Shown here: one piece after another, positions 1 through 64,000 of the stretch
Layout: every line of letters begins with the position of its first letter
Position numbering within the stretch: position 1 is the first letter of the stretch
The notes under the pieces: model-generated
Database searches by the model: none
What the model was told of the DNA's origin: nothing
The model's input: the letters and a program-made list of their open reading frames with translations, nothing else
Origin: Pohlia nutans
Lineage: Eukaryota > Streptophyta > Bryopsida > Bryales > Mniaceae
NCBI GenBank assembly: GCA_022496805.1
Contig: CM040085.1
Location: forward strand, 51,944,234 to 52,008,233
Length of the DNA: 64,000 nt
Reading direction: 5' to 3'
Made by a program: the position numbers and the translations under genes

Positions 1-210
1 TGCTCCCGAGTTGCCCCTGTATACGAGGCCAGGAATGTACAGGGAACACGACTTGGCCTTAACGACATCCGAGCTGCGCTTGGAGTTCTACTGTCGTGTG
101 CTCAAGATGTTTTCTGCTCCCGGCGATAGATTTCTGTCGCTAATGGCGGGGACGAAGCCCATGCTGGCCGGAATCGTATGTTTCATTGTACCATTCCCTG
201 CATCTCATCG

Positions 211-324
211 TTTAGCTCGAGTCGAGCTAAAATTGCAGCCCAATGTACATTTGAATTTGGATTATATTTACATTGTCTTGTTGCTCTACTGTGTCTGGGT
301 TTGTTTAGCTCGAGTCGAGCTAAA
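211..324. repeat. Two copies of a 21-bp palindrome
   Basis: Two identical palindromes lie at 211-231 and 304-324. Each has 10-bp arms, TTTAGCTCGA and TCGAGCTAAA, around a single G. A third, weaker version with 8-bp arms lies at 1078-1096 inside the neighbouring reading frame. Where the palindrome is translated it reads LARVELK or LARAELN. The copies look like a dispersed short inverted motif and not like a terminator. Function unknown. Confidence 0.7.
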
Positions 325-438
325 ATTTGGCTTCTTGGTTGCAATTGGTTATTATTAACATTCTTAATTTTCATCTTACCACAGATGTGTCACCTTTAGA
401 CACATGTTGTCATCGACGCGGGTGACGAGGAAATTTAC

Positions 439-1440
439 ATGGCCGCCTACAACGCGAATCAAGATATGGACTACAATGATTTCAGCGTCCAGGCCTATGT
501 AAATCCGGCTGCCAGCCACGGACCAAAACCTGGTGCGCGGAAGGGACGACGGATCGATTCCTCAGAGGACGAGGAGGACGACGTCGAGGCAGATGCAGGC
601 ACCCTTGCGGAATCCCAATCCGTCTCTCCCGGTCTCGCTTCGCCGCTTATCGACTGGATGGTCGTCAGTCATCCGTCCGACAGTCGTCGAGATCAGCCCC
701 GTGGTCGCGCCATATTGACATCTGAGGGTCGTGGGGCTGGTCGTGGGGCTGGTCGTGGAGCTACTCGTGGAACTAGTCGCGCGGCTGCTCCCGGTGGTCG
801 AGCTTCCTCTGAAGCTCGCGGTGGTCGAGCATCTTCATCAGATCGCGGTGGTCGAGCATCTTCATCAGCTCGCGGTGGTCGTGCTGGTGAACGCGCTGGC
901 AAGGGGACTAGGGGTGGACGTACATCCTCTCTTCTGCCAACTGTTTCCGCGACTCTGCCCATAGCCGACCTGGTTCAAAGGAACCTGTTGGCTAATCTTG
1001 CCGAATGCGACCAAGCCGGGGACGTCGAAGTCTAGCCTCTCCTGAGCCGTCGTCGACAGCGGACTTCTGTCGCCGAATTAGCTCGAGCCGAGCTAAATGT
1101 CCCTCCTGTCCGCGGCGATGTCTATGCCGAGACTGGCATCCCGCACACTCTCAGCAACGGCTCTTTGGATAGCGGAGATACTGAGGACAGTGCCCGTCGG
1201 GAGAGCCGCACGAAGAACCTCAATGAGGACCACTTACACCAGGGTTGCACGCGTCACGTCACGTCGCAATTGACGCGTCAGCGTCATAACGTTAGGATCC
1301 ATGCCCAGCGTCCGTCAGGATCGAATATTCCGGACCAGTATTCGTGTCAGGAGGTAAAAAACTTACTGTGCTGGATGGAGTGGATGAACAGCCGTCAACT
1401 GGATGAACAGCCCCGTTGGACGGTCCAGCTGGCCGTCTAG
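439..1440 (+). pseudogene. Low-complexity basic protein gene with in-frame TAG
   Basis: The frame opens at ATG 439. It encodes an acidic stretch (residues about 50-60, SSEDEEDDVEAD) and then about 75 residues of Gly-Arg-rich repeats such as GRGAGRGAGRGAT and GGRASSSARGGRAG, resembling RGG-type nucleic-acid-binding tails. A TAG at 1033-1035 interrupts it. The same frame then stays open to 1440 with plausible coding (SRRRQRTSVAELARAEL, then a Ser/Asp-rich stretch), so the two pieces probably were one protein. The last 60 or so bases run into GGACGG words and may not be coding. The 5' part is uncertain, because an acceptor-like site lies at 383-384. I do not recognise the family. Confidence 0.4.
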
Positions 1441-1855
1441 CTTGGACGGTCCTGCGGACGGTTTAGGGTTTTGCCGGCGAACGGCTTCTATGGTTTAGGG
1501 TTTTAGGGGTTTGCTGCCCGTCGACGGCCCACGGTTTAGGGTTTAGGGTTCAGGGTTTAGAGCTTGACGGATCCCTGGACGGCCCGTGGACAATCTAGCC
1601 GTCTTGACGCGCGTGGACGGACCATGCTGGACGGACCTGCTGGACGGGCCACCCTGGACATACCACCCTGGACGGTCCAGCTGGACGGCCCACTCTGGAC
1701 GGTCCAGCTAGACGGACCACCCTGGACGGTTTAGGGTTAACGTACTGCGTGCGTGGTTCAGGGGTTAGGGAAACTCGCATAATACACGCACATATATTGG
1801 TATATGTATATATGTACACATAGTGAGATTTTAGGGTTTTAGGGTTTAGGGTGAC
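1370..1855. repeat. GGACGG word field 1 with telomere-like TTTAGGG runs
   Basis: This is a dense run of GGACGG and its complement, often arranged as GGACGGTCCAGCTGGACGG-like pairs, clearest at 1600-1730. It is mixed with TTTAGGG/TTTTAGGG runs at about 1463-1560 and 1725-1855. TTTAGGG is the plant-type telomere unit, and its complement AAACCCTA is also the plant telo-box promoter motif. No stop codons are forced in several frames, so spurious ORFs appear. No gene is supported here. Confidence 0.75.
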
Positions 1856-1993
1856 AATACATAGATTTCATTATTCACAATTTTACATCTCACGGGAGTA
1901 TACATTTCAGGTAAACATTATAATATAATTTACATCCAGCCATCCAGGACAGAATCACACGTGAGAAAAAAGTGGTTCAGGTGTACGTGGGAA

Positions 1994-2297
1994 ATTACAT
2001 CACAAACTTGGCAAGTCATGTTTCTGCAATGTTTTACGTATGTTGTTGAGATGAACGGGGGTGATTACGTTCGACATACGATTTACGTATGTTTATCGTA
2101 TAAAAAACGTACAAAGAACATATTACAAACATGTAAATTTTATCATGATATGTTTTTTTATGTTTGTAGTATGTTGTTCGTACGTTTTCTCTACGATAAA
2201 CATACGCAAAACGTATGTCGAACGTAATCACCCCTGTTCATCTCAACAACATATATAAAACATTGCAAAAACATGATTTCCTAAGTTTGTAATGTAG
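1994..2297. mobile_element. Foldback/MITE-like long inverted repeat
   Basis: About 150 bp on each side of a centre near 2145/2146 are imperfect reverse complements. The outer arms pair ATTACATCACAAACTTGG-like sequence (from 1994) with its complement ending near 2297. The inner arms share GTGATTACGTTCGACATACG on the left and its complement at about 2212-2231. The whole can fold into one long hairpin. It encodes nothing convincing. This is the structure of a foldback or MITE-type nonautonomous DNA element, or a small-RNA precursor. No target duplication was identified. Confidence 0.65.
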
Positions 2298-2498
2298 GCA
2301 ATTTACAATAGAAAATGAGAAATTTACAATCTTGGAAAATTTGAACTTCATGGGAAATTTACACTTTTGATTCAGTTGCCCGTGTCCTAGTACTGATCGC
2401 GATCTATAAGTTTAGAACTATTAATGGAGCAAACTCAGCAAAGCCCCTAATCTCCTATACAGCTATACATCATTCTCACTAGTTTTACGGTTGTAGCT
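2298..2498. other. AT-rich spacer
   Basis: Short AT-rich stretch containing repeated (G)AAATTTACA words at about 2329 and 2345. It lies downstream of the RING-H2 gene and probably holds its 3' UTR. No other feature seen. Confidence 0.4.
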
Positions 2499-5144
2499 CT
2501 AGTTGGGGCCGGGTTGTGGCCCCGGTTGTCCTGGTGCTGCTTCAGGTTGTGCTCCTGATGTTGACGCTGATGCTGAATTCTCAACAGACTCCGGTTTGAT
2601 AATGCCTCTAGCAATACTTGCTTGCAAAAAAGTAGTCAGCCCGGGCCGCCCGGCTTTATTTTGTAGAGTCTTCAATACGGCCAATGCTTCTTGGTCATAC
2701 TGACTATGATAGTGACTGAAAATCGCCTTTAAAACTCCCGCTTGATGGAATGTTTGATCTTGGAGATACTCAGTTTGCCCTTCAGGTTCCATTTGGGCAG
2801 GAATTCCAGCAGGTTCTCCGTTGGAGTTATATACTAGGCCGTACGGGTGGGGAGCACGCCGAAATTTGTCCTCCTCGACATCCCAATGTCCACCAGCAAG
2901 TTGGGCAAAAAAATGGCGCTTTTCAGCTTCAAAATCCTTATAGATCGTTTTAGCCATGTCTGTGACCATGGCGTCGCTCTCCCATGGAAAGTCCTCCACT
3001 GTTTGTACCGGCAAATGGTGTTCGTCGTGGGACCACTTCCACATCCACACCATGTCTTTCCCCCATTCAGTTCTTTCGAGCGGTAAATTATCCTCGTCGT
3101 ATTCGTAATGTAGTGGCATGTGGTTTTCAAGCCCAAACATTTTGTACAAACGAGGGTGAAACGGGGCTTTGCACTCCGCACATCTTTTCCTGGTCACCAT
3201 GTACGGAATTAGACATTGTGGGTGGTACACATGAGGACACGTACCGAGACTATATGCACCTTCCGGGCCGAACGGGCAATTGCACATTATGCAGACGGTT
3301 CCATCTGTCACATATTTCGGGACTTTAGGCCATAGCAACGGTCTCGGACCGACCGGGTTTCCTTGTGCGTCATTGTCTCCGTATCGATACCGCGCGGTTT
3401 CGAATTGGAACCCGTACTCTGGAGCGTTGTTCCAATTAATGCTCGAGTCGCGGACATTCTCTGGCATATCGTCGGTGAACAACTCTTCAACGAGCGGCCA
3501 TGATGTGATGCCAAAGTACCGCTGTGCACCGTCCTTGAATTGCGCCGCAACCTTCTTCACCTCGCGTTGCATTTGTTCCAACTCATTTCTGGCTACGGTG
3601 AGACCCAGTTTCATGTGGCACCTGTCGAGCATCATCTCCTCTCGTCGGTGCTTCAGTAGTCGGTTGTGGGTCCTCAACGTTTGCACTTCACCCTCTGCTT
3701 TGATCGCACGTGCCTTGTACATCTCAAGTTCACTAGTTTGCGAGGCCAGCTTGAGCCTAATCTCTCTTTCCGTACGCTGACGCACTGCATCTTTCGTGGT
3801 TGCGTCTCGCAAATCGCTCTTCAACTTCTCTTCCTCGCTTCGATATTCATGGAGCTCCGTCTCGGCCAGCTCCGCTCGTGATTGCATGGCAGCGTATGTA
3901 GCCCGGTCAACATCTCCCTCATTTGATGTTTGTGTTGCACTAGTGCTCGCACTTGCGACGGGAGGGCCTCCAAACGGTAATTGCCGTGGTCTTGTCGTGA
4001 ATGTTGAATCCATTGGTGTGGCCACCATTTCTTCCACCAAACCACATGATGCTCTCTCAATTACGTCGTCCAGCGGAAGGGCTGATGGTGAGACTTCAAT
4101 ACTTAAGCGACGTTGTTGCGACGTGGCGGCAGCAATTTGGGACCTAAGTTCTGCATTCTCGTTCTCCAGAGCTTGTATCTGCTCGTTTGCCCCAGCAAGA
4201 TCATTTGCAAGTTTGCTGGCCAGCTCCGCCTTCTCGTATATTACATCATTCACACGGTTTTGTAATCTGAGGACGTAATCTGACGAGATATCGTCTGCGT
4301 TTCGCTGATCGGTTAAATTGGGCACCGGTACACGTGCGCTTCGGGGAGTACGATCTTCGTGGACAGCCAATTGTTGGGGCCCCTCCTCTTGAACACGTGG
4401 AGCTTGGTTGACCAACGACGGATCTAGTTGTGCCGGCTCACCTTCCATACGATCCTCCATCCTTACGTCGTCGTGTGCCATGTCTGTTGCATTTGACCCA
4501 TGGTAGTTTTGCTCCATTGATGTTGCTCCTATAACCTCCACCTCCATCATCTGCATGTCCGGATTGTCTGCTACTGCTCCCATCACGTCCTCTGGCAGTA
4601 CTTCCAACGGCACATTCGGATTACGAGGAACGTGCCGAAGTTTGGCAGGATATTGACCGTTCCTCGGCCGTGCAGGGTATGTACTCCAGTCCACGTCCTT
4701 CCGCAAAAATGTCTCTGCATACGCCATTTGACACAACGCGAGTGTCCCATCCTTCTTTCCACATCGTCCCCACAAAGCCATCGCCACTTCAGTCAATCGC
4801 TTCTTCAACGCTCCATGCCGACATTCCGAAATGCTCGCGTATCCACCTCTTAGAATGGTACCAGCCCGGCCCTCGTCCCAATGACGGCATATATGAGACC
4901 AACTCACGTACGTTTTCACGGTTCTCATATTCCATGGTTCATGCTCGCCTTCCCAGCCCTCAAACGCCAAAATGTCACGGGCGTCAAAGACATCCCAGTC
5001 TATATCCGTTTGGTTCCCCCGCTTCTTTTTTCGTGGGTTCAGATCCTCAAGTACCGATCCAGGAGTCCCCATGTCCCCAGTGTGTACCATGTCTTCGACG
5101 TTGGCCATGTCCCTAGCCTCTGCCATGTCCCCAGCCTCTGCCAT
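2499..5144 (-). CDS. Coiled-coil RING-H2 protein, intronless
   Basis: A single uninterrupted frame of 881 codons with an ATG start at 5144. The N-terminus has a degenerate repeat (GDMAEARDMANVEDM). Residues about 60-170 look globular and Trp/Arg-rich. Residues about 290-360 and 430-550 are long charged helices typical of coiled coils. At about 616-660 lies a RING-H2 zinc finger: CIMC, then CPHVYHPQC, then CAEC, giving the C-x2-C, C-x-H-x2-H-x2-C, C-x2-C pattern. RING-H2 proteins usually act as E3 ubiquitin ligases; the substrate is unknown. The C-terminus is Pro/Gln/Gly-rich. The gene lies between GGACGG fields 1 and 2 and has no visible intron, unlike the methyltransferase-like gene at 15-22 kb, so it could be cargo of a mobile element. 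The zinc finger is certain; the biological role is inferred. Confidence 0.75.
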   Translation of the reverse strand: MAEAGDMAEARDMANVEDMVHTGDMGTPGSVLEDLNPRKKKRGNQTDIDWDVFDARDILAFEGWEGEHEPWNMRTVKTYVSWSHICRHWDEGRAGTILRGGYASISECRHGALKKRLTEVAMALWGRCGKKDGTLALCQMAYAETFLRKDVDWSTYPARPRNGQYPAKLRHVPRNPNVPLEVLPEDVMGAVADNPDMQMMEVEVIGATSMEQNYHGSNATDMAHDDVRMEDRMEGEPAQLDPSLVNQAPRVQEEGPQQLAVHEDRTPRSARVPVPNLTDQRNADDISSDYVLRLQNRVNDVIYEKAELASKLANDLAGANEQIQALENENAELRSQIAAATSQQRRLSIEVSPSALPLDDVIERASCGLVEEMVATPMDSTFTTRPRQLPFGGPPVASASTSATQTSNEGDVDRATYAAMQSRAELAETELHEYRSEEEKLKSDLRDATTKDAVRQRTEREIRLKLASQTSELEMYKARAIKAEGEVQTLRTHNRLLKHRREEMMLDRCHMKLGLTVARNELEQMQREVKKVAAQFKDGAQRYFGITSWPLVEELFTDDMPENVRDSSINWNNAPEYGFQFETARYRYGDNDAQGNPVGPRPLLWPKVPKYVTDGTVCIMCNCPFGPEGAYSLGTCPHVYHPQCLIPYMVTRKRCAECKAPFHPRLYKMFGLENHMPLHYEYDEDNLPLERTEWGKDMVWMWKWSHDEHHLPVQTVEDFPWESDAMVTDMAKTIYKDFEAEKRHFFAQLAGGHWDVEEDKFRRAPHPYGLVYNSNGEPAGIPAQMEPEGQTEYLQDQTFHQAGVLKAIFSHYHSQYDQEALAVLKTLQNKAGRPGLTTFLQASIARGIIKPESVENSASASTSGAQPEAAPGQPGPQPGPN

Positions 5145-5247
5145 GTCCTACTGCTGTGGTTTCAATTGCCCAATCTGCGGTATTCTGTATGGGGTCATAT
5201 ACGAGATCAGCTCATATGACAATACCACATCCACCCCTGTCTGCTTC

Positions 5248-5428
5248 CCCCCAAGTTATGAAGCAAGGCTTTGTGCAAACCAGGACTTCACAACTCAAAG
5301 GAGGACAACGTGACTTAGTATCGAAATGCGCGTTTAGGTGACAAAAATAACAAGACCTGCAGTTTGCCTCCTCCCAAGTTATGAAGCAAGGCTTTGTGCA
5401 AACCAGGACCTCACAGCTCAAGGGAGAA
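5248..5428. repeat. Direct repeat pair, about 57 bp, offset 123 bp
   Basis: The sequence CCCAAGTTATGAAGCAAGGC and what follows, through AACCAGGAC(T/C)TCACA, occurs at 5248-5305 and again at 5371-5428 with few differences. The repeats lie just upstream of the minus-strand RING-H2 gene, in its presumed promoter region, so they could be duplicated regulatory sequence. The rest of 5145-5530 shows no gene. Confidence 0.7.
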
Positions 5429-5529
5429 AGCATGGATCCAAAATGAGGCCCCCATCATCTTATACTCTCATGCCCACCAAACCAATTAGGCATAGACATT
5501 TATGTCAATTCATCATAATCTAGATCAAT

Positions 5530-6540
5530 GGAGTGCTCACCGGAGCCGTCGACCTGGCCGTCCAGATGTTTGATCGACGGTTGATGGCGTCCCGCTGGAT
5601 GGCGGCGTAGGGTCGGGCAGGCCGTCAACAAGCTCGGATACGAGTATAGGTTCGGTGTAGGGTGGGATGGACTTGACGGCCTTCCTGTCCAATTGGACGG
5701 GCGGCATGTCCAACAGGACGGTCCATCCGTCCAACCGGACGGCCTTTCCGTCGAACTGGACGGGCTTTCCGTCGACCTGAACGGCCCACCCGTCCAGTGG
5801 GGCAGCCTGCCCGCCATAGATGGCCTGCCCGCCCACGTGACGGGCCAGATGTCAATTGGACGACCCACCCGTCTAGGTGGACGGCCCCCTGTTCATTAAA
5901 TGGCCTGCCCGACGACTGCACGGCCCAGCCGTCGGCAATTTAAGACCACTCGTGAGAATTATGGTGTTCATCACGATCACAATGGCCGTTGATTTAGCCG
6001 TCCACAAACGAGATCCAGGGCCCCCACCTCCGGCTGGACGCTGACAGGCTATCATAATAGTGATCATGAGGGGGCGCCCGCCATCACCCAGTACTTGCAG
6101 CCGTCGATTATCACTGGACGGTCATCATATGTGGCTATATCCATTGACGGCTCGCCGATTGGACGGCCTACCCCTCCTAGTGGCCGGCCGTTCCGTCGTG
6201 TGAACGCCTGGCTGTCCAGCTGGACGCCATACCCGTCCACCTGGACGACCAGCCCGTCCGCCTGGACGATCAGCCCGTCGACTGGACGGCATACACGTTC
6301 AACTAGACGACTGGCCCGTCCAACTGGACGGCCTAAACATCCAACTAGACGGCCTGCCCGTCTGACGCGACGAGCAGCCCGTCCACGTGGACAACCAGTG
6401 CATCGTCTGGACGGCCTACACGTTCAACTGGACGACCGGCCCATCCAACTCGACGGCCTAAACATCCAAGTAGACGGCCTGCCTGTCTGACTGGACGGCC
6501 TAAACTCTTACTGGACGACCTGCCTGAATAGTTGGATGGC
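5530..6540. repeat. GGACGG word field 2
   Basis: About 1 kb saturated with GGACGG and CCGTCC in both orientations, spaced roughly 10-25 bp apart and often paired as inverted words (for example CCGTCCAACTGGACGG). Open frames run through it on both strands and translate to Arg/Pro/Trp/Asp-rich nonsense. They are a by-product of the word and are not genes. Confidence 0.8.
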
Positions 6541-6547
6541 TATAAAT
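6541..6547 (+). promoter_or_regulatory. TATA-like box at the edge of GGACGG field 2
   Basis: GGC TATAAAT CCGG directly follows the last GGACGG-type words of field 2. No clear gene follows on the plus strand; 6548-6765 is AT-rich with nothing recognisable. It is called because the same arrangement (field, then TATA box) recurs upstream of genes at 24.9, 30.8 and 33.5 kb. Confidence 0.4.
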
Positions 6548-6765
6548 CCGGGTCCTAGGGTTATGCGGCATACCAATTATAGTGATTTAGGTATGATTGA
6601 GAAGACTGTACGATGCGGGGTGATAGCATATATCATTTGAATAGCAATTATGTTTTGAGTGCATATCCAATGCTTCATTGTGTACGGTTCAGAAATTATG
6701 ACTAATTATATATTTCATTTCAGCACGCCAATCGATTATTTCATTCCACAACAGGGGTTTAGGGT

Positions 6766-6955
6766 TAGACGGCCTCCCGTCATGTGGACGGGAGGGTCGT
6801 CATGTGGACGGGAGGGTCGTCATGTGGACGGGAGGGTCGTCATGTGGACGGGCGGATCGTCATGTGGACGGGCGGGACGTAATGTGGACGCGCGGAACGA
6901 GGGCGGCTACCGTGCGAGCGGTGGATGGGAGAGCGGAGAGCGGAGAGCGGAGAAT
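6766..6955. repeat. 20-bp tandem GTGGACGGGAGGGTCGTCAT and GAGAGCG run
   Basis: From about 6777 a 20-bp unit with core CATGTGGACGGGAGGGTCGT repeats about five to six times, becoming less exact to 6900. After a GC-rich spacer, AGAGCGG repeats every 7 bp at about 6927-6953. A related block in the opposite orientation lies at 24,095-24,200, where CTCTCCG repeats are followed by CGCGCGGAACG and ATGTGGACGGG. The element context is discussed in the findings. Confidence 0.75.
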
Positions 6956-6997
6956 TGTCAGATTTTTTACTAAAAATAACATAATATTTGAATATTC

Positions 6998-7060
6998 TCT
7001 GACAGATTCGAATATTCACTGACAGATTCGAACATTCTCTGACAGATTCGAATATTCCAT
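6998..7060. repeat. Short tandem CTGACAGATTCGAATATT, about 3 copies
   Basis: The unit TCTGACAGATTCGAATAT occurs three times with single-base changes between 6998 and 7060. It lies between the GAGAGCG run and the hairpin at 7088-7142. No coding potential. Confidence 0.65.
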
Positions 7061-7087
7061 AGGTAAATTCTCGTCGAAAACTGTGTT

Positions 7088-7142
7088 TTTACCACAGTAA
7101 AAATTAAAATGCAGTCATTTATGATATTTTTACTGTGGTAAA
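7088..7142. repeat. Perfect 17-bp inverted repeat around TTTACCACAGTAAAAAT
   Basis: TTTACCACAGTAAAAAT (7088-7104) and its exact reverse complement (7126-7142) are separated by 21 bp. TTTTACCACGGTAAA at 23,901-23,915 is a related short palindrome near the other end of the MULE/methyltransferase-like region. This may be a subterminal transposase-binding motif; that is an inference. Confidence 0.7.
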
Positions 7143-7409
7143 GTTGAATATCCTGGGCGAAAACATCATTTACACAGGTGAGAAACAAACTTTTCACATG
7201 CATCTCTTTATTAAAAGTTGAAGTACACATTGACCAATAGACCGGCCGTAGACGCCTCTTCCACGTCTCCCTCGCATTTTTTATGGTAAGTGCCTTATAG
7301 TTGCATCACTCGCAATACAGTTGCATACAGCCAAAAACCCTAGATTAACTTGTGAGTTGTGACTATTAATAAGCAGCTATAAATAACATCTATAAACTAC
7401 ATAAATGGC

Positions 7410-10400
7410 CTATGATTTAGGGTAGGTCAATATTCCACTTTCGAGAAGGAGCTTAATTTCGTTGAAGCTGAAAGTTGGGGCATGCATGAAAAGGTCAACT
7501 TTCGGATCACGTTTGCACGCATTTATGAACACGTAATAAACGTGCTTGCAGTAGCTAAAATACCCACCTTTCTTGCCAAACTTGACCATAGTTTGTTTGA
7601 ATGCAGGACACGTGCACGCGGGTTCTGAGCTCACTGTAATTTGGTATTGTGTCACAGTAGGTGGAGTTCCAGAGTCCAGAGCAATGATGCACCCATAGCC
7701 TGGGTGTGGTACCATCATAACACTGTGGATTCTTGCCTTTAAAATCTTGGAGGATTCAATGCTGAGACACTGCTTGGAGGTGGGAACGTTGGCTTGACGG
7801 CGAACATTCTTCGACTTCCGCTTTCTAGGATACCGGTCCGCATCACATGGCACTGGGATAGCGGACATATCTGAAGGGAGAGGTGCATTGGAGAATAGCC
7901 TCCTAGGAGACACTTGAACTTTTTGTGGGAGCTGAAATCCTGCAGCTTTGAGCGCTTGAATCTCCTTGAGCTTGAGGTTCGTTCCCAGCTTCACGGGCCA
8001 CACATCAGGAATTGGCGGCCTTCGTTCCGTGGGCAAAAAGTGCCTCACCCACTTACGTCGAGTGCCCTTCACGCACCTCTCGATGTCATCAGGGCAAAAG
8101 AAGAATTGTTCGGTTATCTCCCTGCCCAACTTCACGTTCAGCCATTCACCAGTGTATGTTGGAGCGGGGGTGTTAGTCGAATTCCGGACAATTCTGGCAT
8201 CGCACTTCTTCTTAGTTATTGCTCTCATTGCCCAACACGACTTGGCACTTTTTTTGGACAGCCGAGCAATGTGCCAAAGTCGCTCGTTCACAGTGGATTC
8301 TTGTACCGCGGTAACATGTTGAATACCACCTTCCAGGACAGGTGGTGAGGATGGAATCACAGGGGATATTGAAATCTCCGTGAGTGATGCGATGATCTCT
8401 GAAGCTTCAAATTCTTTCTCCTCGGCTATTGCTGGTAGAGAGGCTACCCTAGAGAGAGCAGCCCGTTTTGATGCCCGGGGACGAGAGTAGTTCACTGTAT
8501 CCGGCCGATGGGACTCACCGTCATCTCCAAGCGGCAGGTCCGGCTTTCGCTTGGTTGAGCCAAAAACCTCCACTCCTTCCAAGTGAGGATCACGAATGCA
8601 AAACTCATCAGCTCCGGGCATATCCAGCATTGCCTCCTTAAGAACTCTAGGATCACCCGTGTTTTGGGCTCGTCGTTGTGCATGTCTTAGCTTAAGTTCG
8701 TTCTTGCTGGGACCGGATATTCCAACGTCTCCCTTTAGGAATTGGTAGTATGCCACTACCTGCATAAACGCGCGAATGTAGTCGTCGACAGTGGCAACGT
8801 AGAGGTCATTACCTCTGTTGCCAGACGCTTGAAGCCATTTGTTGTGCACTGTCTCGGCAAGGTTGCAGGACGGCATGTCCACTAAGGCCTCTTCGTTAAG
8901 GTTCTGAAGAAGTCCATGAAAAGGCGTGTCACTAAACAATATTAGAAAGCACGGCGCTGGAAAGAGATAGTAAGAGCAACGTATACTCACCAGCAGCATG
9001 AAGCCACCCCATTGTCGGTATCGGAAGTGCCAGAAGGCTAGCCACAAATCCAAGTGTCGCAACGATGACTCTGATGCAGCTCCAGAAGACACCCACCAAG
9101 CCTTGATAGCTAGGTATCTCGTATCCGCCTCAGCCATGGTTGTGGAATCCCTATACTGCATGCAAAGGCGCTTGTGTTGTTCTCGAAATTCTTCGGCGAT
9201 GTATTGCTTGTTATGCTTCTCGAAGGATTGAGACCAATGAAAGAAACATGACCTCTCCCGATCCACCATTGGATCTTTTGGATTTCCATTTCCGTAAATG
9301 ATCCTTAGTGCATTCCAATTGGCTTGTGCACTATCCGCCATGAATCCCATGAATTGTCGGTTGGGAATGTCATGTCTCTCCATGACAGCATTCAAGTTTT
9401 TCCAGAAGACAATCTGAGCATCTGTGTCTTCCGATTGCATGTCACAGCATGCAATGGTCATGACACGACAATACGTAGAGTCGTAAACATGGCAACCCAT
9501 TGTAGTCCAATGTTTAACGCGTTTAACATGGTCAAACATGATCCAGCAGTTCTCAAGGTCTCCTCCCGTTTGCATCCTCTTGACCAAATCCACACCACTA
9601 CCCGGACCCATCTCGGACATTTTGAAAATGAAGACCTTGTCAGAATCCTCACCTTGTCCAGGGAACATGTTCTTTTGGACTAATGTCCAATTACTGAGTC
9701 CTCTAAGTTTGGTGATACTATCCATGACACCATACCTCCTAAGGTATCTGAAAGTGACAACTTTATTTCTTATGCTGGGAGAGCCCATGTCCTTGAACCT
9801 GTCAAGAACCGGCACGAGATCTTCCAAACTAAGAGTTTTGGGTGGTTCGTCTTCACTGCGTAAAAGATACTCACCTAGGAGTTCTTTGCTGGCCTCAAGA
9901 ATGACTGCACTCTTGGTAGCTGATGGTGTTCTCTCCATTTGCTCCTCGATGACAGTGTTGATCTTCGTCTTGGTATTGCGGTAGTCTCCAACCTTCACCG
10001 GGTGCTTGTGATGTCCAAGATGAATGCAAGCCCTTGTGACGTTCGGCCCACCATGCACATAGTATATTTTTGCGCTACATGTGTTCACGCAAGTAGGAGG
10101 CTCCTTGCAGACTTTGCAGACCAAAGTAGAGTCCTTTGGAGGTGATCCGTCCACGATGAATGGCTTCCACGTACAGCCTTCAAACTCCGTATCATTCAAC
10201 GGGGAGGTGCGGTGGGCACGCTTCAAATACTCACACTCCTTGTTGCGACACTCCAAATGGCCAACACAGACCGAAAATCGGAACGACAAGCCAAATGGAT
10301 TAGAAACATTAGTTGTCATAGTTCTAGTCCACACATGGCCATCGTACCTCTTATCCATTCCATACATATTTTTTGCGTTTGTATGAAATGTGTAATTTGT

Positions 10401-11195
10401 GACAGCAGGAAACTCGTACACTACGTCACCATCAAATCTGGGAGGAAGATGTTCCACCTTGATTGTTGTGATCCTGGCGTAATCAAGTTTCTTGAGCACG
10501 TTATTCTTTCCAGGTATGGTAGCTAGTTTCTTCAGCTTAGGTAAGATACTCGCAACGGTGAGTGTCTTGGCAGACAATGAGGGACATGGACTCTCATTGA
10601 GGTTGATCGATTCAAAACTAGGAGTGGCCGATTCAAGAGTATGAGCGGCATATGTCTTTGAGGACGGAGAATGAAGAGTTTGAATAGGAGGACGTTCAAT
10701 GACCGTGTCTGAATCAGACGAATTGCTAGAGAGAGCAATGTACGAAGTTGATTCAGACTCAAGCTTAACGGAAGAGGATGATCCATGCAGGGGAATGAAT
10801 TCCACGGCTGGATCATGCTCGACCTTGACATTTCTAAGAAGAGGAGTCTGTATTGGACATGTGGGGGATGGATATGGTCTACAATAGCCCTTTGCTACAC
10901 GCATACCGTAGACATCATACTTTCCAGGCTCAAGCTTCCACACTCGACTTTGATCCGGGCTCTCGTGTGGCTGTTGAATAACGGTGTGAGATGGAGACGA
11001 TTTGTTAGAATCGTCAAAGATGTTCTTCTCGACATATAGACTCGATTCGTCAAAATCAAATCGCATACAAAGATGTTTACAAGACACAACAGCGATCCCC
11101 TCTTCATTCACTGGGAATGAGAGAGGAGTATTAGAGCCATAAGCTGAAAGCACCGCAGTCCCTAAAGAAAGCTCAGAAGCAGCAGTGGATGCCAT
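7410..11195 (-). CDS. Mutator-like (MULE) transposase with SWIM zinc finger
   Basis: Start chosen at ATG 11195 (MASTAASELSLG), because the longer frame begins at a non-ATG codon. The product is about 1261 residues. Residues about 270-400 form a Cys/His-rich region (HLECRNKEC, CKVCKEPPTC, CIHLGHHKHP) like the WRKY-GCM1/FLYWCH-type fingers of MULEs. The MULE core follows: YDSTYCRVMTIA near 570 and GFMADSAQANW near 620 carry candidate catalytic Asp residues, with CFFHW near 650. I could not fix the third acidic residue. A C-terminal SWIM finger, CTCPAF to YCKHVYYVF, lies at about 1195-1225. The transposase cuts and moves its element. It is divergent from, and about 500 bp from, the gene starting at 11698. 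The frame reads through a probable 87-nt intron (8904-8990). No stop or frameshift was seen, so this copy may be functional. Confidence 0.85.
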   Translation of the reverse strand: MASTAASELSLGTAVLSAYGSNTPLSFPVNEEGIAVVSCKHLCMRFDFDESSLYVEKNIFDDSNKSSPSHTVIQQPHESPDQSRVWKLEPGKYDVYGMRVAKGYCRPYPSPTCPIQTPLLRNVKVEHDPAVEFIPLHGSSSSVKLESESTSYIALSSNSSDSDTVIERPPIQTLHSPSSKTYAAHTLESATPSFESINLNESPCPSLSAKTLTVASILPKLKKLATIPGKNNVLKKLDYARITTIKVEHLPPRFDGDVVYEFPAVTNYTFHTNAKNMYGMDKRYDGHVWTRTMTTNVSNPFGLSFRFSVCVGHLECRNKECEYLKRAHRTSPLNDTEFEGCTWKPFIVDGSPPKDSTLVCKVCKEPPTCVNTCSAKIYYVHGGPNVTRACIHLGHHKHPVKVGDYRNTKTKINTVIEEQMERTPSATKSAVILEASKELLGEYLLRSEDEPPKTLSLEDLVPVLDRFKDMGSPSIRNKVVTFRYLRRYGVMDSITKLRGLSNWTLVQKNMFPGQGEDSDKVFIFKMSEMGPGSGVDLVKRMQTGGDLENCWIMFDHVKRVKHWTTMGCHVYDSTYCRVMTIACCDMQSEDTDAQIVFWKNLNAVMERHDIPNRQFMGFMADSAQANWNALRIIYGNGNPKDPMVDRERSCFFHWSQSFEKHNKQYIAEEFREQHKRLCMQYRDSTTMAEADTRYLAIKAWWVSSGAASESSLRHLDLWLAFWHFRYRQWGGFMLLVSIRCSYYLFPAPCFLILFSDTPFHGLLQNLNEEALVDMPSCNLAETVHNKWLQASGNRGNDLYVATVDDYIRAFMQVVAYYQFLKGDVGISGPSKNELKLRHAQRRAQNTGDPRVLKEAMLDMPGADEFCIRDPHLEGVEVFGSTKRKPDLPLGDDGESHRPDTVNYSRPRASKRAALSRVASLPAIAEEKEFEASEIIASLTEISISPVIPSSPPVLEGGIQHVTAVQESTVNERLWHIARLSKKSAKSCWAMRAITKKKCDARIVRNSTNTPAPTYTGEWLNVKLGREITEQFFFCPDDIERCVKGTRRKWVRHFLPTERRPPIPDVWPVKLGTNLKLKEIQALKAAGFQLPQKVQVSPRRLFSNAPLPSDMSAIPVPCDADRYPRKRKSKNVRRQANVPTSKQCLSIESSKILKARIHSVMMVPHPGYGCIIALDSGTPPTVTQYQITVSSEPACTCPAFKQTMVKFGKKGGYFSYCKHVYYVFINACKRDPKVDLFMHAPTFSFNEIKLLLESGILTYPKS
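8904..8990 (-). other. Probable 87-nt intron inside the transposase, in frame
   Basis: On the minus strand CTGCTG is followed by GTGAGTATAC and the segment ends TTCTTCAG before AACCTTAACG. The 29 encoded residues (starting VSIRCSYYLF) do not resemble the flanking protein. The broken paralogue at 22-23 kb has a 97-nt GT-AG segment at exactly the same protein position and in the same phase, which supports a real intron. Here it happens to be a multiple of three without stops, so retention would still give a full-length protein. Confidence 0.75.
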
Positions 11196-11697
11196 ATCAA
11201 ACAAGATCTACAATGAAGAAGACGAGGATTGTTCAGACTAGAAGGTAATCACTATATGTAACCGCATTCAGGATGGTAGGATGATGTTAGCAATGACTGC
11301 ATTGAGAAAATATCTTGATGAATGCGGTCATCATTGACACAATCATTATAGTTCAAACACCAAAAAAAGGATGCAGCCGAAATTCTCAGCCCGCCAAGTG
11401 CAATGCAATGTAATCGAGGAAAAGATTGATTAGGACAAGGGGTGATATATAGAATTCGCCGATTTTTTTGAAATTAGACTTCTAGATCTTTTTGAAATAT
11501 GTCAGTATTGTATAATAATGGCATAGTGATAAACATGAGTACATCGGGATTAGCACTATCAACAATCTTGTGGAATTTTTTGATTCCCAGAGTTGAGTAT
11601 ATATCCAATGCATAACTAAACAAAAACAATGTGTAGAAATGATGCGTGATATTGAGTTTGAGAGAATGAGAGAGGAATAGATTGTTGTAGGGTACAC
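11196..11697. promoter_or_regulatory. Putative bidirectional promoter
   Basis: About 500 bp lie between the divergent transposase (minus) and the plus-strand exon at 11698. A TATA-like GATATATAGAATTC is at about 11443 for the plus direction. On the minus strand the sequence just before the transposase start ends in TTCATTGTAG, which could be the acceptor of a 5' UTR intron. No coding sequence was recognised. Confidence 0.4.
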
Positions 11698-12153
11698 ATG
11701 AAGGAAGGGGCACCATCTAAGATCGTGATACCAAAGAAGAAGAGGAGACTTGGTCAGACAAACTTTAGCGGCACCAAGGCTAAACGAAGGAAGGAAGCTA
11801 GGAGGAGGTTGTTGCATGAGAGTTTGCTTCCAGGTACTCCTAGAAAGCAACCTCAGGTAGATGCTGACGACGGAGGATTGAAGAGTAGAAAACATTGTAG
11901 CATCAACAAACTAACGCTAGATTCAATTGACAAGGGAATTGAAAAGGACCAAGAGTGCAAAGGATTAGAAGAAACATTGCCTTCTGACAGGACAGATCCA
12001 ATGTCTAATCAGCAGCAAAGGAAGAGGCAGAGCGATCGTTGCACTCGTTCAAATATGAACGTTCGGTCCTGGCTAGACAGCAGTTACGATGAGGGTCATT
12101 TCAAGATTGCAGATGACGATTTCAACATTGACAGTGCTTGCCTCCTAAATAAG
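11698..12153 (+). CDS. Basic, nuclear-signal-rich exon; possible first exon of the ParB-methyltransferase gene
   Basis: ATG at 11698 opens 152 codons that end, in phase 0, at a strong donor AAG|GTAAGG (12151-12156). If unspliced, the frame stops four codons later. The product is very basic at the start (PKKKRRLGQ, KAKRRKEARRRLL), like nuclear localisation signals, and acidic near the end. The next good acceptor in matching phase is at 15207-15208 (CTCTCATCAG|ATGGCA), so this may be the 5' exon of the gene at 15.2-21.9 kb, giving about 1338 residues in all. The alternative is a separate small gene. The exon is likely; the join is inferred. Confidence 0.5.
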
Positions 12154-15100
12154 GTAAGGAAATAGAGTTGCAAATTGTCACATGTTTCAAGTATTTTGCA
12201 GAGCATAGCTCTATTCCAATTACGTAAGAATTTGAATAATTTGCCTTCCTACAATAATGTGTGCTTGGAATCCCTAATTCCAAACTTCAAGTTTTGCTCA
12301 GCTAGTGACACGTATAACAGATCTAATAATTTCCGTTTGAGCCACATAGTATAATTGATATTTGGAAAGTTTAGACTAACTGTCAATTTACTAAAGTAAA
12401 GGACCTACTTCAAATTGCATCTGCATAAGTCTATTGTGAGATTGAATAAGCGTGCTCATGTAATTATCGTGCTCATTGTATATTCACATCGCATAATTTC
12501 ATTACTATAGCTTGAATGTCCAAAATATCGTCAGACTTTTATTATTTGACTATGCAGTGATGGCAACGTGCTAAATGTCCATATATAAATTTCTTCATAT
12601 CTTTTTGGACAAAGTTTATATACATTTGCAATGGAATAAACTTAGAGATTGATTGTAATTAGAATTGATTGCAAATTCATTGGGCATTCTTTAAAAAGTC
12701 TTTGCAGTTGATTGCAACGGGCTTAACCCTTTCATGTGCCACTAGAGTTAACCGAAAAGAAGGTCATGGAACCTCCCTTATCAACCTTCTATTAAGCGCT
12801 CTTTTGAGCTCCCTTGAGCTATGTTTGGGTTGAATAGTGTCGTGTCATAACTTGTCCCCTTGTGGGCCATGGGCTTGGAGCTTTGGTAGGAAGTGTGGAA
12901 GTCATTGCGAGGTGTGGAGAATAATGACACTGGCTTGCTTTAGATTGTCTCCCAACTCACCTTGAACTAGTTTTCGGTCTATTTATATTTCAATATGAGT
13001 CCAAATTAGACAACCTTTGGCCACCAAAATTTCTCTTAGTTCTTAAGCAAGTTGACTATCCTTTGTACCGTTTGGATCTTCAAAAAGTTTATTATGATTT
13101 TTGGAATAACAACAAAATTGGTTTATGTCAAGTTTCATTCTTAGTTCAGAAAGTGAAACATTAAATATGATATTTGAAAATAAGTAGAATCAAATAATGG
13201 AAATAATACCATCTCGTAGTGCATGTTTTTTCAATGGCAAGAGGGGGTTGTACCCTAATGCAAGGCCATGTCTTCTCTTCTCCTCGTCGCTCCCTTGCTG
13301 CTCCACGTCGCCGCTCTGCTGCGACCCCTCGCCGCCCTGTCGCTCCCCGTCGCTGCCTTGTTGGTCCCCGTTGCCGTACTCCCATCGCGATCCATCTTAC
13401 TTGTCATTCTCGGTGAATCCATACACAACATTTTTTCTTCATTTTTTCATTTTTCAAATAGCTCATAGGCAGCGTGAAAACAAAGGATCGTTTGGTTAGA
13501 TTTTAGATCATGGTTTACGGTGTTGATGGAACAGAGATCGGGAGCTAAGGAACTGTCTGCGTATGGAACTGGTGGTGACAATGACCGTGGGTGAGCAGAT
13601 TGATAGTTTGATTCAATGCGCAATCGTTTTGTATCCGGAACTATACGAGAGAGAGTGAATGACAACATTTGTCACGTCGCATTGACGATTGAAGTAGTTA
13701 AAGGAACTGTGCTCTAGCATCAGTTGATCATACTGTGCATGTTTTTTACAAATCCCACGCTCATGTGCAAACAGACAGCCCGCCCCTTTGGATTCAAGGG
13801 CACAGAGCTTTTTACACATACAAAGGTAGAGAGGAATTGGAGGAGGCAGGCCATTGAGTTGTCTCTATTACTTACCAGCGAGTGAGTTGCTGCATGTCTT
13901 TTGCGCATTGGGAGTCGCGATAGAATTAGAAATTTATTAGCCCATTTGTTTTTCTCGTTTCGATTTGCCTCCCTCACTGCTATCCGTGCCTTTTCTTTCT
14001 TCCGGTTAAGTCTCAGTACAGTACAGTACCCCCTCCCCAATGCTCACTACAAACACTCACTCACGCGACAAAGCAGGCGCGCGCTTAGGATTTGAATCGT
14101 GTTATTCGAGACCTTCGTGTTCATTCTCCAGGACAGCATGTTTTAGTGATGATGGGTTGAGTTACTCGTTGCTGTTCCTCTTCCTCAAGTAGAATCCGGA
14201 ACGTTTTATTTTATGTCGAATTGCAGGGATTCATACAGCTTTCGTCACTTGATTGCTTTTTGTTTCTGTTCAAGGGTTTTACGTGTTGTGGGTTTGTGAA
14301 GGAATTTGGTAATTTCATTGCAGCTGAATGTCTTTTGTTTATAGTTTAGCTGAGTACTGTTTAAATCTTTCAAAATATAGCACTTAGTCTAGAATTGTTT
14401 TTTAGTACTATCTTCATACATTGGTATGAATTAAAATAAGGCGCCTCTATCAGAGGGAGTCTGATCGCATTAGAACACGGTCATTTCATTTGATTGCGCT
14501 TATGGATGATCAATAAATCGAGAAATTCCTTTTTTTTATCGATGTGCGAAATCAATTTGGACATGATTGAAATTCATTTGCTGCTTACTAGACTACTAGT
14601 GCATCACTCAATGGTGGTGCTCCTAATCGAGTGCGATTGATGTGAGCCAGTCAAGTTTATATTTGAAGGTAGAAGCTGCACGATGGTAAAATGTCAAGGC
14701 CATGGCCATCCTGATAAGTTGTGCAAACTCTTTTTGTTAATTTACACAATGAACTGTGTTGAAGGAGCCATTAATGTTACTTTCATTCAGTTCAAGCAAC
14801 CGCTGGTAACTAAATGTTTAGACTAAATTTTGAATGATACATTGACTTAGCTATATAACAAGGGTGACATTTGCTATCTGTGCCACGTGATAGAACCACC
14901 CCAACAAACTCTTCATTCCTGCTGGTCTCTGCACCAGTTCCGCAGACAGTTCCTTTCGCAGGTTTACCAAGGATCGGGAGCTACTTTACTTTGTCATTGA
15001 TATCGTGTGTGTATCTCAAAAATCTGTGCACAATTTGAATGTACAAGTTGTTGCTAGCAGGCTTCAGGAGAATGTTGAGAATAACTCTTACTATGTAGGA

Positions 15101-15208
15101 AATCACGCATAGAGCACTTGAAATTCTAGCAGCTAATTGACCTTTTGATCCGAAAGAGATAAGAAACTATGTTGTTCTAATTGGCTATTGGACTTATCCT
15201 CTCATCAG
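12154..15208 (+). other. Noncoding, probable long intron or intergenic region
   Basis: About 3 kb, mostly AT-rich, with no convincing coding sequence. A C/T-rich GC-richer patch at about 13,262-13,400 gives open frames of low-complexity Ser/Pro/Arg/Leu only. The region holds the inverted-repeat pair at 13,536-13,575 and 14,932-14,981. It could be the intron joining the exon at 11,698 to that at 15,209, or it could contain the promoter of the latter. Confidence 0.4.
13536..14981. repeat. Inverted repeat pair 1.36 kb apart
   Basis: The left arm (13,536-13,575) contains GATCGGGAGC, AAGGAACTGTCTGCG and GGAACTGGTG. The right arm (14,932-14,981) contains their reverse complements, CACCAGTTCC, CGCAGACAGTTCCTT and GATCGGGAGC's counterpart in shifted spacing. 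Similarity is partial, with a small insertion in the right arm. These may be the degenerate ends of a nonautonomous DNA transposon. No target duplication was identified. Confidence 0.45.
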
Positions 15209-18200
15209 ATGGCAAAATTGAATGATTGTACGGAGGGAGGTCCCAGCCAGGACGAGGTGACTGCGTGTGATCTGCAGAGCAACCATGGTCATTTCGAATG
15301 TGCAGATGCAGCAGCTGCGGAATCGGAGGCAGTGTCGGACAGAGCGAGTGATGAACGCGAAGACGAGCCTGAGCAAGGAGACATGGAGGCTGAGGACGAA
15401 GAATTGGAGCTGGGATCATCTGATTCCTTGAACGCCACTCAAGACAACGAAGTCCAGGTATGGGTCTTGCCAATGGAATTGGTGAGAACATACTATGCAT
15501 TATCACTTCTCCAAATGAGTTGTGGCACTTGAAATGGACACCTTTTAGAGTCTCCCTTGAAACATGTAGAAGTAGATTCAAGTGTATGTGAATTAAACCT
15601 TGACATTAAGATTTTGAGTTTGGACTGGGATACAATAGACTCACAATGAAAGTAAAACATGTAATGACAATGAAGGCCAAGAATATCACTGTATTAGCTA
15701 GGAACAGAATTCTAACAAATTATGTGATACCAAAGGTAGTGCCTTGGATTGGTGTGTATTGATTTGACTTAAGAATGATGCCTTAAATAAAAAAGATTGA
15801 ACATCACATTGAAGTTCTCAATTGTTTTGAATTAGGTAGGGAGGCAAAGAGGCACTCGTATACGAGTGTCTCTACAAGTGTGACTTGTTTCAATCATTAA
15901 GTGCTTTTCTAATTTAAAAAACATGACTCTAGAAGGTGCATTGGATTGGTTTGATAGAGGCAAAGGGGCACTCGTATACGAGTGCCTCTACAAGTGTGAC
16001 TTGATTCAATCATTAAATGCTTTTCTAACTTAAAAAACATGACTCTAGAAGGTGCATTGGATTGGTTTGATAGAGGCGAAGAGGCACTCGTATACGAGTG
16101 CCTCTACAAGTGTGACTTGTTTCAATCATTAAGTGCTTTTCTAACTTAAAAAACATGACTCTAGAAGGTGCATTGGATTGATTTGATAGAGGCAAAGAGG
16201 CACTCGTATACGAGTGCCTCTACAAGTGTGACTTGATTCAATCATTAAGTGCTTTTCTAACTTAAAAAACATGACTCTAGAAGGTGTATTGGACTGGTTT
16301 GATAGAGGCAAAGAGGCACTCGTATACGAGTGCCTCTACAAGTGTGACTTGATTCAATCATTAAGTGATTTTCTAATTTAAGAAACATGACTCTAGAAGG
16401 TGCATTGGATTGGTTTGATAGAGGCGAAGAGGCACTCGTATACGAGTGCCTCTACAAGTGTGACTTGATTCAATCATTAAGTGATTTTCTAATTTAAGAA
16501 ACATGACTCTAGAAGGTGCATTGGATTGGTTTGATAGAGGCGAAGAGGCACTCGTATACGAGTGCCTCTACAAGTGTGACTTGATTCAATCATTAAGTGC
16601 TTTTCTAATTTAAAAAACATGACTCTAGAAGGTGCATTGGATTGGTTTGATAGTGGCAAAGAGGCACTCGTATACGAGTGCCTCTTCAAGTGTGACTTGT
16701 TTCAATCATTAAGTGCTTTTTCAATTTAAAAAAAATGATTCCAAAATGGTGCCTTGGATTGGTTTTATAGAGGCAAAGTGGCACTCGTATATGAGTCCCT
16801 TTAGAAGTGTGACTTGTTTGAATGACAAATTGATTTTTTAATTTAAACAAATTGACTGCAATCATACTTGGGAGATAGAATATTAAACAATTCATCTTGT
16901 TTGTTTAAAAATCGGATCATGATAAGTACATTCTATACCAAATATTGAATTTTGGACTGGGTAAGGAATAAATCAAATAGAATTTGATAATTTTGATAAT
17001 CGTGTGGCCTTGTAGATTTGTTTACCCTAACTATGAATTCATTTTTTTTAATGATCGTCAAATGTGATTATTTTTCTTTTCAGGGTGATGGCTCTGTACC
17101 TGTAGCTGCATCCACTCAGGTGATTGACTTGAGTGATGTGGAGAGTGTCGAGGAGAAGTTCTGCACATGATATCAGATTGATCCATTTGCGTTCTCGTCC
17201 TTGAGAATGCAACAGCCTAGTAATCAGATTGCAATTTCTCCTCCTTCAGTTACTATGCTTGAGTCGCCTCCGTTTGTGCCAACTTCTCCCCAGGGTTTCC
17301 TCCTACGGTTGACTTCATTCCTACCTCTCCTCCGGATATGCCTTCGGCCGAGGACTACGTGTCGACGTCACCTCCACCTCCGCTCCTATCTCCGGTGTTG
17401 ATGATCGTCCGTGCATTGCCGGCGATTCATGGGCGCCTTAGTACTGCACGACTTCGCCGTCGTAGTCGTAGTAGAGATCATTCAGAGATGACACGTAGAT
17501 CCTACATGCGTAGGCTGCGCAATCACCGCTTTGCATAGATTCAAAGACTTTGGTCTATTCATTCCATCTTTCAATGTGGATCTATTATCTATGCTACTTT
17601 CCTACTTGTGCCATGCAATTGTGCAATTTTGTTTAATCACTTCTGTTTATGAAGGTTGATCAACTGGATTCCATAGACGAGGACGATGAGCTATTGAGCA
17701 AATGTCCTGATAATATCACCACTCCTGCTGAGAGTGAGATGGAGCACCGCAGGTCGCTGAAGGTTGATCACAACGGCCTTATTGAATCTCTGCGATTGAG
17801 TCCAAGGAAGAAATCTCGGCTTCAAGTGCCATTGTGCAGGATGATTGTTATGGACGAAGTCAGAGCTGTTGGAGAGGTGGATGTTCAAAGACTGGAGAGC
17901 GAGTTCGTAAATGGATATCGTGACGGCGACCGGGTCTTGTACATCTCCGTGTACAACAGCCACGAAGAGTCATGTGAGTTGACGGACGACACGATTGGAA
18001 CGTGGAGTCCTCATTGGCAGCAAGTCAATGCTGAGTTTGAGCTCGAACTTGAAGCAGATGCTGATTTGGCCCCACTCCGTCGGAAGATGTTCTATGTTTG
18101 GGACGGCAACCACCGCGTAACAGCATGGACCAGGCACATCACCAACTGCCATGCGAACGAGCTAAAGTGGCATTACAGGGTCGAGTCAATTTTCCTTGAT

Positions 18201-21200
18201 CCCAGAGGATCAGTAGCGCGCTTGCTTAACGCAATGGGGGATGTCAATTGGTTTGTCCCTTATTTGAACTCTGTGAATTTATATGCATTACATTGGAATT
18301 CATGCAACATTCATTTGTATCGTTACTTATCTTGCTAATGTTGTTTAGGTCCACGGAGAATGACCACGTGAAGAGCACCATCCCTGCTCGACTTCGACAA
18401 ATGCGGACATTCGGTGTGCTCCCCTTGTCTGCATTCAAGGATCTCATCACCAAGCAGGAGTTTGTGCACTGTGAGCGGATGAAGCCAAAGTCAAATACTT
18501 GGTATTCTCTCACTATCGACATCTTCATCAGCTTTTTATTCAAGGTAACTATCATCATATATGAAAAATGCACATTGAATTAACTTATCTATACCATAGT
18601 TAGATTTCTCATATTCATTTCTATTTGTATTGTAGCATGAGTTAGCGCTTGTCGCTGACGATGCTGCACGAGAATACACAAAGAAGACCATTCCAGAAGA
18701 GAGGACCGCAACTGGAGTCTGGGATGCAATGAAGATTGCGGTAGATGCCAGAGTGAAGTTGATCCGATCATGTGACTTCGAAAAATATCTTGCCTCTGCA
18801 AATCCCAAGAATGGGGATGATTGGATGAAAGAGGTGTGATTTTGATCTTTACCTATTCAATGGAAAAACCTTGCTTTAACTTTTAGATTTGCTGAAATCT
18901 TGTCTCACGCAGATTGATCGCCATTTTAGTGAGAATGCAACACCGGAGATGACGATCGATAAGCTTCAAAGACTTGGTGTCTCTATCGTTGAGCCAAAAT
19001 TCAAGGCGAGGTGGCTTTGTTGGTGGAACACATCAGACGAAGCTAGACGAGCATATCGCTTCCCATTGCCCAAGGACAAGGACTACAAGGATCCAAAGGC
19101 ATTCGAACATTGGATTCACAAGGCTGCGTTCTGGGCTGAGGTACACATTATCTCCACTTTGCCCAGTTACATGCTATCTAACTTGGATTCCTTTGAATTG
19201 TATTACTAACTTTGCTTGCTCATTGCAACAATTGGAGGAGGCTGTTGTTAACATGGTTGGACAGATTCTTACGGACGAGCATATTACCGTGGACTGGTCT
19301 GTTCCTGGAGTCCGTAGACCAGGTGATTATGTTGAAAGCTGGCGAATCCTCCTATGGGAAAAAGCATTTCCTATGTTCATTGGATCCAAGGACAATAGGC
19401 AGTATTGGAAAAAGGCTGTATTCAAGGAGTTCCCTGGATGTGCCGAAGTCGTGAAGCGCGTTGTCTACAAGTTCGTGTTCTATTTTGATGTTTTTCATTG
19501 TTATGTTCAATTTATGCAAGTTTATAAAAATGCATTATCAGTGCGTCATGGAAATTGCTGCTAACTCGAGTGCTCTGAATTGTAGGTACTTTGTACGAAT
19601 GCTTCTTGCAAATGAGGTAATCCATAAAGATTGCCTTCCTCCGTACTTCCATTCGTGGATTCAGAAGGAATCCGACCTTGTGATGTACACCGCAGAGCAG
19701 CTCAAGAAATACAAGCAGGCACATCTCCAGTCAGGATGCTGGTATTTAGATTGCAGAGGAAACTTTACACCTTCCGTGGAACAAGCAGAGAGAACCAAGC
19801 ATGACGGTGGAGTGCTTGTGGCAGTTGATATTGAAGAAGAGGAGACAGAGGAAGCAACGCCCCCATTGAAGAAGAAGCGCGAGACGAGGAAGGAGAAGGC
19901 GGCCAGGGAGAAGCTAGAGAAAGAGCAACTGGCATTGGCTGAGAAGGAGACAGCAGAGAAGGAGAGGGCTGCAAAGGAGGCGGCTGAGAAGGAGAGGGTT
20001 GAGAAGGAGAGAGCTGAGACAGAAATTGTGGCCAGGCAAGAGGAGGCGACTAGACAAGAGGCGGCCAAAGAGGAGTCGGACGAGGATGACGACGATTCCG
20101 AACCACCGTCAGAGCAAGGCCAAGGTGATTGCGTTACACCCCAAGCTCCAGATTCTTCCATCTCTAATGTCTATCATGCAACGGCTCGACAATTGCGAAA
20201 GAAGAAGCGCGATCAATTTCCCTCTGCTAGCTCTTCCATCTTTGATCAGCAATCGATAGAGGTGTATGTTGAGTGCACTTCATTTTCTGCACTAGCGGAC
20301 GCCGCTCAAGGAACTCAAGGCACTGATCCTAGGTGGCTGAGGCTACACGAAACCATTGCCAAGGTATTCTTATTCTCCCCGCAACTCAAGCTTGTTTGCA
20401 TGTGAATCAATTCTTACATTGCTCAATTGTCTCACTTGTGAGTTTGATGACTCAATCTTTGCAGGCTCAAGCTGGACGAGATCGTACTGTTGTCTCCGAA
20501 CATTGTATCAAATACAAGCACACCGGTATTGATTTGATCATTGCAGATATCCCAAAGAATCTGCCAGTCCCGGGAATCTCCACTTCTGTTCCTGAGTGGA
20601 ACAAGCGTGCCAAGAGTTATACCGAGGATGTGTTCGAGATGGCGGACGCATATCTTCACGACGACGGAGCTCTTGTCCTCATCCACTGTGACGACCGTGC
20701 TTTGATGAGGGAGATCGAAGATAAGGCTCACCAGTACGACATGAAGCTATTGAAGGACTGGTGGGGAATCAATGAAATGCACCTTGCATTGCCCCGTGAT
20801 CCTTCAATGACGGTATCTACTAATTCAACTCAATTCTATGTTTCCTTGTACTATCACTTATTGCAATATTTGGAATGTCATAGTGTTGTTGAATCTTGGT
20901 TGCATCGCAAACTAATATTTGAAATACATCTCTCGCTCACATTGTTCACTATTTTGTGTGTACTTCGTTTGATCTTGCAGTCTGTAAGGTTTTGGATCCA
21001 ACTATTTGTACGGCGAGAGGTTCAATCAAAATTCTCTTTCACCGCTAACCGTGGTAAGAACTACATGGGTGATCATGTTGAAAAGAGTGACGCTCTCTTT
21101 AACGTCACAGACGATGACATGACTATGAACGGGAGTGTTCCTTGGAGAGGTGCTCGTGAGAAGAATCAGCCTTTCTTCCATCTGCTAATTCAGCAGTTTT

Positions 21201-21886
21201 GCAAGGCTGGGGATGTCGTTCTCGATTGCAAGGCCGCTACAGGTATGCTCCAATGACTTGAATCATAGTTTGAGCTACATTTTTGTAACGTATTCCATCA
21301 TCTAAGTCTAAGATTTTGCATTTTGTCCCATTGACAGGTACATCCATCAAGGCATGCTTAGCTCTCGGTCGTCACATTCTGGCATTGGAGGATGATCGAC
21401 AGATTTTTGTAGAGCTCATTGCACCACTGCGACTACCTAAAGCAAACGACCTTATAGGAAAGGGCAGGGTCAGCACTCCTCCATCAAATCCGGCGCCTGC
21501 TAAGAAACCGAAGAGGCAGAGACTAACAACCAATTGTGCGTAAGTTGTATCGCTCAAGCATGTTTCCAAATTTGATATTGTACAATCATTTGCACTTTAC
21601 AATATTTCTAAACCGAATTCTGATTTGTTTCAATTTTGTTCTCTTGAACAGTGGGGTGAGAATTATTGCGTCAAATCGTGATCGGTATTTGAGTCCTCCT
21701 CCAACTTTCACGCTGCCTGAGTACGTGGCCGCGATTGCCCAGGCGTACGCTACAGCCTCTCCACCTCCATACCGTCGCAAGCGACAATATGTTCAAGGAG
21801 TGCGTGCATTTGTGGATGACGAGGCAGTCCAAGGAGAGGATGATTTTAACTCCTCTAGTGAGGGTAGCTCTGGTAATAGATATTAA
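15209..21886 (+). CDS. ParB/Srx-like domain plus permuted beta-type DNA methyltransferase-like protein, 12 exons
   Basis: Exons read by eye: 15209-15457, 17084-17119, 17655-18250, 18349-18544, 18636-18833, 18913-19140, 19238-19470, 19586-20363, 20465-20812, 20981-21242, 21338-21539, 21652-21886. All have GT-AG borders and compatible phases (3561 nt, 1186 residues). Residues about 125-250 end in FYVWDGNHRVTAW, the DGNHR signature of ParB/sulfiredoxin-like domains. Exon 8 encodes a long Glu/Lys/Ala coiled coil and an acidic stretch. Exons 9-11 resemble a beta-group amino-methyltransferase: LIIADIP stands where DPPY (motif IV) is expected, then YLHDDGALVLIH, then KNQPFFHLLIQQF, then the AdoMet motif GDVVLDCKAATGTS and LGRHILALEDD. 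ParB fused to N4/N6 DNA methylase is known in bacteria and phages. Both signature motifs are altered, so activity is doubtful. Exons 1-2 are least certain. Confidence 0.7.
15728..16870. repeat. 116-bp tandem repeat with long perfect palindrome, about 9 units
   Basis: The core GGCACTCGTATACGAGTGCC starts at 15851, 15967, 16083, 16199, 16315, 16431, 16547 and 16663, a constant 116-bp period, and in degenerate form at 16780. In most units the palindrome extends to 26 bp with flanking AGA and TCT. The rest of each unit holds CATGACTCTAGAAGGTGC and a TTGATTCAATCATTAAGTG-like part. A degenerate unit start is visible from about 15728. The array lies in the intron between exons 1 and 2 of the ParB-methyltransferase-like gene. 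Confidence 0.9.
17120..17540 (+). other. Proline-rich coding-like remnant inside an intron
   Basis: After the possible donor at 17119 the frame continues as VIDLSDVESVEEKFCT and meets TGA at about 17168-17170. Proline/serine-rich coding-like sequence follows (SPPSVTMLESPP, then in another frame TSPPPPLLSPV, then RRRSRSRDHSEMTRRSYMRR) and ends at 17538. The style resembles the C-terminal exon of the gene itself (SPPPYRRKRQYV). It may be a leftover of a duplicated 3' end or a broken exon. Confidence 0.3.
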
Positions 21887-22161
21887 GCTTTATATTCAAT
21901 ATATACGCATTTGTTGAATTATAATTATTATGTTTCCACTTTTGATTTTTATTTATGCAATGTTTATGCATTGGAACCGAAAGGTTCTAATCCTTTTACA
22001 TATATGCATAGGCTCGTGACGACCCTTGGATGCAATTTATATCAATTGGATCTACAAACACGGCACTACTACTATCTCTTTTAGAGCCCATATCCAATGC
22101 TCATCAAAGTCATTGCTTGCTCTCGATGATTGTCTTTCAAATAGGACTCGTACTCAACTGA
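21887..22161. other. Short spacer between convergent genes
   Basis: AT-rich sequence between the end of the plus-strand gene (TAA at 21884-21886) and the end of the minus-strand transposase remnant (stop at 22162-22164). It presumably contains both 3' ends. No further feature seen. Confidence 0.4.
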
Positions 22162-23313
22162 CTACTTTACTGAGCGCATCATGTCGTCTATTGTAGCAAC
22201 GTACAAACACGTCCCTCTACTCTGTGACATCCGCTGCCAGTAGCTGTGTACAGTCTCGCCTAGGTTGCATAAAAGAGTGTCCGCAATCTGCTCTGTCGTT
22301 AGATCCTGGAAGCCACATACCAAATGTTGAATGAGTAAGACAACAAAGTAGTAATTCGGATTCGTAAGATAACATATTTATGAATAGGCAATCAACTCTC
22401 ACAAGCTCATAGAATCCACCCCATTGACGGAATCTGAAGTGCCAAAATCCGAGCCAATCATCCAGCTCTCGCAGTCCATCTTCAGTGGCAGCTCCTGAGG
22501 ACAGCCACCTGTCTCTAGTGCAATGGTAGAACTCTTCAGCCTCCCACGGGGTCTTCGCTTCTTTGAAATTCGTACAGAGTCTCTTATGCATTTCTCGGAG
22601 GTCTGGCCGGATGTGCTCCACTGCGTATCGCTCCAAAGAGCCGGTCCAATCAACTTCATTGTACCTTTCTCTACCAACCATCTTCCTATTGGGATTTCCA
22701 TTCCCGTACACAATCCTCACCGCCATCCAGTTCGCATCATCCCCATCTGCTACAAATCCCTTGAAGTAAGGGTTCGGAACTCCATTTCGTTCCATCACGT
22801 TGTTGAGAGCCAACCACATGAGCTTCTGTGAATCGACATCATCGCTCAAGATCTCGCATGTGGCTATTGTCATCAGGTGACACATTTCTGAATCATAAAC
22901 GTAGCAAGACATAGTTGTCCAACCTCTTACTCGGTTGAGGTGGTCAAACATGATCCAACGTTTGTGTAGGTCCTACCCGGTTGCATGCGCGTCACAAGAT
23001 CAACGCCGCTGCCAGGTCCATCTTCTGACATCTTGAATATGTAATACCGTCCAGTTCCAAATCCGAATTTGTCGCTCAATTGAATGAAGGCGTATGGACA
23101 CTCAATCCTCAATTGTTCGACCATGTCAAGTGATCCTCTCTCTTCACTAACGGTTGAATCCAATCTAGTTGCGTCCCATCTGTATCGAGAATGGAACATA
23201 CTGATGTGCTCAATCATAGCAAGATACATCTGTGATCGAGATGGTACTATTGATCCTATTCCATGTGCCGTACCAACCTCAATGGAGGATTCGCCCGTGA
23301 AGCTTGTATCCAT
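22162..23313 (-). pseudogene. Second MULE transposase copy, truncated and frameshifted
   Basis: This is homologous to the middle of the transposase at 7.4-11.2 kb. IFKMSEDGPGSGVDLVTRM matches IFKMSEMGPGSGVDLVKRM; then come MFDHLNRVRGWTTM, YVYDSEMCHLMTIAT, GFVADGDDANW and FWHFRFRQWGGF. A single-base frameshift near 22,967 separates the first 110 or so residues (ATG 23313) from the core. A 97-nt GT-AG intron (22306-22402) matches the in-frame intron of the first copy. After splicing the frame reads DLTTEQIADTLLCNLGETV and stops at 22162. The N-terminal zinc-finger part and the SWIM finger are absent. The CFFHW motif of the other copy is replaced by NEVDW. It is probably inactive and lies tail to tail with the ParB-methyltransferase-like gene. 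Confidence 0.8.
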
Positions 23314-23651
23314 TTCTCTACAACGACAAACTAGACACTCAATACACAAAATTGTGGGCGACGCTACTACGAGAGATAAGCGGACACACAATATAGATGA
23401 GCGTTGTAAATAGCAACATATATATTACGCATCATCATCTGTCCGTAGTAGTCAAACACAAAGTCTTCGAAGTCAATTTTGGTGCACAACTTTTTTAGTC
23501 ATGTCCATCATTACTAGACTTCCATGAGTCAAAATAGGTCTATTCTTATATTGGCATCACTGATTCGGCTGGATTCAAAGTCAGTGACAATACGATCTAA
23601 TTAAAAAATGCGGACGGACTAAGTGCAAGCCGTCAATTCATTTCTATTTTT
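23314..23651. other. AT-rich spacer
   Basis: Sequence upstream of the transposase remnant on the minus strand. It may include eroded 5' transposase sequence, but I cannot align it by eye. No other gene seen. Confidence 0.35.
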
Positions 23652-23872
23652 GGTCACGAGACTCCCTGGGACTGTCTCTGTGCTAGGTCCCGGGACTGCC
23701 CGGGAGAGCCTAAGGGCTATTCCCGTGCTTGGTCCCGGGACTGCCCCGAACAGCCCAGGAGCTATCTTGGTGCTTGGTCCCGAGACTGCCCAAATCAGCC
23801 CAGGGACTGTTCCATTGATTGGTCCCGGGACTGCCCGGGACAATCCATGGCCAATCCCGGTGTTTAGTATAG
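23652..23872. repeat. 45-bp tandem repeat containing GGTCCCGGGACTGCCC
   Basis: GGTCCCGGGACTGCCC, or a close variant, begins at 23686, 23731, 23776 and 23821, a constant 45-bp period. A partial unit starts at 23652 (GGTCACGAGACTCCC). The unit centre CCCGGG is palindromic. Open frames through it translate to Pro/Gly/Thr repeats and are not taken as genes. Confidence 0.85.
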
Positions 23873-23894
23873 AGACTCACCGGCGCTAATACTA

Positions 23895-24235
23895 AGACAG
23901 TTTTACCACGGTAAATTTTCTGAAATGTGACAAAAATAGACATTTATCGTGCATAAACTATTATTGGAAAGTCACCATGTGGTAAAACTATTTTTAGGAG
24001 AGTAAAAACCTAAATTTAGATGAATTTTTTCCTAATTTTACCTAACCAAGTAAATAAATTGTTCGAAATTTCCTCTGTAAAAGTGAAATTTCTACTCTCC
24101 GCTCTCCGCTCTCTGCTCTCCGCTCTCCTATCCAAGGCTCGCGTACGAGCTTTCCCCCGCGCGGAACGTTATGTGGACGGGCGTGATAACATGTCGACGG
24201 GTGTGATTTCACGTGGCGGGACAGTCTTGGGTTGC
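23895..24235. repeat. Inverted relative of the 6.8-7.15 kb block
   Basis: In reverse orientation this segment carries, in the same order as 6.8-7.15 kb, GTGGACGGG words (24,173-24,215), CGCGCGG (about 24,158), a GAGAGCG run (complement CTCTCCG at 24,095-24,128), and a TTTTACCACGGTAAA palindrome (23,901-23,915). The GGATGGGAGAGCGG of the left block matches GGATAGGAGAGCGG here. The two blocks flank the MULE and ParB-methyltransferase-like genes. Confidence 0.55.
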
Positions 24236-24498
24236 AGCTAATTCTCGTGTTCTTTCAATTTTTTAATCTGCTATACTTCACTATTAAGGTCTACGACATA
24301 AATGTATGTTGGTATTGTTTAAGTGCAGGGATAAATGCACAGTGAGGTGTAAACCTTGAACACATGCGACACGGGTTCGGAAAGTAGTGTTTGCATAGTG
24401 TATTTAAATTTATACCGACAACAGGAGTCCTAACGACGGAGAGTGCAAACACAAACATTGCAACTGCGCCAGAACCTGTATACCCGCACCACAAAAAA

Positions 24499-24876
24499 CT
24501 AAGGAGATGCGTGCCTGTAACCTGAGGGGCCAGTACGGGCCGCTTTCTTTGAAACATACATAGATCGCGGATGCTCCTTCTGGGGCGAATACGCACCGGG
24601 CGGGAAATCCGCAACATGCGAGTATGCATGTTTAACAACGGACACTATCCGGTTCGGCGCACTAGTATTTGACACCAAGTCCTTCGCTGGATCCACTGGA
24701 GTAGTCTCCCGCACTTCCACGGCGCTACCAACGGTGATGCCAACGACTCCCGTAGGATCGATCAACACACGATCTGCAGAATCATCTAAACGAACGCAGT
24801 CGAAGAAAATAGGCCCTACATCGCCAGAATCGCCTACTTTGTATGACTGAGCTAGACGACACACTAAACTCTCCAT
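24499..24876 (-). CDS. Small hypothetical protein, 125 residues
   Basis: ATG at 24876 starts 125 codons (MESLVCRLAQSYKVGD...). A TATA box lies about 60 bp upstream, so this is a credible first exon or a short gene. No family recognised. The C-terminal third is basic (SKKAARTGPSGYRHASP). A possible donor (CAG|GTTACA) occurs near the end, so a spliced continuation into 24.24-24.5 kb cannot be excluded. GGACGG field 3 lies directly upstream. Confidence 0.4.
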   Translation of the reverse strand: MESLVCRLAQSYKVGDSGDVGPIFFDCVRLDDSADRVLIDPTGVVGITVGSAVEVRETTPVDPAKDLVSNTSAPNRIVSVVKHAYSHVADFPPGAYSPQKEHPRSMYVSKKAARTGPSGYRHASP

Positions 24877-24934
24877 AGCGTCACCTACATGGGCTGCACA
24901 AGGTCGAAATGAAAACCTTCACCAAGGCAATCGA

Positions 24935-24942
24935 TATTTATA
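24935..24942 (-). promoter_or_regulatory. TATA box TATAAATA
   Basis: On the minus strand GGG TATAAATA TCG stands about 60 bp before the ATG at 24876, the normal spacing for a plant core promoter with a short leader. A TTTAGGG pair (24,958-24,972) and the first GGACGG word (24,999) follow immediately upstream. Confidence 0.6.
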
Positions 24943-24956
24943 CCCTTGGCGGGCAA

Positions 24957-25540
24957 GGTTTAGGGTTTAGGGCCACGCACACGATCTCCCGCGCGGCTGG
25001 ACGGCCATTCCGTCGACTGGATGCCCTCTACGTCCGCTAGACGGATCCTTCGTCGACTGCATGGCCGAGTGCGATGGTTAGACGACCTCTCTAGCGACTA
25101 GACGGCCCTCCCGTCCAGAAGAGCGCCCCTCGGTCTCCTTGACGGCCCATCCGTCCACAGACAGGACGGCCCACCCATCCTCTGGACGGGCTCTCCATCA
25201 ACTAGACGGCCCTCTCTGTCGGGCCGTCCACTCCACAGACTAGTCGTCCTGAGGACACGGTCAGCCCGTCATCTAGACGGACTACCCGTCCACGGACAGG
25301 ACGGCCCACCCGTCCTCTGGACGGCTACTCCGTCAACCCGACGGACCTCCCCGTCGGACCGTCCACTCGACGGAATAGCCGCCAGAGGAGACGGTCGGCC
25401 CGTCAACTGGACGGACAACCCGTCTACTGGATGGACGGGTCGACCATGCAGTCAACGACCTGCACTCAAATCGGACGGGTTAGCCGTCCAGTTCGACGGC
25501 CAAGCTGTCAACTGTTCGACGGCTGCGCACTGTGCATGGA
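24957..25540. repeat. GGACGG word field 3
   Basis: GTTTAGGGTTTAGGG starts the block. About 500 bp of GGACGG/CCGTCC words in both orientations follow, many as CCGTC...GACTGGACGG pairs. No gene. The stretch 25,541-25,800 beyond it is ordinary AT-rich sequence ending in a run of A. Confidence 0.75.
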
Positions 25541-25820
25541 CTCCTGCATGGAAACAAAGTCTCTACAGGCAACCATGAACATCGACACGGTGTAGGAACA
25601 TTTGTTTATTCAAAATTGTGTGACGTATGTACATAATCACAAAATGTATCTCCCATGGGACAGCTTATCTATCCCGTCTACCCTGGTGTACATCGAGAAA
25701 ACATATAACACTATATACAGTCTGAACGGAATAATCTAATAGCAGCCGGATGGGCCGGATGAACCGGATCCCATGCACAATTGCCGAACAAAAAAAAAAG
25801 AGGTGGCGACGACGACTAAT

Positions 25821-26358
25821 CTATCGACGCTGTGCGCCCTGCCCTTGCGCTCGCCGGGTGAGGCGCCACTGTGCAAATGTGCACCTTGTGTGCAATTCAA
25901 AACGAGCCAACGCCTTCCGCTTCTTGTGTTTGCTCCAATTCGTGGTCATTCGCCCGTCCGTGACAAGCTTCAAAAAATACGGGTTCAGCCAACGCAGCGT
26001 TGGCTCCTCCATCCCCGAACGCTGTAGTGCCCACAACACGTACTCCTGTAGCTATTTCTGGTCCACAGGATACCTGGATGGTTCCCAGCGCCGCATCGCG
26101 ATAGCGTGATGCCGATGTGCAGGATCCTAAGCGTGAAAGCTGCTGCAAGATCAAAACTCTTGCGAACTGGCCGTCCACCGCTCCCCAGTTCCAACCTGCA
26201 ATCTCTCACCAGCCCGCAATAGCGCAAATAGTCTTTGGGAATCTGAGATCGACGCACTCCCGAACTGCAGAATCTGCCGGACGGTGCGAGACAACAGCAA
26301 TTGCGAGCAGGCCGTCCAACGCGATCCAGTCCCAACCTGCACACACAAAATGGAAACA
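25821..26358 (-). CDS. Possible small gene of unknown family with a duplicated exon-like unit
   Basis: The minus strand contains coding-like stretches that cannot be joined with certainty. One is CAGWDWIALDGLLAIAVV (26.30-26.34 kb) and a second, similar one is EIAGWNWGAVDGQFARV (26.16-26.20 kb). Both are preceded by CAG|GTTGG and lie 141 bp apart. A basic C-terminal part, about residues PTLRWLNPYFLKLVTDGRM to ARFELHTRCTFAQWRL, ends at 25821. The frames differ, so either introns or frameshifts separate them. No known domain recognised. GGACGG fields lie on both sides. Confidence 0.3.
26160..26341. repeat. Direct duplication of a 41-bp unit
   Basis: TTGCGA(A/G)C.GGCCGTCCA followed by CCAACCTGCA occurs at 26,160-26,200 and 26,301-26,341 with about 80% identity. 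On the minus strand each unit begins with a CAG acceptor-like site followed by GTTGG, so it may be a duplicated exon start. Confidence 0.55.
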
Positions 26359-26459
26359 TACAGCAACGAGGAATACCATGGAGACAGAAGCCACCTGGAA
26401 AGCATTTTATATGAGCAGGGGCCGTCCGATATCTTGTGAATTGCCAACATACAGCCGTT

Positions 26460-26660
26460 GATCCGGGCCGTCATTGCATAACTCATGGCCGTCGACTGGA
26501 CGGATTTTGTAAAATTCCTGGGACGGCCTGTCCGTCCGCTCGACGGGGGGGAGGGGGGGGGGTTATCCACCCCTGCCTGGACGGCCTGGGCGTGTTTTGG
26601 ACAGCTTGGGCGTGTTTAGACGGCTTTCCCGCCAGTTGAACAGACCCGGGGACGACCTTC
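26460..26660. repeat. GGACGG word field, short
   Basis: About 200 bp of GGACGG/CCGTCC words around a run of G (26,546-26,563). No gene. Confidence 0.65.
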
Positions 26661-28063
26661 CGTCTCGTTTGTAAAACCCGTCTTTTCTTGGATAATGTTT
26701 CCCTTAAACTGGATCTAACGAAACCCTTTTCACGTGGACAAAGTAATTTAATCAATGACCGCATTGCTAATAATTACCAAATCATTACCAGAGTCGGAAT
26801 TAAAAAGGTATGGTTTGTGATACCAAGACTAAAATAGATAAGTTATAAGAACATGGAGAACGATTATTGCCAATCTTGCGACGAGTGACCGATGGACCTA
26901 AGCAATAATTTACAATAATGCTTTTAATAATGAGATTGAGTTGGTAGATCGTACTATTGTAGAGTTAAAGGAACATTAGATACACTCAAACACGATGCGG
27001 CATTTAAAGGTTAATCCAGAAAACTATGACTTTATCAGAATATTATAAACCTTGAAGTAGGGAAATATTATGTTTAGAATCAAACTTAGAGTAAATCTTT
27101 AAATTACATCCCTTCATGTAGGCATTGTAGGGGGGTAAGGGCAATAGAGTAATATAACTGACCTCGATCTGTCTGTGCATGCATCGATCACCTTCCCTTT
27201 GTTGCAAGTCCGCTACTTAATCGCTTCACACCAGTTGCCCTCAGACACTCCTTAATTTGGAAGCCTACCTGCAGAGAATCAATGAGTCGATCGATCAGTC
27301 GTTTGCTTGCTTATCCGACCTACAAGTCAATCAATGGATCAATTCTTCAAGCCTCCGACGTGCAGCCACCACTCTCCTGCACAGAACAAGCCCTTTGAGG
27401 AATATATGCACATTGACTGAGCTTCTCGTTTCAAGGGAATTGCAGAAACTTCACATACTTGAGTTCTCCATAATTATGATAATTATGTGTGTAGCCGCCT
27501 CCTAATATGAGCTTATTGTAATGCATGATCATGGCTTCCACTTAAGTATTCTTTCATTTCCATTCCAACATCATAAGTAGGTAAGTTGTGTTTGAAGTGG
27601 TCTTAAAACTTTCCATTCAAAGATGGCTAGCCATCCTTTTCCTGTCCACATGATTAGACATGTGGGTGTATTTGTAATGATGACTGGATCTTTGTAAATG
27701 ATTTTGAATAGATTTGAACATTAGTACATAATCATCTTATTAAGTTAGTTTATGTTCTATTGTTCTTTGGAACCTACTCTTCAAAGTCTAAATGGAAGTC
27801 TCTTAAATTAGTTGTGGTGGTTTTGTACTAATGAAATATATAGGTTTAAGTCATTGTGTGATGAAAATGAAACTCAACAGTTTGGTGAGATCTTGGAAAG
27901 AGCAGTGAAGGAGATGTGACCTCTTCAAAATTCTCTATTCTGTAGATATGTTGAATGTTAAAATATTGAAATGAGAAATGATTGGTATGAAATATGTATG
28001 AAGAGGGCTGTTTTGAGTATGACTAATTAGTTTTGTGTTATCATGCAATTAGTTTTATCAATC
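26661..28063. other. AT-rich region without recognisable genes
   Basis: About 1.4 kb of AT-rich sequence on the right of the GGACGG words. Open frames are short and of random composition. I see no gene, repeat array or RNA here. Confidence 0.5.
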
Positions 28064-29131
28064 TGGATGATGGTAGAACATCGTGGAAGGCATATTATCA
28101 CCTCTAGGGAGCGAAGAATATTAATATACGCCCATTGGTAATATAAAACACATGTGGCATGGCATTTGGATGAGTGACACATACGACTTAGGCATTATGA
28201 GACGGCTAGGACATTCATTAAGACAATAACGACATTAATTATTGAAGGGATGGTCAGATATTTAAATGTCACGATAGTTTGAACAGTAGGAATTCAAAAA
28301 GTATAATTCTAATCAAGAAGTAATACTGTAATAGGGTGATTGTGCAGCACGGATCGAGCAAATATTGGAGGTTTAGCTCATATAGTATAATACAAAATCC
28401 ACACTACAAAAAGTCAATGATGAAACTGTGTTTAATCCTGTACATCATCCACTTGTCAAAGCCGCCAAAGGAAATGCAGAAAAATATATCTCCCAGGTGT
28501 TCATGAACCTCGCAATGGACAAGATAGAATATACGAGTCTTCTCGACGACAACACTCACCATCACAAAACGATTCAAGGGTCCCATTCTGAAAGTCACTC
28601 CAGAATTACGGTTTTTAAGTGCCACTGTTGATATATGATGGCCCTTTGTCAAATGCATGAGTAAGGGATCCCGGGAGGCTTCGTAATCGCATTTTGGTAC
28701 TGGACAGCGAAAGGGCTCGTACTCACAATACCGTTCATGATTCTCGATGTCGCTCGGCCTCTGCATCTCCTCACAACCATGGCGACCATACTTGCAGCTC
28801 ACCGACAAGGATTCCACAAGTTTTTCGATGGCAATGGATCGAATACTACTCGTTGGCAGTTTGCATGTTGGACACTGCTTGCCGATTAGTTTCTTGCAAC
28901 TAGTTTGCAAGATTAGTGTTTAGATGGTCTGGGCGTATGTTCAGTCGTTCACAACTTGTCTAGTGGATGATGGTAGAACATCGTGGAAGGCATATTATCA
29001 TGTCTAGTGAGCCAAGAATATTAATATACGCCCATTGGTAATATAAAACACATGTGGCATGGCAGTTGGATGAGTGACGCATACGACTTAGGCAACATGA
29101 GACGGCTAGGACATTCATTAAGACATTAACG
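28064..29131. repeat. 168-bp direct repeats exactly 900 bp apart
   Basis: TGGATGATGGTAGAACATCG and the following 150 bp at 28,064-28,231 recur at 28,964-29,131 with about a dozen substitutions and no visible indels, giving an exact 900-bp offset. The repeat starts with TG. The space between (28,232-28,963) holds a SINA-like gene fragment on the minus strand. The structure fits a small LTR-like (TRIM-type) element with a captured gene piece, or a tandem duplication; neither is proven. Confidence 0.8.
28404..28910 (-). pseudogene. SINA/SIAH-type ubiquitin ligase fragment
   Basis: A 168-codon frame begins inside the RING finger: SCKKLIGKQCPTCKLP carries only its second half. The SIAH-type zinc finger follows (VESLSVSCKYGRHGC, then HERYCEYEPFRCPVPKC, then LLMHLTKGHH). 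The C-terminal part (VHEHLGDIFFCISFGGFDKWM) resembles the start of the SIAH substrate-binding domain and ends early. Normal SINA proteins are about 300 residues with a complete RING. The missing RING half and short tail mean a fragment, not a working ligase. Start at 28910 is the first ATG-frame codon available and is probably not the original. It lies between the 168-bp direct repeats. Confidence 0.75.
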
Positions 29132-29134
29132 ACC

Positions 29135-29290
29135 TTTAACATTTCGCATATTAAAGTCCTAAACATTCATTAATGTCCTTTAACATGTCCTAGACATTCA
29201 TTAATGTCCTTGACATTCATCAATGTCCTAGACATTCATCAATGTCTTAGACATTCATTAATGTATTTTAACATTACGCCTAAAGTCCTA
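29135..29290. repeat. Degenerate GACATTCATTAATGTCCT tandem
   Basis: The unit GACATTCATTAATGTCCTA and variants repeat about seven times. Each unit is itself a near-palindrome (ACATTCATTAATGT). Confidence 0.7.
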
Positions 29291-29334
29291 AACATTGTAT
29301 AATTAATGTAGTCCAAACAGGCAATGTTACTATA

Positions 29335-30110
29335 TAACATTAGGGCAATATGACAATTTCACAATTGGTCAATAATAGTTATATTACAATATGACATTAT
29401 GACAATTCATTAATTTGACAATATGAAAATTCAAGAACTAGACAATATGACAATATGATATGGGGACTATAAATCTAGAACAATAGGAGTATATGACAAT
29501 ATGTGTCAATATGACAATATGGCAATGTGGCAATATGACAATATGGCAATGTGACAATATGACAATATGACAATATGACAATATGGCAATGTGGCAATAT
29601 GACAATATGACAATATGACAATATGACAATATGGCAATGTGGCAATCTGACAATATGACAATATGGCAATGTGGCAATATAACAATATGAGAATATGACA
29701 ATGTGTCAAGTAGTCAATATGAGTATATGACAATATGGCAATATGACATTATGACAACATGACAATATCGTAAAGTGACTATGAGTCTATGACAATAGGA
29801 CAATAGAACAATAGGACAATGGGACAATATGACAATATGACAATATGAAAATATGACAGTACGATAATATGACATTATGACAATATTGTCATATTAAAAA
29901 CATGACAATATGATAATAGAACAATGGGACAGTAGTACATTAAGACATTCGGACTAGAACCATAGGACAATAGAACAATAAAACAATAGGACAATGGAAG
30001 AATATCACAGTAAGACAATATGATGATATGACGATGTGGCGATGTGACAATATGCCAATACTAACAATTTGACTATTGGGCATGACGACAATATGGCGGT
30101 ATGATAATAC
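29335..30110. repeat. (TGACAATA)-type microsatellite, about 0.77 kb
   Basis: Runs of ATGACAATATGACAAT with 9-bp spacing, most regular at 29,500-29,700, decaying on both sides. Because the period is a multiple of three, long spurious frames (HIVILSYCHIA repeats) appear on the minus strand. They are rejected as genes. Confidence 0.9.
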
Positions 30111-30369
30111 GGTAAAACTTTGCATGTCTATTGGCGGTAAAAGGGAAATGATGGGAGAAAAAGGGGGAAATAAAGGGCAGCTAGGAGACCACCAAGAACT
30201 GCTCTAATTAGTACAACGGACTACCATAAATAGTAGTCCACCCCTGACACATACTACGCAGAAATGGGCAGTACAGTAACGTGATTCTCCGAACGAGGGA
30301 AGGAATGCTTGCACATCCTGTTGTTCGGCTTTCCCAGAATGAAGAAGTAATAACCATGGCGCATAGATC

Positions 30370-30810
30370 ATTCCTGCAATGTGATCGACGGGCGGGCCAT
30401 CCACGCCGATGAACGTCTCCGTCCAACCGACGGGTGGGCCGTCCCGCCGATGGACGTGTCCGTCCAGCCGACGGACAGGCCGTCCCGCCCATGGACGGCT
30501 CTGTCCAGCCCACGGACAGGCCGTCCCGCCCATGGACGGCTCCGTGGAGTCGTTGGGCGGGCCGTCCAGTTCGACGACTGGCCTGTGCAGCCTATTGTCA
30601 TCTCCGTCCAGTGCAGGGGGGCCGTCCAGACGACGGGCGTGTCGTCCAACCTATGGACGCCTCCGTCCAGGCGACGGGCGGGCCGTCAAGGCGTCTTGCG
30701 GTATTATAAGACACCGGGCGGGCCGTCCAGGCGTCGGGAGGGCCGTCTGGGCGTCGGGCGGGCCGTCCAGGCGACGGGCGGGCCGTCCAGGCGACGGGCG
30801 GGCCGTCCAG
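30370..30810. repeat. GGACGG word field 4
   Basis: CCGTCC and GGACGG words, mostly as GGCGGGCCGTCCAG, spaced about 18-20 bp apart. The last two units (30,781-30,810) are nearly identical. No gene. The field ends 10 bp before a TATA box. Confidence 0.8.
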
Positions 30811-31022
30811 TTGTAAACCCTATATATGTGCGTCACCTCGTTATTTTGCAGCACATTTGGGTCTCTCTTGCGCTGACAGTGCTCTTCTGTCTTGGATTGG
30901 TAACAGTCCATGCTCAAGGGCGCGGGTGCTTGCAGAGGGACTCCGAATTGCTTGGAAGAGGGGGGTTTTTTTTTAAATGTCATCCTTGAAACCCTAATCG
31001 CAGTGCATCACACATTGCTTCC
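30811..31022 (+). promoter_or_regulatory. Promoter and leader of the kinase-like gene
   Basis: TTGTAAACCCTATATATG (30,811-30,828) combines a telo-box-like AAACCCTA with a TATA box (30,821-30,828), right at the end of field 4. A second AAACCCTAA is in the leader at about 30,990. The presumed start codon is 31,023. Confidence 0.5.
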
Positions 31023-32549
31023 ATGGCCGAGTATGGACATTCGAAACGCAAAGTGGATGACTGGTTCACGGGGAATGCGGAATCCGTTCCTGAAATATCC
31101 CCTGACACACATGAATGCATATCTGAAGCCATTGACGCAGGTGTGGCCAATCCGTCAGGCGCTGGAGAGTCTTCGAAACCCAAGAAGAAGGGGCAGCGAA
31201 GGAATAGGCACAAGCCTGCAAACTCCCCTAGGTGGCCCACCAAGGCTGCCACAACAAAGGTGTATGAAGTGGCGATGCACTTTTTCCAGCAATATTCGAC
31301 CACACTGCTGAATGTTGCTTACATAAAGTAGGGTATGGATGGAATTGACAAGTTAAAAATCCATTTGGATTGACTCTTTTGGACCACTATGCGAGAGGAC
31401 GAGTGGGACGAAGAACGCAAGAAGGAAGATTTCGAGAGATGGTTAGAGGAGCAAGTGCAAACTTGCATCTTCAACCTCGCCCACGTCGCGGAAAAATTGA
31501 TGGGGATAAGACGGGAGATCGAGCCCAACCCTAAACTGCGCGACGTGCACCAAAAAGTGTTTTGGTGGCACGATGCTGTAAAGGGTTTTGCTAAGCAAGG
31601 CCTACACGGGGCTCCTTGGTGGCAAAAAAGCCGGGAGTTTGCCTTTGGACAAGGGGCACCCGGTGGCGTAGTGTTCTTGGAGAAAGGGGTCGTGGTGGTT
31701 CCGTTATCAGGCTCTTTGGTACGAGGGGGGAATGGGAGAGTGCGTAGAGTGATGCTGCAAAACTCCCGGCATATTCCGTCGCACATGGAATTAGCAGGGA
31801 AATTGCCGCTGGACATTGGAAATTTGAAGAGAGCGAGGGAGAAGTTGTCGATTGAGGCACTGGTCTGTCCATGCACTCACCCTGGGGTCATTAAGTTTTT
31901 TTCCCTCAATGACACCACGATGGAATGCTATGCTCAATGGTGGAATAGGGGGACGCTGAAAGATATGTTTGAAGTGGACCACGATTTTCGCGAGCCGGAT
32001 GAGATAGGGGACCTTGGATATGATCCAAATCCACAAACATTGCAGAAAAGAAAACGTCTTATGGCGTACAGACGGAATCGTACGGAGTTGGCGTGGGCAT
32101 TGGTGTGCATAGTGGACGCAGTACAACAAGATCGAGTTCTGCACAACGACATCACCCCATCAAATATATTGCTCCATTTCCCGGATGAAAGTGGATTGAT
32201 CGTGTGGATCGGGATATGCGATTGGGGAATGGGCAGCCGCATCAAAGAGGAAACACCATCCTTGTACTCCCACCGAAGCATTTCCGAATTAGAGAACTCG
32301 AGGGCAAGCCGGTGGTATGTGGCTCCAGAGATGCACTACCTCATTGGAGAGCATGGAAGCGATCTATCTCCAAGCCGTGTGCGAAAGCCATGTTATAACA
32401 TACACACAGACGGCTACTCGGTTGGAAAAATAGCGCAGCGTATATGGAAAGAGGACCGAAATAATGTTCGAATGATTCCAGACAACACTGCAGCAATGTA
32501 TTTTGACAGGATATTGAAAGAGTTATGTGCTCCAAAATCCAAGAATTGA
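31023..32549 (+). pseudogene. Protein-kinase-like gene with two in-frame stops
   Basis: A single frame from ATG 31023 is interrupted by TAG at 31,329-31,331 and TGA 48 bases later, then runs open from ATG 31389 to 32549 (386 residues). Before the stops lies a basic stretch (KPKKKGQRRNRHKP). After them come kinase motifs: catalytic loop VLHNDITPSNILL (Asp and Asn present), CDWGMG in place of DFG with the Asp kept, and RWYVAPEM for the APE motif. I could not find a convincing glycine loop or beta-3 lysine, so it may be an atypical kinase or pseudokinase even in the downstream frame. The downstream 386-residue frame could be a gene of its own. Flanked by GGACGG fields 4 and 5. Confidence 0.65.
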
Positions 32550-32869
32550 CGTTCAGTTACGCATGCGGTGAGGAGCCTTGAAGGGAATCCAACTTTCTGG
32601 GCTCCACCGCAGTGCTGCTACCGCGAGACTCGCAAGGAACAAGACATCTTCGCGAAGCAGAAGGAGATCGAAGAGTAGACAAAGGTAAATAGTATTCAGT
32701 CAGAAGAGTGCAAATTAGGAGATGAGGTTAGTGTTTAGTATAGCATCGGTGTGTTCCACCGTGCGGGGTACGCTTCTGACCCTTTTTATACGAACTTTAC
32801 ATCGATATATAAATAAATGCCCATGTTCACAACTCTCATTGCACGCGTATTACGTTTAGATAATGGTTT
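32550..32869. other. 3' region of the kinase-like gene
   Basis: About 320 bp without a recognisable gene. It probably includes the 3' UTR. GGACGG field 5 begins after it. Confidence 0.4.
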
Positions 32870-33455
32870 GGGTCCGTCGTGGAGCCTCTGTGTTACTGCA
32901 GGACCGTCCAACGAGATGGACGGATTGTACTAGGGCAAGAGCGTCCAGTCCGGTCCGTCCACGGTTTGACCGTCCAACCTGGCCTGTCCAACCTAGTCCG
33001 TCAACCCGAGACCGTCTAGGAGGGACCGTCCAACTTGTCCGATTGACCGTCCAACCAGGCCCGTCCCACGTGGCCATCCAACTAGGCCCATCGGACGTGC
33101 CCGTCCAACTAGGCCCGTCCCACGTGGGCGTCAAACTTGGCCCGTCCGATCCCGCCGTCCAACTAGGCCCCTCCGATCTGGCCGTCCAACAAGGCCGTCA
33201 GATCTGGCCGTCCAACTAGGCCCGTCGCAACCGGACGTCTAACAAGGCCCGTCCCACCTGGCCGTCCAACTACGCCCGTCAGATCTGGCCGTCCAAGTAG
33301 GCCCGTCCCACCTGGCCGTCAAACCCGGCGCATCCGATCTGGCCGTCCAAATAGACCCTAACCGTCAAAGCCGGCCTGTCCAAGCTAGCCATTTAACCAG
33401 GCCCAACTCACGTGTCCGTCCTACCCGGCCCGTCCCACGGGGCCGTCCAACCCGG
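32870..33455. repeat. GGACGG word field 5
   Basis: CCGTCCAACTAGGCCCGTCC-type words in near-regular 18-20 bp spacing, here almost all in the CCGTCC orientation on the plus strand. No gene. Confidence 0.8.
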
Positions 33456-33512
33456 TGTCGACGAAATCCGTTGGGTGCACGTGCAGTAACCCTGCCCCCG
33501 GCCACCTCCCAC

Positions 33513-33520
33513 TATATAGG
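33513..33520 (+). promoter_or_regulatory. TATA box for the hAT transposase gene
   Basis: CCCAC TATATAGG AGGC lies 65 bp after the last CCGTCC of field 5 and about 240 bp before the ATG at 33,755. Same order (word field, TATA box, gene) as at 30.8 and 24.9 kb. Confidence 0.5.
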
Positions 33521-33754
33521 AGGCTCTCGAGGCTTTTGCCAACACCTTTCCTTGGTGTGCTCTGGTCTTCCGACCTGGTTGGTGTACAGCCATTGCGTTA
33601 GAACGGAGCCTAGGAAGAGTGGGTTGGAGGAGCACAGGCTGTTACACCAACAAGTGTTTTGCCCCAACCGCACTACATTCAGAATACTAATTGTGTGTTC
33701 CCTTGTGTTTTCTTGTGGGATGTGTGGGGCTGTGGGCTATAGTTAATAGAGGCA

Positions 33755-36700
33755 ATGGGAGGGGGGAGGACCTTATGGGAGCCATGGTATATTATAAAAC
33801 CCGATGGTAAAATGGAGTGCAAACTATGTTCAACAGCAATCAGCTACCGGAAGGACCGCCTACTGTGGCATTTGGGTTGGAGGCGGGATGAAAACATATC
33901 AGGGGTCAGACGTTGTACTAAAGCGAGTGCAGCTGTGAAGGCTTTGTTTCATAATTGCGGGGGTAACGTGCCCCCAACTCTTGAGGTTGAGAATGACCGC
34001 GAGATGGAGGATACGTCACCGGCAGCAAATCCCGTGCACGGGCCGCGCAGAGAGAGGAACATGGAGGCATCGGTGTCAGCGTCAGTAGAAGGAGGGGGAA
34101 ACACCACTGTCACGGGTTCACACGTTCGTTCATCGGAGCCGCTAGAGTCAAATGTAACACCCATCCGAACCATGAGGCAAGTATCATTACCGGAAGGTAT
34201 GAATACATCGAATAAACAACTGTTGGACAAGAAGTGGGCTAATTTCTTTTATGAGGCTAACATACCGTTCAACGTGGCAAAGCACCCCGCCTTTGTGGAC
34301 GCAGTTGAGGCAACGTCCAAATCCAAAGTCGTGTACAAGCCTCCCTCGTACAATGCGATTTGGACAAAGCTTATGAAAGCCGCAAAGGACGAGGTCGCAA
34401 CAATGGTGAACAAGAAAACAAAGGGCTCGATCCACAAGTATGGCGTGACGATTTGCTCAGATGGATGGGACAATGTGACAAACCGACCGTTGATCAATGT
34501 TATGTTGGCATGTACAAGCGGAGAGGTTTTTCTGGGTTCGGTTGACACTACGGGAGAATGTAAAGACGCAAATTACGTGGCAAATTGCATGATCAATTAC
34601 ATTGAGGCGGTTGGCGCAGAGAACGTGGTACAAGTTTGCACTGACAACGCTGCAAACATGATTGCAGTAGGCGAACTGTTGGTACGTCGATTCCCACACG
34701 TTTATTTTCAAGGGTGTGCTGCACACGCTTTAGATCTCTTATTGGAAGACTGAGGGAAGGAAAGATGGGTGAAGCACATGATGAAACGTGCGCGGGCCAT
34801 AGTGTCTTTCATTCGCACGCACCACATGCCGCTTGCCATATTCCGTCGACATTCTCCGAATTTGATACTGAAGAATCCGGCTGAAACACGGTTTGCAACT
34901 ACATTTCTAATGGTGGATCGGTTGGTGAAAATCCGACAAGCCGTGGAGCAGACGGCCGTGGACCCGGATTGGAACGACTACGTGGACAGACTAACAAAAC
35001 CGGCAACAAGGACGAAAGCAAACACGGCTAGACGATACGTGCGATCAGATGGGTTCTGGGGGACCTGTGTAAATTTCGTGCACATGGTGGAGCCCGTGCT
35101 AGTAGCGTTGCGCGAGTTCGACGGGAAGCACCCATGCATGGGCAAAGCATGGTTAGTAATGAAGAATGTGGAGAAGCACGTCTTTTCGTTACGGGACCCA
35201 CCATTTTCATTCAACGAGGAACTTGCCGAGAGCGCGGAAGACCAATTTCAGTCCCGCTGGCACATGTTGAGGACATATCTGCACTATGCAGGCGCTCTCT
35301 TGAATCCCTATCTACTGGACGAGGTCACCCTGATAGATGACTGGGAGGCTACAGAGGCCGTAGTCAGAGTGTTGCGCAAATTAACGACGAACGACGTTGC
35401 ATTCGCATCAGCGTTGTCAGAATATCAATCATTCAGGGACCACCGAGGAATATTTGCTGGACTTCCAGCCGCGGCTGCGTTGAATTTGGAACCACATGAA
35501 TGGTAGGACCTACTTGGCGCTGGAGCTCACAAGCTTGCACCGATTGCAAAACGGATTCTTGCACAAGTGTGTTCTGCTTCATCTTGCGAACGAAACTGGA
35601 GCATGTACTCATTTGTACACAAGAAGGTCCGCAACCGACTAACATCCGAACGAGCAGAAGAGTTGGTTTACATTTACACCAACGCAAGGACCCTCCGAAA
35701 TAGGGGCGGCGCAAACTCCGCAGCATGGTATGCGAACAACATGTTGTCCAAAGACTCTATGACGGAGGAATCTGATGGTCTGGACCGGGGGTCTATATTT
35801 TTTGATTCAGATAATGACGACTTGGACGACGACGATGATGGACCATTCGGCGGGAATTCTAGAAGGGGACCAAGAAGCCCGCTAATTGACCCAGCCGTGT
35901 TTGATTTTAATGACGTTGACAATAACTACGGCGACGACGACGGAGACAACGGTGGAGGGCCGGAGCTAGCCAATCCAATGGACAATGGTGAGAACGAGGA
36001 TGTCCCTGCAGTACCGCCAATACCAGAAAACAACAATGACACTATAGTGGTTGAAGAGCCAGCAACTATGGCAAGCCTCGAGGAGCAACAAGATGGACAA
36101 GGAGAGGAGGCGAATGAAGTAGTTGGTACCCAAGAATCGTCTCCAAATTCTCCACACCGAGAAGGTAATTCAGGTGATCGACGGGAAATGGAACCGATAC
36201 AGTTGCAAGCAGCCTTCGTAGGCTTCGTCGCCCCCCGTCGGACAGTGTGGATGTTCTTACTCCATCCACCCAAGATTCATCAGTACCGTCCTCGTCAGCA
36301 ATGCCCCCGACACGCCCCCGTGAAATTGGTCCATTGATAGGTACGCGGTTGACCGGTTAGGCCCAACGTTGAATATGACACTGCGCACAAGAGAAATCCG
36401 ACCGATAGAAAGAAGTGGACCTCAAAGGACCAATCCCCAGAAGCGTCCACGAGAACAACTCCCTCGCCTTTCTCACAACGACTGTGCAACTCCAACTACC
36501 CGGACGACCCGCAGAAATAAGCGTATGCGGCAATCTACCCAACCGTTCGCTAGCGAAGTCAATTTAGGAGGGCCAAATACAGATGGTGTGCTGGATGCAA
36601 GCGGTCGACGACCTCTAAAAACACTTTCCTCTCTTGAACCACTCATCGGAAACCGACGTCGCAATGGCCCTGCCGGGAGTAGCAGTACAAGATCTGACGA

Positions 36701-36845
36701 TAATGAAACCACAGACGACACCGCAGGTAATAGCGGTGAGGTTCCGGGAGACAGTGATTTCGTAGTGAACCGACCAGGCCCACCTCCAAGCCCGGACAAT
36801 GATAGAGCGGACCCAGGAGCACCTAACGCTGGCACCTCTGTCTGA
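33755..36845 (+). pseudogene. hAT-family transposase with two nonsense codons and a frameshift
   Basis: One frame from ATG 33755 carries a BED-type zinc finger (CKLC...LLWHLGWRR, residues about 20-45), a DUF659-type catalytic part (GVTICSDGWDNVTNRPL; VCTDNAANMIAVGELL; GCAAHALDLLLED) and the hAT C-terminal dimerisation region (SASSCERNWSMYSFVHKKVR). It is broken by TGA at 34,751-34,753 and TAG at 35,504-35,506. Both stand where tryptophan is expected (ED-stop-GKERWVKH, HEW-stop-DLLGAGAHKLAP). After 35.7 kb an acidic Asp/Asn/Gly-rich tail follows, and a frameshift near 36,225 in a C run moves coding to another frame ending at 36,845. The transposase would mobilise an hAT element, but this copy should be inactive. 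Confidence 0.85.
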
Positions 36846-37209
36846 GTAACTAGGAATGCAGTACATTGAGGGTTATAACTTATGCCTCTAAGACATACAG
36901 GGCTTAGGGTAGCTTCTCGTGCAATGCTTAGGCATTGGGCATACGGTATACATTATTATACTCTGATATGTAATCGCCATGTTTTCCTTCACTGTTATTT
37001 CAAATAAATAATCAAAATGGGGATTCATTTTCCTACGCATATGTGTACAGTGTACAGTACAGATGATGTACAAACCATGTCCGAAGTCGTGACCATGCCA
37101 ATAATCATACGCAGTGTGGCCTTGTGGATGGTTGGTTGGTAGTGTGCCCTTCTAAAGTGCAATTTCGTTTCATTTGTTCCAAAAATTAAAATCTGAACAC
37201 TCTGCCAGG
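36846..37209. other. AT-rich spacer
   Basis: Region downstream of the hAT gene, with a GTGTACAGTGTACAGTAC run at about 37,042-37,060. No gene seen. Confidence 0.4.
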
Positions 37210-37440
37210 TAATTAAGTTGACGGGTTGGCCGTGCAGTTGGCACGCGGCCCAGTCCAGCAGTCCAGTCGACGAGCGTGCGCGCCAAACCGTCCAGTCGCC
37301 GGGCGGGCCGTCCGGTCGACGCCCGGGCCGTCCAATCGACGGCCGGGCACCTTAAACCGTCCAGACGCCAGGCGGGCCGTCCAGTCCGCCAAATCGACGG
37401 GCGGGCCGTCCAGTGGACGGCCACCTGGACGGCCTTGGAT
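37210..37440. repeat. GGACGG word field 6
   Basis: GGGCGGGCCGTCCAGTCG-type words. It lies next to the point where the second ParB-like gene copy is cut off. A GACGCGTCACGACGCGTC patch follows at about 37,534-37,551. Confidence 0.75.
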
Positions 37441-37561
37441 GAAATTCATCCAGATAATTTACCTTGGGTAAACCGCAAGGGTAAAAATTTCCACATTTTT
37501 TACCTTCGCGTCGGGATGCAGACGCGATCCTGACGCGTCACGACGCGTCGCCACTGACGTG

Positions 37562-40400
37562 TCACGACATCCTGACGGAAATCAGTGGCGTCACGTCGGG
37601 ATAGACAACCTTGCTTACATCGCATCTCCGGCTCCGAGAGTGACGACGGCAACGTGCCCGGACAAGAGAGGTTGCCAAAGGATCAGTCAACATCTGACAG
37701 TTCCAACGATGGGGAGGACGCGGAAGACGAAGAGGACGAGGAGAGCGACGGTGATCGCGGCAACGACAACATCGATGCCGAAGCAATGAATTTGGGCGAT
37801 GATGTTGGCGATGCTGCACCGGATCGGAGTCGGGGTCCAACGGGCAAGGGGCCTTCTCAGCAGTGTCCTTCACCTTCTGGGCCTTCTTACGATCGGACTC
37901 CTCCCGTTTCTTCACCGCCTTCTCTCTGGCTTCGTCATCCTCCACATCTGCAAGCTCAATGATGTCTTCAGCTGCAATTGCCGCTGCCTCTGGATTTCGC
38001 TTCAGCTCCGTCTCTTGAATTGGCGTGAAAGATGTGCTGCAATCCAGGTACCAAGCGCCAGAGTTCAAATGCGTAGTAGTCCACATACGCAGCTGAGCCG
38101 GCGATAACATACAAGCGTCTGAAGACCGGTCCAACCAAGTGTTGAGGAAGACAGGGAGATCTTCTTTGGTGATGGCCTTTTTGGGAAGGAGCTCAAACTT
38201 GAAATATCTACAACATTTCAATGTTAATTAAATAAACAAAGAACAATCATACATTCACTTGATATGAGAATAATGACATACAATTCACATTGCATTAAAC
38301 AAATCCGTGTCAATAGATAACACTCATTCAATTTGAAAACAAATTCATATTCATACTCAATAGACAACTCAATAATAAGTTTTAAAGTTCACTTCATGAA
38401 TTAGAAACATAAGAAAATAGTTTAGTAACTGTTTTGAGCACACCTAAAGATTACACGTTTCACAGCAAGGTCAGACCCCTTGAATGAAGAGAAATCCTCA
38501 GATTTCTTGAAATGATCATGCCCCTTGAAGTAAGTTAGAAAGGCATGGTCCCAGAGTCGAATCCGCCACTCCTCTATGAAAGCACTCAACGATAGAGGCT
38601 CAAGAGGAGAGTCCATGGAGATGGTAATGTTATCAGCACGAACAATATCATCAAAGTACTCTACTGCCTTCTCTTCAATCTGCAATTTCGTGAAGTATAT
38701 TCATCAACATTAATTAGTGACCTTGTAAACAATTGATCACAAATCCAACTAGAACTCAAATATAAATCATGAGGAAAAATTAGAGCACATGAACTCAAAT
38801 AGATTAAATGGTGTATGAATATCATACCCCAGCCCACCAACAAGCCTTGACAAGAAAAATTCCCAACTTTTCTTCATTCAAAGGTTTGGGAGGGAAACGA
38901 GATGCTTCGCGGGTTGCCACGGATGAGTTGAACAGTTTTATCCATTTAACGTTATGAACATGAGCTACATTAGAAGTAGCAATGAGTTGAAGTTTCTCCA
39001 ATGTTAACTTGGGGGTGGAGTTCAACGTCCAATGTCTCTCAATCTGCAACGTTTATATCATGACAATTAGCATCGTGCTTCAATTTCCATATCATTTAAA
39101 CAAAAGAAAATTAAATTGATTCATACCTCCTTGAGAAACTCATCCCCAATTGCAGGGTTTGCAACGGCAGCCAATTTCCCAAGCTTGACGCTCATCTTGG
39201 CCGTCTTCTCTTTAATTGCTGCAGGCATAGCGGTAGCAATACTCCTAGCAGATATATCGTCAGGATGGCTTTGTTCACGATGCAGTCGAGCAGCAAGATC
39301 AGCAGCAACAGCGATCTCATGCTAAATATGCACAAACAATTGCAACACAATTAGTATTATTCATTTCATACACGTTTGTAAAAATGTTAAAGACAAAATT
39401 GATAACAAGAATAAAGCATGTACCCGAAATATGAAGGCAGTAAACACCTCAACCGTTAAATGGTACCATGAACGCTTGGAATTGTTCATTTGACATTTCA
39501 ATATCTCTACGGGAGAGAGGAGTTCATTGAACATCTCCAATGGCATTACACCATACTTCTTAACCCTGAATAACGTGTGAACCAGACTGGTCTTCACGTG
39601 TGAATCCTCCGTGTGTCTAAATCAATACAATGAAAGAGAAAATGAATACAATGAAACGTTTTGTAAAAAAATATCTCACATAATCATATAACAATATATA
39701 GACAACATGAACTAAATGATTGTTGTGTTAGGAAAAAAACTCACTTATTGATGTCATGCATAACTTGCATGACAAGACCAATCCGCCCTCTAGTGTCAAG
39801 AATGATGGCATCAACGGAGTAGTGTCATGAGGGCTCATTCTTATGAAGCCTCTCAATGTGGTTCATCCAAGCTATTCTACGGTGGTTCCCATCACACACA
39901 AAGAACATCCGATTAACATACTGTTGCATTCCCGGAACACCACGGAGATACTTGTTGAATTTCTCATTTTCCTCATCCCACAGTGGCCCCCATTTCACCT
40001 TGTCCTCCTGAGTGACCTCTTGAATATCACCTTGTTCATTGGAGAGGGAGACATAGAAAACAACTGCACCATCTCTATAGCCATGCACAAACTCTTCCTC
40101 AAGTTTTGTCAAATCACATGAGAGAGTAGGTCTCACCATCGGCATCACAACCATTCTACACAATGGGATGTGATGCCGGGAAATATGCACCGGTTGGAGT
40201 GTGAGGTTAGCAATAGTAGCCACAGCATTCAACTTCCGGCGGCTCCGTATAACATCTTCGCTTGCCCCCAACGCTGCTTCATCGTCATCAACCTCCTCAG
40301 CATCATGATCCGCGGCCTCTTCATCTCCGCCACCTAAAGAGGGTTGAGGTTCGGGGCTATCCTCCACCGCCAACTGCTCAAGAGTTTGTGAGATAACATC
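37562..40400 (-). pseudogene. Second ParB/Srx-like gene copy, lacking the methyltransferase part
   Basis: Exons on the minus strand match exons 3-8 of the gene at 15-22 kb in order, phase and content: 40400-39745, 39616-39424, 39321-39127, 39043-38828, 38679-38445, and from 38208. Paired motifs include FFVCDGNHRRIAW with FYVWDGNHRVTAW, WYHLTVEVFTAFIFR with WYSLTIDIFISFLFK, and LNSGAWYLDCSTSFTP with LQSGCWYLDCRGNFTP. A TGA (39,825-39,827) replaces the TGG codon present in the first copy. The last exon loses similarity in its low-complexity part near 37.8 kb, and the methyltransferase exons are missing; GGACGG field 6 follows. Residue similarity between the copies is modest, so the duplication is old. 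N-terminal exons were not found. Confidence 0.75.
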
Positions 40401-40429
40401 CTTTACACGAAAACAATTGCACAATTAAT

Positions 40430-42370
40430 AACATCAACCACGAACATTACAAATCAACAAAACTAGCACTAACACAGGTACCAACCCTAGCACTAACACA
40501 ACCGTGATGTGCACCATCAAAATCGTCCCAAGCACGTACAACTTGCAATACAAGCAATACAAGTGACACCAATGTGACGTGCACAATCATTGATGGCCAG
40601 ACACAATAAATAGGACACGAAGAGCATTATAGCACCAAAACGAACGGTCACGATAAGCACCACGCTTACTCACGTGAAGTGCACAAACACCACGAGAACA
40701 CGTGACCAACACACAACAACCAGCGGGCACGAGCACCAGCGGGCACGAGCATTTAGAAATGGGAACACTAAACTTGCACCAAAAGTCCTTGATTACCAAT
40801 GCCATCACGACGCCGTGACGCACACAACCACAACACCATGACAAGCACCTTTGAAATAGGGTCACAAGCAGTACAACACCACGGGCACAAGCATACACTG
40901 CTGGAGCACAAAACATACACTGCTAGAGCTGACACTGTTGGACACTCTCTCACACATCTGGACACGAGCTTACACGGCTGGAGCACGAACATACACATTG
41001 CGAGCACGAACTTACATTGCTCAAGATTACAATGAAGGAGCACGAACATACACTGCTGCGAGGACGAGAGGACGAAATCACCATGAACACTAGAGCACAA
41101 GCATGAGAATCACTAGAGCCGCGAAGCTTAAGCACAAGCGTGAAGTGCACTAGAACCACGATGACAACCACGGGGGAATAATTAGTACCAGGATGCCGTT
41201 ACGAGCACCACTTCACAAAGGCCGAAGCACCGCAGCACTGATACGAGCTTACACAGCTGGGGCACAAACTCACACTGCTGGACACAAGATTACACTGAAT
41301 GACATGCTCTTACACTGCCGGAGCCATGGACACGAGCTCACACTCCTTGGTCTTACATGGTCTAACATTTGGCAATTTTCCATAGTCAGAACTTCATGCC
41401 CCGCACTCCTGGGACCACTCACCCTAAGGAACTCCACACATAGCGAAATCTCCCAGCACTCGGACTCGACACGCAGCACTCCAATGCCACTCGTCACGCA
41501 CCACTCCCGGGTCTGGTCATTACACACTCTCACGGTCCCTCCACACCTAGCCGTCACTCGTCACATAGAAAACTCTCGCCATGGGACAGTCCCGAGACGC
41601 CATGGGCTCTGGGAATCGCCACGATGTGGGACAAGTGATATGGGACTCGTCCCACTGTCCCACTCCACGAACGCACCACCACGTCAGCATTACCAGGGCA
41701 CAAGATTACGCTTCTGGACACGTGACACAAGCATGACAACGAGGGCAATTCCATTCTGCGGGCTATGGCAAGCATACCACGAAACCTATGGCGAACTCCA
41801 CTTCATAAGCTCGGCTAGATCAAAGGTCAAGTGCCAGTTTATACAATCCGCACCAAGGGGCTACCGCACCACACCAAATGGACCATCGGTCCCGAGGCTT
41901 CACCGTCGGAGCTGGGCCTTGATCACTCGGGGGGCGGTGATAACCTCGCCAAACAGGGTCACCACGGCCACCAACATGGCGACCGCGGACACCACAGCAT
42001 GGCGACGGCGGCCACCACCATGGCCACCAGCATGGCGACCGCGGCCACCACAGCATGGCGACCACGGCCACCACCATGGCCACCGCAGCTTGATCAAGGC
42101 AAGCAGGGCTAGAATCACCATCGGTACCAAGGGTCCAGTGTCGGAGCAGGGGCTTGATCTGTCAGGGACGAGGTTTTGAGAAGGAGCGTGATCGAGCGGC
42201 GACAAGAGCGCGACGAGAGCATGACAATATGAGAGCTTGACGATAGCGCGTCACGAGCTTGACGAGAGCGCGTCACGAGTTTGACGAGAGCGCGTTACGA
42301 GTTTGACGAATGCGCCACGAGCATCACGAGCGTTACGAGATTCCAGACGAGCTTTACGAGCATCATCAGT
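40430..42370. repeat. Degenerate CACGAGC/ACACTGCTGG minisatellite region
   Basis: About 1.9 kb built from imperfectly repeated words: GAGCACGAACATACACTGCT and variants at 40.87-41.35 kb, GGCCACCACCATGGCCACC at about 41,960-42,085, and a clear 22-bp tandem (CGTCACGAGTTTGACGAGAG core) at 42,249-42,320. Open frames on both strands are low complexity (His/Thr/Arg or Cys/Ser/Val). I do not support any as a gene. Confidence 0.6.
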
Positions 42371-42768
42371 CACGACCATGAAAGGCTACAATACCAGAGT
42401 GAAGAGCAGAAACTCGACCGTGACGAGAACAAGCAATGGGTACATTGATCAAAGTAAAATTCCAAAATAAAACCATCTGCCGCGAGGCTAAACCCACGGT
42501 CCTAGGCATTATGAGCGTTGACCAAACCCTGAACGAGCGTGACGAGCACTGTTCTATGCCCCTCCAGGACTGGCACCAAAACTAGCGTGACATAAATCCA
42601 GACGAGCGACCAACGTGAGTACTAACGAAAACGTGGCGAGAAGAAGGACAAGTGTGACAAGGAAATGATCAAAATGCCAAACATTCAACCTCTCCCCATT
42701 CGACCCCTCACGGATTGCCTACCTCGCAAAGTATAATGAAACGCACCGCACCACGATTACACGACAGG
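42371..42768. other. Sequence left of gypsy A
   Basis: No gene or repeat recognised. It still contains scattered CACGAGC and GACGAGC words like the neighbouring minisatellite region. Confidence 0.35.
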
Positions 42769-43179
42769 TGTTAACCGTAAATTAGGAGTATCGGTAGATC
42801 TACCGATCTGAGTTTTACTTGGGTAATTTTCCAAGTTACCCCAGTAGGTAGATCTAGGAAACACTTTTTTACCGATTTGACCTAACTGTCAGATCTAAAT
42901 GTACTATGGTATAAAAGCAATAGAGCCAACCTCATTGGCACGCCACATTTTCCCAGATAACTGATTTCTTGTTAGCTGTACTCTCTTCCGATTTTATGTC
43001 TACCGAGTAGTTTTCTGAGTGTTGTTGCATGTGTTGATCAGTTTTGTTTTCCTCGGTTTTGTGATTACCGACCTAGTTTTGAGCATTTTGTTGCCTATGC
43101 GGTTCAATTCCTTCTCCCCGGTAGCAATCGATCCCCCGGTACTGATTACCGAGTAGGTTCTTACCAAGGGGAGCTACCA
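42769..43179 (+). repeat. 5' LTR of gypsy A
   Basis: Begins TGTTAACCG and ends GAGCTACCA directly before a primer-binding-site-like sequence, giving about 411 bp. It contains a perfect palindrome ATCGGTAGATCTACCGAT (42,790-42,807) and a TATA box TATAAAAG at 42,910-42,917. TACCG or CGGTA occurs eight times by eye. The matching 3' LTR is outside the window, because gypsy B is inserted in the element, so the exact borders are inferred. Confidence 0.6.
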
Positions 43180-43198
43180 TTTGGCGACCATCTAGTGT
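43180..43198 (+). other. Primer-binding site of gypsy A
   Basis: TTTGGCGACCATCTAGTG follows the LTR. The TGGCGACCAT core is identical to that of gypsy B (63,699-63,716), and TGG is complementary to the CCA end of tRNAs. I cannot name the tRNA. Confidence 0.5.
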
Positions 43199-43309
43199 TC
43201 GAATTCTAGAACTCCATTGCTTAAAAACGGAGATACCGATCCCGGACTCCATTATCGCCTAGCATTTGTGTGACACCGTGCCTTTAACTCCAATAGAACA
43301 GACTTTACC

Positions 43310-44140
43310 ATGGCCCGACGCCACACTAGATCTGCAGGACCACCGCCCGAGTTTGACCCCGAGGCTCTCATGATTTCCAACACTCGCATGCACCGGAGTG
43401 TACAGGATTTGCTACCGTCACTGATGTTCCGAGCCCCTTCAACAGCTACTCACCCGGCACGCCGACCTCAACCTTTACTCACGCAGGACGAATTACCGAC
43501 CCCGCGAGAACTCCAAACTGCACGTCAGCCACACTCATCCACTCGGTAGAGGCCATTTTCCGACTCGGTAATCCACAACCCAGCAGCTACCGGAGAGGAC
43601 TTACAGCTCACCGACGAGGAACGTGAACGTTTTCGTGCTCAAGCATTTCTGCAGTCCTCGGCCATCCAAAACCAACTCCAACAACTACCGCCCGAAGACG
43701 CAACGGATCAAGAACTTATCGCAGCCCTAGAACCGACTCCTCAACTGGACCTCGATCTAGCTGCATCTCGGTCACAGCTGCCCAACTTACGATTACGCCA
43801 GTTTTGACAAGATCAAGGACGTGCTCCATCAATGCATCACACGGTACGCCCACAACCGATTCCAGGACACCAATACCCAGTACAACAGCAATTTTTTGGA
43901 TATCCTCCTCCACATCAACAACACCAGGTTCGTTCTAGACCTCCTATTCGGTTCTGCACGTTCTGTGGTCATACGGACCACCCTTCTATTTCCTATCCAT
44001 ATAATTTTCCCCACCCGCGCCGCATTATGGCTACCGGAGTACCGACACAATCCTACCGACCTCCAGGCGACCCAGGCGTTCAACCCACGGATCGGCGCCC
44101 TACCTCGACCGCTCGGAAAGCGGTACTGTATAGGTCATGA
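43310..44140 (+). pseudogene. gag region of gypsy A, interrupted
   Basis: ATG at 43,310 (MARRHTRSAGPPPEFDP) opens a Pro/Gln-rich gag-like frame that stays in one phase to about 44,138 but is cut by TAG (43,547-43,549), TGA near 43,806 and TGA near 44,138. A zinc-knuckle-like CTFCGHTDHPS lacks its last cysteine. Another TGA and a frame change separate it from the intact frame at 44,271. Gag forms the virus-like particle of LTR retrotransposons; this one should not be made in full. Confidence 0.65.
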
Positions 44141-44270
44141 ATGGGGGACATGTTAGAGCAACCCGGCCAGTGACTACGGGAAGAAAACAGATACGGCTTC
44201 CGTCCATCAGATTCAAACTCAGCCAACACCAACTCCGGTAAGTACCGAAAATCGCCGTACTTCTCGTAGT

Positions 44271-46540
44271 ATGACCCCGGTACAACGGTACCCATGCAAT
44301 GTATGTGGATCACTTGAACATCCGGGACATCGTTGTCCACTTCTATTGGATGAAGATGTTAAAAAAGCCATCCAAAACAAACTACCGGCCCACTCCGGAT
44401 CCTCGGTAGTCATTACTGACGTTAATACCGTAGATGTCTCTCATATCGGCCCTCGCATGCGGAGTCAGACACAGCATCCTGACTCGGTAGTTCCGAGTAT
44501 TTCCTCCTCAACTACCGAAGCACCTCGCCCAGCCGAGGCATTCGATTGGCAAGCTGAAGAGAAGTTGCGCGAAGAAATGATAAAGACGGTCCGTGAACTA
44601 CAAGACCTCTCGCCATTGGAGCCACCAACACCCCGCGTCACTCCAACCGCTCCGGACAACACCATGGATATCTACGAGACCATTCTTCAACAAATCGAAT
44701 CCCAAACAATCCAGGTCAGTCTTAAAAACCTTATGTCTATTGCTCCTAGTATTACCGAACATATACACCGCCGTCTAGGTCAGATAACCCCGTCAACCAT
44801 CCCAGTTACCGAGCCACCCACAGTGGCAGTCCATTCGGTAGTAGCGATAGACCGTCATATGCCAATCATCTCAGCTAAAATAGGGAATCATCTATTACAT
44901 GACGTTCTGTTGGATGGAGGATCGGGAGTAAATGTCATCACCGAAACCGAGCGACGCAGGCTTGGACTACCGAACCCCACACCGGCACCTTTCAAATTAA
45001 GAATGGCAGATAGTTCCCTCGTCCAACCTCTGGGTTTGCTTAGGGACATCAAGATCTTCATTCACGGTATTCCTTACATCATCATTCTCACCGTTATTTC
45101 TTGTAAGGATGTCAATTCAGCTTATACGTTGTTGCTCGGTAGACCATGGCTGAGGGACGCCCGAGTCGTTCACGATTGGGCTAACGACCACATTCAGATC
45201 ATGGGTAATGGTACCATCCGAACGGTACGGATTAACCGGGAGTTAGGTTTTGAAGCCACAACTCCCGATGCTCTCGTCTGCTACAACTACGTGGAAGGCC
45301 TTACCGACGAAGAAGAACTCATTCTACTCGAGGCAGAAGAGTTTCTCCTTCCTATTGGAACCTTAGCTATCGACAACTTGTGCCAAGTAAGTACTACCGA
45401 GCTCACCCTACCAACCATCACCCATACGAAAGGTAGCATGCCAGTTGATGAAATACCGATTTGGGAAAAGGTAAAAACGATATCGGTAGCAAAATGGTCG
45501 CAGACAGAGGAAGAACAATTACGAGATCTCAACCTCGGAACCAATACCGAGCCCAACATTATCCGAATCGGTACTTCCGTTCCGGACTCCCTACTACCGG
45601 AGGCTGAAGAGCTTTTTCGCAATTTCAAGGATGTGTTTGCATGGTCCTACCATGATCTACGTGGCAATCCAGAACACATCGCTCAACACAAGATTGAACT
45701 CGACACCAGTATCCCTCCAACCCATCAGGTACGCTACCGAATGAATCCTAATTATGCGGCAGCAGTGAAAACCGATCTTGAGAAGCTTTTGCAGGCAGGA
45801 TTTATTGAACGTGTGGACCATGGTACCTGGTTATCACCAATCGTCGTGGTACCAAAGAACGGCAAACTTCGCATTTGCGTTGATTTCAGGCGTCTCAACA
45901 AGGCAACAAAGAAGGATTCGTATCCCCTACCGTTTACCAATGAGGTTCTCCACTCGGTAGCAAGCAACGAGATGTACTCATTTCTCGATGGCTTCTCCGG
46001 TTATCACCAGATCAAGATTGCACCCGAGGACCGCCACAAAACGGCATTCATTACCAACTGGGGAGCCTTCGTCTGGATAGTCATGCCGTTTGGTTTGAAG
46101 AACGCTCCGCCAACGTACCAGCGTGCAGTCAACCAAGCCTTCAAGGAATACCTCGGTGATTTCATGAAGCTCTTCCTCGACGACTTCAGTGTGTATAGTA
46201 CTATCAAGACACACATCGACAAACTCCAAAAGTGCTTCACCAAGTGCCGTGAGTTCGGTATCAGTCTAAACCCCGAAAAATGCTGCTTTCTGGTTCGTTC
46301 CGGTATGATTCTTGGGTATGTCGTCTCCGCAGAAGGCAAATTTCTGGATCCAAAGAAAATCGAAGCTCTTGTAACAATGCCGCGACCTCGGAACATCAAG
46401 GATATCCAGGTTTTCAACAGTCTTGCCCAATTCAATCGATGTTTCATCCACGATTACGCCCGGATTATGGCGCCCATCACTCTCCTTACAAGAAAAGACA
46501 AACCATTTACTTGGACTACCGAGTGCACCCAAGCATTTAC
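44271..46540 (+). CDS. Gypsy A protease-reverse transcriptase (5' part, split by copia)
   Basis: This is an open frame of about 757 codons up to the copia insertion; the frame then runs eight more codons into the copia LTR. In order: zinc knuckle CNVCGSLEHPGHRC (C-x2-C-x4-H-x4-C); a retropepsin-like DVLLDGGSGVNVIT with the Asp-Gly-Gly variant seen in Tat-like gypsy elements; and reverse transcriptase motifs RICVDFRRLNKATKKDSYPLP, YSFLDGFSGYHQI, MPFGLKNAPPTYQ and LFLDDFSVYS (the catalytic Asp pair). RT copies the element RNA into DNA. The RNase H and integrase parts resume at 51,997 after the copia element. The ATG choice is uncertain, because the frame probably continued from gag through a frameshift. 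Confidence 0.9.
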
Positions 46541-46798
46541 TATTGAGGTAATTGATGCAACGTAGTATTGCTAGAAGCCAAAGACGTACGGGTGCTAAAT
46601 AATGGTGTGTGGGAGGAGGGGTTAGGCATGGGCTGATCTCTAGAGTGTCCTTGTGATGAGTTATCCCATATGGTTTGTCCATGGTGACCTCCTAGTGTAC
46701 ACTACTTAAGGTGGAAGGCCTTTGAGTAAAGATCATCTCTTTCTACGCATTCCTTGTGTTTGTGTGTGTGCCTTGTGCAATCTTCTCTACCTTCAATA
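46541..46798 (+). repeat. Copia 5' LTR
   Basis: 258 bp, TATTGAGG to CTTCAATA, with no difference from the 3' LTR seen by eye. The region GTGTACACTACTTAAGG contains no classical TATA box. The downstream gypsy frame runs a few codons into it by chance. Confidence 0.93.
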
Positions 46799-46812
46799 GG
46801 TTATGGGCCCAC
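46799..46812 (+). other. Copia primer-binding site, half-tRNA(iMet) type
   Basis: GGTTATGGGCCCAC directly follows the 5' LTR. It is complementary to the anticodon arm of plant initiator tRNA-Met (GTGGGCCCATAACC), not to its 3' CCA end. Priming by an internally cut initiator tRNA is known from Drosophila copia. Confidence 0.8.
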
Positions 46813-47617
46813 TCATGTGTGTTTCATGAGTATTAGATTGCATTTGTGCAAGTATTTTGAGGTCGGTGCGCAACGGGCGGTTTTGGAGCATTGTTGGAGG
46901 TTTTGGAGCTTGTTGAAGCGTTGGTGTTTCTTGGAGGTGTGCATGGGCTGAAGTTACATGTTGGAGCACTCTCTTTGGTCAATTTCTTCCCTTGATCTCC
47001 TTCTTTTCTTTCTTCTATCTCTTCGTTGCGAGTGGAACTTCGTTTGGTTCAATTGTGAGCATTTGAGTAAATGCAAGTGATTTGTGAGGTGTGAAGACTC
47101 TCGTGGAGGGTCTACCATCTGATCCTAGTGATTAGGCACTTGCTTTGAGGTGTTGCATGTGTTTCATGCTCTTGGGGTGCTCAAATTTTCATTTGGAGCT
47201 AGTTTGTGCACAAAGGTGCGGTTTTGAGCAATTTCAATGCGATTGGGGTTTTGAGGGACTTGTGTGAGTTCATGTGCATTGAGTGAGTGCTCTTGAAGGA
47301 CACAAAGGTGTCATTGACGTGCATTGAGTGTTTGGGGACACTAAGGCGTCGTATTGAAGCATTTGGAGTTGTTTTGAGCTCCATTGAGTGATTTGAGGGG
47401 TTTTGGTGAGCCTCTTTGCATTTTTGGGTGAGGGTTCTCACATTTGAGTGTTGGGAGGCGTGTGTGGAGCACAAAAGTGCTGATCTAGTGTTTGGGGTTG
47501 TTTTAAACCCATTGGGTGCACAAAGGTGCAATATCAAAGCAAAAAATCACAAAAACAAAGTTGTGTGTTTGAGTTTGAGGTTTCATTTGTGTGGGGAGGC
47601 ATACGTAAGTGAGGATC
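46813..47617 (+). other. Copia untranslated leader
   Basis: About 800 bp between the primer-binding site and the first ATG of the polyprotein. It is rich in T/G runs with repeated TTTTGAG and GTGCATTGAGTG words. No coding sequence supported. Confidence 0.6.
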
Positions 47618-50600
47618 ATGGCATCTTTTGAGGGTGAGGGTCCCAAGGTCGTGGACAAGTTCGATGGGGTGAATTTCCACTTGTGGAAATTCAAAATGGA
47701 GATGGTGATGGCCGAGAAGGAGTTGTGGGAGATTGTCGAGGGTAGTGAGGAACCTCCTTTCTCTTCTACGGATCCTAGGATCATGCAAGCGTACACGAGG
47801 AGGGAGAAGAAGGCATTTGCCATTTTGGCACTCAACCTCGCGGATTCGCAACTTGCGCACATTCGTTCGTGCAAGACACCCGCGGAAGCATGGTCCAAGC
47901 TTTGCAACATTCACGAAGCGAAAACATTGGCCAACATTTTGTTTTTGAGGCGCAAGTTCTTCACCATCAAGATGGGCGAAGAAGATGACATGTTGGCGCA
48001 CATCAACAAGGTCAAAGCTCTCGCGGATCAACTCAACGGTTGCGACGTGTCGGTTACGGATGGTGACATCGTGATGACACTTTTGGAGAGCCTTCCATCA
48101 TCATACGAGTACCTCATCGTGGCAATGGAGTCAAGACCCATTACGGAGCTCACATTGGACTATGTGACCTCACGGTTGTTGCACGAGCTTTCGCGGCGAA
48201 AGGAGAACGAGTCTCGAGAAGATGGAGCGGCACTCGTGGCGAAGCAATTCAAGAATGGAGGCGGTGGGAGCTCAAGCGACAAGGTGTGCTTCTATTGTGG
48301 TAAGAAGGGCCACATTGCCAAATTTTGCTTCAAACGCAAGAGGGATGAGAAAGGGGAGAGTGCAAACAACACTAAAACTCGTGACGATGATGAGTACGCA
48401 TTTACGGCTAGATATGAGGCAAGCATGAGCGATGGCATCGAGGGTGATGCAAGCATGAGTGATGGTATCGAGGGTGATGCAAGCATGAGTGATTGGATTG
48501 AGGTTGGTGATGAGTATGCAAACATGGCAAGCAATGTATCGTGCAATGGTAGTACGAGTGATTGGATTGTTGATTCGGGGGCTACAAGCCACATGTCACC
48601 ACATAAAACTTGTTTTCATTCGTATGCTCTCATTAATCCAAGGAGAGTGATTTTGGGAGATGATACGGTGCTTGAGGCCGTTGGCAAGGGCCAAATTGTT
48701 GTAGACACCGAGGTGAGGGGTCGTGTGAAGACAATCACTATCCAAGATGTCCTCCACGTTCCCAAATTAACGGCAAATTTACTATCGGTGAGGCAATTAG
48801 TGGCAAAGCACTTGAGGGTTGAGTTTAGTGATAAGGGGTGTTATGTGTTGTCACCGAGTCGAGATGAGGTGGCCATCATTGAAGAACACAAGGGCTTGTA
48901 CCACATCAAGTTCTCCAAGGTGCATTCGAAGGAATCGGCGGCGTTGGCGCATTCAAACTTGAAGGACGACAAGTTGGCGTTGTGGCATCGTCGACTTGGC
49001 CATTTGAACATCAAGAGTGTGAAGACACTACGCGGCATGGTAAGCGGTATGGACCTTCATCAATTGAAAGTGGATGCTTCTACATTCACGTGTGAAGGTT
49101 GCATTGAAGGCAAGCAACAACGGTTGCCATTTGCGGGTGAAGGGGCGACACGGGCTACAAAAGTTTTGGAGATCGTGCATTCGGATGTGTGTGGCCCCAT
49201 GAAGACCACATCGATGGGAGGTTGCAAGTACTTTGTGACCTTCATCGATGATTTTTCAAGGAAGATATGGCTCTACCCTATCAAAGCCAAGAGTGAGTGC
49301 TTTGAGAAGTTCAAGGAGTTCAAGACATTGGTGGAGAACCAATCCGAGTTAAAGATCAAGGTGTTTCGGTCGGACAATGGCGGCGAGTACATGTCCAAGA
49401 AATTTGACGAGCTTTTGAAGAATGAAGGCATCGCACGCCAAACTTCGGCCCCGTACACGCCTCAACAAAATGGAGTTGCGGAGCGCGCAAATCGCACCAT
49501 TGTAGAGATGGCGAGGAGCATGTTGCACGCTCAAAACTTGAAGTTGGACCTTTGGGCGGAAGCGGTGGTGAATGCGGTATACACACGCAATCGGTGTCCA
49601 ACAAGCGCGGTTGAAGGCATGACGCCGGAGCAAGCGTGGAGTGGGAGGCAACCATGTGTTGCACACATGCGCATCTTCGGATGCATTGCATATGCGAAGG
49701 TTCCCGACGAACGGAGGACGAAACTCGAGGCTAAGGCCTTGAAATGTGTGTTTCTTGGGTATTGTGAAGGTACCAAGGCGTATAGACTCATGTCGGTGGA
49801 CACGAGGAAGATCATTCGGTCACGTGATGTGACATTTTGTGAGGAGTCTACGATGGAGGCTCCTTTGGAGGTTGGTCCAAGTGGGAGTAGTGGAGACGTT
49901 TTGGTGGACACACCCTCCAAGTCTCCTAGTGTTGTTGATGTAGGTGATGATGACGGTGATGACGAAGCTGGCGACACGGAGGTTGTTGAAGCGCCATCGA
50001 GCTCAAAGGCCAAGAATGGCGCAAAGGGCACGCAAGAGGAGCAAGTTTCTTCAAGCGAGCGGCGGTACCCCGAGAGATCGCGCAAGCCACCTGGAGAATG
50101 GTGGAAGAACCACATCTTCCCTCAAGTGGAGGACGAGCATGCGAATGTGGCATTATCGGATAGTCCATTGACCATTCGAGAAGCCATGCAAGGTGAGGAT
50201 GCGGTCAAGTGGGAGCGCGCCATGCAAGAGGAGTACGACTCTCTAATTGCTAACGGTACGTGGCAATTAACTCCCATTCCAAAGGATCGCAACCCCATTG
50301 GTTGCAAATGGGTGTTTCGGACAAAGAGGGATGTTTCGGGTATTGTTGTGCGTCACAAGGCAAGATTAGTAGCCAAGGGGTTCGCGCAAGTGCATGGGGT
50401 GGACTTTCACGAGACATTTGCTCCCGTGGCCAAGTTCACCACCATTCGATGCATTCTTGCCATTGGAGCGGCCTTGGACTTGGAGATGCATCAAATGGAT
50501 GTGAAGACCGCATTTTTGAATGGCGATTTGGAGGAGGACATCTACATGGTGCAACCTGAGGGGTTTGTGCAACAAGGTAATGAGCACCTTGTTTGTAAGT

Positions 50601-51763
50601 TGCAAAAATCATTGTATGGGTTGAAACAATCTCCAAGAGCGTGGTACCAAAAGATTGACACGTTCTTGCTTGCACACGGGTTTACTAGGAGCATTGCGGA
50701 TCATAGTCTCTACTTCATGCAAGACGGGCAACATGTGGTGATTGTGATCATATATGTTGATGATTTGATCATTCTTGCAAGCCTCATGAGTTTAATGAAT
50801 GCATTAAAAGGCATGCTTGAGAGAGAGTACGAGATGAGTGATCTTGGAGAATTGCACTTTTGTCTTGGTGTTGAGTTTGTGCGAGACAGGGCTATACGCA
50901 CTATCACCATGAGTCAAGGCAAGTATGTGATGGACGTACTCAAGAGATTCGGGATGGAGGATTGTAAGCCCGTGGCAACACCATTGGATGCAAACTCCAA
51001 GCTCGTCAAGCTTTCGGAGGAGGAGTATGCGATGGAGGCTAAATCGATGGCGGAGGTGCCATACAAGCAAGCGGTGGGGTCATTGATGTATGCGATGATT
51101 GCGACACGGCCCGACCTTGCGTATCCAATTAGCGTGGTGAGTCAACACATGGCGAGACCGGGCTCGATGCATTGGATGATGGTCAAGAGGATCATGCATT
51201 ATTTGAGGGGCACAAGCGATGTGAAGTTGTGTCTTGGAGGCAAAGACATTGTGTTGAGCGGCTATTGTGACGCGGACTACGCGGGAGACACGAGCGATCG
51301 AAGATCGACAACGGGCTACATGTTCAAGGTCGGATCGGGAGCGGTGTCGTGGAATAGCAAGCGGCAACAAACCACGGCGACATCAACGGTGGAGGCCGAG
51401 TACATGGCTACGAGCCATGCCACGAAGGAGGCCATTTGGTTGAGGCAACTAATGGTGGATGTGGGTTGCACACAAGGTGAGGCTACAACGATTATGTGTG
51501 ACAACCAAGGGTGCATTTCACTTGCAAAGAACCCTACACATCATTCACGCACGAAGCACATTGATGTGCAATACCACTTCATTCGGGAGAAGTTGGAATT
51601 GGGAGTTATACATTTGGAGTATTGCCCAACGGAGCACATGGTGGCGGATGTGCTCACAAAGGGTCTTTGTAGAGACCGACACCAACGATTAGTAATAGCA
51701 TTTGGACTTAGAGGCTTTGGCTCTACGCAAAGTGGGAGTATTGAGGTAATTGATGCAACGTAG
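47618..51763 (+). CDS. Copia gag-pol polyprotein, intact
   Basis: ATG at 47,618 (MASFEGEGPKVVDKFDGVNF) begins 1381 residues without interruption; the frame upstream starts with GTG only. In order: gag; zinc knuckle CFYCGKKGHIAKFC near 225; a small in-frame tandem duplication (ASMSDGIEGD) near 270-290; protease WIVDSGATSHM near 318; pre-integrase LWHRRLGHLNI near 458; integrase with Asp (VHSDVCGP), Asp (FRSDNGGEY) and Glu (NGVAERANR); RT with KARLVAKGF, QMDVKTAFLNGDL and IIYVDDLII near 1048; RNase H with CDADYAGD and TVEAEYMA. The domain order protease-integrase-RT is the copia order. The last codons lie in the 3' LTR. It yields particle, protease, integrase and RT/RNase H. Confidence 0.97.
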   Translation: MASFEGEGPKVVDKFDGVNFHLWKFKMEMVMAEKELWEIVEGSEEPPFSSTDPRIMQAYTRREKKAFAILALNLADSQLAHIRSCKTPAEAWSKLCNIHEAKTLANILFLRRKFFTIKMGEEDDMLAHINKVKALADQLNGCDVSVTDGDIVMTLLESLPSSYEYLIVAMESRPITELTLDYVTSRLLHELSRRKENESREDGAALVAKQFKNGGGGSSSDKVCFYCGKKGHIAKFCFKRKRDEKGESANNTKTRDDDEYAFTARYEASMSDGIEGDASMSDGIEGDASMSDWIEVGDEYANMASNVSCNGSTSDWIVDSGATSHMSPHKTCFHSYALINPRRVILGDDTVLEAVGKGQIVVDTEVRGRVKTITIQDVLHVPKLTANLLSVRQLVAKHLRVEFSDKGCYVLSPSRDEVAIIEEHKGLYHIKFSKVHSKESAALAHSNLKDDKLALWHRRLGHLNIKSVKTLRGMVSGMDLHQLKVDASTFTCEGCIEGKQQRLPFAGEGATRATKVLEIVHSDVCGPMKTTSMGGCKYFVTFIDDFSRKIWLYPIKAKSECFEKFKEFKTLVENQSELKIKVFRSDNGGEYMSKKFDELLKNEGIARQTSAPYTPQQNGVAERANRTIVEMARSMLHAQNLKLDLWAEAVVNAVYTRNRCPTSAVEGMTPEQAWSGRQPCVAHMRIFGCIAYAKVPDERRTKLEAKALKCVFLGYCEGTKAYRLMSVDTRKIIRSRDVTFCEESTMEAPLEVGPSGSSGDVLVDTPSKSPSVVDVGDDDGDDEAGDTEVVEAPSSSKAKNGAKGTQEEQVSSSERRYPERSRKPPGEWWKNHIFPQVEDEHANVALSDSPLTIREAMQGEDAVKWERAMQEEYDSLIANGTWQLTPIPKDRNPIGCKWVFRTKRDVSGIVVRHKARLVAKGFAQVHGVDFHETFAPVAKFTTIRCILAIGAALDLEMHQMDVKTAFLNGDLEEDIYMVQPEGFVQQGNEHLVCKLQKSLYGLKQSPRAWYQKIDTFLLAHGFTRSIADHSLYFMQDGQHVVIVIIYVDDLIILASLMSLMNALKGMLEREYEMSDLGELHFCLGVEFVRDRAIRTITMSQGKYVMDVLKRFGMEDCKPVATPLDANSKLVKLSEEEYAMEAKSMAEVPYKQAVGSLMYAMIATRPDLAYPISVVSQHMARPGSMHWMMVKRIMHYLRGTSDVKLCLGGKDIVLSGYCDADYAGDTSDRRSTTGYMFKVGSGAVSWNSKRQQTTATSTVEAEYMATSHATKEAIWLRQLMVDVGCTQGEATTIMCDNQGCISLAKNPTHHSRTKHIDVQYHFIREKLELGVIHLEYCPTEHMVADVLTKGLCRDRHQRLVIAFGLRGFGSTQSGSIEVIDAT
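51729..51738 (+). other. Copia polypurine tract
   Basis: AAAGTGGGAG lies immediately before the 3' LTR, the normal site for plus-strand priming. Confidence 0.8.
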
Positions 51764-51996
51764 TATTGCTAGAAGCCAAAGACGTACGGGTGCTAAATAA
51801 TGGTGTGTGGGAGGAGGGGTTAGGCATGGGCTGATCTCTAGAGTGTCCTTGTGATGAGTTATCCCATATGGTTTGTCCATGGTGACCTCCTAGTGTACAC
51901 TACTTAAGGTGGAAGGCCTTTGAGTAAAGATCATCTCTTTCTACGCATTCCTTGTGTTTGTGTGTGTGCCTTGTGCAATCTTCTCTACCTTCAATA
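51739..51996 (+). repeat. Copia 3' LTR
   Basis: 258 bp identical by eye to the 5' LTR, followed by the TTTAC target duplication and the resumed gypsy A frame. Confidence 0.93.
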
Positions 51997-53367
51997 TTTA
52001 CCGAGATAAAAAAGCGTTATATTAACGCTCCTATCCTTATCGCAGTCAATTGGAAGCTCGAATTTCACATTCATACAGATGCCTCAGATATTGCAGTAGG
52101 AGCTATGTTGGCGCAGAACCCTACCGGGAAAATCGACCAGCCCATCGTCTACGCATCCCGACTACTGAGCCGCGCAGAGAAGAATTATACGACTACCGAG
52201 CGCGAAGCTTTAGCCATGGTATACGCCATCAACAAATTTCGACACTACCTCCTCGGTAACAAGTTTGTGTTTTATGTAGACCACATGGCATTGATCTATT
52301 TGGTAAACAAAACTCAAGTTTCCGGCCGTATTGCTCGATGGTTACTCTTGTTTCTGGAATTTGACTTCACAGTCGTTTACAAACCCGGCAAGACACACGG
52401 TATTGCAGACGCACTTTCTCAAAACACGGTAGCCGAACCTGACACCGGTATTACTGATACCACGTCTGATGCCCAGCTATTCAGCATACAACTGGAGTGG
52501 CTCACGACAGTTCATGACTACCTCAAAACCGGCACCTTCCCTGCCGACTGGAGTACCGAGCGCAAGAAAAGGTTAGCCTACCGAGCCCTCCCATTTCAGT
52601 TAGTCGATGGCACCTTGTATCGACAAAGCAAAAATTTCTCTTTACAAAAGGTCATCACCGGGGAACAGACCACAGTGATTATCAGGGAGTTTCACCACGG
52701 TAACTCGGGAGGACATTTTTCTACCGAGATCACCATTCGGAAAATTCTCGACGCCGGTTACTGGTGGCCATCCCTACATAAAGACGTTTTCGAATACTGC
52801 CGGAGCTGTGACGAATGTCAACGTGTAGGAGGACTCAAGAAAGCGGTGACCGGTAAATTAATTACCACCCTACCCACGGAACCATTTATGAAGTGGGGAC
52901 TGGATTTTGTAGGCCCCCTCAAACGCACAGTCATCGGCAACCGATACATCTTGGTGGCCACATATTACGCCACCAAATGGGTGGAAGCGGTTGCACTCCG
53001 GGACAACACCGCCAAGGACACGGCTGAATTTCTATATGACAACATCCTCACCCGCTTCGGTTGTCCACTTCATTTCGTGAGCGACCAAGGCGTACATTTC
53101 AACAACAAGGTCATTTACGCCCTTATGGAGCACTTCTTACTGCGCCACACCACGTCCACCACGTACTACCCTCAAGGAAATGGTCAAGCGGAGTCTACCA
53201 ACAAGGTTATTGTTCAACTCCTTCAGAAATTGGTCAATCACCACCGAACAGACTGGGATCGACAGTTACCGACCGTCTTATTTGCTTACCGCACGGCTTT
53301 TAAGATTGGTACCGGTCATACACCATTCCTACTTCTGTATGGCATCATCCCCCTAATGCCTACCAAA
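51997..53367 (+). CDS. Gypsy A RNase H-integrase (3' part), cut by gypsy B
   Basis: Continues the gypsy A polyprotein after the copia element. RNase H: FHIHTDASDIAVGAMLAQ and TTEREALAMVYAINKFRHYL. Integrase: zinc-binding region FHHGNSGGHF...CRSCDECQ, then the DDE core with Asp in WGLDFVGPL, Asp in FVSDQGVHF and Glu in GNGQAESTNK. Coding is uninterrupted up to the insertion of gypsy B at 53,368, within PLMPTK. The C-terminal integrase part and the 3' LTR must lie beyond gypsy B, outside the window. Apart from the two insertions the pol half of gypsy A shows no stop codon, unlike its gag. Confidence 0.9.
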
Positions 53368-53907
53368 TGTTAAGGGGGCTTTCTAAGAACCGACCTTAAA
53401 CGGATAAGACTACTCCTCACAAGACTACTCTACACTAAGCGAGTCAATAGAGATTGAGAGGAGTAGTAAGAGGTTCTACCAAGGAGAACATACTATCAAC
53501 TAGGTAAAAGCACCAGTATGCTAGTGAGTCCGTTCCTGCATACCCACAGACTATTGCAACTAATCAAGATACAACCACACAGAAGGATACAAGAGCAGGA
53601 AAACAGTAGTAGTCTAACAGCAGTAGTCTAACATACTAGTGCGTACAAGAAGAGTTAAGACAAGAGCGAAGTACAACTGAGGCTGCAAAGAAGATGTACA
53701 AAATGTATAGCCACAACCCTCTCAACGAGAGGGACAGTACATATAGGAGACTGGTCTGACAGTGTCAGACTGGTCGACCGGAAAAGTCGGGTCGACCAGT
53801 CTGTACCAGCCTGTACCACCGGGTATCGCCTGCCGGGTCTATTCCTGCCGGGTATAGACTAGCCTACTTCTAGCCTAAGGGAATATCCAACGAATATTCC
53901 GTTAACA
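53368..53907 (-). repeat. Gypsy B 3' LTR
   Basis: 540 bp from TGTTAAGGG to CCGTTAACA on the plus strand, with inverted termini TGTTAA...TTAACA. The first 280 bp match 63,717-64,000 almost perfectly, with a base difference at the start (TGTTAAGG against TGTTAAAGG) and few others. It contains several short hairpins, such as CCCTCTCAACGAGAGGG, GTCTGACAGTGTCAGAC and an inverted ACTGGTCGACC pair near 53,770-53,805. Confidence 0.9.
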
Positions 53908-53924
53908 TTGCCCTTCCTCTGAGC
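53908..53924 (-). other. Gypsy B polypurine tract
   Basis: On the minus strand CTCAGAGGAAGGGCAA stands directly before the 3' LTR. This confirms the minus orientation of the element. Confidence 0.75.
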
Positions 53925-54041
53925 TAAGTACACTCCTGTGGACTTTAGACTACCCCGGTGGGCGACTAGCGAAAATGGTCATGAGAAATGACAAAATCAC
54001 CCGTGGTCAAGTAGTCAACCCGGACTATGGTCGACTCGTCA

Positions 54042-56890
54042 CTAGTCGACGTCGCTGGAGTCCTGGATCATGACGGGTGAGCGGATATTTGAAGGCATTC
54101 CAGAAAAGTCGAAGTCCAGAGATTGTTGGGAAGATGTCATGGGTGAGTCGACTGGCGTCCTGACTGCCGATGGGGTGGTGGCTGTCGTCATCGGGTCGGT
54201 TGCTGGGTGTTGTTGGTCCTGCTGTTGTTGTGGTGAAGGGGGTGGCTGTGCTGCTGGCGGCTGCTGAATCGTGTCTTGGAGGTTGGCTGGCGGTGTCTGC
54301 TGGTCCTCCTGCTGCGGATCTCGATCCTTGTCTTCATTGGTCGACTCGCTGTCGTCTGCCTCGTCGTCCTCACTCAACTTGACATCGGTAGTCAATACCT
54401 CGTCATCGTCAGTCGACTGGTTCTCCCAGAGCGAATGGTCGGGTTTGAGTTGAGTCGTATTCGTGTCTTCTTCTTCGTTGACTGGTGGAATCTCCAAGTC
54501 CGGGTCGTCGAGTTGAAGTTGGTCGAGTTGTCGGCCATACATGTTGAGCTGGTGGCGGTCGGTGCTGAGGGTGTGTTTGAGGATCTTGATTCGGTGTCTC
54601 GCCTTGAGTCGGAGTCGGTACTTGCGCGCTCGAAGTTTGTGGAGTTGCAGCTCCCGTGTTGTGTATTGTTGAGACTTCGCCTCGTTGTCCTGTAATAGCT
54701 GCTCGAGTCGGTTGTTGGAGTCGACTATGTCCTGTCAGGCTTGCTGAAGACTGAGCTGGGTCGCTGCTACCTCGGCTCGTGTTGATTCGAGTTCGTTTCG
54801 TACTGCCACGAGCTCGCTCTGGTGAGTCTGTTCCTGCTGTCGACTGGTGTTGAGGTCGGCTAGTAGCTGGGCAAGTCTGGTGTCCGTGTGATTCTTTTCC
54901 TTCGTGACGGAGGTGAGAGTAGTACGCAGGTTTGCCAGCTCGCTTGTGAGGTTGTCGACCTGCTGCTTGTAGGCTGCGGAGTCCTTGGCTAGTTGACTAC
55001 TTTCTAATCGGGTGCGGTCGAGTTCCGCTTGAAGGGTGGTCTTGTCCTGAACCGCCTCTAACAAAAGAAGATTCGTTCGGGAGCTGACATCTTCGAGTCG
55101 ACTCACTGCTCCTTGGACGTCGTCCAAGCGCCGGCGCCATTGTATCGCTAATGTAGTGGCCCGTGATGTTGGTGAATCGGGTGCTGGTCGATTGACCCCG
55201 GGTGACGTTGAAGGTCGAGTCGTTGGGGAGACGGCGGGTGGTTGGCGAAACTCGCCGGTTGGTGTTGCTTCGTATGCTGCTTCGAGGTTGAGTGGCGAGA
55301 AATCAGATAATGAGGGCGGTGGTGTGTCGGGAAGGGGAGGTCCGCCTGGTGTTGGTGGTGGAGTCGACTGGGGCTCGCTGTCGGATGAGGTCAGGTCGAT
55401 TGGTCGAGGTAGAAGGTGCTTAAGGGTGTGAGTTTACCTCGCTTGGCACGCTTCTCTAGTCGCTCTTGGTCCCGTTTGCGCGCAAGTGAGGAGCATATCT
55501 CTCGTCGATCGGTAGTCAGTTGACTCCCGGTAGTGACGGTCGGTGTGGCTCGGTCGGGCGTTTTTTGTTGACTAGCATGGCGGGCAGTCGATGTTTGGCC
55601 CTGGTCAACTGGTCGGGGGGGTCGAGCGGGAGTCTTTGATGTCCGGTCGGCTCCAAGTCTGTTTTGGAAGAGTATGTAGTCGGGTCCCTGGGAGTTGTTA
55701 TTCGAGTTCTCCGACTGCCTACGTCGGTCGTTGGTGTTCTGCTAGGCTACCGTGTGGTGCATATATTCCTCATCAGTGCTAGGAAAATGAGATTCAAGGA
55801 GGAAGTCTAATACCTCGGCTGAAGGGCAGATCGTGGCCTTCATGGTCTGCATCGTCTTGATGTCGATGGCGATCGAGTTGAACATCTATGTCGCCCAGTC
55901 CCATTGCTTGACACGGTCGATCAAGGACTCGACTGTGCACATGACGCCGAGCATTTCTTTGCTGATGTAGGTCGTCTTGCGTTTGAACCCGAGGCCTTGA
56001 ATGAACGCCGTCAGTCGCCTGTGGTGTTCGGGTTTGCAGTGGCAGATGCTGTAGCCCTTAGCAGTCTTGCCGGCAGCAGAATACTCATCGAACCGACATG
56101 GTGGATATTTGGTAGGGTCGGTCGGCTGCATAGTACTTCCGAATGGGAGTTTCAGAACTTTGTGGATCACAGTCGGGTCGATCGTGACTGTCTGCGTGCG
56201 GACGCGAGCCGTGATCGATTTGTTGGTGAGGTCGACTGTCGCGGCGTTGACGAACTCCTCGACCAGCTCCATGCGTGGTGCGCGTTGGGGGTTGTCCCAG
56301 TCGAGTGCTACGAACTCGGAGACGCCGATCGCCTTGATAAAATCTGCCTCGGTCGGGTGTTCACTGGCGTACTCCCGCCATTCCCGAATCGACCGCATCG
56401 ACTGGAAGGCTAGGGTTTTGTAGAGCCCTTCCCTAGTGCGGATTGGAATGTTGAAAGTCGGTGGTGCGGAGGACGAGAGATGTCGTGAGCCACGGTCAGT
56501 CATCTTGCTTTTTGCCATCGATCGGTCGGTTGCAAATTTGCGCACAAAGAGACAAGAAAAGGGGCGGACTAGCCCCGAAGTCGGCTCGCGTACAGTCGGC
56601 TGTAGTGGTGATGGGCGCGTCCGTTTCCTACTCTGTCTACTCTCGTCTTTCTCTCGCACAGACGGGCTACGAGATCGCTTGACTACTCTTCGCCGTGCTA
56701 CTCTTGTGTGTCTAAAACGCTTGCTAAGAATGCACAGTGCAAGGGCCGCGGCGTGGCGGTCGGCCGGAGGAGAAACTAAGGAGACTGAGGAGGGAGCAGG
56801 AGGAGAGAGAAGGAGCGCGGTCTGACGGTCGGCTAGAGGAGCTAACGCAAATGGCAAGGAAGCAAGAGGAGAAAGAAGGGGTGCGGCCAT
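54042..56890 (-). pseudogene. Additional ORF region of gypsy B between integrase and 3' LTR
   Basis: Three coding-like segments lie in the sense of the element. (1) From ATG 56890 to 55886: basic N-terminus with KRSRSPSVREKDESRQSRKR, then FVALDWDNPQRAPRMELVEEF and DPTVIHKVLKLPFGSTMQP. This resembles the putative plant transposon domain found near Athila-like gypsy ORFs; the match is by eye only. The same frame continues past TAG (55,886-55,888) for about 45 codons to another TAG. (2) 55127-54735: a coiled coil (RTNLLLLEAVQDKTTLQAEL). (3) 54542-54042: an acidic, Gln/Pro-rich tail. They probably were one protein of about 900 residues, now broken by stops and frameshifts. Some gypsy lineages carry such extra ORFs; the function here is unknown. 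Confidence 0.6.
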
Positions 56891-57052
56891 AGTGCTAAAT
56901 ACTTGCCCTATGGGCCTTGCATTCAAAACTGATGGGAGAGGTGAGGACGGCGGCCATAAATATGGCGGCGCATCTAGGGTTTGAACGGTCGGGTTGACCA
57001 GTCGGGTCGACCAGTCGAGTCGACCGACCGTTACTAGGTCGGGTTGGGGCGG

Positions 57053-60000
57053 CTACTGTGCGCTTATCTCGTCTTTGTTCTCTTCTACTGTGGTCCTAAG
57101 CTCTGATTTGCTAGTCAGTGGGCTAGACAATTCGGTAGGGGGTTTATCACCGAGGACTCGGTAGGGTTTGAGTTTGTTGACGTTGACTACTACCGGGTCG
57201 GGGTCAAAGTGCTGAAGGCTGACTAGGAGGACAGTGTTGTTGGGAAAGGTATACTGGACGCGATACGGGCCGAACCATTTGCTACGAAGTTTACCGGCAT
57301 GAACATTTGTACCTTTTGGGTGCCAGAAGACGTAGTCGCCTATGTTGTATAGAATCGACTGGCCTAGGGCCTGGGCCCATTGTGCTTGGTTCCATTGTTT
57401 CGCGCCGTGGTGGGTGGCCGCTGTCAGTCGAGTCTCGTCTAATTTCTCGAGTTCCGCGACACGGGCTGCTAGTACTCGCCTGGGAGAAAAGTCAGTAGTC
57501 GATGTCGACCGTTGGGTCGGGATGATGTATTCGGTTGGCATCAATGGTGTCAACCCATACACCAATTGGAAAGGTGTGTGGCCCGTGACAACTTTGTATG
57601 CCGTTCGGTAAGCGAAGAGGACCGTGTGAAGCTGTAAGTCCCAGTCGGTTCGATTCTCGTTGACTAGCTTCTGAAGCATACGGACTATGACCTTGTTGGT
57701 CGATTCGGCTTGGCCGTTGCCTTGCGGGTAGTATGTTGTTGAAGTCGTGTGTCGGGGTAAAAAATGTTCGGTGAGAGTGTGTACCGTGCTGTTGATAGAG
57801 TGAATACCTTGGTCGCTGACTAGGTGAAGGGGACATCCGAACCTGGTAAGGATGGCCTTGTACAGGAACTGTGCGGTCTCCCTGGCGGTGTTTCCTCGGA
57901 GAGCTCTAGCCTCGATCCATTTGGTGGCATAGTCGCGCGGTAGCCACCAAAATGTATCGACAGGCTGTATGTCGGGTCTTCTTGACGGGGCCTATGAAGT
58001 CGAGTCCCCATTTTATAAAAGGTTCAGCCGGTAGTTGGGAGACGAGCTTGGAGGAGACTGTCTTGGGTAAGCCTCCTGTCAGCTGGCATTCATGACATGA
58101 CTGGCAGTACCGCACAGCGTCTTGGTGTAGTGTCGGCCACTAGTAGCCTGCGTCTAGTATTTTCCGGACAATGATGTCATGCGAAAAATGTCCTCCAGCG
58201 GTGCCTTTGTATAATTCTTAGAGGATTGTTGTCGGCTGACTGCCGGTCAGTACTTGTCGAAGCTGCTGGTCCTTGCCGAGTCAGTACAGTTGGCCGTCGA
58301 GTATTTGGTACGGGATGGCTTTGTGAGCTATTTGTTTGCGGGCCTCCTTTGTCAGGTGGGCTGAAAAAGTCCCGGTAGTCAAGTAGTCGACTATCGGTTG
58401 TAGCTAGTCAGGTTCTGTTGAAAAGAGCTGCGCGTCGACTGTCTGGTCGGGTATGCCGATGGCTGGTTCGGCCCCTTCATTTCTTGATAGTGCGTCAGCT
58501 ACTCCATGCGTTTTTCGTGGTTTATAAACCACAGTGAAGTCAAATTCAAGAAAAAGTAGTAGCCAGCGTGCCAATCGACCCGATACCTGGGGTTTGTTGA
58601 TTAAGTACTGGAGCGCCAGGTGGACGACATAGAAGATAAATTTATTACCCAGGAGGTAATGACGGAATTTGTTGATGGCGTACACCATTGCGAGGGCTTC
58701 CTTCTCGGTTGTTGTATAGTTCTTCTCTGCTTTGTTGAGTAGCCGGGACGCGTAGGCTATCGGTTAGTCGATGTTGCCGGTCGGGTTCTGTGCTAGCATC
58801 GCCCCGACTGCTATGTCGGATGCGTCTGTGTGTATGTGGAAGTCGAGTGACCAGTCGACTCCGATCAGGATTGGTGCAGTCTGGTATCGATCCTTGATCG
58901 TCTGGTATGCTGTCGCGCATGCCGGTGTCCAGTCGAACGGTTCGCCTTTCCTGGTCAGTTTGGTGATGGGCTCCATGATGGCAGCATAATTTTTAATGAA
59001 GCACCGGTTGAACTGGGCTAGTCCGTTGAACGTCTGAATGGCTTTGACGTCTTTCGGCGGTGGCATGTCGACCAAGGCCTGAATCTTCTTTGGATCCGGA
59101 AACTTGCCCTCGCGTCCTACAATGTAACCAAAAATTACACCAGAAGGGACATAGAAGATACACTTTTCTAGGTTGAAGCTTACCCCGTACTGCCGACAGC
59201 GGTCAAAGACTAGTCTGAGCTTCGGTAGGTGGGAGTCGATGTCGCTGTAGACACTAAAATCGTCTAGGAATAGCTTCATGAAGTCGCCCAGGTACTCTTT
59301 GAAGATCTGGTTGACGATGCGCTGGTAGGTAGGTGGGGCGTTCTTCAATCCGAACGGCATCACGACCCATATATACGCGCCCCACTCTGTGATGAAAGCT
59401 GTTTTGGGGCGGTCTGTCGGGTCGATCCGTACCTGGTGGTAGCCTGAGAAACAGTCGATGAAGGAGTAGGCTTTATAGCCTATGACTGCGTCGAGTACCT
59501 CGTCCGTGAATGGGAGGGGGTACGGGTCTTTCTTGGTTGCTGCATTAAGTCGACGGAAATCCACGCATATCCGTAGTTTCCCATTCTTTTTGGGAACCCC
59601 GACTATTGGGGATAGCCATGTAGCCTGGTCGACTGGCGCAATGAACCCTGCCTTGAGGAGCCGTTCCAAGTCGTCCTTTACGGCTTGTGCGTAGTTCGGG
59701 TTCATGCGGTAGCGAGCCTGGTGACTAGGCGAGATGGTCGGGTCGAGCTCGATCCAATGAGTCGCTATGTGTTCCGGTATGCCTCGCAGATCTTTGTAAA
59801 AGAAGGCAAAGATGTCTATGAACTCCTTGAATAGGGATTCGGCACTGGTTCTGAGGCTAGGACTGAGATTCGTATTCAGCTTCAACATCTTGGGGTCGGT
59901 AGAGGTACCAACGTTGATCTGGTCGAGTCGATCCTCCTCGTTGTGATTCCAATGGGCAATGTCCATGAATCGCAGCTTGTCTTGTATTGGTGTCTCATCT

Positions 60001-60236
60001 ACCATCATTGTTTCTGGTGTATGTTGAATATTCTGGTGTTCAGTGGTGTTGGCCATCGTAGTCGATTCTGTCCTAGTCTGGTCGACTGTCGACTCGGTAG
60101 CTAGGAGGTTCCAGTCGATTGTTCCCATTGTGTGGAGGGTTGGGTCGCAGGCCATCAAGATTTCCTCCTCATCGGTGATGCCTTCCGCGAAGTTGTAACA
60201 TACTAGCGCATGCGGAGTAACCGCCTCGTATCCTAA
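57053..60236 (-). pseudogene. Gypsy B reverse transcriptase-RNase H-integrase, several nonsense codons
   Basis: Colinear with the gypsy A protein. RT: RICVDFRRLNAATKKDPYPLP, YSFIDCFSGYHQV, LFLDDFSVYS. RNase H: FHIHTDASDIAVGAMLAQ. Integrase: HHCC part CQSCHECQ, core KWGLDFIGP, and C-terminal GDYVFWHPKG...LRSKWFGPYRV. Stops seen: TAA at 58,764-58,766 where gypsy A has CAA; TAG at 58,404-58,406 and TAG near 58,145 where gypsy A has TGG; TAA near 58,218. Frame changes occur near 57.95 and 57.7 kb. No chromodomain is visible after the integrase. Not functional as it stands. Confidence 0.85.
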
Positions 60237-63200
60237 CTATCGATTTATCTTGACGGTCTTGACGGTGCCGTTGCCCATAATCTGCACCTTGTTGTTGCCC
60301 CAGTCGTGGATTACTTTGGCGTGTCGAAGCCAGGGTCGACCGAGTAACAACCTGTAGTCTGACTTGATTGTCGAGCAGTCGATGACTATAACAGTGACTA
60401 TGTAGGGGATGCCATGAATATGAATTTTGACATCCCTTATCAATTCTTTGGGCCGAGCTATAGTGCCACTGGCCATCTTGAGGTTGAACGGTGCAGCTGA
60501 GGGCTTGGATAGTCCCAGGCGTCGGCGTTCATCTTCGGTGATCACATTGACTCCGGATCCGCCATCAATAAGAACGTCGTCGACCATGTTTTTGCCGACT
60601 GAGACCGTGATGACTGGCATGTGTTTGTCGATGACTGCTGCAGCGGCGATCGTCACCTCCTCTGTAGTCGAGTAGGGTGACCTCGGCGTCGACCCTGGGT
60701 CAAGATGAGTCAATCGATCCCAAACAAGTGTGGTGAGGGTCGGTGATAACTGTAATAAGTCACGGATGGACACTTGCAATTTGCAGTCTTGCAGTTGATC
60801 GAGGATCTGCTGCTGGACGGCGCCCACTGTGTTGCTGCCTCGGTCGACTGTAGCCCGAGTCAGTTGGTCTGGGTCGTCTCGGGGGGTGATCGTTTGTTGC
60901 GGTAATGCATCCGCGTCCCAGTCGAGTGAGGGTGAGTCCTCAATCGATTTTGGGTCTTTAGTGGAAGTCGTTGTTTCCAACTCAGCTTGGAGTTGACAAA
61001 CCTCCTGCATCATTTGATCACGTAGTAGTTCTTGGGCAGTCCAGTCGGTCGTACCCGGGGTCTCGTCAGGAGTCGACTGCTCGAGGGTTGACTTGCTTCT
61101 GGTAATCGCTGCCATTGTCAAGACACCAACTGTAGTGTTCGGTAGTTCTTCAATGACTACTGACGACGTGTTGGGCGTGGTCTCGATGTGCTGATTCAGA
61201 AATTTGACAACCTTCGGATCCTTCAGCAGAGGACACATGTGTGCCGGATGGTCTAAGGTTTTGCAAAGAGAACAAGGGAATATCCGTCGCGGTGTGCTAT
61301 TCCGGGGCGGTCGACCCCTTGATTCGGAGGTAGTGGACACTGGTGTGGCTACTACTACCAGGACTGTCTTACTAGCCGCTGCACGCCTTTTTCCAATCTC
61401 GTTCTCTGGATTGAGCCAGCAATCACGTTCGAGATGGCCTGGCTTTTTGCATCGGTTGCAAAATGCTCGTTTGGTAGTCGCAGCTCGCTCTGTAGTGGTT
61501 GAGTCGGGTTCCTTTGGTAGTCCGCTTTCGGCGAGCTTAGCCGATTTCTTGGCCTGGGCTAGTGTCAATCTCGGTAGTCCGACTGTGGCTACCTGCAGAT
61601 ACTTCAACAAACCCGCTCGGAAATTGCTTAGTAGGAAATTATCAGCCGGAAGAACCTCAAACTGGCTGGCTAGTTTCATCATTCGTTCGTAGTAATCGTC
61701 AACCGACTCTTTGGCATCGTGTTTCATACTGCGGAAACGCAGGTAGGCCTGGTCGTCATTGTCGATATTCTGGTAGCGGTGTTTGAAGGCATCGAGAATG
61801 CCTTGTAAGTCTTGGTGTGGGTAGGACGTTCGTTGAGTCGAGAACCAATTATAGTTCGCCGCGTCGACTAGCGAATTCCCAAATAAGGCTATAGTAATAG
61901 CCGCATCAGTTTCACCATTCAAAGTGAGGGCATTGAGAAATCGATGGACATGAGTAATGGCACACTTACCTTCCTTGTATGTAGGCATTGCTACCGGTTT
62001 TCGAGCAGTTGTCCGAGTCGGGAGTGAAGATGCTGGGTAGGAAGGCTGCTGCTGAATCTGAGCTGCAGGTACCAAATAGTCTATCGACCTAGGGTTGTAT
62101 AGTGCACACTGTTCAAGAAGGTGACCATAGGAACCACAAGATGCACACATAGGTATGGTGGGTTGGTACTGGTTCACAGTCGGTAGAACTGATGGCTGGG
62201 AAGCTATCGGTCGACTGTACGGGTTCTGTAGTAGAGGCCTGGGATATGCCTGTGAAATCGATGGTTGGTTGATAGGTTGAATCATAGGAATGCCTATTGC
62301 GGGCTGGTTTTGGTAACTAGGTGGTAGACTAGTCCAAGGGGTCGACACTCAAGGAGTAGTGGTTTGGGTCACCCTCGATTGATCTAGGTATAGAATATTC
62401 GGTTCATGAGTCTGAGTGCGAATATTCGGGAGACTGGGTCGAGTTACAACCTGGTCAACTCGTTGGTTAGATTGATAGATCTGTCTGATCCTGTTGACTA
62501 GGTCGGTATCTAAGTTGTCTGGGTCATTCGCATACTGGTTGTCGGTTCTAGGTGTCCCTGGTCGACTATTCATTTGACTAGGAGAACAGGGTTCCTGGTG
62601 AAACGTAGTCGATTGGTTTGGTCGACCTGGTCGAGATTCCGAGTGTAGGTGCTCAGAAGTCGGGTTCTGGCTGGATAAGAGACCAGCAAGGCGGGAGTCT
62701 AATTCGTCCCTGCTACGACGTAGTTGCTCTATCTCTAACTGTCGTTGATGCGAAATAATGGGAGGGTCGGTAGTGTACCTGGCTAGTCGTTGATACGCAC
62801 TGGAAGGTCGTTTTGGTAAGTCGAGTGGATCGTCGGGGACCCTTCGTGGAGAAGACGGGTTGGACATCGTCCGGAACGCCACAGTCGGGCGGGTAAACTG
62901 ATGAGCTGTGGTGGACATGGTCGGTAGTATCGCCAGAGGTCGGGTTGGTATAGTTGGGATGCCGCGTCCCATCGGTACAGAAGTTTCATAAAAAATGGTA
63001 CCTTCTGGGGTATCCATCGTTCCTTGTGTGAACTCCATGTAGTGTTGTAAAGATGGGTCGGTAGAGGTTGATGCTGCGACTTGCCGTCGAATCGCGTATG
63101 TCGGTTGGAGATCCATTCCCGCGGTGGTATCGTATACGACTGTCGGTGGGATGGTCTGCGACTGTAAGTTTCGCCACTCTCTGGGAAAACGAGGGTTAGA

Positions 63201-63266
63201 GAGCTGGTCGGCAGTTACTTCTAGTAGTACGGGAGAACCGGTAGCTCGTGTACGTGGTCGTTCCAT
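60237..63266 (-). pseudogene. Gypsy B gag and protease, in-frame TGA and TAG
   Basis: One frame from ATG 63266 (MERPRTRATGSPVLLEVT) is interrupted by TGA at 62,349-62,351 and runs on to TAG at 60,237-60,239. That TAG stands where gypsy A has GAG (RINRELGF). Contents: Pro/Ser-rich N-terminus, gag core (ALTLNGETDAAITIALFG; YLRFRSMKHDAKESVDDYYE), zinc knuckle CNRCKKPGHLERDC, and retropepsin-like DVLIDGGSGVNVITEDERRR. The gag-pro and RT frames are the same, so the ancestor encoded one polyprotein. Confidence 0.85.
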
Positions 63267-63698
63267 ACTGGTGACTAAGCCGTTGGCCGATTTAGATCTG
63301 GTTCTGCTAGGTAGGTCGGGCTCTGAGATCTGTTGGGCTAGTCTTTTGTGCTAGCCTAGTCGGTTGCGCTTTGGCACCGTAAGCCTTGTTCACAGACTGC
63401 TCTTTACAGAATCCTGGTCAGTAGCTTTATCAACTGTTGACTACCATGGTCGACTGTCACACACAATGATCTCCAAGCCTCTTTACGGCTACTCGGGCTC
63501 TGGATTTTTCTCCAAACTTAGGATGTTTGTGTAGGAAGCAGATGGCTGCTGTTTCCCAGGGACGTATAGCACCTAGCGATAATCGATAGGATCGACTAGG
63601 ATCGAGATCTGGATCTGAATCAACAAGGATTTGAATCTGGATCTAGATCTAGATCTGGATCTGACTAGCCCAACCGAAAGACTGGTGTCTGAGCTGAA
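63267..63698 (-). other. Gypsy B leader
   Basis: Untranslated region between the primer-binding site and gag. It contains a GATCTGGATCT/TCTAGATCTAGATCTGG short-word run at about 63,604-63,662. No gene. Confidence 0.55.
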
Positions 63699-63716
63699 CT
63701 TTGCATGGTCGCCAAA
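63699..63716 (-). other. Gypsy B primer-binding site
   Basis: On the minus strand TTTGGCGACCATGCAAAG follows the LTR end TTAACA. It shares TTTGGCGACCAT with gypsy A, so both families use the same primer tRNA. Confidence 0.7.
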
Positions 63717-64000
63717 TGTTAAAGGGGCTTTCTAAGAACCGACCTTAAACGGATAAGACTACTCCTCACAAGACTACTCTACACTAAGCGAGTCAATAGA
63801 GATTGAGAGGAGTAGTAAGAGGTTCTACCAAGGAGAACATACTATCAACTAGGTAAAAGCACCAGTATGCTAGTGAGTCCGTTCCTGCATACCCACAGAC
63901 TATTGCAACTAATCAAGATACAACCACACAGAAGGATACAAGAGCAGGAAAACAGTAGTAGTTTAACAGCAGTAGTCTAACATACTAGTGCGTACAAGAA
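63717..64000 (-). repeat. Gypsy B 5' LTR, cut by the window edge
   Basis: TGTTAAAGGGGC to the window end matches the first 284 bp of the left LTR nearly base for base. The remaining about 256 bp, with the element promoter, lie outside the window. Confidence 0.9.

Follow-up and report, generated by a model that had tools for sequence, protein, structure and literature searches.

A gene of a multi-copy mobile element in Pohlia nutans with a putative phage-derived methyltransferase domain altered at its active site

The locus analysed here raises the question of whether an intron-bearing gene, whose product joins a ParB-like motif to a permuted DNA methyltransferase domain, still encodes a DNA-modifying enzyme, and whether it serves its host or a mobile element. 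The gene lies in a 64,000-nt stretch of the moss Pohlia nutans genome (contig CM040085.1, positions 51,944,234 to 52,008,233), hereafter the window. Our answer, which we hold tentatively and give close to an even chance, is that it is an accessory gene of a Mutator-like DNA transposon of about 17 kb, and that its phage-derived product is probably a non-methylating DNA-binding protein, perhaps with an anti-silencing role.

Structure of the gene and its product

Twelve exons separated by 11 GT-AG introns were joined into one spliced frame at 15209-21886, which encodes 1186 amino acids and is stop-free until its end. Within each exon only the frame used was stop-free, every other forward frame containing at least one stop. 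The features of the gene, as obtained from the spliced frame and from comparisons, are as follows:

15209..15457, + strand, exon 1 of the gene with the ParB motif and methyltransferase-like domain (uncertain; spliced-frame reconstruction)
17084..17119, + strand, exon 2 (uncertain; spliced-frame reconstruction)
17655..18250, + strand, exon 3, N-terminal domain with a motif resembling ParB Box II (spliced frame, profile comparison)
18102..18128, + strand, DGNHRVTAW motif (spliced frame)
18349..18544, + strand, exon 4, middle region (spliced frame, second family member)
18636..18833, + strand, exon 5, middle region (spliced frame, second family member)
18913..19140, + strand, exon 6, middle region (spliced frame, second family member)
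19238..19470, + strand, exon 7, middle region (spliced frame, second family member)
19586..20363, + strand, exon 8, end of the middle region and charged repetitive linker (spliced frame, repeat count)
20465..20812, + strand, exon 9, motif IV half of the methyltransferase domain (DIPK; K is replaced by E in all other copies read)
20546..20557, + strand, motif IV residues DIPK (spliced frame, copy comparison)
20981..21242, + strand, exon 10, region of motif X and beginning of motif I (DCKAAT; profile, copies)
21338..21539, + strand, exon 11, end of motif I and acidic residue of motif II (spliced frame, alignment)
21652..21886, + strand, exon 12, C-terminal tail (spliced frame)

Exons 3-12 were complete in 7 of the 10 near-identical genomic copies examined, and diverged genomic copies retained exon 3 as well as exons 9-11, with conserved intron places. 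Exons 1 and 2 are uncertain, support from homologues being absent, and an ATG at 17649, closely preceding exon 3, may be an alternative translation start, giving a product of 1093 aa. The motifs DGNHRVTAW, DIPK and LDCKAATGTS were located where the first-pass annotation had placed them; the last was split across exons 10 and 11 (21221-21242 and from 21338 on), with DIPK upstream, so that motif IV precedes motif I. The coiled coil that it had also proposed was not borne out: the linker in exon 8 is a charged five-residue repeat, with 23/57 identities at period 5 and only 8/55 at period 7. This repeat was absent from one relative (P0004).

The window holds a second family member, outside the element described below:

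37835..40400, − strand, second family member with exons matching exons 3-8 and the methyltransferase half missing

It shared 37% identity with the main gene over 484 residues and carried a single in-frame TGA (39827-39825). All five shared introns had the same phase, four of them at the same alignment column and one offset by two columns, which upholds the spliced, intron-bearing frame proposed earlier.

For the N-terminal domain, a ParB/sulfiredoxin (Srx) relationship had been suggested. The candidate for Box II (GxxR), DGNHR, aligned with phage ParB over ten columns (E 0.017-0.032), and its D, N and R were identical in all 16 covering sequences of a set of 18. Permuted profiles occasionally reached the ParB motif score (2 of 200, 1 of 400 and 7 of 300). 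No ParB match for this domain was found in Pfam, NCBIfam or PDB sequences, a ParB-like match in PHROGs was obtained for the second copy only (E 0.36), and in silico excision of the N-terminal insert made the ParB match no longer than before. The predicted model used for comparison with the ParB/Srx fold had a pLDDT of 44.7. A ParB/Srx domain is therefore weakly supported, at the level of a candidate Box II motif (DGNHRxxA, ten columns).

Searches for relatives of the N-terminal and middle regions gave little else. Part of exon 3 had no relatives among phages at the search sensitivity, nor did query A4 reveal N-terminal or middle-region relatives in IMG/VR and GTDB genomes at the search sensitivity, and a comparison of these regions with the PDB returned unrelated weak rows only. 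A protein search with residues 100-1120 yielded zero matches; a second returned four relatives, including one at 97% identity to the window, and a third returned a single relative, whose identity to the unspliced frame of the window was 99%.

The methyltransferase domain and its altered motifs

When compared alone with N6_N4_Mtase (PF01555), the C-terminal domain scored 27.6 bits, above the Pfam cut-off of 26.7, whereas the whole protein scored 23.6 bits, below it. A methyltransferase profile gave a score of 55.8, compared with 27.6 at most in 200 permuted controls, and the 178-column profile alignment followed the permuted order, with motif IV ahead of motifs X, I and II. Among 150 phage records matching the domain, nine covered at least 80% of the query. 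Two patterns, one containing D[ILP]P for motif IV and the other G or A at the motif I position, gave at least 49 viral loci with relatives; the choice of patterns thus partly fixes these letters, but not the tyrosine. D[PLI]PY was present in 46 of 49; among the other three, one has SPPY and the open frame of two lacks motif IV as far as it was read. In an alignment of 57 relatives, 53 had been kept for holding D[PLI]PY, so that the invariance of the tyrosine is built in there; it did not include L006 and L007, which belong to the nine ParB-methylase proteins described below. In a FastTree tree the domain fell together with eight D-I-P-Y proteins, with a local support of 0.907 and a branch length of 3.0; support at the next node up was 0.096. 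Judged by sequence, these comparisons show that the C-terminal domain is a descendant of a phage-type beta-class N6/N4 amino-methyltransferase; the permuted N4/N6 domain first read from the motif order has held up, its motifs IV and I being altered and its relatives occurring in phages as well as in other viruses.

Both alterations fall on positions of the active site. The catalytic signature (D/N/S)xP(Y/F/W) was absent, DIPK standing in its place in the window copy. The lysine is private to this copy: the place of the catalytic tyrosine was occupied by glutamate (DIPE or DILE) in 9/9 other readable near-identical copies and in 5/5 diverged copies read. Six diverged copies had been fetched for the methyltransferase domain; L101 yielded no match, and four copies covered motif I. 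Instead of the glycine loop DxxxGxG, motif I reads DCKAATG, with the first G replaced by A, a G that was present in 52/52 relatives with a residue there. The sequence shows that two residues are lost, the aromatic one of the catalytic motif and the first glycine in the loop for AdoMet.

One might still suppose that the domain continues to act as an amino-methyltransferase, producing 4mC or 6mA with a non-canonical motif IV and so marking the element's own DNA. Several conserved positions are indeed retained: motif IV keeps its D and P, motif X its K, motif I its D and second G, and motif II its acidic E. Many phage relatives also have L or I in place of the first P of DPPY, and purifying selection is strong, as set out below. 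Against this stand the glutamate in every other copy read and the loss of the otherwise constant glycine, as well as the report that the bdelloid rotifer enzyme N4CMT was inactivated by changing SPPY to APPA (PMC8885841), and we regard continued catalysis as rather improbable. N4CMT is described as an intron-containing eukaryotic gene whose PF01555 domain came from bacteria or phages (PMC8885841); it is an active host gene with an intact SPPY and a chromodomain, whereas the element protein has an altered motif IV.

The D-I-P-Y phage enzymes of PF01555 (e.g., that of Streptococcus phage Javan457) share with the domain the motif order IV, X, I, II and the context 'IIADIP.NL'. Here, in contrast, the tyrosine has become E or K, the first G of motif I has become A, the H of HPTxKP is lost, and the coding sequence is interrupted by introns and specifies a protein of 1186 residues. 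Fusions of ParB with N6/N4 methyltransferases are described as frequent in phages (PMC12704722), and DPPY was found in eight of the nine proteins that we fetched, which were annotated as methylase or methyltransferase and had a ParB match. Such fusions likewise carry a ParB-type motif ahead of a permuted methyltransferase, but they are 369-501 residues long with an easily recognised ParB, whereas in the moss protein about 550 unmatched residues lie between and ParB is discernible at the motif level only.

Between subfamilies, dN/dS was about 0.04-0.15 in exons 9 and 10, values for which many synonymous distances were large (dS > 1), 4/25 were saturated, and exon 9 of one diverged copy used, L105, is interrupted by a stop. 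Among the near-identical copies, pN/pS relative to the window copy was 0.73 (nine copies pooled; copy j, with 9/10 exons missing, was excluded). Besides that of the window there are 14 near-identical places, of which 10 were examined; 8 of these had a stop, a frameshift or missing exons, which speaks for a passenger gene with no function for the element. The low dN/dS between subfamilies and the introns conserved in the 37%-identical relative argue against a mere passenger, which we consider very unlikely. The presence of E or K in every copy read, together with DCKAAT and the low dN/dS, indicates that the altered site is conserved, not decaying, and purifying selection on altered motifs favours a non-enzyme, in line with the earlier idea of a reader in place of an enzyme.

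The mobile element and its tandem array

Mutator-like DNA transposons are marked by target-site duplications of 9-11 bp, terminal inverted repeats and a MULE-type DDE transposase. The gene resides in a multi-copy mobile element with the following features:

6899..24157, no strand assigned, whole mobile element of 17,259 bp (homology limits common to dispersed copies, target-site duplications)
6899..6955, + strand, left terminal inverted repeat (imperfect; 52/64 aligned positions identical to the right end)
24100..24157, − strand, right terminal inverted repeat (ends of copies)
7413..11207, − strand, 1265-codon open frame, presumed transposase with a SWIM-like C-terminus
22135..23136, − strand, second relative of the presumed transposase, partial and split into three pieces that lie in different frames (44-52% identity)
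15841..16847, + strand, tandem array of 116-nt units, 8.7 units, with the 26-nt palindrome AGAGGCACTCGTATACGAGTGCCTCT (worn in some units)

The element is flanked by 10-bp direct repeats, CGCGCGGAAC, at 6889-6898 and 24158-24167, and perfect 10-bp target-site duplications were found in 5 of the 6 copies tested, a length within the Mutator-like range. The terminal repeats, matching at the 52 of 64 positions given above, aligned with a score of 53, whereas the best of 1000 random pairs reached 20; for right ends in the genome, 40 of 243 candidates were scored. No terminal repeats were found in ranges nearer the gene, the true ends lying further out and being found only through genomic copies. 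The presumed transposase matched no transposase profile, and its SWIM finger scored 13.9 bits (E 0.041), below the cut-off of 19.6; its covered part was stop-free in 3 of 4 copies.

Counting that of the window, the genome holds at least 15 near-identical and at least 25 diverged places of the gene. The number of near-identical copies implies that the element copies are probably recent. The proposal that the gene travels with transposons is thus confirmed by the element ends, the target-site duplications and the dispersed copies, and the companion proposal of domestication fails at this locus. A long open frame and conserved introns would suit a domesticated host gene, but near-identical copies that are dispersed together with introns, array, element ends and duplications contradict it, and we give it practically no credence.

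Among the matches listed, each of the 15 near-identical gene places was followed 4.6-9 kb downstream by a right terminus of matching orientation and, judged by this end, lies in the element. Such constant association would also suit a direct helper of transposition, a partner of the transposase that binds or nicks the ends or the array through a ParB-like nuclease or NTPase domain. Nicking has been reported for a ParB domain fused to a methylase (PMC5512222), and the invariant D, N and R of the motif point the same way. The right terminus also occurs without a near-identical gene among the matches listed (e.g., C4 and C7), which is at most a hint that some copies may move gene-free. We consider a helper role unlikely, though deserving of more weight than an active enzyme.

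The array occupies the first intron or the 5' region of the gene, and its unit number varied from 5 to at least 56 between copies (one interrupted copy left aside). No compensatory changes of the palindrome were found, against 164 one-sided changes. Divergence was 2.9% within the palindrome versus 5.5% otherwise, the units being non-independent. Conservation of the palindrome in the window copy was considered and rejected, as its p value of 0.004 with all eight units rose to 0.39 without the worn last unit.

A possible role in keeping the element active

In the preferred reading, that of a non-methylating accessory protein, the product comprises a putative nucleotide-binding domain with the ParB-like motif, a middle region without known relatives, the charged linker and the methyltransferase-derived C-terminus. 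The protein would have lost methylation yet bind DNA, perhaps with AdoMet as a ligand; it would recognise the element's own DNA, with the 5' palindromic array as a candidate target, and would counter silencing so that the element stays active, in the manner of VANC in VANDAL transposons. A more specific version, in which the protein loads on the array as on parS-like palindromes and protects or reactivates the element, with array length tuning the strength, appears doubtful to us, about as much so as the active enzyme.

The targets of VANC in Arabidopsis are tandem repeats in non-coding parts of VANDAL elements, the intron of VANC included, and their number varies between copies (PMC5735166). 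Both cases thus combine a transposon accessory gene with variable-number non-coding tandem repeats. The available text of that source does not describe VANC as methyltransferase-derived (PMC5735166), and the likeness noted here is one of the arrangement of gene and array.

Selfish elements with DNA-modification genes are a known theme, the cases found being retrotransposons with DNMT3 or Dam-like methyltransferases, which are described from charophytes, dinoflagellates and DIRS elements (PMC5890265). The moss element likewise carries a methyltransferase gene, but it is a DNA transposon, and the gene belongs to another methyltransferase class and has an altered active site. In the open-licence literature, we found nothing combining a Mutator-like transposon, a methyltransferase and ParB, nor anything combining ParB, a charophyte and a DNA methyltransferase, and a query for N6_N4_Mtase with ParB in eukaryotes yielded prokaryote work only.

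An active site that was changed and then kept suggests that the element uses the protein to bind DNA, perhaps resisting host silencing. If this is true, a multi-copy DNA transposon would have converted a phage-type N6/N4 methylating enzyme to another use, its catalytic motif being first changed and then conserved. Two questions would thereby become testable: how transposons hold out against silencing and stay active, and whether the targeting of tandem repeats has arisen a second time, in a protein with no relation to VANC.

Gene structure and a second family member

The first-pass annotation had proposed a spliced eukaryotic gene in which a ParB-like motif is combined with a permuted, motif-altered DNA methyltransferase, and had guessed at an old transfer that was either domesticated or carried along by transposons. 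The following two features bear on this gene.

15209-21886, plus strand: gene in question, with the ParB-like motif in exon 3 and the methyltransferase motifs in exons 9-11
40400-37835, minus strand: second, truncated family member, outside the element that holds the gene, with exons matching exons 3-8

The gene comprised 12 exons with GT-AG introns and 1186 codons without a stop, while each of the other forward frames had at least one stop in every exon. The second member was 37% identical to it over 484 residues and had five introns at equivalent positions: four fell in identical alignment columns, the fifth was displaced by two columns, and the phase agreed in all five. The spliced gene is upheld, with corrections. 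Unlike exons 3-8, exons 1-2 had no support from the second member, and the true start may be the ATG at 17649. Between the two genes, the differences at third codon positions (0.66) exceeded those at the others (0.43 and 0.40), with pN of 0.42 and a saturated pS of 0.77. The second member carried one in-frame stop and lacked the methyltransferase half. Adjoining it was a hAT-like frame, with a DUF659 match at 33743-34750 and a continuation to 36334 broken by stops. P0003, a relative from an ENA contig of 335 kb, had an open frame without intron 3 and the motif DGNLR, possibly reflecting intron loss or a decayed copy.

The mobile element carrying the gene

An exon 3 probe of 251 bases gave 74 candidate places in the genome. 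Among the 40 scored, the window's own included, at least 15 were near-identical (94-100% identity, on 11 contigs) and at least 25 were diverged (71-77%). Ten of the other 14 near-identical copies were examined against the window and all shared a right end at 24157, beyond which the flanking DNA differed in each; six matched exactly, one had another last base, and three had fewer short repeat units before the same terminal letters. The left end was located at 6899. Perfect 10-bp direct repeats lay outside the ends in five of the six copies checkable at both ends (window included) and were absent from one. The ends formed imperfect inverted repeats that agreed at 52 of 64 aligned positions; their score was 53, whereas 1000 random pairs reached no more than 20. 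Comparing the gene places with the right ends (40 scored of 243 candidate places) showed that each of the 15 near-identical gene places had a right end of matching orientation 4.6-9 kb downstream. Some right-end copies, such as G000:C4:27876843, had no near-identical gene copy nearby among the matches listed; these are possible derivatives without the gene.

The 17,259-bp element contained a presumed transposase, the gene in question, a partial transposase relative and a palindromic array. The presumed transposase had 1265 codons and a SWIM-like C-terminus (E 0.041). The duplication length, inverted ends and SWIM hint, which we take to be features of the Mutator-like group, point to membership of that group; no transposase profile match confirmed the assignment. 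Stops, frameshifts or missing exons within exons 3-12 were present in 8 of the 10 near-identical copies, and pN/pS against the window was 0.73, pooled over nine of the ten; copies evidently decay after insertion.

Dispersed copies, common ends, inverted repeats and flanking direct repeats bear out the earlier suggestion that the gene travels with transposons. Its location in such a multi-copy element speaks against the proposed domestication: it is an accessory gene of a transposon, probably a recently active one, and not a domesticated host gene.

Other repeats were also observed in the window. A 1384-codon frame (47609-51760) lay between two 258-nt direct repeats of identical sequence, spaced by 5198 nt, and the whole (46541-51996) is probably a young LTR retrotransposon; an interrupted copy of the element (L073) contained sequence 99.7% identical to it. 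A 289-nt direct repeat (99% identical, 53363-53651 and 63712-64000, 10.3 kb apart) delimited a second candidate LTR element, with frames in between that we take to be of gypsy-type polyprotein appearance. An array of 8-nt units at 29381-29900 had 51 register copies.

The methyltransferase domain and its altered motifs

The C-terminal domain alone scored 27.6 bits against Pfam N6_N4_Mtase (cut-off 26.7), whereas the whole protein fell below the cut-off (23.6 bits, E 5.8e-5). Five PHROGs families named methyltransferase matched at E < 0.01. A tblastn search against phages returned 150 records at E <= 1, nine of which covered at least 80% of the query, and 16 of 20 among the matches listed carried a methylase or methyltransferase annotation. 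Against 12 phage methyltransferases, profile comparison aligned 178 columns in permuted order (score 55.8, probability 94.3, E 1e-7), compared to a maximum of 27.6 in 200 column-permuted controls. The Pfam and profile scores corroborate the permuted methyltransferase domain. IMG/VR held relatives at at least 49 loci. In a tree of 58 sequences, the domain joined eight D-I-P-Y proteins of phage or viral-contig origin; local support was 0.907 for this node and 0.096 for the next one. The domain's own branch had a length of 3.0, which makes the placement tentative.

Motif IV read D[P/L/I]PY at 46 of 49 viral loci, selected without regard to the tyrosine. At the first glycine position of motif I, all 52 relatives having a residue there had glycine. 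The window copy had DIPK and DCKAATG, lacking that glycine, so the earlier claim of altered motifs held. The lysine was private to the window copy: all nine readable near-identical copies had glutamate (one as DILE) and DCKAAT. Five of the six diverged copies retrieved yielded the domain, each with glutamate (one as DILE); motif I was covered in four and was DCKAATG. For exons 9 and 10, dN/dS among diverged copies and against the window was about 0.04-0.15 where dS was unsaturated (synonymous changes were saturated in 4 of 25 comparisons, and dS exceeded 1 in many others). In exon 9 the ratio rose to 0.41 and 0.54 for two very close pairs, and in exon 10 it was 0.83 for one of these pairs, the pattern expected after insertion. 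The shared residues and low dN/dS argue that fixation of the altered motif predates the divergence of the subfamilies and that the motif has been retained ever since. For the rotifer enzyme N4CMT, a passage of PMC8885841 reports that changing SPPY to APPA abolished activity; together with the retention of the altered motif, this suggests that the domain likely has a non-methylating role.

The N-terminal motif, the palindromic array and the role of the product

The sole link of the N-terminal domain to ParB was the motif DGNHRxxA. Its D, N and R were identical in the 16 of 18 sequences covering the motif, and DGN[H/R]R was read in 11 of 12 further copies covering it. In a comparison with 14 phage ParB domains, the alignment spanned just ten columns, located at Box II (E 0.017-0.032); permuted profiles scored as high in 2 of 200 and 1 of 400 cases and, once 14 further copies had been included, in 7 of 300. 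No ParB domain was recognised by sequence searches of Pfam, NCBIfam or PDB, and the predicted structure was too poor for use. ParB identity is a good lead, plausible though not established, and more so because ParB domains are often fused with N6/N4 methyltransferases in phages (PMC12704722, section 7).

Tandem units of 116 nt at 15841-16847, in intron 1 or the 5' region, carried a 26-nt palindrome, and no perfect palindromes in the window were longer. Copies including L081, L089 and L093 ranged between 5 and 56 or more units, and one copy interrupted there had one; these counts are lower bounds, as worn units were uncounted and one array extended past the fetched stretch. Over 220 units, divergence was 2.9% in the palindrome versus 5.5% in the rest, with no compensatory changes and 164 one-sided ones; in the window copy alone, the lower divergence was not significant once the last unit was left out. 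According to PMC5735166, the motifs bound by VANC of VANDAL transposons lie in tandem repeats within non-coding parts of the element, among them VANC's own intron, and the unit number differs between copies. The array described here is likewise non-coding, lies in the intron 1 or 5' region of an accessory gene and varies in unit number, and by this analogy we guess that it may be a binding site of the gene's product.

Of the first-pass interpretation overall, transposon travel and methyltransferase ancestry with altered motifs survive, and the domesticated host gene does not. As read from sequence, the product derives from a methyltransferase, and its active site is non-canonical and conserved. 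The work of this protein would most likely be DNA binding that serves the element, perhaps by acting against the element's silencing.
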